Source: a bacterium (GTDB lineage Bacteria; Myxococcota_A; UBA9160; UBA6930). From it: a stretch of 45,326 nt of DNA. Each line of letters starts with the position of its first letter. Position 1 is the first letter of the stretch. Made by a program: the position numbers and the translations under genes. The notes beneath the pieces were generated by a model. It saw only the letters and a program-made list of their open reading frames with translations, had not been told where the DNA came from and ran no database searches. This document shows positions 1-45,326 of the stretch, in pieces. The DNA is taken from contig JAAETT010000437.1 in NCBI GenBank assembly GCA_024228115.1, positions 1 through 45,326 of the forward strand, read 5' to 3'.

Positions 1-2
1 AG

Positions 3-140
3 GTGACAGTCTGTGCGGTAGTATCCGGCTTCATGAAGGGGCCCTTGTTGAGGGGAAACGCGTGTCGCAACACGTTTCTACCGCAACTGGGGCCTTCTTC
101 AATTCAGGAACGCGACTTCTTCATGAATTATTCGGGCTAG
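3..140 (+). other. Open 5' edge, possible end of an upstream gene
   Basis: One plus-strand frame is open from the window edge to a TAG at 138-140 and is followed by a terminator-like hairpin, so it could be the last 45 codons of a gene starting outside the window. The codons do not show the strong G/C third-position bias of the sure genes here and I recognise no domain. The rest of 141-323 holds only the hairpin and the leader of the next gene. Very uncertain. Confidence 0.2.
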
Positions 141-161
141 GACCCTCGGCCAGATTCAGAT

Positions 162-202
162 GCGGGCCGGGCCCCCCAAGGGTCCCGGCCCGCTCTCATT
201 TT
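162..202 (+). terminator. Intrinsic terminator-like hairpin
   Basis: The arms GCGGGCCGGGCCC and GGGTCCCGGCCCGC (162-193) pair with one mismatch around a short loop and are followed by the T-rich stretch TCTCATTTT. On the minus strand no T tract follows. It probably ends transcription entering from the left edge. Confidence 0.5.
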
Positions 203-323
203 CGGCTCCTGATCGAATCGCAAAGCCTCCAACAGGTGTCCCCCAGGGCGTGGCGTGGTAGCATGCCCCGTCCGAAACTGGCGTCCTGTCAAACCGGCTC
301 CACCGTTCGAAAGGGCAACGACC

Positions 324-1805
324 ATGCTCCATCGCCGCGTCCTTCCCCTGCTCGCCATCAGCCTGCTCTTCAGCGTGGCATGTCACGAGGTTCATTTCGA
401 ACCTCGAGGCGGTGCGGGCGAGATCGACATCCTCGACGATCTTTTCTCGGTTTCGGTGATTGACGGCGAGACCGTCATCGCCTCCGGGTATTGGGGCGCG
501 ATCTATCGCAGCACCGATGGCGGAAAGAGCTGGACCAAGGCCACGACGCCCACCAAGAGCCTGATCTACGACATCAGCATGGCGGACGACAAGGTCGGTT
601 GGGCGGTCGGGCAGCTCGGCCTGGTCCTCTACACCGACGACGGTGGCCAGACCTGGAGCAAGCAGAGCACGCCCAAGAACGAGCAGGGTGTCCATCTCTT
701 CTCGGTGCAGGCAGTCGACCCGCTCCGGGCATTGGCCGTAGGCGAGTGGGGCACGATCATCGGCACGAAGGACGGCGGCAAGACCTGGCGGGACGATTCG
801 CTCACCGTGAGCGCGACCCATCCGCAATTCGTCTGGCTCACCGTGCACGACCAGGAGCGCATCCGAGCGGGCGAGGCCGTGTTCGAGGACGTGGGACTCA
901 ACGATGTCTCGTGCCTGCCGTCGAATACGGAGCACTGCTGGATCATCGGAGAGTTCGCCTACCTCTTCCGAAGCGAGGATGGAGGCGACACCTGGGAGCG
1001 CGGCGAGATCTTGTCTGGCGTCAAGGTGGCCCCGATTTCCCTCGCCTACAACTCGATCGATATCACCGATGAAGATCGCGAGGTCATCGCGGAGTTCGCA
1101 CAAGGGATCGCCGACAAGCAGCACCTGAACATCGCGATCCAACCGCGCGTTTCCGCTCGAGAGATCAAGACGTTCGGCAAGCAAGACGATCCCTTCCCGC
1201 TCTTCGAGATCATCGAAGCGCGAACCCAGGAGGTGCAGTCCGCCATCGAGGATGCCGGCGTTCTTTCGGATCGCATCCGTCGCCGAGGCGCGCCTCCCTG
1301 GGATTTCGAGGATTTCCTCGAGAAGGATCCGGATTTCCTGACGCGTTACTTCGAGAGCCGGCTGTCGGAGTCTCCCCAGATCGAGGTCACGATTGCCCAG
1401 AACCCGTATCTCTTCAGCGTGCGCTTCGCCGACGAGAACGAGGGCTACATCTCGGGCCTGGGCGGAGTCGTCCTTCGTAGCAAGGATGGCGGTCGCACCT
1501 GGCGTTACGAGGACATCGGCCGGAAGTCCGCGATTTTCTCCGTCCACCCCTTCTCTGGCGAGAATGCGGTGATCGTGGGCGAGAAGGGCCTGATCCGGCT
1601 CAGCTCGGATAGCGGGAAGACCTGGCAGGAATCGTCGGATCCGATCTTCCGGACCGTCTTCACGTTCATGCGCGGCGTCAGCTTCGTCGGAGACACTGGC
1701 TACATCGTTGGCCAGCGCGGGCTGGTGTTGCGCTCGGATGATGCGGGGCGGACCTGGCGGGATGTGAGACCGGTGAAGAGCCTCATCGTGGCGGCGGGGC
1801 ACTAG
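324..1805 (+). CDS. YCF48-like beta-propeller lipoprotein
   Basis: A 493-residue exported lipoprotein: a short hydrophobic signal (residues 5-19) ends in a lipobox-like FSVAC with Cys20. It carries seven Asp-box motifs of the S/T-x-D-x-G-x-T-W type (for example 63-70, 104-111 and 148-155), the hallmark of the BNR/YCF48 (photosystem II assembly factor-like) propeller, so seven blades are plausible. A charged, probably helical insertion of about 110 residues (about 250-365) interrupts the propeller, which is unusual. In non-photosynthetic proteobacteria, YCF48-like proteins often lie beside RND/MMPL exporters; the upstream neighbour is outside the window. The ATG at 324 is chosen because the signal peptide begins there; an in-frame ATG at 255 would put about 23 polar residues before it. 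The exact role is unknown. Confidence 0.8.
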   Translation: MLHRRVLPLLAISLLFSVACHEVHFEPRGGAGEIDILDDLFSVSVIDGETVIASGYWGAIYRSTDGGKSWTKATTPTKSLIYDISMADDKVGWAVGQLGLVLYTDDGGQTWSKQSTPKNEQGVHLFSVQAVDPLRALAVGEWGTIIGTKDGGKTWRDDSLTVSATHPQFVWLTVHDQERIRAGEAVFEDVGLNDVSCLPSNTEHCWIIGEFAYLFRSEDGGDTWERGEILSGVKVAPISLAYNSIDITDEDREVIAEFAQGIADKQHLNIAIQPRVSAREIKTFGKQDDPFPLFEIIEARTQEVQSAIEDAGVLSDRIRRRGAPPWDFEDFLEKDPDFLTRYFESRLSESPQIEVTIAQNPYLFSVRFADENEGYISGLGGVVLRSKDGGRTWRYEDIGRKSAIFSVHPFSGENAVIVGEKGLIRLSSDSGKTWQESSDPIFRTVFTFMRGVSFVGDTGYIVGQRGLVLRSDDAGRTWRDVRPVKSLIVAAGH

Positions 1806-1898
1806 CGGGCCCTCCGGGGCTTTGGTCGCGCTTCAGGGCCTGCCCGGGCTGTCACCAACGAATCCCCCCGTGGGGACCGGTGAGGCTGCTCGCTATGC

Positions 1899-1926
1899 TC
1901 AAGAGGCTCCGGTGCCGGGCCGATTC
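1899..1926 (+). promoter_or_regulatory. Sigma-28-like promoter motif
   Basis: TCAAGAGG-N12-GCCGATTC resembles the FliA consensus TAAAGTTT-N11-GCCGATAA and has the same layout as motifs before both pilins and the first sulfatase-TPR gene. It lies 33 nt before the ATG of the GGDEF regulator. A sigma-70-like -10 (TATGCT, 1894-1899) overlaps its left end, so a housekeeping promoter is an alternative. Confidence 0.45.
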
Positions 1927-1958
1927 TGGGAGGCTGGAGCGGATTCAGGAGGGCTTCA

Positions 1959-3356
1959 ATGGCCGAGGGCGGGCAGCGTCCCCGTGTTCTGGTAGTCGAC
2001 GACAGCCGTTACTACCGGGAGCTTGCCAAGGACGTCCTTTGTACCCGGGCGGAGGTCGAGTGCTGCGCGAACGGTGCTGACGCTCTGGTGGCCCTCTCTC
2101 GAGAGCCTGCCGATCTGGTGCTGTCGGACCTGTCGATGCCCGGCCTCAACGGCCTGGAGCTCTTGCAGAAGGTTCAACGGGAGCATCCCGGTACGGACTT
2201 CGTGTTGATGACGGCCCATGCCTCGGTGGAGAGCGCAGTCGAGGCCTTGCGCATGGGCGCCGCCGACTACCTCCAGAAGCCGGTCCGCGCGGAAGACCTG
2301 ATTCTGGTCATGGAACGCACTGTCGCGAGGCGGGGGGTGCTGGTCGAGAACCTTCGGCTACGCGATGAGCTCGCCGCCTTCGAGGCGTGCAAGAGCTTGA
2401 CCGCGTGCCTCGAATCCGAAGAAGTCTTCGCTGTCGGGCTGGATCTGGTGGTACAGGCCGCAGGCGCAACCAGCGGCTTCTGCCTGTATGGACGTCCTTC
2501 GCTGCCGGGCTCTCATGGCTTCCATACCCGCGGCATGGACGAGGAAGCTGAAGCCCAGCTTCGAGAACTCGTCGCCCGAGGCAAACGCCTGACGATCGAG
2601 GGTGGGGAGGGTCCCGAGCGGCATTCGGACGGTCCTTTCGTGCGCGCGCTTCAAGACGCCCGGATGCCCGTCAACGAGGCGCTCGTGGTTCCGGTGCAAG
2701 GGTCCGAGACCGAGACCGAGAGCGGGCTCTTCTGCATCGTTCAGCCGACGGGTTCGTTCTCGGAATCCTCAGTCGCCAGAGCCGGGATCGTTGCGAGCTT
2801 CGCGTCCGTCGCATTGCAAAATGCCGAGCGTTATCTGCGTGTCCGCGAGCGGGCATTCGTCGACGACGTGACGGATCTCTACAACGCGCGCTACCTGCTC
2901 GAAGCCACCGAACGCGAGGTGCGGCGAGCCGAGCGCTACGGAAATGCACTCTCGATCTTGTTCCTCGACCTGGATCGCTTCAAGCTCGTGAACGACCAAC
3001 ATGGGCATCTGGTCGGATCGGGAGCGTTGCGTCAGCTCGCGCAGGTACTCCTCCAGTGCGTGCGAACCGTCGACACCGTGGCGCGCTATGGCGGCGACGA
3101 GTTCACGATCATCCTCGTCGATACGGAGGAAGACGTGGCCGGTCAGATCGCCGAGCGCATTCGCCAGGCCGTGGAAACGACCTCTTTCGAGGCCACCGAT
3201 GGCGTGACCCTCCGACTGACCTGCAGTGTGGGAATCGCGGCCTATCCCGCCCACGGGTCCCGCCCGGATGAACTCCTCGATGCGGCGGACAAGGCCATGT
3301 ACCGGGCCAAATCGAACGGGTGGAACAAGGTCTGCTCGGCAAGTGAGCTCGACTGA
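1959..3356 (+). CDS. Response regulator with GAF-like and GGDEF domains (diguanylate cyclase)
   Basis: A 465-residue cytoplasmic signalling protein. The N-terminal receiver domain (about 9-125) has the acidic pair Asp14/Asp15, phospho-acceptor Asp57, Thr85 and Lys107. Residues about 140-290 form a GAF-like sensory region. The C-terminal GGDEF domain (about 300-460) has an intact signature at 378-382 and an RxxD inhibitory I-site (Arg369-Asp372). It should make cyclic di-GMP from GTP when phosphorylated and be feedback-inhibited by product. No histidine kinase lies next to it. A strong AGGAGGG sits 5 nt before the ATG. Cyclic di-GMP commonly controls type IV pili, and a shared promoter motif links this gene with the pilin region. 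Confidence 0.93.
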
Positions 3357-3459
3357 GCGGTCCACCAGGGCTCGTTGGCAGGGCCCTGTCCCCTCTGCTA
3401 ACCAACCTCGCGATTTTGAAGCTGTTTTCCTGCAAGCCAGGCCAGCCGAGAGAGGAACC

Positions 3460-5319
3460 TTGAGCGACCACCCGTCTTCCGAGAGCCCCAGCGCAGCCGC
3501 GCTTGGAGGTCGGCAGGATGTCCACCTCGATGGTATGGGCGATCTGCGGCGGACCCATGCCTGTGGCGAAGTGGGGACGGCCCAGGTCGGTGACGAGATC
3601 GTGGTCGCGGGCTGGGTCCATGGTCACCGAGACCATGGCGGCGTGATCTTTGCGGACGTGCGAGATCGCACGGGCCGCCTGCAGTTCGTGTTTCGGCCGG
3701 ACAACGACGCCGAAGTCCATCGCCGGGCCGACGAACTCCGCACGGAGTTCGTGATTCTCGCCCGGGGCCGGGTCGTGCGTCGTGATCCGGAGAATGTGAA
3801 CCCGGACCTCCCGACCGGGGAGGTCGAGGTCGAGGCAAGCGAATTGCGCGTGTTGAACGCCGCCGTGCCGCCGCCGTTCCCGATCGAAGACGAATCCGGC
3901 GTCGACGAAGCGGTACGCCTGCGGAACCGGATCCACGATCTTCGGCGACCCACACTCCAGCGAACCCTGCGAATGCGCTCGGAATTGGGGCAGGCCTTCC
4001 GCCGCAGCCTCTGCGATCTGGATTTCCTCGAGATCGAAACGCCCATTCTCGCGAAAGCAACGCCGGAAGGGGCCCGCGATTTCCTGGTGCCGAGTAGGCT
4101 TCAGCACGGCGAGTTCTACGCCTTGCCCCAATCGCCCCAGATCATGAAGCAGCTGTTCATGGTTTCGGGCTTCGATCGCTATTTCCAGATTGCTCGTTGC
4201 TTCCGGGACGAAGATCAACGCGCGGATCGCCAACTGGAATTCACCCAGGTCGATCTGGAGATGTCGTTCGTCGGTGTCGAGGACGTGCTCGAGGTGCTGG
4301 AAGAGGTGACCTGCCGGGCGTGCAAGGAAGGCGCGGGCGTCGAGTTGCCACGCCCCTTCCCGCGCATGTCCTGGGCGGAGGCGATGAGCCGCTTTGGCAT
4401 CGATCGGCCGGATACGCGCATCCAGCTCGAGTTGGTCGAGTTGACGGATCTTTTCGCGGCCAGCGAGTTCCGCGCCTTCCGCGGCGTGGTCGATGCGGGC
4501 GGGATCGTGAAATGCCTTCCGATTCATGATGCGGACGAGCTTTCGCGCGGAGACATCGACCGGCTCGAGAAATTCGTCCGGAAGGAACTCGGTGCGAAGG
4601 GCCTGGCGTGGATCCGCGTAACGGCCGACGGAACCTGGCAATCGCCGATCGTGAAATTCCTCTCCGATGCGGAGCGCGAGGCGATCCAGGAGAAGACCGG
4701 CGCTCGGCCTGGCAGCCTGGTCTTCTTCCAGGCCGATCAATCCGAAAAGGCCAACGGCATCCTGGCCCGCCTGCGGGTGGATCTCGGCCTGCGCCTGGGC
4801 CGAACGGACGGTCGCGGTTGGGATCCTCTGTTCGTCGTCGATTTTCCGCTCTTCGAGCGGGAAGAGAACGGCGGGCTTACCTACATGCACATGCCCTTCG
4901 TGGCGCCGATGGACGAGGACCTGGAACTCCTCGATTCGGAGCCCGAGAAGGTCAGGGCCACCCACTACGATGTGATTCTCAACGGCACCGAACTCGGTTC
5001 CGGAAGCCTGCGGAACCACCGTGTGGACGTTCAGCGCCGGGTCCTCGAGATCATGGGCTACGCCAAGGACGAGATGGAGGCACAATTCGGGTTCCTCCTG
5101 AATGCGCTGGAAGCGGGCGCACCGCCCCACGGCGGCTTCGCGTTCGGGTACGATCGCCTCGTCATGGTGCTGACCGGTGCAGAGAGCCTGCGCGATGTCA
5201 TCGCCTTCCCGAAGACCCAGAGGGGACAGGATCTGCTGATGGACGCCCCGTCCGTGGTTCAGCGAGAGCAGCTCGAAGAGCTCCGCCTGCGCGTCGTGCG
5301 CGAGCGCAAGGAAGGCTGA
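3460..5319 (+). CDS. aspS: Aspartyl-tRNA synthetase
   Basis: Charges tRNA-Asp (possibly also tRNA-Asn if non-discriminating) with aspartate. The 619-residue length fits the bacterial class IIb enzyme with an N-terminal OB fold ([11 protein letters not shown] region), a catalytic core and an inserted GAD domain. Class II motif 2 is visible as [11 protein letters not shown]...EFTQVD, and motif 3 as [10 protein letters not shown] followed by DVIAFPK. I start at TTG 3460 because GAGAGAGG lies at correct spacing before it; ATG 3535 lacks a good ribosome binding site but would still keep the whole OB fold. The LysM gene follows 2 nt downstream. Confidence 0.96.
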
Positions 5320-5321
5320 GC

Positions 5322-5669
5322 TTGCTCCGAACGATGTTGATGCTGATCGTGCTCGTAGCCACGATGGTGGCGAACGCCGAGGAGGCGCCGCCCGTCGAGG
5401 AGGCGCCGCCCGTCGAGGAACCGGCGCCCACCCCCGTGCGCGCCGGAGTGCGCCGGACCTACACGGTCCAGCCCGGACAATCCCTGTGGCAAATCGCCTC
5501 TCTGACGGTGGGGGACCCGACCCTCTGGCCGGCGCTGTATCTGGCTAATCGGGATCAGATCAAGGATCCGTCTCGGGTCTATCCCGGCCAGGAACTGGCC
5601 ATTCCGAATATCGACCCGGAGCGCGCGGCCACGCTGCGCCGAGAGGGCGGAGCGCTCAACACCCAGTAG
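5322..5669 (+). CDS. Small exported LysM-domain protein
   Basis: A 115-residue protein: an N-terminal hydrophobic signal (residues 2-19), a Glu/Pro-rich linker, then one LysM domain (about 45-95; [13 protein letters not shown] through the YPGQELAIP end). LysM binds peptidoglycan, so it should sit in the periplasm on the cell wall. The linker contains an exact 18-bp tandem duplication (5379-5396 and 5397-5414) coding for EEAPPV twice. The gene begins with TTG 2 nt after aspS, with AAGGAAGG 6 nt upstream; ATG 5334 is an alternative. Partner and function unknown. Confidence 0.75.
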
Positions 5670-5745
5670 GAGCGGGCGGCCCTCGCCTCACTCGGCTCGT
5701 TTCCCGGGATGCGGTGCGCTTCTAGATCGGCTAAATCGCCTCCTC

Positions 5746-6962
<1,217 letters not shown>

Positions 6963-7022
6963 GCCGGCTTCAACCACGGGATGATCCGCGCTGCGGCTTC
7001 GCGGCGTTGAGGAGCGTGACGT

Positions 7023-8189
7023 ATGAACGTCCACGAGTATCAGGCGAAGGAATTGTTCCGCGCCTTTGGTGTCGCGGTGCCCGAAGGGCATCTGGCCTCC
7101 ACGCCCGCCGAGGCGGAGGCCGCCGCGAAGCGGCTCGGTACGGCGGTGACGGTTGTGAAGGCGCAGGTCCACGCAGGTGGCCGCGGCAAGGGCGGCGGCG
7201 TGAAGCTGGCCAAGAGCCCTGCAGAGGCGAAGCAGCACGCCAGCGACATCCTCGGGATGACTCTGGTCACCCATCAGACCGGCCCGGCGGGCAAGCTCGT
7301 GCGCAAGGTCTACGTCGAAGCGGGTTCGGACATCGATCGCGAGCTCTACCTGGCGCTGACCCTCGATCGGGCAACCGAGAATTTCGCGATCATCGCCTCG
7401 ACCGAAGGCGGCATGAATATCGAGGAAGTTGCCGAGAGCACGCCCGAAAAGATCCACAACGAGTTCATCGATCCGAACGTCGGACTGCAGAGCTATCAGG
7501 TGCGCAAGGTTGCCAAGGCGTTGAAGCTCGACAAAGGGCAGACCGCCAAGCTCGATGTCTTCTTGAAGGGCCTCTACAAGCTCTTCACGGAGAAGGACGG
7601 TTCCCTCGTCGAGATCAACCCGCTCGTGGTCACGGCGGATGGCGATCTCCTCGCGCTCGATGGAAAGCTGGGCTTCGATGACAACGGACTTTTCCGCCAT
7701 CCGGAGATCGCCGAGCTACGCGATCCGGAGGAGGAAGATCCCCGTGAACGGGCGGCCAACGAGATCGACCTGGCCTATGTCGGCCTCGATGGTGATATCG
7801 GCTGCATGGTGAACGGTGCGGGTCTGGCGATGGCCACCCTCGACATGATCGCCGTCTGCGGCGGTAGCCCGGCCAACTTCCTGGATGCTGGCGGTGGAGC
7901 GGACAAGGAGAAGGTGAAGGAAGCCTTCAAGCTCATCCTCGAGGACGAGAAGGTGAAGGCGATCCTCGTGAACATCTTCGGCGGCATCGTGCGCTGCGAT
8001 CTGATCGCTGAAGGCGTCGTGGCCGCCGCCGGCGAGCTGGGAGTCGAGGTTCCCCTCGTCGTCCGCCTGCAGGGAAACAACGCGGACCTGGGCCGCGAGA
8101 TCATGGCCGCATCCGGCCTCAACCTTACGCCCGCCGAGACGCTGCAGGAAGCGGGCGAGAAGGCCGTTTCCGCGGCCCGCGGAGCCTGA
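7023..8189 (+). CDS. sucC: Succinyl-CoA synthetase beta subunit
   Basis: The nucleotide-binding subunit of the ADP- or GDP-forming succinate-CoA ligase, which makes ATP/GTP from succinyl-CoA. Its 388 residues equal the usual length. It starts with the ATP-grasp segment ([11 protein letters not shown]) and contains the subunit-contact motif [10 protein letters not shown] near the C-terminus. GAGGAG lies 8 nt before the ATG. sucD begins 4 nt after the stop, so the two subunits are made together. Confidence 0.98.
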
Positions 8190-8193
8190 GCCG

Positions 8194-9060
8194 ATGTCCA
8201 TTCTCGCTGACAGGAACACCAGGCTGCTGGTTCAGGGCATGGGCCGCATGGGCCAGCTCCATGCGAAGCTCTCCGTCGAGTACGGGACCCAGGTCGTGGG
8301 TGGCGTTCATCCAGGCAAAGGTGGTGCGACCCTCGAGGGGATTCCGATCTTCGATACGGTGACCGAGGCCGTGGCGGAGACCGGTGCAAATGCGTCGGTG
8401 ATCTTCGTGCCGCCCGGAGGTGCCGCAGACGCCATACTCGAGGCCGCGGACGCTGGCCTCGACCTCACCTGCTGCATCACCGAGGGAGTTCCGGCAGTCG
8501 ACATGGCCCGGGCGAAGCGCGCCATGCAGGGCTCTCGCACCCGGCTGGTCGGGCCGAATTGCCCGGGCGTCGTCGTGCCGGAGCAATGCCGGATCGGCAT
8601 CATGCCCGCACAGATCACGAAGCCCGGGCCGGTCGGCGTGGTTTCACGCTCCGGCACCCTCACCTACGAAGCGGTCGATCAGCTCTCGCGGCTGGGGATC
8701 GGCCAGTCGACGTGTCTGGGAATCGGCGGCGATCCGGTGATCGGCACCAGCTTCGTCGATGCGCTCACGCTCTTCGAAGCCGACGGTCAGACCGAGGCCG
8801 TCGTGATGATCGGCGAGATCGGCGGCTCGGCCGAGGAAGAAGCCGCGCGCTTCATCCAGGAGAAGATGTCGAAGCCCGTGGTCGCGTTCATCGCGGGCCT
8901 GAATGCGCCTGCCGGAAAACGCATGGGTCATGCCGGCGCGATCATTTCCGGCGGAAAGGGCCACGCGAGCGACAAGATCGAGGCTCTCGAGGCGGCCGGT
9001 GTGGTCGTGGCGAAATCGCCCGGGGAGATCGGGAACACGCTCGCGGCCCGGATCGCCTAG
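8194..9060 (+). CDS. sucD: Succinyl-CoA synthetase alpha subunit
   Basis: The CoA-binding subunit carrying the phosphohistidine. Its 288 residues match the family length. The CoA-binding fold at the N-terminus, the NCPGVV motif and the active-site His in GHAGAII are visible. It ends 20 nt from the end of the converging korB gene; I see no clear bidirectional terminator between them. Together with mdh and korAB it forms the succinyl-CoA part of the TCA cycle. Confidence 0.98.
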
Positions 9061-9080
9061 CGGGGACGTCTCCGCCTTCT

Positions 9081-10109
9081 CTACTCCACGGTCCAGGTGT
9101 CGCCGGAGTGGAGGAGGGCTTTCAGGTCGCCAGGGCCATGCGCTTCGAGGGCGTCGTCTACCTGGGCCTGGAGCATGTGTTCGTAGTTGGGCTTCTCGAC
9201 GGCGCGGATGACGCCGATGGGCAGCGGGAACTCCGGCCTTGCCATGGAGGCGAGGGCGAAGGCGTAGCTCGCACTGGGGGCCGCTTCGTTGTGGGTAGCG
9301 ACACCGTGGCTCACGGGGTCGTCGTTGTCTCCGAGAGCGATGATCGAGGGCACGCCATCGTGGATGCGGATGCCCCTGCGGTCGCCCTTGGGTCCAAAGA
9401 CGAGCGGCTCTCCGTTCTCCAGGGCGAGGGAGGACGAGACGCGCGTCTTCCGGTCCTCGAGCTCGAGCCACTCGTTGTCATTGTAGACGACGCAGTTCTG
9501 GAGGATCTCGACGAAGGCCGTTCCCTCGTGGGCGTGTGCGCGGTGCAAGGTCTCCTGCAGGTGGGGCGCGTCCACGTCGATCGTTCGCGCCACGAAGGTT
9601 GCGCCGGCAGCCAGGGCCAGGGCGATCGGATCGATCGGATGGTCGATCGAGCCCTGGGGTGAACTCTTGCTGCGCATGCCCTCGCGAGAGGTCGGAGAGT
9701 ACTGGCCCTTGGTAAGCCCGTAGACCCGGTTGTTGAACAGCAGGATCTGCATGTTCAGGTTCCGACGAATCGTATGGATCAGATGGTTGCCGCCGATCGA
9801 GAGCCCGTCACCGTCACCGGTGATCACCCAGACGGAGAGATCCGGCCGGCTGGCTCGAATGCCGGTCGCGAAAGCAGGAGCGCGGCCGTGAATGGTGTGG
9901 AAACCGAACGTGTTCATGTAGTAGGGGAAGCGACTGGAGCAGCCGATTCCCGACACGAAGACCACGTTCTCCTTGGGTACGCCGAGCTCGGGCATCACCT
10001 TCTGGATGTTCTTCAGGATCGAGTAGTCCCCGCACCCCGGGCACCAGCGCACGTCCAGGTCGGAGACGAAATCCCGGGTCTTCAACGGAGCGGTTGTCGC
10101 GGCTGCCAT
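9081..10109 (-). CDS. korB: 2-oxoglutarate:ferredoxin oxidoreductase beta subunit
   Basis: The thiamine-diphosphate subunit of the 2-oxoacid:ferredoxin oxidoreductase (342 residues). Cys23 and Cys26 in WCPGCGDY, with Cys residues in GIGCSSR and further on, supply ligands for a [4Fe-4S] cluster. The TPP/Mg motif is GDGDGLSIGGNH followed by NN about 20 residues later. It begins 1 nt after the korA stop with AGGGAG upstream, so the two are co-translated. Next to sucCD and mdh, 2-oxoglutarate is the likely substrate, replacing the NAD-linked dehydrogenase; another 2-oxoacid cannot be excluded by sequence alone. Confidence 0.93.
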   Translation of the reverse strand: MAAATTAPLKTRDFVSDLDVRWCPGCGDYSILKNIQKVMPELGVPKENVVFVSGIGCSSRFPYYMNTFGFHTIHGRAPAFATGIRASRPDLSVWVITGDGDGLSIGGNHLIHTIRRNLNMQILLFNNRVYGLTKGQYSPTSREGMRSKSSPQGSIDHPIDPIALALAAGATFVARTIDVDAPHLQETLHRAHAHEGTAFVEILQNCVVYNDNEWLELEDRKTRVSSSLALENGEPLVFGPKGDRRGIRIHDGVPSIIALGDNDDPVSHGVATHNEAAPSASYAFALASMARPEFPLPIGVIRAVEKPNYEHMLQAQVDDALEAHGPGDLKALLHSGDTWTVE

Positions 10110-10110
10110 T

Positions 10111-12027
10111 TCAGCTCCCTGCACCGAGGATCTGCTCGATGCGCGCGCGAATTTCATGCACTTTGAAGGGCTGTCCCTGGACCTTCGACAGGCTTTCCGC
10201 AGGAACCAGGAACTCGGCCCGCAGCAGGCGTCGGAGTTGGCCCGCGTTGAGCTCGGGCACGAGCACCTGACGGAAGCGTGACAGGACTTCGCCCAGGTCG
10301 GAAGGGAACGGATTCAGGTGGCGCAGATGCACGCTCGAAACGTCGAGCCCGTCTTCCCTGGCTCCGTTCACCGCGGAGCTGATGGCGCCGTAGGTGCCTC
10401 CCCAACCGATCACCAGGAGTTCGCCCTGGTCCGCTCCGTTCACTTCGGTCGGGGGAATGTCCTGGGTAATGCGAGCCACCTTCTCGGCTCGAAGCCGAAC
10501 CATTCGCTCGTGGTTCTCGGCCACGTAGGACACGGTTCCGGTGTTCTCCTCGCTTTCGAGACCGCCGATGCGATGCTCGAGCCCCTTGGTTCCGGGAATG
10601 GCCCAGGGCCGCGCAAGCGTGTCCGGATCCCGCAGATAGGGCAGGAAACCCTCCGGGTCCTGGTGGTAGCGGACCTCGGTTCGCGGCAGGGAATCCACAT
10701 CCGGAATCAGCCAGGGCTCCGAGCTGTTGGCCAGGTATCCGTCCGACAACACCGTAACCGGCGTCATGTACTTCACGGCGAGCTGGAAGGCTTCGATCAT
10801 GATCGTGAAGCAATCGCCCGGGGTGCAGGGTGCGAGCACCGGCATCGGACTGTCGGAGTTTCGCCCGTACAAAGCAGCCAGCAGGTCGGCCTGCTCCGTC
10901 TTGGTAGGCATTCCGGTCGAGGGCCCCGCGCGCTGGACATCCACGACCACGATCGGAAGCTCGGTCATCACCGCGAGACCAATGGCCTCCTGCTTCAGGA
11001 GGAGGCCTGGGCCGCTCGTCGTGGTGGCGGCGAGCTGGCCTGCGAAGGCGGCGCCAATCGTCGCGCTCGCGGCCGCAATCTCATCTTCGGCCTGAAAGGT
11101 CTTCACTCCAAAATGCCGATAGCGGGCTAGTTCGTGGAGGATTTCGCTGGCCGGTGTGATCGGATAGGCGCCGAGGAAGATCGGCCTCCCCAGCTGCACG
11201 CCCGCCGCGATGATCCCCCAGGCCAATGCCTGGTTGCCCGTGATGTTCCGGTAGGTACCCGGCTGGATTTTCGCCTTCGGTACGGCGAACGAAGCCGGGA
11301 AGAGTTCGGTGGTCTCACCGAAGTGCATGCCCGCCTTCAGGACGCGGACGTTGGCTTCGAGGACATCGCCGCGAAACTTGGTTTCGAGCCACCTCACGGT
11401 CGATTCGATCGGCCGGTTGTAGAGCCAGAACATCAAACCGAGCGTGAAGAAGTTCTTGCAGCGATCCTTGTCTCGGGTGCTGAGCTTGAGATCCTTCAAC
11501 GCCTCGCGGTTGAGGGATGTCAGCGGGATCTCTACGACACGGTACCGATCGACGAGTTCGGGCAGCGGGTCGTCATCGTAACCGGCCCGCTCCAGGTTCT
11601 TTCCGGTGAATGCATCGCTGTTGATGATCACCATGCCACCGGATCGCAGGTCCGCAATGTTCCCGTGCAGGGCGGCCGGGTTCAGTGCGACCAGAACGTC
11701 GGGCTGGTCGGCGGGCGTGCGAATGTCTTCGCTGGAAAAATGAATCTGGAATCCGGACACACCGGCAAGCGAGCCAGCGGGTGCGCGGATCTCTGCTGGA
11801 AAATCCGGGAACGTCGAGAGATCGTTTCCGGCGAGTGCGGTCGACTCGGTGAACTTGGTTCCGGTGAGCTGCATGCCGTCGCCAGAATCTCCCGCAAAGC
11901 GAATGGCGACGTGCTCGAGCTGCTTGACCTGCTTTTCGGGCAGGGCTTCGTGCTCGACCGGGTCATCCGGCTTCTCGGGCTGGGCCACGGGCTCGACCTT
12001 CTTGATCGGCTTCTTGGGCTGGGCCAC
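10111..12027 (-). CDS. korA: 2-oxoglutarate:ferredoxin oxidoreductase alpha subunit (fused gamma-alpha)
   Basis: A 638-residue fused subunit. The gamma-type domain comes first (about 42-230, from the AIRFAGDSGDGMQ segment), then the alpha/pyrimidine-binding domain (about 245-470, with AYPITPASEI and a TSGPG segment), then the transketolase-C-like domain (about 520-630). With korB it converts 2-oxoglutarate and CoA to succinyl-CoA and reduces ferredoxin. The first 40 residues are an unusual Lys/Pro/Glu-rich extension with repeated QP-x-KP-like units, probably disordered. The start is GTG 12027, with AAGGAG 10 nt upstream; no ATG is better placed. Confidence 0.94.
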   Translation of the reverse strand: MAQPKKPIKKVEPVAQPEKPDDPVEHEALPEKQVKQLEHVAIRFAGDSGDGMQLTGTKFTESTALAGNDLSTFPDFPAEIRAPAGSLAGVSGFQIHFSSEDIRTPADQPDVLVALNPAALHGNIADLRSGGMVIINSDAFTGKNLERAGYDDDPLPELVDRYRVVEIPLTSLNREALKDLKLSTRDKDRCKNFFTLGLMFWLYNRPIESTVRWLETKFRGDVLEANVRVLKAGMHFGETTELFPASFAVPKAKIQPGTYRNITGNQALAWGIIAAGVQLGRPIFLGAYPITPASEILHELARYRHFGVKTFQAEDEIAAASATIGAAFAGQLAATTTSGPGLLLKQEAIGLAVMTELPIVVVDVQRAGPSTGMPTKTEQADLLAALYGRNSDSPMPVLAPCTPGDCFTIMIEAFQLAVKYMTPVTVLSDGYLANSSEPWLIPDVDSLPRTEVRYHQDPEGFLPYLRDPDTLARPWAIPGTKGLEHRIGGLESEENTGTVSYVAENHERMVRLRAEKVARITQDIPPTEVNGADQGELLVIGWGGTYGAISSAVNGAREDGLDVSSVHLRHLNPFPSDLGEVLSRFRQVLVPELNAGQLRRLLRAEFLVPAESLSKVQGQPFKVHEIRARIEQILGAGS

Positions 12028-12102
12028 TTGCTGTGGGCTCCTTGGGCGGCCGGTCTCCGAGTTGCACCCCGGGCGGGCCGCCGCGGTAGGGAACGCCCCG
12101 GC

Positions 12103-12131
12103 ATTGTATCCCCCCAGGTGACCACCGAAAC
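12103..12131 (-). promoter_or_regulatory. Possible sigma-70 promoter of korAB
   Basis: On the minus strand a TACAAT -10 hexamer (12103-12108) lies about 75 nt before the korA start, but the segment 17 nt further upstream (GTTTCG) is a poor -35. The rest of the 231-nt divergent gap between korA and the next gene shows nothing recognisable. Confidence 0.3.
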
Positions 12132-12258
12132 CCCCGAGGGCAAGAGCGTGGGAGATCTGGCCCGCCCGGGAAAAAGGCCTTTGAAAGAAAGGACTTCTGA
12201 GGGTGGCCTGCGCTCGGATGAACCTCAAGTGGCGGCCGCCCGGGGCCGATAGCAATGC

Positions 12259-13422
12259 ATGTTCTTCGCGCGGCGGGATCAGCCGCTGAATCTCCTCCCG
12301 GGGGCCATTCGCAGCCTCCAGCTCTCGCTCAACACGCCCGTCGTGCGAGTGGAGAATCTGCCCGTGGCGCCGGCTCGAGCCGTCCTGGTCCTCCATGCCA
12401 GCTCCACGGGAGGGTTGGACGTGACGCTGAGCGTACGCTCGCTCAAGAGCGGCCAGGTGCTCCACTTCGCGCCCAGCGAGGATCTGCCCGACGCGGCCAG
12501 CCTGACGGACGCGGCGATGTCGTTTGGTGAGGGCATGGGATTCTTGTTCGATGACGATGAACTCGCCGTGGGGGACGCCGAGCGGGCCCACGGAATCTGG
12601 GTCGACTTGATGGGAGACCCACCCACACAACCTCCGGTAGAGGCGCTGGCGGAGCCCCAGCCGGCGGTGGAGGAAGCCAGCTTCGAGTTCGTCGAGGAAG
12701 AAGACGAGCCCGACGAGCTGGAGCTTCTTCTGGTCGAGGCGATCGACGAAGCCACCGTGGACGAACCGGTCGCGGCGGGCCAGTCGGCCCCAGCCCTCGA
12801 ACCCACACCGGATCCGGCCCCCGAGGTCTCGGCGGAGCCGGCACCCGAAGTCTCGCCGCCGCCCGATACGAACGCGCTCACCTCGTTGGTGGAGGACGCT
12901 CTCGCGGCCGACGGTACGCCTGCCCTCTCCGAGGCCGAAGGCGTCCAGCCGGCCGCACCGATGCTGACCAAATTCCGCTCGGCCTCATCGGAAGCCGTTA
13001 CGGAGCCTCAGCGACCAGAGATCGTTTCGCCGGAGTTCTCCGATTCCGAATCCGATCCCGAGGACGGTGTCGGGCCGGAGCTCGAATCCGACGAGTCCGC
13101 CATTGGCGGCGACGCCTCCGACGCCGAGGCGAACCTCCCCGACGCCGATGGACTGGTTGGCGAATCCCCCGTGAGCGTCGAGCCCACCCAGGCCGCGAAT
13201 GCGTCGGAAGCCGACGAACCCTCGACCGGGTGTGCTTCCACAGAAGATGACACGCCGGTGCTGCACGAGGCCGATTCCGATCGGCCCCTGGCCCCGGCCG
13301 TCGCGAAGGGAGGTCGCCTTCGCAAGGCTGCTCTTGGCCGTCTGAGACTGGTGAAGAAACGAAAGCCTGCGTCCGACGAGGATCGTCGGAAATGGTTGGC
13401 CCGCATCCTCTCTACTTTTTGA
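12259..13422 (+). CDS. Acidic protein of unknown function
   Basis: I do not recognise this 387-residue protein. Residues 1-110 look folded, with alternating hydrophobic residues (PVVRVENLPVAPARAVLVLH). The middle (about 120-335) is rich in Glu, Asp, Pro, Ala and Ser and is probably disordered. The last 50 residues are strongly basic (RLRKAALGRLRLVKKRK, DEDRRKW). There is no signal peptide or membrane segment. It lies 13 nt before a PilF-like TPR lipoprotein and probably shares its transcript. No ribosome binding site precedes the ATG at 12259. The charge layout suggests a scaffold or DNA/RNA-contacting protein, but that is a guess. Confidence 0.7.
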   Translation: MFFARRDQPLNLLPGAIRSLQLSLNTPVVRVENLPVAPARAVLVLHASSTGGLDVTLSVRSLKSGQVLHFAPSEDLPDAASLTDAAMSFGEGMGFLFDDDELAVGDAERAHGIWVDLMGDPPTQPPVEALAEPQPAVEEASFEFVEEEDEPDELELLLVEAIDEATVDEPVAAGQSAPALEPTPDPAPEVSAEPAPEVSPPPDTNALTSLVEDALAADGTPALSEAEGVQPAAPMLTKFRSASSEAVTEPQRPEIVSPEFSDSESDPEDGVGPELESDESAIGGDASDAEANLPDADGLVGESPVSVEPTQAANASEADEPSTGCASTEDDTPVLHEADSDRPLAPAVAKGGRLRKAALGRLRLVKKRKPASDEDRRKWLARILSTF

Positions 13423-13435
13423 AGGAGGCAACTCC

Positions 13436-14275
13436 GTGACAAGTCACGATCGAAATCGTCGAATCCTGTCGTTGGTTCTTGCTTTGATGGCCTGCGCCGT
13501 CTTCGCTTCGGGTTGTGCCACGTCTGGCGGCAGCCCGAAAGACGTCGCGGATACCTCCAGGCCTGGGAAAGCGGCGGTCGGCTCCGACCAGGCCGAACGC
13601 CGGGCGGCTGCTCACTACAACGTGGGTACGGGTCATATGCGAGAGGGGCGCATCGAGCTTGCGATTCGCGAGTTGCGCGTTTCGGAGGAGATGAATCCCA
13701 AGGACAAGTGGACCCAGCTCGCTCTGGCGGACGCTTACCGACGCAAAGGGCGCTCTGCCGATGCGGAGCAGCATCTGCTGAAGGCGTTGGCCGTCGACGC
13801 GGACTTCCAGCAGGCCAGCCTGACCCTTTCGGCGATCTACATCCAGCTGGAACGCTACGGCGAAGCGATCGCATTGACCGAAATGCTGATCGACGATCCG
13901 ACCTTTCCCTTGCCCTGGGCAGCGCTTACCAACCAGGGCTGGGCCTACTACAAGCTGGGCCAACTCGTGCCGGCCACCGAGGCCCTCGAGATGGCGACCG
14001 AATATCATAGTGGCTACTGGCGTCCGGTCCTCAGCCTCGGCATCATCGAAGCGGCGCGCGGAAACAATGAACGTGCGATCAAGCGCTTCGAGCGGGTCGT
14101 CGAGCTCGGACCGGGGCCGCTGGCCCAGGCCGAAGCGAACTATCGGCTCGCTGAGATCTTCATTGCGCAGGGAAACCGCGATCGGGCCGTCGAGTATCTG
14201 ACAGCCTCCGCGGCACAGAGGCCTAGCGGACCATGGGGCAAACGATCCGAGGAGTATCTGGATCGTCTCCGCTGA
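13436..14275 (+). CDS. TPR lipoprotein, PilF/PilW-like
   Basis: A 279-residue outer-membrane-type lipoprotein: a signal peptide ends at Cys27 (FASGC). It is followed by about five tetratricopeptide repeats (about 55-270), seen as repeated amphipathic helix pairs such as GRIELAIRELRVSEEMNP and NNERAIKRFERVVELGP. This is the plan of PilF/PilW, which guides assembly of the PilQ secretin, and the window also holds a pilus locus; other TPR lipoproteins look alike, so no symbol is given. The GTG start has a strong GAAGGAGG 8 nt upstream. Confidence 0.8.
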   Translation: MTSHDRNRRILSLVLALMACAVFASGCATSGGSPKDVADTSRPGKAAVGSDQAERRAAAHYNVGTGHMREGRIELAIRELRVSEEMNPKDKWTQLALADAYRRKGRSADAEQHLLKALAVDADFQQASLTLSAIYIQLERYGEAIALTEMLIDDPTFPLPWAALTNQGWAYYKLGQLVPATEALEMATEYHSGYWRPVLSLGIIEAARGNNERAIKRFERVVELGPGPLAQAEANYRLAEIFIAQGNRDRAVEYLTASAAQRPSGPWGKRSEEYLDRLR

Positions 14276-14763
14276 AGGGCGGGCCGGACGAGGCGGACGC
14301 ACCGAAGCCGCCTTCCATCGGCCGGTACCTGGCGCGCCAGCGCAAGCTGCGCGGGATGGAACTCGACGAAGTCGTCGCACTCACGCGGGTCCCCCGCCGG
14401 TCCTTGGAACGACTGGAGAGCGGGGCTTTCGACGGCCTCTCGGACGGCTTCGTGCGGGGCTTCGTACGCACCGTCGCCATTGCCATCGGACTCGATCCCG
14501 ATGAGACCGTCGCCCGGCTGCTCGCGGAGCCGGAGCTTGGCCCCCGCCGCCGCTGGCCTCGCGTTAGTGCGCTGGTCGGCATTGCCGTAGGCATCAGTCT
14601 GTTCGCGGCGATGTGTGCCGTCGTCGTCATGAGCCTCACATCCTCGGGGCCGGCGGTGGAACCTGCCGATTCCGCCGGGCGAAGCGCGAACGAACCCGGG
14701 CTTCTCCGTCGGGATCCGGTCCGCGTCCTGGCAGAAGAGCAGCGCGCGCTTCGGCAGGATTGA
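14233..14763 (+). CDS. RodZ-like helix-turn-helix membrane protein
   Basis: 176 residues. An HTH_25-type helix-turn-helix (about 27-95: IGRYLARQRKLRGMELDEVVALTRVPRRSLERLE) is followed by Arg-rich sequence and one membrane helix (about 113-138), then a short Pro/Ala-rich periplasmic tail. This is the RodZ layout without the large periplasmic domain; RodZ links MreB to the wall machinery. The start overlaps the previous gene by 43 nt because no later start keeps the HTH whole. A 97-bp palindrome starts 13 nt after its stop. Confidence 0.75.
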   Translation: MGQTIRGVSGSSPLKGGPDEADAPKPPSIGRYLARQRKLRGMELDEVVALTRVPRRSLERLESGAFDGLSDGFVRGFVRTVAIAIGLDPDETVARLLAEPELGPRRRWPRVSALVGIAVGISLFAAMCAVVVMSLTSSGPAVEPADSAGRSANEPGLLRRDPVRVLAEEQRALRQD

Positions 14764-14776
14764 ACACCGCCAAGGC

Positions 14777-14873
14777 GGAAGCGGGGACGTTCTTTCCGAT
14801 GTTTCCGTTACTCGGTTTCCCGCAGAGCGGGAAACCGAGTAACGGAAACATCGGAAAGAACGTCCCCGCTTCC
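14777..14873. repeat. 47-bp perfect inverted repeat (REP-like palindromic element)
   Basis: The arms 14777-14823 and 14827-14873 are exact reverse complements around a 3-nt centre (AGA), so the DNA could form a 47-bp cruciform and its RNA a very long hairpin. The outer part reads GGAAGCGGGGACGTTCTTTC. It fills the gap between the RodZ-like gene and recO, and a 19-nt tail leads to the recO start. There is no T tract, so it is not a typical terminator. The layout resembles REP-type elements moved by Y1 transposases, and the window ends inside such a gene. Confidence 0.9.
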
Positions 14874-14892
14874 TGGCTGTTACCCTGCTTTC

Positions 14893-15726
14893 GTGCCGAC
14901 CCTCCACACCCAGGCCCTCATTCTCAGGAGTGTCGATTTCGGTGAGTCGGATCTCATCCTCCATCTGCTGACTCCGGATACGGGTCGGCTGACGGTGATT
15001 GCCAAGGGCGCCCGGCGCTCGAAGAAGCGATTCCCGGGCACGCTGGATTTCTTCAACCACCTCGATGTCCAGATCGAGCGCCGCCGGCCCACATCGATGG
15101 CTCGTCTCGAGCACGCGCGCCTGCGCCGGACGCTCCATGGGCCCCGTTCGGATCCGCGGCGCTTCGCTCTTGGTTGCTATCTGCTCGAGCTGCTCGACCG
15201 GTTGGCACCGGAGGGCGGCGCACGGGTCGATCACCACAGGTTGTTCGCCTTTGGTATCGCGGCTCTCGAACTGATCGACGATCGAAGCCCGGATGCGGGC
15301 CTGCGAGTGCTCCTCGAGGTCCGGGCCCTCGATGCCCTCGGCATCGGCCCGGAGCTCATGACCTGCGTGCGCTGCGGGGAAGTGCCAGACGGGAGTGCGG
15401 GCCCGGTCGGCTTTCATGTGGGCGATGGCGGCCCGTATTGCTCCCGTTGTCTCGCCGAGGGCCAGCATCTGCTGCCGGTGCACGTGGGGACGCTCAGGGC
15501 CCTGCAGCAGAGCCGCAGCCTGGCGACGCCCCAACTCGGCCGGCTCTCCCTGCGAGGGGGTGCGTTGGAGGAGGCCCGCGTACTGATCGCGCGTTTCCTG
15601 CGTTTCCATGTGGGCCTCGACCTCCGTAGCGTCACATTCCTGGACGCCCAATTGACACCCCCGGAGGCGAACGGAAGACTCCCGCCTCGCCCTCTCGAAC
15701 CGAAAGCCACCGGCGAAGCCCGATGA
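14893..15726 (+). CDS. recO: DNA repair protein RecO
   Basis: Loads RecA onto SSB-coated DNA with RecF/RecR and anneals strands. The 277 residues contain the N-terminal OB fold (ALILRSVDFGESDLILHLLT; GRLTVIAKGARRSKKRF), the helical C-terminal domain, and a CxxC...CxxC zinc site (CVRCGE and YCSRCL, about 158-192). The start is GTG 14893 without a visible ribosome binding site, just past the palindrome. The stop codon overlaps the ATG of a 14-codon minigene that leads to glyQS. Confidence 0.94.
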   Translation: MPTLHTQALILRSVDFGESDLILHLLTPDTGRLTVIAKGARRSKKRFPGTLDFFNHLDVQIERRRPTSMARLEHARLRRTLHGPRSDPRRFALGCYLLELLDRLAPEGGARVDHHRLFAFGIAALELIDDRSPDAGLRVLLEVRALDALGIGPELMTCVRCGEVPDGSAGPVGFHVGDGGPYCSRCLAEGQHLLPVHVGTLRALQQSRSLATPQLGRLSLRGGALEEARVLIARFLRFHVGLDLRSVTFLDAQLTPPEANGRLPPRPLEPKATGEAR

Positions 15727-15763
15727 GCATGAAGAACCGGCAGATGTCGACCGGCGGAGCCCG

Positions 15764-15790
<27 letters not shown>
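15709..15790 (+). repeat. 41-bp tandem duplication over the glyQS start
   Basis: Units 15709-15749 and 15750-15790 are identical at 34 of 41 positions. Each contains AGCCCGATGA, so the recO stop/ATG overlap (15723-15726) is copied at the glyQS start (15764-15767). Because 41 is not a multiple of three, unit 1 now encodes a 14-codon minigene (ATG 15723 to TGA 15767) joined to recO and glyQS by ATGA overlaps on both sides. The minigene is probably only a translational bridge. Confidence 0.8.
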
Positions 15791-17121
<1,331 letters not shown>

Positions 17122-17125
<4 letters not shown>

Positions 17126-19965
17126 CCGTCCGCAAGAAAGCGGCGTCTTCGCGGCGGCCGGCACGGAGAAAGGCCTCCACGAAGAAGGCTGGCACGAAGG
17201 CGGCCAAGCCCAAGAAGCGATCCGTTCGCAAGAAGGCCGCACTGCGTCGGAAGGCGACGGCGCCGCGCCCGGCTCGGAAGCGACCGGTCGCTCGCAAGGT
17301 CTTCTTCTTCGGCGACGGCAAAGCGGACGGCCGCGCCGAGATGAAGGACCTGCTCGGGGGCAAGGGCGCCAACCTGGCGGAGATGACCCGCCTGGGTGTA
17401 CCGGTCCCGCCCGGCTTTACCATCTCGACGGCCGTCTGCACCGAGTACAACCGGGCCCACGGGCGCCTGTCCGCCGAAGTGCGGAAGGCCGCGCTCGCCG
17501 CGCTCTCCAAAGTGGAGAAGGGGATGGGACAGACCTTCGGCGATTCTGCGGCGCCGTTGTTGCTCTCGGTCCGCTCTGGTGCACGGGCTTCGATGCCCGG
17601 AATGATGGACACGGTGCTGAACCTGGGCCTGAACGACGAGACGGTCGTTGGCCTGGCGGCGTCAGCCGATGATCGGTTTGCCTACGACAGCTATCGGCGT
17701 TTCATCCAGATGTACGGTGATGTGGTGCTCGAGATCCCGCACGATCGGTTCGAGGATCGCCTCGAGGCGTTGAAGGATGCACGGGATGTCGAACTCGATA
17801 CGGAGTTCAGCGGTGACGACTGGCGCACCCTGGTTCAGGACTATCTCGAGATCGTTCAGGAGCACACGGGTCGGCCCTTTCCCCAGGATCCCGAGGAGCA
17901 GCTCTGGGGCGCCGTGAGCGCTGTCTTTCGCTCCTGGGAGAACGACCGGGCGCGTCGCTACCGCGCCATCCATGACATTCCGGGAGAGTGGGGCACGGCG
18001 GTCAACGTGCAGGCGATGGTGTTCGGGAACATGGGGGATGGCTGTGCGACTGGTGTGGCGTTCACACGAGATCCCTCCACGGGCAAGAAGAACTTCTACG
18101 GCGAGTACCTGACCAACGCCCAGGGCGAAGATGTCGTCGCAGGAATTCGCACGCCCCAGCCCATCAACGAGGAGAGCAAGCAGGAAGACTCGGCCGAACT
18201 GCCCACGCTCGAGATGGAGATGCCCGTCGCCTACAAGGAACTGGTGCGGATCACCAGGCGGCTGGAGAAGCACTACCGGGACATGCAGGACATCGAGTTC
18301 ACCATCCAGAAGGGAAAACTCTGGATGTTGCAGACCCGGACAGGCAAACGCACGACCCAGGCCGCCGTTCGGATTGCCGTCGAGATGGCCAAGGAGCGAT
18401 TGATCAGTCGGGAAGAGGCCGTCTTGCGGATTTCGCCTTCTTCACTGGATCAGTTGCTTCATCCGACCCTGGATCCGGAAGCGCCGCGCGAAATCGTCGC
18501 GCGCGGCCTGCCGGCTTCGCCCGGTGCGGCGGTGGGGCGGATCGTGCTCGCGGCGGACGAGGCCGAGGCCCGAGCCAAGACCGGCGAGAAGGTGATCCTG
18601 GTGAGGCTGGATACCTCCCCGGACGACATTCACGGGATGCATGCGGCCGAAGGCATCCTGACGGCCCGCGGCGGAATGACCTCCCATGCGGCCGTCGTGG
18701 CGCGCGGGATGGGGAAGTGTTGCGTGGCGGGCTGCAGCAGCCTCCAGGTCGACTTGAACGCCCATGAGGTGCGCCTCGGCGAGCACGTCTTCCGAGACGG
18801 TGATTTCCTCACCCTCGACGGCACCCGAGGTGAAGTGATCCGGGGGGAAGTTCCGACGGTGACGCCCGAGCTTGGCGGTTCCTTCGCAGAGCTGATGCGC
18901 TGGGCAGACCGCATGCGCAAAGTAGGCGTACGCACGAATGCGGATACGCCCGAGGATGCGGCGGTCGCTCGCGAATTCGGGGCCGAGGGCATCGGCCTGT
19001 GTCGCACCGAGCACATGTTCTTCGAACCTGCGCGCATCCTTGCGGTGCGAGAAATGATCCTGGCCAGCGATACCCGCGCTCGGGAGCGCGCCCTCGAGAA
19101 GCTCTTGCCGATGCAGCGGGCGGATTTCGAGGGCATCTTTCGTGCGATGGATGGGTTGCCGGTAACGATCCGGTTGCTCGATCCGCCGCTCCATGAGTTC
19201 TTGCCCCATTCCGACGAGGATATTCGGGCCGTCGCCAATGCCTTGGATATTTCCGCGGCCGCACTGCGCGCGAAAGTCGAGGCGGTCAGGGAATTCAATC
19301 CGATGCTAGGACATCGGGGCTGTCGGCTCGGTATCAGCTATCCGGAGATCTACCGTATGCAGGTACGGGCGATTCTCGAGGCCGCCTATCAAGTGGCGGG
19401 TGAGGGAACGAAGGTCCGGCCGGAGATCATGCTGCCGCTGATTTCTCATGTGGGGGAGCTCGAAATCCTCCGCGAGCTGGCCCTGAAGGAGTTCGCCAGC
19501 GTCCAGACGGCCCACGGGGGACGCCGTATTCGGCCCCTGATCGGCACGATGATTGAGGTGCCTCGGGCGGCACTCACCTCGGATGAGATCGCACGCTTCG
19601 CCGATTTCTTCTCGTTTGGGACCAACGATTTGACCCAGACCGCCTATGCGCTTTCCCGGGATGACGCCGGCAAGTTCCTCTCGGAGTACGTGGAGGGCGG
19701 CATTCTCGAGGATGATCCCTTCGTCTCGATCGATGAGGCGGGAATCGGCCGGTTGATGCAGCTCGGAGTCGAGGGCGGCCGGCGGACCGATCGGAATCTG
19801 AAGATCGGGATTTGCGGGGAGCACGGCGGTGATCCGAAGAGCATTCGATTTTGCACGAGCCTGGGCTTCGACTACGTGTCCTGTTCGCCGTTTCGGGTGC
19901 CGGTGGCCCGATTGGCCGCCGCCCAGGCGGAACTCAGCTTGAAGAAGAGAAGGGGGAGTCGATGA
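17122..19965 (+). CDS. ppdK: Pyruvate, phosphate dikinase with a basic N-terminal tail
   Basis: Reversibly makes phosphoenolpyruvate from pyruvate, ATP and phosphate. The 947-residue protein has an ATP-binding domain (from about 60: FFFGDGKADG, LLGGKGANLAEM), a swivelling domain with the catalytic His in GGMTSHAAVVARG, and the PEP/pyruvate barrel ending with the catalytic Cys region CGEHGGDP. The family length is near 880; the extra is residues 1-59, a Lys/Arg/Ala/Pro tail like histone H1, with no similar tail on neighbouring enzymes. The start is TTG 17122, overlapping the glyQS stop. Beside TCA genes it suggests gluconeogenic or PPi-linked carbon flow. Confidence 0.96.
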
Positions 19966-20465
19966 TTCGCGTGATCCTCGTTGCGGCGATGCTGTGGGTT
20001 GGCGGGGGGCTGGCGGGCTGTGCGCTCTGGCCCTTTGGATCCGAGCAGGCCACCGGTCCGGCACCGGATCTCGATCAAGGTCTGGTGATGGCCGAGGACG
20101 CCAGCGTCATCCGCTTCTTCGAGCGCGCCCAGGATTTCTACGGGAAGCTTGCTCAACGCCGCTTCAACGACATCACGACCTATCGGGACGAGCGGCTCCG
20201 GGATTTCTTCCGCAGCGAGGGCGCGTTTTCCGACTACTACGCAGGGATGGCGCAGGCGCTTACCGAAGCCCACTTCGAGCGCAATCTGCCGCTCTCCCTG
20301 GATGTGGTCGAATTCCGGCTGGAGGGTCCCGGAGAGGCAGAGGTGGTCACCCGTCTGGTGGGAGATGATTCCCAGCCCCTGCGCCCGGGCACCACGGCGC
20401 TCGAGCGGGTGGATCGCTGGGAGCGCTTGCAAGGCACCTGGTGGATCATTCCCGGAAAGCTCTAG
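19962..20465 (+). CDS. Putative lipoprotein of unknown function
   Basis: 167 residues with a signal peptide ending LAGC (Cys19) followed by ALWPFGSE. The mature part is one small domain (about 45-167) with an aromatic, charged helix pair (FFERAQDFYGKLAQRRFNDITTYRDERLRDFF) and two or three strands, ending RLQGTWWIIPGKL. That shape is like an NTF2/SnoaL-type alpha+beta fold, but I do not recognise a family. It starts in an ATGA overlap with ppdK and has AGAAGGGGGAG just upstream, so it is co-expressed with ppdK. Confidence 0.7.
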   Translation: MIRVILVAAMLWVGGGLAGCALWPFGSEQATGPAPDLDQGLVMAEDASVIRFFERAQDFYGKLAQRRFNDITTYRDERLRDFFRSEGAFSDYYAGMAQALTEAHFERNLPLSLDVVEFRLEGPGEAEVVTRLVGDDSQPLRPGTTALERVDRWERLQGTWWIIPGKL

Positions 20466-20542
20466 CGGGCGAGAACACCCATTCGCTCCCACCCGAGCCA
20501 GGGTGCGGAAACGAGTTCACAGGGTTCCACTCAAACTCCCTA

Positions 20543-20591
20543 GAACGGAATTTGTTTTCTCACATGGCAGTTCTGTTCATACCCCCGGGGG
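20543..20591 (+). promoter_or_regulatory. Possible activator sites upstream of the sigma-54 promoter
   Basis: An imperfect inverted pair GAACGGAA / TTCTGTTC (20543-20550 and 20571-20578) and a perfect palindrome CCCCCGGGGG (20582-20591) lie 70-120 nt before the -24 box, where enhancer-binding activators usually bind. The rest of 20466-20739 holds only the promoter and leader. Confidence 0.3.
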
Positions 20592-20659
20592 CGCCTGACT
20601 TCGCGTAAAGCTCAGTCTTTCCAGCTAGTTGTGTGTTTGTACCCCCGACTCAGAGTCCA

Positions 20660-20675
20660 TGGCACGAGGCTTGCT
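20660..20675 (+). promoter_or_regulatory. Sigma-54 promoter
   Basis: TGGCACGAGGCTTGCT is a full match to the -24/-12 consensus TGGCAC-N5-TTGCW with the required GG-N10-GC spacing. Transcription should start near 20686, about 55 nt before the GTG of the sigma factor gene. RpoN promoters need an ATP-dependent enhancer-binding activator, none of which is encoded nearby. Confidence 0.8.
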
Positions 20676-20739
20676 CTCTAGCCGCACAGGACCTCGGTCC
20701 CCACCACCTTTGAGAGCCATCCACCGCCAGGGAGATTCC

Positions 20740-21438
20740 GTGCCGACCCAATCGCCCCCCCCCATGGTCGTCCCGTCCTCGCGCGCCGAGAGCAAGCCTG
20801 CCCCCGAAAGGGCTGCTACGAGCCGCACCAAGATCGCGACGCCCCCGCGCCGAAAGTCCCGTCGTAACAACACCCCCTGGGAGAGCGACGCAGAGCTCGT
20901 AGAGAAGATCCTGGGCGGCAGCCGCGCCCATTTCGACCTTCTGTACGAGGCCTACTTCCCGCGGGTCTACGGGTTCGCCGTGAAGCGCTTGCGAGACGCG
21001 GGCGATGCCGAGGACGTCACCCAGGAAGTCTTCGTCACCGTCTACAAGGCCCTCCATACCTATGCCGGTACTTCCAGTCTGCTGGTCTGGATCTTCGGGA
21101 TCACCCGCAACAAGGTGAACCGCCGTTTCCGCGGCGTGCGGCCTCGTTTCGAGTCGCTCGATGCCCCGGCGGCCCAGGATCTGGCGACGCCGTCCGTTCC
21201 GACCGATCGCGCCGTCGACGCTCGCCGGATGTTGGCTCATTGCGAGGAGGTGATCGAAACGCAACTGACGCCTCTCCAGCGCCGGATCTTCCACCTGAAA
21301 CACCTGCGTCGGCAGTCGATCCGTTCGATCGCCGGAAGTCTCGGGAAGTCCGAGGATGCCGTGAAGGCCAACCTCTATCGGATGCGCCGCGCCATTGCCC
21401 AGGCAGCACCGGGGCTGGAGCAGATCCTCCAGGCCTGA
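20740..21438 (+). CDS. ECF-type RNA polymerase sigma factor 1
   Basis: 232 residues. An N-terminal Pro/Ser/Arg-rich tail (about 1-45) precedes sigma region 2 (about 50-130: DLLYEAYFPRVYGFAVKRL, AEDVTQEVFVTVYKAL, WIFGITRNKVNRRFR) and sigma region 4 (about 170-225: LTPLQRRIFHLKHLRRQSIRSIAGSLGKSEDAVKANLYRMRRAI). It should direct polymerase to a dedicated promoter set. GTG 20740 is chosen for the AGGGAG 7 nt before it; the ATG at 20659 would overlap the promoter. No anti-sigma gene follows; instead a paralogous sigma gene lies 150 nt downstream. Confidence 0.87.
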   Translation: MPTQSPPPMVVPSSRAESKPAPERAATSRTKIATPPRRKSRRNNTPWESDAELVEKILGGSRAHFDLLYEAYFPRVYGFAVKRLRDAGDAEDVTQEVFVTVYKALHTYAGTSSLLVWIFGITRNKVNRRFRGVRPRFESLDAPAAQDLATPSVPTDRAVDARRMLAHCEEVIETQLTPLQRRIFHLKHLRRQSIRSIAGSLGKSEDAVKANLYRMRRAIAQAAPGLEQILQA

Positions 21439-21482
21439 TCCAATCGGCCCACCCGGCTCCCTGCAACTGGGTTCGAGTCTCC

Positions 21483-21521
21483 CCTGACACCCCCGGGGCT
21501 TCCCCCGGGGGTGTCAGGTTT
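21483..21521 (+). terminator. Strong terminator hairpin after sigma factor 1
   Basis: A perfect 16-bp stem (21483-21498 with 21503-21518; CCTGACACCCCCGGGG and its complement) closes a CTTC loop and is followed by a short TTT. It separates the two sigma factor genes. The short T run makes termination efficiency uncertain. Confidence 0.65.
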
Positions 21522-21588
21522 GAGGGGTAGCGCACGATTTCTTGACACGCAGGGCCGGCTCGCACCACTTCCTTACTGGAGACCCCGA

Positions 21589-22347
21589 ATGGGGGGTCCG
21601 GCCGGGTCTCCAACTGGGAAGGGCACACGCGAGGAGTCCGCGTTGGCCCTGGTTCGAGAACTGCGAGCGTCCGGCAACCGAGACCGGACGAGCAAGACTG
21701 CAGATGATGGTGCGGAGGTCGCCGGCCCCGGCGTGTCCGCTTCCGGACTCGGACCGCAAGCGGAGACGGGTCCGCCCTCGACCTGGACGGACGAGGCCCT
21801 CTTGGCCCGGGTGTGCACCGGCAGCGAAGAGCACTTCGACGTGCTCTATGAGCGCTACTTCCAACGCATCTACAGCTTCGTCTACGTGCGCGTGCGCAAC
21901 CATGCAGACGCGGAAGAGCTGACCCAGGAGACGTTTACCGTCGTCTTCCGATCCTCCGAGGGTTGGGCCGGTCGCTCGACCCCCTTGGCGTGGATCTACG
22001 GCGTCGCCAAGAACACGGTCTACAACCATCTGCGACGCCATCGGGTCCACGACCAGCGCGTGGAGCAAGCGGGGCCAGGCATCCTGGCCTCCGATTCGGC
22101 CCTCTGGGCATGCACGCCCGAGGATCATCTCGAGATGAGTCGCTATGCCCGCGCCATCCATACGCGATTAGAGGGTGTTGCTTCGTGGCAGGCGGAAGCC
22201 TTCCTGTTACGACACGTCCATAATCTTTCGATCCAAGAGATCTCGCAACGCACGGACCGATCTGGAGACGCCATCCGGTCCGGATTGTATCGGGTGAAAC
22301 GGTTGTTGTTGGAAGCGGATAGCCAGGAAAGGGCGAGGGCGACTTGA
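21589..22347 (+). CDS. ECF-type RNA polymerase sigma factor 2
   Basis: 252 residues and clearly related to sigma factor 1. A variable N-terminal tail (about 1-65) precedes region 2 (HFDVLYERYFQRIYSFVYVRVRN, AEELTQETFTVVFRS, WIYGVAKNTVYNHLRRH) and region 4 (VASWQAEAFLLRHVHNLSIQEISQRTDRSGDAIRSGLYRVKRLLLE). The ATG at 21589 has GGAG 7 nt upstream; an earlier in-frame GTG lies inside the terminator hairpin. It overlaps the next small gene by TTGA, so that product may regulate it. A TTGACA at 21542 has no good -10 partner, so the promoter is unclear. Confidence 0.85.
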   Translation: MGGPAGSPTGKGTREESALALVRELRASGNRDRTSKTADDGAEVAGPGVSASGLGPQAETGPPSTWTDEALLARVCTGSEEHFDVLYERYFQRIYSFVYVRVRNHADAEELTQETFTVVFRSSEGWAGRSTPLAWIYGVAKNTVYNHLRRHRVHDQRVEQAGPGILASDSALWACTPEDHLEMSRYARAIHTRLEGVASWQAEAFLLRHVHNLSIQEISQRTDRSGDAIRSGLYRVKRLLLEADSQERARAT

Positions 22348-22640
22348 TCCCGCGTCTTGCCACACGGCTTCGGGAACGTTGGCGAACGCGCTCTGGTCGC
22401 GCCTCTTCGAACGACCCGCAAGTTCCGGAACGCAATGACAGGGATCGAATCGAGCGTCGGGAGCAGAACGTGAAACGAGAGCTGGCGGCAGAATTTTCCA
22501 CAGAGGAGCTTCGAGAGTTCCTCGAGGGGGATCTTCGCCCCGATCAGGCAGACCCGGTGTTCAAGGAAGAGCTCCGAGACGAGCTCTGGCAGATGATCCA
22601 ATCCCGCTACACGAAGGGGCCCGGGCCGAACCAGCGCTAG
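22344..22640 (+). CDS. Small charged protein, possible sigma factor partner
   Basis: A 98-residue protein I do not recognise. It is rich in Arg and Glu, without membrane segments or Cys; residues 1-45 are basic, and 45-85 (KRELAAEFSTEELREFLEGDL...FKEELRDELWQMI) look like two amphipathic helices. It starts with TTG overlapping the stop of sigma factor 2, so the two are translationally coupled. Anti-sigma proteins are often encoded this way, but the ZAS motif (HxxxCxxC) is absent, so a regulatory role is only an inference from position. Confidence 0.6.
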   Translation: MIPRLATRLRERWRTRSGRASSNDPQVPERNDRDRIERREQNVKRELAAEFSTEELREFLEGDLRPDQADPVFKEELRDELWQMIQSRYTKGPGPNQR

Positions 22641-22673
22641 CCACCACGGCAGCAAGCTCTCATACTCCCTTCG

Positions 22674-23339
22674 GTGTCCGCCTCTCCCCCGATTCGCAGT
22701 GCTCTTCCGAGCCGAAGCGAGCTCGACCGACTACCGCGCGAGCTGCTCAATCGCGGTGGGCGACGAAACCCCGATGTCTACTGCATCGAGGTTTCCGGCA
22801 CCCAGCTCGTCGTGAAGGATTTCGCTCCGCGCTCCGCGCTCGTGCGAAGGACCCTGGGCCCCTGGGTGACGAGTCGGGAGGCGCGGGCGTGGCAGGTGTT
22901 GGACGGCCATCCGAGCGTGCCTGCCTTCCGGGGGCGGATCGATGCCCTGGCCTTTGCCGTCGAGTACCGGCCGGGCCGGCGTATGGGCAGCAAGCTTCAA
23001 GGAGAGGTGCCTCCGGAATTCGCCGACCGCCTCGATCGCGCACTGGATGCAATGCATGCCCGGGGCGTGGTCCATCTGGATCTCCGGCATCGCAGCAATG
23101 TCCTGCTGGGGGAGGATGGGGATCCCATCCTGATCGATTTCGGCTCGGCGTTGGTGTTTCGCCCGGGAAGCCTGGCAGCCCGACTGCTCCTGCCAATGCT
23201 CGCGCGCTTCGACCACCGGGCCGCACGCAAGTGGCGGCGCAAGCTCGCTTCACCGGCTCAGGAAGTGGGATCGTCCCCAGGCCCCGCCGGACCAGCAGGC
23301 TCGTCGGGGAGCGGCCGCGGTGCGAGTCGGCCCACGTAG
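22674..23339 (+). CDS. Small eukaryotic-like protein or sugar kinase
   Basis: A 221-residue single-domain kinase fold. Visible are Lys48 (VVKDF), a Glu in the C helix (Glu71), the catalytic loop HLDLRHRSN with Asp136, and the metal-binding IDFGS with Asp155. All catalytic residues are kept, so it should be active, but it is shorter than usual and lacks most of the C-lobe. It resembles RIO/Kdo-kinase (lipopolysaccharide kinase) types more than Ser/Thr kinases. The last 27 residues are a Gly/Pro/Ser tail encoded over the end of the opposite-strand exonuclease (82-bp overlap). The GTG start lacks a good ribosome binding site. Confidence 0.75.
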   Translation: MSASPPIRSALPSRSELDRLPRELLNRGGRRNPDVYCIEVSGTQLVVKDFAPRSALVRRTLGPWVTSREARAWQVLDGHPSVPAFRGRIDALAFAVEYRPGRRMGSKLQGEVPPEFADRLDRALDAMHARGVVHLDLRHRSNVLLGEDGDPILIDFGSALVFRPGSLAARLLLPMLARFDHRAARKWRRKLASPAQEVGSSPGPAGPAGSSGSGRGASRPT

Positions 23340-23866
23340 TAGCGGAACGTCTCCAGGGTCAAGCGCGCATCGGCCAGCGCCCGATGGGCGACCGAGCCCT
23401 TCATGAGCCCGGCCGTCGTCGCCGCCTGACGCAAGGAGAGCGCGGGGACGGTTTCGCCTTCCACCAGCGACCAGGCGTAGAAGAGCGTTGCCAGGTCGAT
23501 CACGTGATAGTCGAAGGGGTAGGGGATGCCGCATTTCTGGTACGCCCGCTGCAGGAACATGACGTCCATGCGCACGTTCTGGCCCGCGGGTACGACCACC
23601 TTGCCCTTGGGGCAGAGGTCGGCCACTTCGGTCAGGGCCTGCCGGATGCCGACCCCTTCGGCCTTCCAGACCTCCGGCTCGTACTTGAAGATGGCGGCGG
23701 CTTCCGGCGTGACCCGCTCTGGCCGCGGGAACACCTTCCACTCGTTCTCGGCCTGCTCCGCGAGACCGTAGTCCGTCACGATCACCCCGATCTCGGTGAT
23801 GTCGTGGAGTTCCGGGTCGAGGCCACCAAACTCGCAATCCAGGAAGGCAAAGGCGAAGTCCGGCAA
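23258..23866 (-). CDS. 3'-5' exonuclease, DnaQ-like (DEDDh)
   Basis: A 202-residue exonuclease domain. Exo I has Asp10 and Glu12 (FLDCEFGGLDP), Exo II has the Asp in QNVRMDVMFLQ, and Exo III has His and Asp in HRALADARLTLE, giving the full DEDDh set for two-metal hydrolysis of DNA or RNA ends. It is a stand-alone protein like oligoribonuclease, RNase T or a proofreading-type subunit; the sequence does not decide the substrate. The start is TTG 23866. The Pro/Gly-rich last 20 residues overlap the kinase gene on the other strand. Confidence 0.85.
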   Translation of the reverse strand: MPDFAFAFLDCEFGGLDPELHDITEIGVIVTDYGLAEQAENEWKVFPRPERVTPEAAAIFKYEPEVWKAEGVGIRQALTEVADLCPKGKVVVPAGQNVRMDVMFLQRAYQKCGIPYPFDYHVIDLATLFYAWSLVEGETVPALSLRQAATTAGLMKGSVAHRALADARLTLETFRYYVGRLAPRPLPDEPAGPAGPGDDPTS

Positions 23867-23904
23867 ACGGGCGGGCCTTTCCAGTTCAGATGTGGCGGAG
23901 CAGG

Positions 23905-23980
23905 TGGCGCTCCCTACGGGAGTCGAACCCGTGTTTCAGCCTTGAGAGGGCCGCGTCCTAGGCCACTAGACGAAGGGAGC
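23905..23980 (-). tRNA. tRNA-Glu (anticodon CTC)
   Basis: The minus strand folds into a complete cloverleaf of 76 nt: acceptor GCTCCCT/AGGGAGC, a D arm with TAGTGGCCTAGGA, anticodon stem CGGCC/GGCTG with loop CTCTCAA (anticodon CTC), and T arm ACGGG-TTCGACT-CCCGT. It ends with an encoded CCA. Confidence 0.96.
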
Positions 23981-23994
23981 GCAAAGGGGCCGCA

Positions 23995-24022
23995 ACCGTA
24001 CCCCCCATCCGGCGGGTGTCAA
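23995..24022 (-). promoter_or_regulatory. Probable sigma-70 promoter of tRNA-Glu
   Basis: On the minus strand TTGACA (24017-24022) and TACGGT (23995-24000) are 16 nt apart and lie just before the tRNA, with a predicted start near 23988. Confidence 0.5.
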
Positions 24023-24054
24023 TGGCGGCTTTCCAGCGTGTGCGCATCGCAACG

Positions 24055-24094
24055 AGTGACGGTTCTCGTCGCCAAAGTGACGGATTCCGTCACT
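24055..24094 (+). promoter_or_regulatory. Probable enhancer (activator) site for pilin 1
   Basis: A perfect palindrome AGTGACGGA-T-TCCGTCACT (24076-24094) and a further half-site AGTGACGG at 24055-24062, exactly 21 bp (two helical turns) before its match, lie about 110-150 nt before the sigma-54 promoter of pilin 1. Position and symmetry fit a PilR/NtrC-type activator. Confidence 0.55.
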
Positions 24095-24155
24095 GGATCG
24101 CTGGGTGAATCGCCCCAGGCCGAGATGGACCGATCGCGACTGCCGCCTTTGTGTC

Positions 24156-24183
24156 TACAGGTTGCGCCGGTACCTGCCGATCC
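24156..24183 (+). promoter_or_regulatory. Sigma-28-like promoter motif of pilin 1
   Basis: TACAGGTT-N12-GCCGATCC. The same two boxes and spacing occur at 24981-25008 before pilin 2, with conservation continuing into TGGAG downstream. It lies upstream of the sigma-54 promoter, so pilin 1 may have two start points. Confidence 0.5.
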
Positions 24184-24203
24184 GTGGAGCGTCCTGTGAT
24201 GTT

Positions 24204-24219
24204 TGGCACGTCTGTTGCT
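24204..24219 (+). promoter_or_regulatory. Sigma-54 promoter of pilin 1
   Basis: TGGCACGTCTGTTGCT matches TGGCAC-N5-TTGCW fully. The predicted start is near 24230, giving a leader of about 90 nt before the ATG. pilA promoters of Myxococcus and Pseudomonas are RpoN/PilR dependent. Confidence 0.85.
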
Positions 24220-24321
24220 TTTCCCCTTCGCGAACGCCGATCCGAGTTGAGGCCCGCGGGCCAGGCACGTCGCAGGCAGGTCGCCCGCGAAGGCAACGCT
24301 CGGACAAGGAGACAAGAACCC

Positions 24322-24891
24322 ATGCGAAAGCTTCTCAACCGCAAGCGCGGCTTCACCCTCATCGAGTTGATGATCGTGGTCGCCATCATCGGAATTCTGG
24401 CGGCCATCGCCATTCCGAACTTCCTCCGCTTCCAGCTCCGCTCGAAGACGGGTGAAGCCCGGACCAACCTGGCGGGCATCCGTACCGCAGAAGAGTCGTA
24501 CTTTGCCGAGTACGGCGTCTACATCGCCCAGTCCGCGGGCGTCCCGGCGACGGGTGGTACCAACCAGAAGACCGCCTGGAGCACCGGCACCGGCTTCGAC
24601 ACGATGGGCTGGGCACCGGAAGGTTCCGTGTTCTTCCAGTACGCCGTGACGATCAACGGTGCGTCCACGGACTACACCGCCGAGAGCGCCTCGGACCTTG
24701 ATGGCGACGCCGTTTTCTCGGACTTCGTGTATGTCCATCCGATTCCGGCAGCCACCGCGGGTTCGGCCGCAGCGGGCCTCGGCGACGGCAACTGCGCCGC
24801 CACGGGCGCGTACAACGCCAATGGTGGTGCTCAGGACCTGCTGAATGCAGTGGGCGCCTGCGAAGCGATGGACGGCCAGAGCCAGTTCTAA
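24322..24891 (+). CDS. pilA: Type IV major pilin-like protein (pilin 1)
   Basis: 189 residues. A short basic leader MRKLLNRKRG ends at the Gly/Phe cleavage site, followed by FTLIELMIVVAIIGILAAIA with Glu at +5: a classical type IVa N-terminus that is cut and methylated by PilD and polymerised as the fibre core. The globular part carries Gly/Ser/Thr-rich strands, DLDGD and one C-terminal Cys pair. AAGGAG precedes the ATG at 24322. It has its own sigma-54 promoter, enhancer and strong terminator, as expected for an abundant pilin. Pilin 2 shares the N-terminus and the PEGSVFFQY and DxDGD...YVHP segments. Confidence 0.94.
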   Translation: MRKLLNRKRGFTLIELMIVVAIIGILAAIAIPNFLRFQLRSKTGEARTNLAGIRTAEESYFAEYGVYIAQSAGVPATGGTNQKTAWSTGTGFDTMGWAPEGSVFFQYAVTINGASTDYTAESASDLDGDAVFSDFVYVHPIPAATAGSAAAGLGDGNCAATGAYNANGGAQDLLNAVGACEAMDGQSQF

Positions 24892-24918
24892 GGACTCTGA
24901 CTCTTCGCGAGCCAATGG

Positions 24919-24957
24919 GAGGGGGGCTGGCGCAAGCCAGCCCCCCTCTTTCTTTTT
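24919..24957 (+). terminator. Rho-independent terminator after pilin 1
   Basis: A 13-bp GC-rich stem (24919-24931 with 24936-24948) closes a GCAA tetraloop and is followed by TTCTTTTT. A textbook terminator, which would leave pilin 1 as a single-gene transcript. Confidence 0.93.
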
Positions 24958-24980
24958 CTGCACGCCGCTTTGCCTGTGAC

Positions 24981-25008
24981 TACAGGTTCCTCGGGATTCT
25001 GCCGATCC
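24981..25008 (+). promoter_or_regulatory. Sigma-28-like promoter motif of pilin 2
   Basis: TACAGGTT-N12-GCCGATCC, box-for-box identical to 24156-24183. A start near 25015 is predicted, which favours the downstream ATG 25064 for pilin 2 because the GGAGGG before ATG 25028 would lie at the transcript end. No sigma-54 site is present here. Confidence 0.5.
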
Positions 25009-25063
25009 CTGGAGGGAACGACCGGCGATGTCCCACGGTGTAACCCACGAGTTCGAGGCCTTC

Positions 25064-25627
25064 ATGACTCTTCGTCGATCTCATCGATCCGGTTTCACGC
25101 TGATCGAACTGATGATCGTGGTCGCCATCATCGGCATCCTTGCCGCTACCGGGATCGCGAGCTTCCAGAGGTTTCAGACCCGAAGCAAGCTGGTCGAGGT
25201 GAGGGCCAACCTCAAAGGTGCGGCCACCGCCCAGAACGCATACTTCGCGGAACAGGGCGGGTATCTGGCAGCCGCTGCGACCCCGGCCGCTGCGCCCGGT
25301 CCCCAGAAGCAGCGCTGGATCGGCGGCGGTGCCGTCAGCTTCGATACCGTCGGGTTCGTGCCAGAGGGCTCGGTATTCTTCCAATACGGAGCCGACGTGA
25401 ACGCCGGCCTGACCGCGTTCACGGTCTCTGCGCTGGGCGACCTGGATGGCGACGGCATCACCTCGGACTTCGCCTACGTGCACCCGGTCCCGGGCGCGTC
25501 ATTGGGCCCGGCCTCGAGCCATGCACTGGGCTGCGCGGGTGCGGGCGTCATCGATCCGGCACAGCCCGCCGGCGCATTCAACGTGGTCGGCCCCTGTGCT
25601 GCAGCAGACGGCCGGAACGAGTTCTAG
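25064..25627 (+). CDS. Second type IV pilin-like protein (pilin 2)
   Basis: 187 residues from ATG 25064, or 199 from ATG 25028. From 25064 the leader MTLRRSHRSG has the usual length and is cut before FTLIELMIVVAIIGILAATG with Glu at +5. The globular part resembles pilin 1 (VPEGSVFFQYG, DLDGDGITSDFAYVHPVPGA) and has two Cys near the C-terminus, so the pair arose by tandem duplication. It has no terminator after it and reads into pilG 12 nt later. It could be a minor pilin or an alternative major pilin. Confidence 0.88.
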   Translation: MTLRRSHRSGFTLIELMIVVAIIGILAATGIASFQRFQTRSKLVEVRANLKGAATAQNAYFAEQGGYLAAAATPAAAPGPQKQRWIGGGAVSFDTVGFVPEGSVFFQYGADVNAGLTAFTVSALGDLDGDGITSDFAYVHPVPGASLGPASSHALGCAGAGVIDPAQPAGAFNVVGPCAAADGRNEF

Positions 25628-25639
25628 ACGGAGGCACGC

Positions 25640-26554
25640 TTGCAGGGGGGGATGAAGCAGATCGTGCTGCTCGCGCTGGTCGGCGTGGTGATCGCGGGTG
25701 CCCACAGGCAGCTTCCGACCACGCCGCGTCGTGCCGAAGGTGAGGCCCCCGTTCCCGACGCGAACCTGGTACGGGTGGCGTCACTTGGATTCGATGCGCT
25801 GGCTTCGGATCTCTACTGGATGCAAGCCGTGCAGATCGGCGGCGACGCAAGGGGCACCGCCGGCCGGAGCCATCGAATCGGCGCGCTGGTCGACCTGCTG
25901 ACGCAGCTCGATCCCTGGGTCGATCATCCCTACCGGTTTGCGGCCCTGTGGATGACCGACGATGTGCCAGCCGTCCGGACGGCGAATCGCCTGCTCGAGC
26001 GTGGCATCGAGCATCATCCGGACGAGTGGCGCAATCGCTTCTACCTGGCCTTCAACTACTTCTATTGGCTCGGTGATAGCGAGAAAGCGGCTGAAGCCCT
26101 GGAACCCGCGCTGGGGCTTCCCGGTGCACCTCGCTACCTCCCGCGCATGGTCGCCCGGCTGAAGAGCCAGGGCGAGGGGCTCGACGTGTCGGCAGCATTC
26201 CTGAACGAGATGCTGCGACGCACGGAAGATCCGGTGGCGAAAGCAGAATATCAACGGGCACTTCTCGAGATCGAGGCGGAATCCCGGGCGCGCCTGCTGG
26301 ATCGGGCCCGCGAGGAGTTCAAGCGCCGCCAGGGTCGTGACCTCGTGGCGGTCGAGGAACTTCTCCATGTGGAGCCCCCGGTGTTGGCAAGACTTCCCGA
26401 GGAGCCGAATGGCTCGTCATGGGTCTTGAATGACGAGGGCGTGATCGTCTCCGAGAAGCTCCGCTTCCGGTACGTACCGAAGCTCGATGGCACCAGTCGC
26501 ATGCTGATCGAGCAGCTTCATGAGAAGACGGATGAAGAAGGAGAAACTCCGTGA
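25640..26554 (+). CDS. pilG: PilG-like pilus assembly protein
   Basis: 304 residues: an N-terminal membrane anchor (about 6-22), a short Pro-rich linker, then an all-helical TPR-like body (about 40-245; LERGIEHHPDEWRNRFYLAFNYFYWLGDSEKAAEAL) and a C-terminal strand-rich end. The identification rests mainly on order: in Myxococcus xanthus pilG follows pilA and precedes pilH and pilI, and all three are needed for pilus assembly. The TTG start has CGGAGG 5 nt upstream; ATG 25652 is an alternative. It is coupled to pilH by a GTGA overlap. Confidence 0.72.
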   Translation: MQGGMKQIVLLALVGVVIAGAHRQLPTTPRRAEGEAPVPDANLVRVASLGFDALASDLYWMQAVQIGGDARGTAGRSHRIGALVDLLTQLDPWVDHPYRFAALWMTDDVPAVRTANRLLERGIEHHPDEWRNRFYLAFNYFYWLGDSEKAAEALEPALGLPGAPRYLPRMVARLKSQGEGLDVSAAFLNEMLRRTEDPVAKAEYQRALLEIEAESRARLLDRAREEFKRRQGRDLVAVEELLHVEPPVLARLPEEPNGSSWVLNDEGVIVSEKLRFRYVPKLDGTSRMLIEQLHEKTDEEGETP

Positions 26555-27513
26555 GCGCACCTGAAATCGTGGTGCAGGTCGAGGGCCTCATCAAGGATTT
26601 CCGCCCGGGCTTTGGCCTCACGCGCAAACGCGTTCTTCACGGGATCGATCTCGAGGTGCATCGCGGAGAGGTCTTCGCGTTCATAGGCCCCAACGGTGCG
26701 GGCAAGACGACACTCCTGAAGGTCTTGCTGGGCCTGATCAGGGCAACCGAGGGGCATGCGTCGATCCTGGGTTGCGATGTGCGAGAGACCGCTGTGCGGA
26801 GTCGGATCGGGTTCTTGCCAGAGGCCCCCTACTTCTACGATTTCCTTACGGGTCGGGAGATCCTGAACTTCTATGCGAAGATCTCCGGGGTCGAGGGCTC
26901 GGTCCGCGATCGCCGGATCGACGAACTCCTCGAGAGCGTCGGGCTGTCTCATGCGGGAAACCTCCGGCTCCGCTCCTACTCGAAGGGCATGTTGCAGCGG
27001 ATCGGCATCGCTCAGGCCCTCGTTCACGATCCGGAGATCGTGTTCCTGGACGAACCCATGAGCGGTCTCGATCCGGTGGGGCGAAAGGAGATTCGCGACC
27101 TGATCCTGCAGCTCCATTCATCGGGCAAGACCGTCTTCATGAACACCCACATCCTTTCGGATGTGGAAGTGATCTGCGACCGGGTCGCCATCATCGCCGA
27201 GGGTCGCATCGTCCACGAAGGCCCCGTCCACGAGCTCCCCGGGAGCGACGGGCAGTTGGTCGACATCAACGTGACGGGCTTGACGCCCGAGCTGGCGGAG
27301 TCTCTCCAGGGCGAGTTCCGCGCCGAGCTCCGCGGGCGAAGTGAGAGGGTCGAGATCCGCGTCCCCGAGAAGAGCGTCGACGCAGTTCTTGGCAGGGTCC
27401 TGGCGCAAGGAGGTGCCGTGCGAGGCGTTGCGCCCGCAGGGGCAGCTCTCGAAGATCTCTTCTTGCGCGCCATTCACGAGCCGAAACCCCGAGATGGGGA
27501 GGAAAGCCGGTGA
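26551..27513 (+). CDS. pilH: PilH-like ABC transporter ATPase
   Basis: 320 residues. Walker [10 protein letters not shown] (about 47-55), a signature variant [10 protein letters not shown], Walker [14 protein letters not shown] and H-loop NTHIL give a complete ABC ATPase; residues about 235-320 are the extra C-terminal domain common in ABC-2 export ATPases. With pilI it forms an exporter-like complex which in M. xanthus is required for pilus formation; the substrate is unknown. The GTG start overlaps the pilG stop, with AAGGAG upstream, and the gene overlaps pilI by GTGA. Confidence 0.88.
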
Positions 27514-28283
27514 ACATACTCGCGATCGCTGCAATTGCCGAGAACACCGTCCGGGACGCCGTTCGAAACAAGGTGCTCTACATCCTGCTCTTCTTCGCGC
27601 TCGTCCTGATCGGTGCGAGTTTCCTTCTTGCCACTCTTTCCTACGTGGAGCGCGAGCGCATCCTCCAGGATGTGGCATTGGCGTCGATTCGGATGTTCGG
27701 AGCGGCGATTGCCATCTTCATCGGCGTCAGCCTCGTGCACCGGGAAGTCGACCGCCGCACGATCTTCACGATTCTCTCCAAGCCGGTTTCGCGCGCAGAC
27801 TTCCTGGTCGGCAAGTACCTGGGCCTCGTGACCACGCTCTGGCTGCAGCTGGCGATCATGTCGGCAGGCTTCGTCTTCGTCTCATGGTCGATGGATGCAC
27901 CTCTGAATGGCGGCCACGCGGTGGCGTTGGTGGCCACCGCATTGGAACTCGCGGTTCTGGTGGCACTCGCGACCCTGTTCTCGTCGTTTGCGACCCCCTT
28001 TCTCGCGGCTTGCTACAGCGTCGGGCTCTACGTGGTGGGGCACATCACGCGGGATATCCGAGCCCTCGGAGAGATCGCGGAATCCACTACAGCCAAGACG
28101 TTGACGGTGTGGATCCATCGCATCTTTCCCGACCTCGAGTCCTTCAACTGGACGATCGAGGCCGTTCACGGCCTGCCGATTCCGCCGGAAGAAGTGGCCT
28201 GGTCATTCGTCATGGGTATTGGCTGGTGCATTGGTTTTCTCACCGTCGCCGTCGTCGTCTTCGAGCGCCGGGACTTCCGGTAA
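27510..28283 (+). CDS. pilI: PilI-like ABC-2 type permease
   Basis: 257 residues with about six membrane helices (about 22-40, 55-78, 108-128, 140-160, 168-188, 232-252), the plan of an ABC-2 permease. The motif ENTVRDAVRNKVLYILL at the start and KPVSRADFLVGKYLG in the first cytoplasmic part are typical of this family. It is the membrane partner of the preceding ATPase. It is joined to pilH by a GTGA overlap, and pilD follows after 26 nt. Confidence 0.85.
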   Translation: MNILAIAAIAENTVRDAVRNKVLYILLFFALVLIGASFLLATLSYVERERILQDVALASIRMFGAAIAIFIGVSLVHREVDRRTIFTILSKPVSRADFLVGKYLGLVTTLWLQLAIMSAGFVFVSWSMDAPLNGGHAVALVATALELAVLVALATLFSSFATPFLAACYSVGLYVVGHITRDIRALGEIAESTTAKTLTVWIHRIFPDLESFNWTIEAVHGLPIPPEEVAWSFVMGIGWCIGFLTVAVVVFERRDFR

Positions 28284-28309
28284 AACGGAGCGGTGGCTAG
28301 GTTTCGAGC

Positions 28310-29185
28310 GTGACAGCCAGCGAAGAACTCTGGGTCCTGACGGGGCTCGCATTTGCGTTCGGGTTGGTGGTCGGCTCCTTCCTGAACGTGGTGATCCACC
28401 GGGTCCCCGAAGGCGAGTCCATCGTTCAGCCGCGGTCTCGCTGTCCCCGATGTGGCGTGCAGATCGCTTCCTGGGACAACATTCCGCTCGTTTCGTACAT
28501 CCTGCTGCGAGGACGCTGCCGCCATTGCCAGGTGAGCATCCCGCTCCGCTATCCCCTCCTCGAACTCGTGACTGGCCTGGTCTTCGCCGCCATCGCGCTC
28601 CGCTTCGGTCCGGATCCGATGATGCTGGTGTGGGCCGGTTTCAGCGCTGCGCTCATCGCGGCGGCCGTGATCGATTTCGATCATCAGTTCATTCCCGATG
28701 GCATCAGCGTCGGGGGTACGTTGGTCGCGCTGGCGATCGTTCCCACCACGCGGTGGCTGCTTGGTGAGCCTGCCCTTTCGGCCTGGTTGGTGAGTCTCAC
28801 GGGGGGGCTGGTGGGAGCTGGTTTTCTCTGGACCGTGGGTTTTGCCCACGCGCGGATCTCGGCGGCGATGGGTCGCCGCTTTCCGCATTGGCCCGGCGAA
28901 GGCGAAGAGATGCCAACCCCGGGAAGCCTCGACTACTGGACGTGGTTTCCGGGCCTGGGCTTTGGCGACGTGAAGCTGATGGCCTTGATCGGTGTCTGCC
29001 TCGGCCCGGTCGGTGTCTTGTGGACCATCATCCTGGCGGCGGTCGTTGGCCTCATCTGGGGCGGCGGGGTGGCGCTCTTCCGCGGAGCGGCCAACATGCC
29101 GTTCGGATTCGCGCCGTCCATCGCCGTCGCGGCGATCCTGACGATGCTGGTTCCATCCTCGTTCCTGAGCGCTCTCCTGGGCTGA
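28310..29185 (+). CDS. pilD: Prepilin peptidase / N-methyltransferase
   Basis: Cuts prepilin leaders and methylates the new N-terminal Phe at the inner membrane. The 291 residues contain the N-terminal methylase domain with two CxxC pairs (CPRCG, CRHCQ), the two catalytic Asp motifs of type IV prepilin peptidases (DFDHQFIPD and GFGDVKLM), and about eight membrane helices. Its substrates should be the two pilins 3-4 kb upstream. The GTG start lacks a clear ribosome binding site. Confidence 0.95.
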   Translation: MTASEELWVLTGLAFAFGLVVGSFLNVVIHRVPEGESIVQPRSRCPRCGVQIASWDNIPLVSYILLRGRCRHCQVSIPLRYPLLELVTGLVFAAIALRFGPDPMMLVWAGFSAALIAAAVIDFDHQFIPDGISVGGTLVALAIVPTTRWLLGEPALSAWLVSLTGGLVGAGFLWTVGFAHARISAAMGRRFPHWPGEGEEMPTPGSLDYWTWFPGLGFGDVKLMALIGVCLGPVGVLWTIILAAVVGLIWGGGVALFRGAANMPFGFAPSIAVAAILTMLVPSSFLSALLG

Positions 29186-29217
29186 ATCCGCCAGCTCAGC
29201 ACCACGCAAGAGAGTGT

Positions 29218-29245
29218 TCAAGTCTTCGGCCTGACAGGCCGATTC
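29218..29245 (+). promoter_or_regulatory. Sigma-28-like promoter motif of sulfatase-TPR 1
   Basis: TCAAGTCT-N12-GCCGATTC has the same layout as the motifs before the GGDEF regulator and both pilins. A start near 29252 gives a leader of about 13 nt with a G-rich ribosome binding site. Confidence 0.45.
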
Positions 29246-29262
29246 CCCCCTCCTGGGGGGAA
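29243..29262 (+). other. Palindrome over the ribosome binding site of sulfatase-TPR 1
   Basis: TTCCCCCC-TCCT-GGGGGGAA is a perfect 8-bp inverted repeat whose right arm is the ribosome binding site. On a longer transcript read through from pilD it would form a hairpin that hides the site; a transcript from the motif at 29218 would start inside the loop and leave it free. This could separate the two modes of expression. Confidence 0.5.
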
Positions 29263-29264
29263 GT

Positions 29265-31505
29265 ATGGAGACGAACGGTTCCGGAATTCGTTGGGCGGCG
29301 GGACTCATCGGCCTGTCGTTGGCAATCGCTTGTAGCGATCTGGAGCTCAGAGAGAACCCGGAGCCCTCAGCGCGGACGAAGGGCGTGGAGGTCGCCGGCG
29401 AACTCGCATCCGCGCGGGTTGCCCCGGTCGACGCCCCGGATGTCGTTCTGATCACGATCGATACCCTGCGCGCGGATCATGTCGGTGCCTACGGCGCGGA
29501 CCACGGGGCCACACCCAACATCGATCGCCTCGCCGAGGAGAGCGTCCTCTTCGAGAGCGCCCTGACGACGGCACCGTTGACGTTGCCTGCCCACGCCTCG
29601 ATGATGACCGGGCTCCTGCCTCCCCAACATGGTGTCCGACACAACGGGGTGTACTTCCTTCGCAATGAAGCGCGCACGCTGGCGGAGGAATTCCGGGAGG
29701 GCGGCTGGGCCACCGGTGCGGTCCTTGGCGCGTTCGTGCTCTCCTCGCAGTTCGGCCTCCAACAGGGCTTCGATCTCTACGACGATCATTTCGGGGAACA
29801 CCGCTCCAGCGGGAGTGGCTTCGTCGAACGATCCGCAGGGGAGGTGACGGACCAGGCCCTGCGCTGGGTCGAGTCCGTCGATGCTCCGTTCTTCCTCTGG
29901 GTGCACTACTACGATCCGCATGCGGACTACCACCCGGTCGAGCCTCATAAGTCACGCTTCCCCGGTTCGCCCTACGTTGCCGAGATCGCCTATACCGACG
30001 CAGAGCTGGGTCGGCTCCTGGAAGCTCTACGCTCGAGGGACCGATGGGCGAACACGGTGGTGGCGCTGACCTCGGATCACGGAGAAGGCCTGGGCCAACA
30101 CGGTGAGTCGACCCACGGCTATTTCCTGTACGAAAGCGTTCTCCGGGTTCCCTTGCTGCTTCGGGGGCCCGGATTGAATGCGGGCAACCGCCGTAGCGAT
30201 CCGGTGTCGAATGCCGCTGTCGGTCCCACGCTCGCTTCCCTGGCGAAGCTACCGCCTCTCGATTCGAGTGCTCTTCCCTCGCTCGTCGAAGTAGATCGAG
30301 CGAGCGATACACCCATCTACGCAGAAACGCTCGCGCCGCAGCTCGATTTCGGCTGGGCTCCGCTCTCTGCGACACGCGGAGAACAATTCGCCTACATCCA
30401 CGGACCCAGTCCGGAGCTCTACGACATCGGTGCCGATCCGCATCAGGTGCAGAACCTGCTCGAGAGCCAGGCCGCCGATGATGCAACCCAGGCGAGGGCG
30501 CGGTTGGAAGCGCACGTAGAGCGTGTGCTCGCGGACGCAACGAAACCCAGCCGAAGAATGATCGATTCCGAGACCGCTCGGCGGATGGAAGCCCTCGGGT
30601 ACCTCGTTGCCCAGGAGACGCCCACCCAAACCGGCATGGATCCGAAGGACGGGCAACGTTGGATCGAGCTGATGTCGTCCGCAATGACCGCCTACTTCGA
30701 CAACCGCTTCGACGATGCCGAAGCCGATGCACGCGAGGTGCTCGAAGTCTTCCCTGAGAGTGGCAAGATGCGCGCCATCATGGCTCGAATGGCGCTCGCG
30801 ACCGGCCGCCTGGAGGAAGCGTTGCACCACGTCGAGGCCCTCGTGCGGATCCACCCCGACGCTGCCGAGAATCACGTGCTCCTGGGTTTGACCCTTCTGC
30901 GCATGAAGAAACTCGAAGAGGCCGTGGCCGCGTTCCAGACCGGCGTCGATCGGGATTCGGGACACTACGGAGCGCATCTGGGTGCGATGTGGAAGGGTGC
31001 GCTCGGGAAGCCTCTCTCCGAGGTCCAGCGCCATGCCGAACTTGCCATCGAACTCTCCGGCGGTGGGCCAGCGATCCTCGAGGAGGTTGGCGAGACGTGG
31101 GAAGGCCTGGGCGAGTTCGACCAGGCGTTGGCAGCCTATCAACGCGGACTCGAAGAGGCGCCGGACTCCGAACGATTGCATATGCGCGTGGCGATCCAAT
31201 ACGCGAGGCGCAACGATCCCACGGGTTTTCAGGCTCATATCGAGAGAGCAGGGGCGGCTGGAACCCGCCCGGACCTGCTGAACCGCCTCGGAATCGCCCT
31301 GGCCGCAAGGGGCGCACACCGCGACGCAGAGATGATCTTCCGCGGGCTCCTGGCCCGTCATCCCGGAAATCAGGTCGCGCGCCTCAACCTGGCGCGCGTG
31401 TTCGAGCAGACGGACAGGGTGTCGGAAGCGGAATCCTTGCGGGCTGGGGAGGCCATTCCAGTCGGGCCGGCTGGGCCGGCCATCCCGGCCAACGCTGCGC
31501 CGTGA
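29265..31505 (+). CDS. Sulfatase-like / TPR lipoprotein 1
   Basis: 746 residues: a lipoprotein-type signal (Cys23), an alkaline-phosphatase-superfamily sulfatase domain (about 58-420), then TPR repeats (about 460-730). Metal-binding Asp66 (ITIDTLRADHVGAYG) and SDHGEGLG are kept. At the usual Cys/Ser-x-Pro-x-Arg site it has Thr106-Leu-Pro-Ala-His110, so there is no formylglycine residue and a Thr nucleophile is likely, as in phosphoglycerol and phosphoethanolamine transferases. It should act outside the membrane on a sulfate-, phosphate- or glycerophosphate-modified surface molecule. First of three tandem paralogs, overlapping the next by GTGA. Confidence 0.88.
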   Translation: METNGSGIRWAAGLIGLSLAIACSDLELRENPEPSARTKGVEVAGELASARVAPVDAPDVVLITIDTLRADHVGAYGADHGATPNIDRLAEESVLFESALTTAPLTLPAHASMMTGLLPPQHGVRHNGVYFLRNEARTLAEEFREGGWATGAVLGAFVLSSQFGLQQGFDLYDDHFGEHRSSGSGFVERSAGEVTDQALRWVESVDAPFFLWVHYYDPHADYHPVEPHKSRFPGSPYVAEIAYTDAELGRLLEALRSRDRWANTVVALTSDHGEGLGQHGESTHGYFLYESVLRVPLLLRGPGLNAGNRRSDPVSNAAVGPTLASLAKLPPLDSSALPSLVEVDRASDTPIYAETLAPQLDFGWAPLSATRGEQFAYIHGPSPELYDIGADPHQVQNLLESQAADDATQARARLEAHVERVLADATKPSRRMIDSETARRMEALGYLVAQETPTQTGMDPKDGQRWIELMSSAMTAYFDNRFDDAEADAREVLEVFPESGKMRAIMARMALATGRLEEALHHVEALVRIHPDAAENHVLLGLTLLRMKKLEEAVAAFQTGVDRDSGHYGAHLGAMWKGALGKPLSEVQRHAELAIELSGGGPAILEEVGETWEGLGEFDQALAAYQRGLEEAPDSERLHMRVAIQYARRNDPTGFQAHIERAGAAGTRPDLLNRLGIALAARGAHRDAEMIFRGLLARHPGNQVARLNLARVFEQTDRVSEAESLRAGEAIPVGPAGPAIPANAAP

Positions 31506-33451
31506 AGAAGGCTCTGCTCCTCGCGAGTGTGCTCGGGGTCGCACTTGCGTCGGCTCTCGCGACGGTGGGCTGCAACCGCATCGAGATCCTCCCGGCAGAT
31601 CCGCCGGCGTCGGTTCTCCTCGTGACGATCGATACGCTGCGGGCAGACCATGTCGGCGCCTACGGTGCCGAGGACGTGGGGACTCCCGTGCTCGATCGGC
31701 TGGCGTCCGAGGGCGTACGCTTCGCGAACGCGATCGCTCCCACGCCGATCACCTTGCCGTCTCATGCTTCGCTACTGACGGGCCTGTATCCGCCGTCTCA
31801 CGGCGTTCGACACAACGGGGTGTACCGCCTCGGCTCCGAGGCGACGACGCTTGCTGAACACTTTGGAGCCGCGGGCTATTCGACCGGAGCCGTGGTCGGA
31901 GCCGTCGTGCTCGCCGGGCAATTCGGTCTCGCGCAGGGCTTCGATCACTACGACGACCATGTACGCGGCAGGCAATCGAGTCGGAGTGGCTACCCGGAGC
32001 GTCGGGCGGGAGAGGTGACCGACCGGGCGCTGGCATGGCTGAAGGATGCCCGGGATCCATTCTTCCTATGGGTCCACTACTACGATCCCCACGCCTCCTA
32101 CGAACCGCCCGAAGATTGGGCCAAGCGTTTTCCTGGACGTCCCTACGACGGCGAGATCGCCTATGTCGATGCGGAGCTGGGGCGCCTGCTCCTGGGTGCC
32201 CGGGCTCTGGGGCACGAAGCTCCGATCGTTGCCGTGACCTCCGATCACGGGGAGAGCCTCGGCGAGCACGGGGAGCGCACGCACTCGGTCCTCGTCTACG
32301 ATGCGGTGCTCCGCGTCCCCCTGATCCTCTCCGGGCCGGGCATCCCTTCCGGTTCGGTAGGGGAGGGCGTCGTCTCGCTCGTGGATCTGGCACCTACGCT
32401 CGCGGGCCTGGCCGGTCTTCCGGAACTCGTCGACGTGGAGGGCCGCGACTTGCTGACGGAGATGGGCTCGCCGCGTCCACGGGCCGAGGCTGAGGGCTGG
32501 GCCTACGCCGAGAGCCTGGTCGCCAAGCTCACGATGGGATGGGATGGCCTTCACACGATTCGGACGAGCGACTATCAATACATCCAATCGTCTCGCCCCG
32601 AACTCTTCGATCTTCGAAGCGACCCGGACGAGCTTCGGGATCTTCTCGGCGTCGATGCAAGCTCCGCGGCGCTCTCGTCTGGCCAACGCAGGTGGACCGA
32701 GGACGCGGAGCAGCGCCTGGCATCCTTGGCCGAGCGAGAAATCGATCGTCCGATGTCCGTGCTGGACGAAGCGACCCGCGCGCAGATCGAATCGCTCGGC
32801 TACGCCCTGCCGACCCCCGGCGCGGGGGGAGCACTCGCTGAGCCGTTCTCACCGAGGGACGGTCTGGACTGGATCAAGAAGGCGCTGGCTGCGCACGAAG
32901 CCCAACTTGCCGGACGATTGGATCTTGCCGAGGCGCTGGCACGAGACGTCGTCGATCGCTTCCCCCAGAGCCAGCGCGGGCATGACATCCTGACGAACGT
33001 CTACCTCCGCACGCGTCGCTGGGAGCAGGCGATGCACCACGCGGAAACGTTGGCGCGGCTTGCCCCGGACTGGGCCGACCATCATGCCCGGGTCGGATTG
33101 ACGCGGATGAAGACGGGCGATGTTCCTGGGGCCGTGCAGGCATTCGAGCAGGCGTTGGCCCGAGATCCCGACCATCTGGGCGCTCATCTCGGTGCGATGC
33201 ACGCGCTGGGTCTCGGAGGGCCGCTCGAAGACGCCAGGGAGCACGCGAGTGCGGTGGTGCGACTGGCCCATCAGGATCGCGTCTTCGAGGAGTTGGGGCG
33301 CGTCTGGCAGGCGAACGGCCGCGCGTTCGAAGCCCGTTCGGCGTGGGAGACTGGTCTCGAACGCTTCCCGACGAGTGAGAGACTTCGCCAACGACTCGCC
33401 CAGGGTGCACCTCCGGCAGCCCAGGCTGAAGAAGGGAACGCGAAACCGTGA
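31502..33451 (+). CDS. Sulfatase-like / TPR lipoprotein 2
   Basis: 649 residues with the plan of its neighbours: signal peptide to Cys24, sulfatase-like domain (about 37-390) and TPR tail (about 420-640). The metal Asp is Asp44; the nucleophile site is Thr84-Leu-Pro-Ser-His88; FLWVHYYDPHA and TSDHGESLGEHGE are shared with both paralogs. It is the shortest of the three, mainly in the TPR part. The GTG overlaps the stop of paralog 1 without its own ribosome binding site, so translation is coupled. Paralogs 2 and 3 share the post-lipobox CNR(I/V)E motif and are closest to each other at the N-terminus. Confidence 0.88.
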   Translation: MKKALLLASVLGVALASALATVGCNRIEILPADPPASVLLVTIDTLRADHVGAYGAEDVGTPVLDRLASEGVRFANAIAPTPITLPSHASLLTGLYPPSHGVRHNGVYRLGSEATTLAEHFGAAGYSTGAVVGAVVLAGQFGLAQGFDHYDDHVRGRQSSRSGYPERRAGEVTDRALAWLKDARDPFFLWVHYYDPHASYEPPEDWAKRFPGRPYDGEIAYVDAELGRLLLGARALGHEAPIVAVTSDHGESLGEHGERTHSVLVYDAVLRVPLILSGPGIPSGSVGEGVVSLVDLAPTLAGLAGLPELVDVEGRDLLTEMGSPRPRAEAEGWAYAESLVAKLTMGWDGLHTIRTSDYQYIQSSRPELFDLRSDPDELRDLLGVDASSAALSSGQRRWTEDAEQRLASLAEREIDRPMSVLDEATRAQIESLGYALPTPGAGGALAEPFSPRDGLDWIKKALAAHEAQLAGRLDLAEALARDVVDRFPQSQRGHDILTNVYLRTRRWEQAMHHAETLARLAPDWADHHARVGLTRMKTGDVPGAVQAFEQALARDPDHLGAHLGAMHALGLGGPLEDAREHASAVVRLAHQDRVFEELGRVWQANGRAFEARSAWETGLERFPTSERLRQRLAQGAPPAAQAEEGNAKP

Positions 33452-35583
33452 TGGCAGGACGGATGGCTCTTCTCGCGGGGCTCGTGCTCGCGTCGTGTTT
33501 CATGCAGGCGTGCAATCGGGTGGAGGTCGTTCCCGAGGCCTTGTCGACTCCGCAGCGCAACGAGCCTCCCGCGGGCGCGCCCAGCTTCGTACTCGTCACG
33601 ATCGATACGCTGCGTGCGGATCACGTGGGCGCCTACGGTGCCACCGATGTCGAGACACCCACGATGGATCGGCTGGCCAGCGAAGGCGTGCTCTTCGAGA
33701 CCGCGATGGCCTCCGCGCCCCTGACACTGCCGGCGCATACGTCGATTCTCACGGGTCTCTATCCGCCGCGTCATGGCGTTCGCCACAACGCGATCTTTCG
33801 CGTCTCCGAAAAGACACCGAGTGTCGCGACGCATCTCCGGGAGGCTGGCTGGCAGACCGGCGCCTTCGTCGGGGCCGCCGTTCTCGCGGCGGAGTTCGGC
33901 CTCGATCGGGGCTTTGATCGGTATGACGAACAAAATGGCGGGGATCGCTCCAGCGTGAACGGTTTCCCGGAGCGCAGTGCTGAAGACGTGACGGACCAGG
34001 CGCTCGCCTGGCTGCAGACGATCGAGGGCCCCTACTTCCTCTGGGTGCACTACTACGATCCTCACGTCGCCTACGCTCCACCGGAACCCTGGGCAGGACG
34101 CTTCGCCGAACGCCCCTACGACGGCGAGATCGCCTACGTCGATTCCCAGCTCCAGAGGTTGCTGGGAGGTCTGGAAGGGCGGAAGGATCGGCCGTCCACC
34201 TTCCTCATCGTCACCTCCGACCATGGCGAAGGTCTGGGAGAGCATGGGGAGCCGGATCATTCCTATCTCGTCTACGACGCGGATCTGCATGTTCCGTTGA
34301 TCGTGACCGGCCCCGAAATCGAAAGCCGTCGCGTCACGGGCGTCGTTTCTCACACCAGCATCGCGCCCACGATGCTCTCGCTGGCCGGATTGGCTCTGGA
34401 AGGTCGCCTGGATGCCCCGGATCTGGCGCCGCTCCTGCGCGGTGCACAGGAGACGGAGGAACTCACGGGCTGGGCGTATTCCGAGAGTCTGGCCGGTCGT
34501 CTCGACCACGGCTGGAGTTCGCTGCAGGCGATCCGGACCGACGACCACCACTACGTACGCGCACCGCAGCCCGAGGTCTTCGAACTCGCGAGCGACCCCG
34601 GACAGCTCCACAATCGCTTGTCGCCCGAGCGGTCGGATCTGGTGGACGTGGCCAGCCAGGCCGAAGCACGCATCGAAGCGTTGTCTCGCGGAGCCCGCGG
34701 TCTCGAGACCGTCGAGATCGACGCCGACAGGCGCGCTCAGGTCGAGGCGCTTGGCTATGTCGTTCCGGACTCCGTTCCCGAAGAAGGTTCCGTCCATCCG
34801 AAGGACGCGCTTCCCTTTGCGCGGCTCTCCTTCATCGCCACGGCTCACCTCTTGAGCGGCGAATACGACAAGGCCCTCGAGGTGTCGGCCCGCGTGCTGG
34901 AGCGGTTCCCCGACAGCTACCGGATGCACGATGTGGCGGCACGTAGTCATCTCAACCTGAAGGCGCCAGAGGCCGCATTGCGCCACGCCCAGCAATGCGT
35001 CGAGCTGTTCGGGGAGAACGTTTCGACCTGGATGTTGTTGGCGACCGTCCACCTCGAGAAAAACGATCGCGTCGGTGCACGGAAGGCCTACGAAGCTGCG
35101 CTCGAGCGCGATCCCGGGCATCTGGATCCGCAGCTCGCCTTGATGAAGCTCGACATCGATGAGGATCTCCCGGCCGCCGAGCGGCGGGCGGAAGTGCTCC
35201 TGCGAGATGGTTGCGAGAACCCGCGTCTATGCGAACGCGTTGCCGCGACCTGGGAGATCGGTGGGGAATTCGACCGCGCGTTCGAGCTCTACGCGGAAAC
35301 GGCTGGCCGCTTCCCCGACGATTCCCGCCTGAACCAACGCATGGCGATTCAATATGTTCGTCGCGGAGAGGACGAAGCCGCAGCACGGCACCAGGCCCGC
35401 GTCGACCCCGAGCAGGTAGATGGCGCGCTCCTGGTGCGCCTTGCCATCGCCTACGCGGCTCGCGGAACGCCGGAACTCGCGATTCCCGTGCTCGAGAACG
35501 CCCTCGCGCGAGACCCCGAGGATGAGGGTGCGCGCCATCTCCTCCTGCGCGTGCAGCGGGAGAGTAGGCGCACCGACGGCTGA
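33448..35583 (+). CDS. Sulfatase-like / TPR lipoprotein 3
   Basis: 711 residues: signal peptide to Cys22, sulfatase-like domain (about 46-400) and a long TPR tail (about 450-705). Metal Asp53 and the nucleophile site Thr93-Leu-Pro-Ala-His97 follow the same pattern as paralogs 1 and 2. The start may be GTG 33448 or ATG 33451, both overlapping the previous stop. The three genes read as one operon and end about 45 nt before a methyltransferase. No sulfatase-maturing enzyme is encoded nearby, consistent with a Thr nucleophile that needs none. Confidence 0.88.
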   Translation: MMAGRMALLAGLVLASCFMQACNRVEVVPEALSTPQRNEPPAGAPSFVLVTIDTLRADHVGAYGATDVETPTMDRLASEGVLFETAMASAPLTLPAHTSILTGLYPPRHGVRHNAIFRVSEKTPSVATHLREAGWQTGAFVGAAVLAAEFGLDRGFDRYDEQNGGDRSSVNGFPERSAEDVTDQALAWLQTIEGPYFLWVHYYDPHVAYAPPEPWAGRFAERPYDGEIAYVDSQLQRLLGGLEGRKDRPSTFLIVTSDHGEGLGEHGEPDHSYLVYDADLHVPLIVTGPEIESRRVTGVVSHTSIAPTMLSLAGLALEGRLDAPDLAPLLRGAQETEELTGWAYSESLAGRLDHGWSSLQAIRTDDHHYVRAPQPEVFELASDPGQLHNRLSPERSDLVDVASQAEARIEALSRGARGLETVEIDADRRAQVEALGYVVPDSVPEEGSVHPKDALPFARLSFIATAHLLSGEYDKALEVSARVLERFPDSYRMHDVAARSHLNLKAPEAALRHAQQCVELFGENVSTWMLLATVHLEKNDRVGARKAYEAALERDPGHLDPQLALMKLDIDEDLPAAERRAEVLLRDGCENPRLCERVAATWEIGGEFDRAFELYAETAGRFPDDSRLNQRMAIQYVRRGEDEAAARHQARVDPEQVDGALLVRLAIAYAARGTPELAIPVLENALARDPEDEGARHLLLRVQRESRRTDG

Positions 35584-35628
35584 TTCCGGCCGGCTCGCTT
35601 CAGCGTCGTTCGCGCTACGCTGCCCGGC

Positions 35629-36471
35629 ATGACGGATCAAACCGAATTCTGGAACGAGCACGGCAATACCTGGGTGGTTTGGCAGGAGCGCCTCGATCGC
35701 CAGATCGCACCCCACGGTCAGCTTGCCCTCGACGCCCTCGACGCGAAGTCCGGTGAAGCCATCCTGGACATCGGTTGTGGCTGCGGCGATACCCTGCTTG
35801 CGTTGGCCGAGCGGGTCGGCCCGAGTGGCAAGGTGTTGGGTCTCGACGTTTCCGCTCCCATGTTGGCGCGTGCGCGGGAACGGGTGGCCAAGGCCGGGGC
35901 GGACCAGGTGGCGATCCAGGAAGGCGATGCTGCCGAGGCGTCGCTCGCCCCGGGTGGTTTCGACGCCCTGTTCTCGCGCTTTGGCGTGATGTTTTTCGAC
36001 GACCCGGTGAAGGCATTCACCAACTTCCACCAGGCGCTCCGGGCCGGCGGGCGCATCGCGTTCGTTTGTTGGCGGGGCCCTCAGGACAACCCGTGGATCA
36101 CCGTGCCGATGGCCGCAGTGGCTCCGCTCGTCGAATTCCCGCCGCCTCCGCCGCCCGGCTCTCCGGGCATGCTGGCCCTGGCCGACGAGGATCGCCTGCG
36201 CAGCATTCTTGGCGACGCCGGCTTCAGCGAGATCACCTTGCAGCCTGCGGATGTCGCGATGGCGCCGGGAGGTGGAACCCTCGACGGAGCGGTCGAGATG
36301 TTCCTGGAAATCGGCCCCGTGGCGTCGGCGCTCCGCACCAGCGAAGCGGATGATGCGACCCGGCGGCGGGTGGAGGACGCCGTGCGCGAGGCCTTCGCGG
36401 CCCAGGCCGGGGACGACGACCAACTCGAACTCGGTTCGGGATGTTGGCTGGTGACCGCCAGGCGAGGATAG
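35629..36471 (+). CDS. Class I SAM-dependent methyltransferase
   Basis: 280 residues with a Rossmann-like methyltransferase domain: motif I ILDIGCGCGDTLL (about 45-57), motif II VLGLDVSAPMLARAR, and motif IV around FSRFGVMFFDDPVKAF. It is of the UbiE/Methyltransf_25 type; the substrate cannot be read from the sequence. A proline run (PPPPPPG) interrupts the middle. No ribosome binding site precedes the ATG, and a TACGCT -10-like hexamer ends 7 nt before it, so the transcript may be leaderless. Confidence 0.85.
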   Translation: MTDQTEFWNEHGNTWVVWQERLDRQIAPHGQLALDALDAKSGEAILDIGCGCGDTLLALAERVGPSGKVLGLDVSAPMLARARERVAKAGADQVAIQEGDAAEASLAPGGFDALFSRFGVMFFDDPVKAFTNFHQALRAGGRIAFVCWRGPQDNPWITVPMAAVAPLVEFPPPPPPGSPGMLALADEDRLRSILGDAGFSEITLQPADVAMAPGGGTLDGAVEMFLEIGPVASALRTSEADDATRRRVEDAVREAFAAQAGDDDQLELGSGCWLVTARRG

Positions 36472-36521
36472 TCGCATGCGCTCCCCGCGGGATGCAGCCC
36501 GGCCGCATCTCGGAAGGCGAG

Positions 36522-36595
36522 TGGATCCCCGGCATGGATTCGAACCATGATTCACAGATTCAGAGTCTGTTGTCCTGCCGTTAGACGACCGGGGA
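36522..36595 (-). tRNA. tRNA-Gln (anticodon CTG)
   Basis: A 74-nt cloverleaf on the minus strand: acceptor TCCCCGG/CCGGGGA, D arm with GTCTAACGGCAGGAC, anticodon stem ACAGA/TCTGT with loop CTCTGAA (anticodon CTG), T arm CATGG-TTCGAAT-CCATG, and an encoded CCA. Confidence 0.95.
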
Positions 36596-36632
36596 GCCGT
36601 TCTTCGGGCCTGAGGCGCCCGGGCGTGCGGGA

Positions 36633-36660
36633 AGGTAGGCGACCGCGGCCAATCCTCAAG
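36633..36660 (-). promoter_or_regulatory. Possible sigma-70 promoter of tRNA-Gln
   Basis: On the minus strand TTGAGG and TACCTT are 16 nt apart, about 38 nt before the tRNA. Both hexamers are imperfect. Confidence 0.3.
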
Positions 36661-36739
36661 CCGGCGGCTTGCCAGGATGGCGGCGGGTCTGCTATCGCCC
36701 CTTCTTCTCAACTGTCCGGGATTCAAGAGGTTTTCTTAC

Positions 36740-37324
36740 GTGGAGCTGCTCGTTGATCGCTTGACCGAGGACCCGAGTGAGCTCGAGTTCGCGGGCTCGG
36801 CCGATTGGCTGGCCACGAGCGCCGGAGATCCTGCGCTCGGCAAGGCCCTGGTGGCACCGGTTCGTTTCAGCATCCAAGCCCACTGTATGAGGGAGAACCT
36901 CTACCTGGAGGGGGTCGCCGAGGCAGAATTCGAGCTCGGGTGCGGTAGGTGCCTGGAACGCTATCGTCAGCCGGTCCGTGAGCCTTTCCGGTTGGTGCTC
37001 GAGCCTGCCGGGGCCCGGGTTCCCGCCGATCCGGAGGGTGCCCTTGCCTTGGCACGTGACGGCCTGGTGCTCTCCGAAGAGCTCGAGGCCGGATGGTTTC
37101 GCGGTAGTGAGGTCCAGCTCGACCATTTCCTGCAGGAAGTGGTCACCGCCGGTCTCCCGCAGAAGCCCCTGTGTCGTGAGGAGTGCGCCGGTCTCTGTCC
37201 CAGCTGTGGAATCGACCGAAATGTCGAAACCTGTGATTGCCGGGAGGAGCAGCCCCATTCGCCCTTCGCAGCCCTGGCCGGTCTTCGAGACCGGTTGGCC
37301 TCGAAGGAAGGAGAGTCCAAATGA
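36740..37324 (+). CDS. YceD/DUF177 family protein
   Basis: 194 residues. The conserved LGCGRCLERYRQPV segment (about 57-70), the acidic middle and the C-terminal Cys cluster (LCREECAGLCPSCG...CDC) are typical of the DUF177/YceD family, almost always encoded before rpmF and linked to 23S rRNA or fatty-acid gene control. GTG 36740 is chosen because AAGAGG lies 9 nt upstream; ATG 36677 would add 21 atypical residues. It overlaps rpmF by ATGA. The Cys cluster could bind zinc. Confidence 0.9.
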   Translation: MELLVDRLTEDPSELEFAGSADWLATSAGDPALGKALVAPVRFSIQAHCMRENLYLEGVAEAEFELGCGRCLERYRQPVREPFRLVLEPAGARVPADPEGALALARDGLVLSEELEAGWFRGSEVQLDHFLQEVVTAGLPQKPLCREECAGLCPSCGIDRNVETCDCREEQPHSPFAALAGLRDRLASKEGESK

Positions 37325-37503
37325 TCGTTCCCAAACGTCGAACCTCGAAATCGCGGCGCAACAAGCGACGCAGCCATCACGCGCTGGATGCGCCCGCAAA
37401 ATCCGTCTGCCCGTCGTGCGGCGCGCCGAAGGCGCCTCACCGCATTTGTGGGCAATGCGGTGTGTATCGTGACCGCACGGTGATCGAGACGGACGAGGAG
37501 TAG
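37321..37503 (+). CDS. rpmF: Ribosomal protein bL32
   Basis: 60 residues of the large-subunit protein L32: a basic N-terminal half (VPKRRTSKSRRNKRRSHH) and a zinc ribbon with four Cys (CPSCGAPKAPHRICGQCG), so this is the zinc-binding form. It is joined to the YceD gene by an ATGA overlap, and fabD follows after 5 nt, a common bacterial order except that plsX and fabH are absent here. Confidence 0.97.
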   Translation: MIVPKRRTSKSRRNKRRSHHALDAPAKSVCPSCGAPKAPHRICGQCGVYRDRTVIETDEE

Positions 37504-37508
37504 CCTCG

Positions 37509-38450
37509 GTGCTGGCGCTTCTGTTTCCAGGCCAGGGCTCCCAGGAGGTTGGTATGGGCAAAGACGCCTATGCCACGTCTCCTGCCGCGCGCGCGGTCTT
37601 CGAAACCGCCGACCAGGCCCTGGGTTTCTCGCTTTCGAAGCTCTGCTTCGAGGGGCCTCTGGAAGAGCTTCGCCGCACCGAGAATCAGCAGCCCGCCATC
37701 CTCGCCACCTCCATAGCGTTGTTGCGTTCCCTCGAAGAACGCATGTCCGTGGTCCCATCGTTCGTGGCGGGCCACAGCCTCGGCGAGTACACCGCGCTGG
37801 TCGCCGCGGAGGCGTTGGCCCTCGAAGATGCCGTGAGGCTGGTTCACGCACGCGGCCGCTTCATGCAGGAGGCGGTGCCGGAAGGGCAGGGCGCCATGGC
37901 TGCCATCCTTGGTGGAAGTGCCGAGACGGTGGCTGGCGCGTGTTCCGAGACTGCGGAACGGACTGGCCAGGTCGTAGTGCCCGCCAATTGGAACTCGCCG
38001 CAGCAGACGGTGATTGCCGGCCACGCCGCCGCCGTCGAGCAGGCTTGTGAGCTTGCCAAGGAGCGGGGGGCGAAACGTGCAATCGCATTGCCGGTCTCGG
38101 CACCTTTTCACTGCAGCTTGATGGAGCCCGCCGCCGACAAGCTCGCGGCCGAGCTTGCTCAGGTGCGTTTCTCTGCTCCGACCGTGCCGGTCGTGACGAA
38201 TGTCGAGGCTGAGCCGAATTCGGAGGCCGCCCGGATTCCCGAGTTGCTTCGCCGCCAGGTCACGGCCGCCGTGCGCTTTACCGAGACGGTGCAACGCCTC
38301 GTCGCGCTTGGCGTCGATCGCGTGCTCGAGGTGGGGCCAGGGCACGTACTCTCCGGGCTCGTGGCCCGGATCGACCGCAAGATCCAACGTTCGAGCGCGA
38401 GCGGCATCCAAGAGATCGACGAAGTCGCCGCAGCAACCACCGCTGGGTGA
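37509..38450 (+). CDS. fabD: Malonyl-CoA:ACP transacylase
   Basis: Moves malonyl from CoA to acyl carrier protein to feed fatty acid elongation. The 313 residues show GQGSQ (9-13), the nucleophile Ser90 in GHSLGEYTALVAAEAL, and the catalytic His in APFHCSLM. The GTG start has GAGGAG 9 nt upstream, overlapping the rpmF end. acpP follows after 15 nt. Confidence 0.96.
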   Translation: MLALLFPGQGSQEVGMGKDAYATSPAARAVFETADQALGFSLSKLCFEGPLEELRRTENQQPAILATSIALLRSLEERMSVVPSFVAGHSLGEYTALVAAEALALEDAVRLVHARGRFMQEAVPEGQGAMAAILGGSAETVAGACSETAERTGQVVVPANWNSPQQTVIAGHAAAVEQACELAKERGAKRAIALPVSAPFHCSLMEPAADKLAAELAQVRFSAPTVPVVTNVEAEPNSEAARIPELLRRQVTAAVRFTETVQRLVALGVDRVLEVGPGHVLSGLVARIDRKIQRSSASGIQEIDEVAAATTAG

Positions 38451-38465
38451 GAAGAGGGGGTTCCC

Positions 38466-38705
38466 ATGGGATTGGAAGAACGCGTCGGAGAAATCATCGT
38501 CGAGCAGCTCGGCGTCACGGCCGAGGAGGTCGTGCCCCAGGCATCGTTCATCGATGATCTCGGCGCCGATTCGCTCGACATCGTCGAGCTCGTGATGGCG
38601 ATGGAGGAGGCCTTCGACGTCGAGATTCCGGATGAGGACGCGGAGAAGATCCAGACGATCGGCTCTGCGGTTTCCTACATCAAGGGCAAGCTCGGCAAGG
38701 AGTAA
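38466..38705 (+). CDS. acpP: Acyl carrier protein
   Basis: A 79-residue acidic four-helix protein with the phosphopantetheine attachment Ser36 in [16 protein letters not shown]. It carries growing fatty acyl chains between FabD, FabF and the other FAS-II enzymes. AGAGGGGG precedes the ATG. Flanked directly by fabD and fabF; fabG, which usually sits between fabD and acpP, is absent. Confidence 0.98.
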
Positions 38706-38714
38706 CAAGGGACC

Positions 38715-39965
38715 ATGACCCCGGACGCCGCTGCGTGCCGGGTGGTCGTCACAGGTCTTGGCTGCGTGACCCCACTCGGCCCCGACGTCGCTTCCAGCTG
38801 GAAGGCGGCGTTGGCGGGGACGTGTGGCATCGTTTCGCTGCCCGAAAGCGATGAGCGGCTTCCGTCACGGATCGCCGCGCCCGTCGCGGGCGAATTCGAT
38901 GTGGGTGATCTACATCCCAAGGAGCGTCGCCGCTACGACCGAGCCATTCTGTTGGCCCTGGCCGCGGCCCGCGAGGCGATGGCCGACGCTTCCCTGGCAG
39001 ATGCAGCGGATCCGGATCGCGTGGGCGTTGCGATCGGCTCGGGCATCGGGGGCATTGGCACCCTGCTCACCAACCATCGCACCTATCTCGAGAAGGGCCC
39101 TCGGCGCGTCTCTCCATTCTTCATCCCGATGACCCTGGCCAACATGCCGAGTGGTGTCGTCGCCATCCGTCACGGTCTGCGAGGCCCCAACCTTTGCCAT
39201 GTGACGGCCTGTGCGTCAGCGGCGCATTCGATCGGCGAGGCAGCTCGGGCGATCCGGAGCGGAGAAGTGGACGCCATGCTGGCGGGCGGTACGGAAGCGG
39301 CCATCCTCGATCTCGTGTTGGCTGGCTTCGGCAGCATGCAAGCGCTCTCGAAGCGCAACGAGGAGCCCCAGCGGGCCAGTCGGCCATTCGATGCGGATCG
39401 AGATGGGTTCGTGTTGGGCGAAGGTGCTGCCGTGCTCGTCCTGGAATCCGAGGCCCATGCCAGGGCGCGTGGTGCGCATATCCACGCCGAACTCGCGGGC
39501 TACGCGGCTTCGGGCGACGCGGCTCAATTGGCGGCGCCGGATGTCAGTAGCGGAGGCGCGATCCGCTCGATGCGAGGGGCTCTGGCTGACGCGAAGCTCG
39601 AACCCGAGGCCGTCGGACACATCAACGCGCATGCCACCAGTACGCCCGCTGGCGATGTGGTGGAGGTCGAATCGATCCGGCACGTGTTCGGCGAGCATAC
39701 CGACGGCGTCGCCGTATCGGCGACCAAGGGGATGACCGGCCATCTCCTGGGAGCGGCAGGGGCTGTGGAGGCGATATTCTCCGTGAAGGCCCTCCAGGAC
39801 GGGTTGCTTCCGCCGACGATCAACCTGGACCGGCCGGATCCGGCTTGTGTCCTGGACCATGTGGATGGGAAAGCGCGTGCGGCGGACGTTCGTGTGGCAC
39901 TCTCCAACTCATTCGGCTTCGGCGGCGTGAACGCTGCCCTGGTCTTTCGGAAATGGGAGGCGTGA
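38715..39965 (+). CDS. fabF: 3-oxoacyl-ACP synthase II
   Basis: Condenses malonyl-ACP with acyl-ACP. The 416-residue thiolase-fold enzyme has the Cys-His-His triad at Cys166 ([10 protein letters not shown]), His306 (NAHATSTP) and His343 ([11 protein letters not shown]), which mark KAS I/II. AAGGAG lies upstream of the ATG. Its TGA overlaps the ATG of the rpiB-glyA fusion by one base. Confidence 0.97.
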
Positions 39966-41668
39966 TGGGGGATCCGATTCTACTGGCAGGGGATCATCGA
40001 GGAGTGGAGCTGAAGCAGGCGCTCAAGGAACGCCTGGAGGCGGCCGGCCAGGAGGTCCGCGATCTGGGGCCCACCGGTGACGCATCGGTGAACTACGCGG
40101 AGTTCGTGGCACCGGCGGCACGTGCCGTTTCGGCCGGCGAAGCTTCTCGCGCGATCGTCATCTGTGGGACCGGCCTGGGTGTCACCTACACGGCGAACAG
40201 GTTTCCCCGCGTACGTGCGGCGCTCGTCCACGACGTGGAGACGGCGACGCTGGCCCGGGAGCACAACGATGCGAACGTCCTGGCGCTCTCCGCCAATCGA
40301 ACCGGCGTCGACGACGCTTGGGCGATCGTGAAGGCTTGGCTCGAGGTGCCGTTCGAGGGCGGTCGGCACAGCCTTCGCGTCGAGCAGATCGACAGCCTGA
40401 CCCGGACCCATGACGGCGCATTGATTCGGCAGGATCCGACCATCGCCAATATTCTTCGCCGCGAGGCCGGCCGTCAGGCCCAGGGATTGGAGCTGATCGC
40501 CTCCGAGAACTTCGTTTCCGAGGCCGTGCTCGAAGCCGCGGGCTCCGTGGCCACCAACAAATACGCGGAAGGCTATCCGGGCCGGCGCTACTATGGTGGC
40601 TGCGACGTTCTGGATGAAGCCGAGAACCTCGCGCGGGATCGTGCCAAGGAGATCTTCGGTTCAGACCACGTCAACGTCCAGCCCCACTCGGGCTCTCAGG
40701 CCAACGAGTGCGTCTACCGCGCGGTGCTCGAGGTCGGCGATACGATCCTGGCCATGAACCTGGATCACGGGGGGCACCTCACCCACGGAAGTCCCGTCAA
40801 CTTCTCCGGAATGCTGTATGACATCGTGCCCTACGGCGTCGAACAGGAAACGGAGACGATCGACTACGATGCGCTCCGGGAGCTGGCGAAGAAACATCGT
40901 CCGAAGCTGATCCAATGCGGAGCCACCGCCTACTCGCGGATCATCGATTTCGCGAAGTTCCGCGAGATTGCAGACGAGGTGGGTGCGCTTCTCTTCGCAG
41001 ATATCGCCCACATCGCCGGCCTGGTAGCGACCGGTCATCACCCCACACCGGTCGGCCAGGCCCAGTTGATCGGGACCACCACGCACAAGACGCTGCGCGG
41101 GCCGCGCGGCGGGATGATCCTCTGCGATGGCGAGTTCGCCAAGAAGGTCGACAGTGCGGTCTTCCCGGGTGGCCAGGGCGGGCCCCTGATGCACGTGATT
41201 GCCGGCAAAGCGGTGGCCTTCGGCGAGGCGTTGCAGCCCGACTTCCGCGACTATTGCGGGCAGATCATTGCCAATGCTCGCACCCTGGCGGGCGCGTTGG
41301 CCAAGCGGGGCTTCCGGATCGTTTCCGGCGGAACCGACAACCATCTCTTCCTTCTTTCGCTGGTGGGACGGGAGATTTCGGGCAAGAAGGCCCAGAACGT
41401 CCTGGACGAAGCCGGCATCACCACCAACAAGAACATGGTGCCCTTCGATCCCCGGAAGCCCTTCGTGACTTCCGGTGTGCGGATCGGCACTCCAGCGCTC
41501 ACGACCCGCGGGATGATGGAGCCGGAGATGGAGGTGGTGGCCGATATGCTGGCCCGCGTGCTCGAGAGCCCCGAAGACAAGGCGGTGCTCGAAAGCGTTC
41601 GCGAGGAAGTGGAAGCGCTCTGTGACCGCTTCCCGTTGTATGCCGATCGTTGGCGGTCGACGGTCTAG
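39965..41668 (+). CDS. glyA: RpiB-GlyA fusion: ribose-5-phosphate isomerase B joined to serine hydroxymethyltransferase
   Basis: One 567-codon frame covers two enzymes. Residues 1-150 are RpiB (Asp10-His11, catalytic Cys67 in [16 protein letters not shown], His100 in [12 protein letters not shown], ending at the [12 protein letters not shown] segment). Residues about 155-567 are GlyA ([20 protein letters not shown], and PLP-binding Lys375 in [10 protein letters not shown]). RpiB interconverts ribose- and ribulose-5-phosphate; GlyA makes glycine and methylene-THF from serine. There is no stop between them. An in-frame TTG (codon 153) sits where GlyA would begin but has no ribosome binding site. 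The two genes are often adjacent in related genomes, so fusion by stop loss is likely. GGAGG precedes the ATG. Confidence 0.93.
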
Positions 41669-41707
41669 ATCGTGATGCATCCCCTCATCGACGAGGTTCG
41701 CTAGATC

Positions 41708-42172
41708 GTGCGCTGCCCCTTCTGCAATGAGGCGAGCAATCGTGTCATCGATTCCCGGCTCTCGCGTGAGGGGCTCGAGATCCGGCGCCGACGCGAGTGT
41801 GACGAGTGCGGAAGACGGTTCACGACCCGGGAGCGGCTCGAATCGGTCTTGCCGAAGGTGATCAAGCACGACGAGCGACGGGAAGAGTGGGACCGTTCGA
41901 AGCTCGAGCACAGCGTGCAGAAGGCGTGTACCAAGCGGCCTGTCAGCGAGAACGCCCTGCAGAGGCTCGTGGATCGGGTCGAGCGCCGCATCTCGGAACT
42001 CGGCGAGGCCGAGGTGGCAACGGATCGCGTCGGGGATGCCGTGCTCGACGAGCTCTCCGGGCTCGACGTGATGGCGGCAGCTCGCTTTGCTTCGGTCTTC
42101 CGGGAATTCGCAAGCGCCGCCGACTACGACGCGTTCTTTGCGACCCTGGACGACGGTCGCGAAGAGGGGTAG
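41708..42172 (+). CDS. nrdR: Ribonucleotide reductase repressor NrdR
   Basis: A 154-residue transcriptional repressor of ribonucleotide reductase genes. The zinc ribbon uses Cys3, Cys6, Cys31 and Cys34 (MRCPFC, CDECGRRF) and is followed by an ATP-cone (about 48-138) that senses ATP/dATP. The start is GTG 41708. Just before it, CTAGATCGTG is repeated (41665-41674 and 41701-41710), which creates a 10-codon minigene between glyA and nrdR. I found no clear NrdR box in the window. Confidence 0.95.
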   Translation: MRCPFCNEASNRVIDSRLSREGLEIRRRRECDECGRRFTTRERLESVLPKVIKHDERREEWDRSKLEHSVQKACTKRPVSENALQRLVDRVERRISELGEAEVATDRVGDAVLDELSGLDVMAAARFASVFREFASAADYDAFFATLDDGREEG

Positions 42173-42181
42173 CCACCCGCC

Positions 42182-43309
42182 ATGGATCCCGAGCGCGCCA
42201 TGCGTCATGCCCTCACACGGGCGCGCGTCCGCCAGGGGCGCACCCATCCGAATCCCGCGGTGGGTGCGGTGGTGTTTCGTGGCGATCAGGTCCTCGGCTC
42301 TGGCGGGACCCGTCCTCCCGGAGGAGCCCATGCGGAGATCGTCGCGCTGGAACGCGCACGCAAGCGCCACGGAAAAGCGGCGCTTCGCGGCGCCTCCTTG
42401 GCGGTGACTCTCGAGCCCTGCCACCACCAGGGGCGGACAGGCCCGTGTACGGCGGCGATTCACGAGGCCGGAATCGCCCGGGTCTTCATCGGCACCGACG
42501 ATCCCCACCCGGCCGTTTCGGGTCGCGGGGTTCGATGGTTGCGGCGCGCAGGAATCCGGGTGCAGCGGGGGGTGATGGAAGAGGCGTGTCGATGGCACCA
42601 CCGCGGTTTTCTCTCGGTTTGTGAGCGAGGTCGACCCTGGGTGGCACTCAAACTCGCCGCGACCCTGGACGGACGCATCGCAACGGGTTCCGGCGAATCC
42701 CGTTGGATTACCGGCGGCGCAGCGCGGGCGCATGTCCACCAGTTGCGCGACAACGTCGATGCCGTGATGGTCGGTTCTGGAACGGCCCTCCGGGATGATC
42801 CGGAACTCACGGTCCGCCGCGACGAGCGGCGCGTTCGTTGCCCGATTCGCGTGCTCGTCGATTCCGAGCTGAAGGTGCCCGTGACGCGGAGCTTGTTTCG
42901 CGACGAGGATGCGAATCTCACCTGGGTGCTTGCGGGCCGCAGCGCTCCGGCGAAACGACGGGCGGCTCGGGAAACCGCGGGCGCTCGTGTCTTGCCCGTG
43001 CCCGGCCGGCGGGGAGCGTTGGATCTACCGCTGGCCCTCGAGGTTCTGGCCCGGAACGGATTGGGGAGCGTCCTGGTCGAAGGTGGGGGTGGCCTGGCCG
43101 CGGCACTGCTCCGCAAGGGCCTGGTCGATGAGCTTCATTGGTTCGCATCACCTTCGCTGCTCGGCGGGGATGCTCGCGAAGCGATCGCCTCCCTCGGTAT
43201 TGCAAAGCTGGCCTCTCGCCCGAGCCTGGCCGTCCGATCCATTCGACGGCTCGGCGAAGACGTGTACGTTCACGGGGTCTTGAGTTCCAATCGCCAGAGT
43301 TCCTCGTGA
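42182..43309 (+). CDS. ribD: Bifunctional riboflavin biosynthesis protein RibD
   Basis: Deaminates and then reduces the pyrimidine intermediate of riboflavin synthesis. The 375 residues have the N-terminal deaminase zinc site (His50-Ala-Glu52, Cys80 and Cys89 in EPCHHQGRTGPC) and the C-terminal reductase domain (about 150-365; LKLAATLDGRIA, GSGTALRDDPELT, VLVEGGGGLAAALL). It starts 9 nt after nrdR and overlaps ribH by GTGA. Confidence 0.96.
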   Translation: MDPERAMRHALTRARVRQGRTHPNPAVGAVVFRGDQVLGSGGTRPPGGAHAEIVALERARKRHGKAALRGASLAVTLEPCHHQGRTGPCTAAIHEAGIARVFIGTDDPHPAVSGRGVRWLRRAGIRVQRGVMEEACRWHHRGFLSVCERGRPWVALKLAATLDGRIATGSGESRWITGGAARAHVHQLRDNVDAVMVGSGTALRDDPELTVRRDERRVRCPIRVLVDSELKVPVTRSLFRDEDANLTWVLAGRSAPAKRRAARETAGARVLPVPGRRGALDLPLALEVLARNGLGSVLVEGGGGLAAALLRKGLVDELHWFASPSLLGGDAREAIASLGIAKLASRPSLAVRSIRRLGEDVYVHGVLSSNRQSSS

Positions 43310-43782
43310 AGACCTATCCCTCGAGCCGGGATGCCGGAGGGTTGCGGGTCGGTGTCGTAGTGTCGCGCTTCAACCCGCTGATTTCTTCGAGGCTGCTCGA
43401 CGGCTGCGTGGCTGAGCTCATGCGCCGTGGCTGTGCCTCGGACGATGTGCACGTCGCCTGGGTGCCCGGGGCGTTCGAGATTCCATTGGCCGCACGCCAG
43501 CTGGCCGGGAGCGGTCGGTACGACGCTCTCATCACGCTCGGGTCCGTGATTCGAGGCGGAACACCGCATTTCGAGTACGTGTGTCGCGGCGTGACGGATG
43601 GTGTTGCCGGCGTGATGCACGAAACCCAGGTGCCGATCGCCTTCGGCGTGCTCACCCTCGATGACATCGATCAGGCTCTGGAGCGAACGGGCGGCAGCCA
43701 CGGACACAAGGGTGCGGAAGCGGCTCTCGCTGCCATCGAGATGGCTTGTCTGCAGCGTGCCGCCGCGGGCCCGCCGTCGTGA
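43306..43782 (+). CDS. ribH: 6,7-dimethyl-8-ribityllumazine synthase
   Basis: Makes lumazine, the penultimate riboflavin precursor; it usually forms a 60-mer or decamer shell. The 158 residues show VVVSRFNPLISSRLLDG, WVPGAFEIPL, GSVIRGGTPHFEYV with catalytic His88, and GVLTLDDIDQALERTG. The start is GTG 43306, overlapping the ribD stop. ribE and ribBA, which normally sit between ribD and ribH in this type of cluster, are missing here. Confidence 0.96.
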   Translation: MKTYPSSRDAGGLRVGVVVSRFNPLISSRLLDGCVAELMRRGCASDDVHVAWVPGAFEIPLAARQLAGSGRYDALITLGSVIRGGTPHFEYVCRGVTDGVAGVMHETQVPIAFGVLTLDDIDQALERTGGSHGHKGAEAALAAIEMACLQRAAAGPPS

Positions 43783-44225
43783 CCGCGGGCCAGGCGGGTC
43801 GTCGGCGCTCGCGTCAGGTCGCCCTGCAGGTGCTCTTCGCCTTCGATCTCGGGGGCCGGAAGAGTCGCGGTGGGCAAGGGGACGCGGACATCGCATTCGA
43901 AACCTTCGCCGACCACTTCGAGCTGCCGCCGGGCGCACGGGCCTTCGCAAAGGACCTGGTCAATGGCGTGATCGTTCATCGGGACGACATCGATGAACGA
44001 ATCACCGCATCGGCTCGGAACTGGCGCCTCGAGCGCATGGCGACCGTGGATCGCAACGTGCTTCGTCTCGCGACCTTCGAGCTCGTGCATCTCGGTACGC
44101 CTCCTCAGGTGGCGATCGATGAGGCTGTCGAACTCGCACGCCAGTTCGGAGGTGACCCCTCTCCGGGTTTCGTCAACGGAGTGCTCGACGCGGTTGCCAT
44201 GGGCCTGGCCGAGGCGGCGTCATGA
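43779..44225 (+). CDS. nusB: Transcription antitermination factor NusB
   Basis: A 148-residue all-helical RNA-binding protein that joins NusE/S10 at boxA for rRNA antitermination. RRRSRQVALQVLFAFDL begins the fold; DRNVLRLATFELVHLGTPPQVAIDEAVELARQFG and FVNGVLDAV are family signatures. GTG 43779 overlaps the ribH stop; ribH-nusB is a widely conserved pair. It overlaps the next gene by ATGA. Confidence 0.96.
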   Translation: MTAGQAGRRRSRQVALQVLFAFDLGGRKSRGGQGDADIAFETFADHFELPPGARAFAKDLVNGVIVHRDDIDERITASARNWRLERMATVDRNVLRLATFELVHLGTPPQVAIDEAVELARQFGGDPSPGFVNGVLDAVAMGLAEAAS

Positions 44226-44860
44226 GCGCCGTCCTTCCGGTGGAGGTTTGTGAAGGCCGTCTCGATCGGATTGGCGCCGATCTGCTGGTGGCACCGTTCT
44301 TCGAGAGCCATCGTCCCCTGCGCGGGCCAGTCGCCCATGTGGATTGGCGATTGTCGGGTCTGCTTTCTGCTGAGCTGATCGCCGGACGCATCAGTGGCGC
44401 CCGAGGAGAAGCGACCCTGCTGATCAGTGCCGGCCGGTTGCAGGTACCGCGCATCATTGCGTTCGGTCTCGGTCCGAAGCCCGGTTTCTCGGAGCGCGAT
44501 CTCGAAGATCTGACCGGGGACCTGATACGGCGCGCCGTTGCGCTCCGGGTTGGGCGCGTGGCGATCGCGCTGCCGGACGAACTCGTGATGGGCTTCCCGA
44601 TCGAGCTGACCAGTGAGGCCGTGGTGCGCGGGGCAGCCGAGGCGCTCCACGCGCAGCCGGCAGCCCTGCACCTGAGGCTCCTGTGTGGCTCGCGTGGCCG
44701 CGACGCCGAGCGCGGCGTGCGAAATGCCGCGAGCCGGGCGGCGGTTCCTGTTCGTCTGGGTAGTGCAGGTCCCGCGACCGGCCAGGCTTCTGGAGGTGAG
44801 AGCGCCGATCGGCTCCGTCCACTGGCTGTTTCTGCCCCGGGGATTTCCCCTATTCGCTAG
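44222..44860 (+). CDS. Stand-alone M17 peptidase N-terminal-domain protein
   Basis: 212 residues. Residues about 8-165 resemble the N-terminal, macrodomain-like half of leucyl aminopeptidases (M17): DLLVAPFFESHRPLRGPVAHVDWRLSGLLS, ISGARGEATLLIS, RLQVPRIIAFGLGP. The catalytic C-terminal half with the metal ligands is absent, so it is not a peptidase. The last 45 residues are Arg/Gly/Ala-rich and atypical. The gene is coupled to nusB by an ATGA overlap. It may be a genuine small family or a truncated aminopeptidase; no catalytic remnant appears downstream before the window ends. Confidence 0.75.
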   Translation: MSAVLPVEVCEGRLDRIGADLLVAPFFESHRPLRGPVAHVDWRLSGLLSAELIAGRISGARGEATLLISAGRLQVPRIIAFGLGPKPGFSERDLEDLTGDLIRRAVALRVGRVAIALPDELVMGFPIELTSEAVVRGAAEALHAQPAALHLRLLCGSRGRDAERGVRNAASRAAVPVRLGSAGPATGQASGGESADRLRPLAVSAPGISPIR

Positions 44861-45128
44861 GCCGACGAGACCGGCTTCATGAGGGCTCTAGCCGCTTGCG
44901 GGGTCCGTTGGTATGCCGGCTTGGGGTTCGCGGGGCTGGTGGGGGGGGGGCGGGTTGGGTGTGAGGGCATCCTTTCATCCTGCGGTGGGGTCTCGCCCGG
45001 CCGACGCGTGGGCGCGGCGCTTTAGTCCGCCTGGGTGGGGCCAAGGTCGGCTTGGGGGCGTGGGTCGGGCGGGCTGTGTACGGGTTCTCGGCTGGATCGC
45101 GGCCGGTAGCGGTGTTCGTCGGTGTTCC
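44861..45128 (+). other. Non-coding stretch with G/T-rich strand and a G10 run
   Basis: I see no gene here. The plus strand is unusually rich in G and T, with ten G in a row at 44941-44950 and repeated GGGTTGGG/GTGGGG-like tracts that could form G-quadruplexes. It separates the nusB operon from the transposase gene and may be transposon-associated flank. Confidence 0.5.
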
Positions 45129-45157
45129 TTGACATCGCATTCAAACAATGCCAATAT
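45129..45157 (+). promoter_or_regulatory. Sigma-70 promoter of the transposase gene
   Basis: TTGACA (45129-45134) and CAATAT (45152-45157) are exactly 17 nt apart in a short AT-rich island. The predicted start is at about 45164, directly before the ATG at 45165, so the mRNA may be leaderless. Confidence 0.65.
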
Positions 45158-45164
45158 CAACACC

Positions 45165-45326
45165 ATGTTGCGTCGGACTCCTCAACTCGAGCTTCCCCTT
45201 CGTGGCTGGGGTGGAAGGCGTGAGGGCGCTGGACGTAAGCGCGGTCCGAACCCTCGGGTGGCTCATCTCCAGCGAGCGCCGTTGGCTTCGCGGCATCCTT
45301 GCCACGTGACCTTGAAGGTCCGGCCC
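45165..45326 (+). CDS. REP-associated Y1 transposase (RAYT), N-terminal part only
   Basis: The first 54 codons run off the window edge. The sequence MLRRTPQLELPLRGWGG, then RREGAGRKRG and the ending ASRHPCHVTLKV matches the opening of the IS200-like REP-associated tyrosine transposases: an RQLELP-type start, a GGxRxGAGRKR basic motif and the HP-x-HVTL strand that opens the Y1 fold. The catalytic HUH pair and Tyr lie beyond the edge. These enzymes cut and move REP palindromes rather than themselves; the 47-bp inverted repeat at 14777-14873 is a candidate substrate type. No ribosome binding site; probably leaderless. Confidence 0.75.
   Translation, partial: MLRRTPQLELPLRGWGGRREGAGRKRGPNPRVAHLQRAPLASRHPCHVTLKVRP

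Follow-up and report, generated by a model that had tools for sequence, protein, structure and literature searches.

Three tandem genes of an uncultured myxobacterial relative, here termed S1, S2 and S3, combine a sulfatase-type fold with a catalytic residue set of the EptA type and lie directly behind a type IV pilus cluster. They were found in a window of 45,326 nucleotides, which is the whole stretch of DNA that was analysed. By analogy with PptA of Neisseria, S1–S3 may be envelope lipoproteins that add a phospho-group to pilin or to another partner of the pilus, a reading to which a probability of about 0.5 is assigned.

The pilus genes and S1–S3 run on one strand in the order pilA1-pilA2-pilGHI-pilD, then S1-S2-S3 (Table 1), and 80 nt separate the end of pilD from the start of S1. 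The start of S2 overlaps the stop of S1 by 4 nt, as does the start of S3 the stop of S2, so the three genes appear to be translationally coupled. S2 shares 46% identity with S1, and S3 shares 40%. An N-terminal hydrophobic segment closes with a lipobox-type cysteine in each protein (LAIAC/SD, TVGC/NR and MQAC/NR), PF00884 follows with E values of 2e-44 to 8e-41, and C-terminal TPR families (TPR_19, TPR_2 and TPR_14) score above the Pfam cut-offs. The cysteine at the lipobox position is kept in all pil-linked homologues that were read, and S1–S3 are predicted to be exported and lipid-anchored. An earlier note made from the sequence had described three coupled paralogues directly after pilGHI-pilD, each joining a lipoprotein signal, an alkaline-phosphatase-superfamily domain and a TPR tail, and this description holds in every part, including the prepilin peptidase gene, the ABC pair pilHI and the PilG-like gene immediately upstream.

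Table 1. Genes, domains and putative promoter elements of the pilus and S1–S3 region (window coordinates)
Feature	Position	Strand	Remarks
Sigma28-like motif upstream of pilA1	24156..24183	+	
Exact sigma54 -24/-12-like site upstream of pilA1	24204..24218	+	TGGCACGTCTGTTGC; exact matches few
pilA1, type IV prepilin	24322..24891	+	
Sigma28-like motif upstream of pilA2	24981..25008	+	
pilA2, second prepilin	25028..25627	+	
pilG-like	25640..26554	+	No Pfam match; identified from gene order and conserved synteny
pilH-like ABC ATPase	26551..27513	+	
pilI-like ABC-2 permease	27510..28283	+	
pilD, prepilin peptidase	28310..29185	+	PF06750 and PF01478
Sigma28-like motif upstream of S1	29218..29245	+	TCAAGTCT-N12-GCCGATTC; conserved in genus relatives
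S1	29265..31505	+	746 aa, ATG start; lipoprotein signal, Thr-type sulfatase-fold domain, TPRs; nucleophile Thr106 at 29580-29582
S1 catalytic domain	29436..30248	+	PF00884 (Pfam)
S2	31502..33451	+	649 aa, GTG start; architecture as S1, shorter TPR tail; nucleophile Thr84 at 31751-31753
S2 catalytic domain	31613..32416	+	PF00884 (Pfam)
S3	33448..35583	+	711 aa, GTG start; architecture as S1; nucleophile Thr93 at 33724-33726; AF2 model m136207af9148
S3 catalytic domain	33580..34389	+	PF00884 (Pfam)

The residues of the active site define the predicted chemistry. The nucleophile motif reads TLPAH in S1, TLPSH in S2 and TLPAH in S3, and the C/S-x-P-x-R formylglycine motif is absent from all three, just as the earlier note had read them. 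That note had treated threonine at the formylglycine position as peculiar, which was overstated. Threonine occupies the nucleophile position in at least 17 of the 29 PF00884 matches of this genome (S1–S3 included) and cysteine in only a handful, and the idea that the substitution is a rarity was rejected. Ten residues (T93, P95, H97, N114, H201, D204, H206, D258, H259 and H271 in S3 numbering) are invariant when 65 relatives, drawn from Myxococcota, Acidobacteriota, Planctomycetota, Aminicenantota and other groups, are aligned, and position 53 is aspartate in every row that spans it.

These residues correspond to those of the phosphoethanolamine transferases. Profile alignment (hhalign) of the S3 family against the single sequence of E. 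coli EptA gives a probability of 95.8 and an E value of 7e-9, and it matches T93 to T282, D53 to E244, H206 to H385, D258/H259 to D455/H456 and H271 to H468. The EptA threonine aligned with T93 stands four residues past the cysteine of SCGTAT. In MCR-1, residues E246, T285, H395, D465, H466 and H478 bind two zinc ions and Thr285 is the nucleophile (PMC5175174). With the residue numbers of EptA and MCR-1 related through their common spacing, the first-zinc set of the phosphoethanolamine transferases (Glu, Thr, Asp, His) is represented in the S proteins by Thr, Asp and His, with Asp53 in place of the glutamate. The two histidine positions of the second zinc are likewise occupied, H206 and H271 aligning with EptA H385 and H468, which by this spacing would correspond to MCR-1 H395 and H478. 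The spacing of 13 residues from Asp to His is identical in the S family and in the EptA/MCR-1 type, whereas the aligned sulfatase chain 4upl has lysine where the S family has the invariant His271. Because the rest of the site is of the EptA type, and because both formylglycine and the lysine of sulfatases and phosphonate monoester hydrolases are missing, S1–S3 are predicted to be Thr-type phospho-form transferases or phosphodiesterases and not sulfatases. The same residues suggest that they would bind two metals, and it is very probable that they are Thr/dimetal phospho-enzymes. The earlier note's proposal of a Thr-dependent hydrolase or phospho-group transferase is supported by an invariant EptA-type residue set together with the fold.

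The fold was examined with an AF2 model of S3 built on the 65-row alignment (mean pLDDT 92.6, pTM 0.88). In this model Thr93 opens a helix (residues 93–102), as nucleophiles of the superfamily do, and residues 451–709 fold into 15 helices, which is the number that some seven TPRs would give. A single N-terminal helix (residues 2–22) precedes the catalytic domain, and the model contains no N-terminal five-helix membrane domain. Residues 43–450 match sulfatases and phosphonate monoester hydrolases over about 350–380 residues, with Z scores of 33–40 and rmsd values of 2.4–3.8 (Foldseek, VIA-align). The best match (Z 40.3, rmsd 2.7 over 348 residues) places the domain in the sulfatase fold, and since sulfatases fill the list of matches it carries no information on how close EptA or MCR structures would rank. 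The fold search and the residue alignment together therefore identify a sulfatase-type fold carrying an EptA-type catalytic residue set.

Comparison with known systems makes this combination clearer. EptA- and PptA-type phospho-form transferases have an N-terminal five-helix membrane domain. EptA, MCR-1 and PptA share with the S proteins an extracytoplasmic location, the Thr nucleophile, the D/DH residues at first-metal positions and the two second-zinc histidines at the same positions and spacing. They differ in their membrane domain and in a glutamate as first ligand, where the S proteins have a lipid anchor, an aspartate and a TxPxH motif; the S proteins moreover have their nearest fold neighbours among sulfatases, carry a TPR tail and occur as three tandem copies within a pil cluster. 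Because S1–S3 are without the five-helix membrane domain, they are not members of the EptA/PptA family, though they may work alike. The formylglycine (S1) sulfatases and the phosphonate monoester hydrolases share the fold (Z 33–40) and PF00884, but the S proteins lack the formylglycine motif, have His for Lys and are fused to TPRs. The NPP phosphodiesterase family (PF01663) scores above its curated cut-off (57–72 bits against 23), and the S motif T-x-P-x-H resembles the NPP signature T-x-P-N-H; PF00884, however, is a far better model, and the histidine at +13 is spaced as in EptA. Uncharacterised sulfatase-TPR proteins of Acidobacteriota, Planctomycetota and Aminicenantota have the same domain order and invariant residues, but lie away from pilus loci, and about half of them have a lipobox-like cysteine. 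They are multi-copy and tandem, and no pilus genes stand alongside them. The neighbours of the Acidobacteriota and Aminicenantota genes include TPR proteins and large CarboxypepD_reg/TonB-receptor-like proteins in 14 of 88 cases (loci L022-L081), which is not decisive for function.

For the pilus locus itself, the comparison is with the pilA-pilGHI-pilD cluster of Myxococcus xanthus, which has the same pilA, pilGHI and pilD neighbours. A published survey of type IV pili in myxobacteria treats pilGHI and pilD, leaves the S genes unreported and does not mention sulfatases (PMC6060248), and a literature search for sulfatase and TPR proteins with pilin returned nothing relevant. Neisseria PptA belongs to the same superfamily, is related to EptB, and transfers phosphoethanolamine or phosphocholine onto serine of pilin (PMC10434233, PMC4010543). 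The earlier note's statement that it knew of no characterised system with this layout calls for a qualification: PptA, though of a different architecture, is a functional precedent as a phospho-form transferase of the alkaline-phosphatase superfamily that acts on pilin.

The association with pili was followed across relatives by searching 80 genomes of the order with PilI and S3 and comparing the pil loci by tblastn. The pil cluster is present in 11 of 14 genomes of the host's family, the other three being reduced genomes with neither pil nor S. S genes are found in the cluster or directly after it in 10 of these 11 (G000-G005, G008, G010, G011 and G013), with one to three copies in each pil-linked genome. 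In one of the ten (G002) a contig break falls between pilD and S1, and the position is shown by the flanking yceD-fabD. One genome (G004) has an S copy between pilA1 and pilA2, and in another (G010) S genes stand both between pilA2 and pilG and behind pilD. The eleventh (G012) has a pil cluster and no pil-linked S gene, and in G022, from another family, S follows pilD. The other families of the order keep pilA-pilGHI-pilD-yceD-fabD, and there the slot after pilD is mostly empty or filled by a gene for a glutamyl-tRNA synthetase or a methyltransferase. An order-wide association was rejected, most of the pil loci examined in other families being without S.

The 20 pil-linked proteins group together in a tree built from 92 homologues, with 2 label changes compared to 18.3 in shuffles, and the rows that break this clade come from contigs too short for linkage to be assessed. 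Within the genus, S1, S2 and S3 form separate orthologous groups. The association between S genes and pili is real but lineage-specific, and essentially confined to one clade. Linkage to pilus loci across relatives, whose absence the earlier note had named as refuting its idea, is borne out within the family (and in G022), but not in most other families or in other phyla. Since G012 and most other families have pil without S, the S proteins are not essential for pili. Conservation in one family and absence from most others is what would be expected from a single recruitment to a pilus function, and it is probable that the function of S is tied to the pilus system.

Several further features of these loci were observed. 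The linkage count leaves out weaker PF00884-like genes that lie close to the pil genes of G063, G018 and G014. Two distant PF00884-like proteins in or beside pil clusters of two other families (G018 and G063; L160 2079-3512 and L144 6373-8394) are possibly independent recruitments. No feature tracking S was evident in PilA C-termini compared by eye. A UbiE-type SAM methyltransferase gene (35629-36471) directly follows S3; since such a gene stands behind pilD even where S is missing (L139, L142, L165), it belongs with the pil locus and not with S. A methyltransferase is implicated in converting phosphoethanolamine to phosphocholine on gonococcal pilin (PMC4010543). A gene for a Tgl/PilW-like TPR lipoprotein (13436-14275; NF033762, E 1e-24) lies some 10 kb before the pilin genes and is itself preceded by three successive ORFs of 270–387 aa (10318-13422) without Pfam or NCBIfam matches.

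The promoter region offers a second connection. A sigma28-like motif, TMMAGNYT-N12-GCCGATYC, is exact upstream of pilA1, pilA2 and S1, as had been noticed from the sequence, and seven matches occur at up to two mismatches compared to 1.36 expected. The 6.4-Mb genome contains four exact matches, three of which are these sites, while a reversed-pattern control gives none; the fourth (contig C428) stands before unrelated-looking ORFs. The pattern was written from the three sites, and the independent part of this result is its rarity in the genome and the fact that relatives keep it upstream of S1. When trained on sites 5' of the pilin genes of relatives, with no S site included, a weight matrix recovers the element upstream of S1 at p per 220 nt of 0.007 in the window, 0.009 in G003, 0.019 in G001, 0.034 in G008 and 0.046 in G002, and it is weak or absent in others. 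Tandem ECF-type sigma factor genes (20629-21438 and 21511-22347), which many genomes of the order keep upstream of their pil cluster, are possible readers of the motif. Besides the site upstream of pilA1, an exact sigma54-like -24/-12 site lies at 20660, in the region of the first ECF-type gene; at up to two mismatches, sigma54 matches are at chance level.

Linkage and promoter bear directly on the alternative that S1–S3 are Thr-type phosphodiesterases or phosphomonoesterases acting on envelope or environmental phosphoesters, and stand at the pilus locus through inherited order or co-regulation with no action on pili. This is unlikely, though far from negligible. It would fit the multi-copy, tandem, pilus-unlinked relatives of other phyla, often beside TPR and CarboxypepD_reg/TonB-receptor-like proteins, the many further Thr-type PF00884 proteins of the same genome, and the PF01663 scores. 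However, the linkage has outlasted internal rearrangement (G004 and G010) and changes of copy number, and the motif common to the pilins and S1 is nearly missing elsewhere in the genome.

EptA-type enzymes usually have lipid A and LPS sugars as acceptors, which lends some support to a different target: phospho-groups that the pilus needs, for example for retraction or anchoring, may be placed by S1–S3 on LPS or on a polysaccharide of the surface and not on pilin itself. The PilGHI ABC transporter, for whose role the myxobacterial survey leaves experimental data to be gained (PMC6060248), could supply the acceptor or the donor. Glycan-biosynthesis genes are absent from the immediate cluster, however, and the idea is indirect, making it improbable.

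Pilus assembly involves TPR lipoproteins of the kind of Tgl/PilW, and it might be supposed that S1–S3 are catalytically dead scaffolds or chaperones in which only the TPR arm functions. The S3 copy of G002 points in this direction, as it keeps the signal and TPRs and is apparently without most of the catalytic domain: query residues 4–127 and 476–706 are fused in one 378-aa open frame (L117, G002:C170, 5234-6283), in what seems to be a natural deletion or an assembly artefact. The metal and nucleophile residues are nevertheless invariant in S1, S2, S3 and 62 relatives, which makes this very improbable. That S1–S3 are true sulfatases with unmodified threonine is hardly credible: despite the sulfatase fold and PF00884 as the best Pfam model, there is no CxPxR/SxPxR, the Lys that should stand 13 residues past the catalytic Asp is His in 65 of 65 relatives, and a Ser or Thr substituted for formylglycine leaves the sulfo-enzyme trapped.

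In the preferred reading, a phospho-form transfer analogous to that of PptA, S1–S3 would be lipid-anchored metalloenzymes with an unmodified Thr nucleophile in a two-metal site, followed by a TPR superhelix. The threonine would attack a phosphodiester donor, such as the head group of a phospholipid, to form a phospho-Thr intermediate, and the phospho-group would then pass to a hydroxyl of an acceptor kept close to the TPR arm. Pilin, or some other surface partner associated with the pilus, would serve as this acceptor in the present lineage. We infer the phospho-Thr chemistry, the preference for transfer over hydrolysis (which sequence cannot separate) and the nature of the acceptor. Against this reading stand the absence of the five-helix membrane domain, which leaves access to the donor unaccounted for, the pil clusters without S, the wider TPR family away from pili and the lack of an evident PilA feature that tracks S. 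Transfer onto pilin itself is plausible, though less likely than not.

It can be suggested, tentatively, that in a lineage of Myxococcota a phospho-form transferase modifying pilin or the pilus arose independently of PptA from a sulfatase-fold/TPR lipoprotein scaffold, with three paralogues dividing the acceptor sites and expression tied to the pilin genes by a common promoter class. S1–S3 are a concrete candidate for enzymes that chemically modify type IV pili in bacteria other than Neisseria, and they have EptA-type catalytic residues set on a sulfatase-fold, lipid-anchored, TPR-carrying chassis. They also serve as a warning that many “sulfatase-like” annotations in Myxococcota and Acidobacteriota belong to predicted phospho-enzymes.
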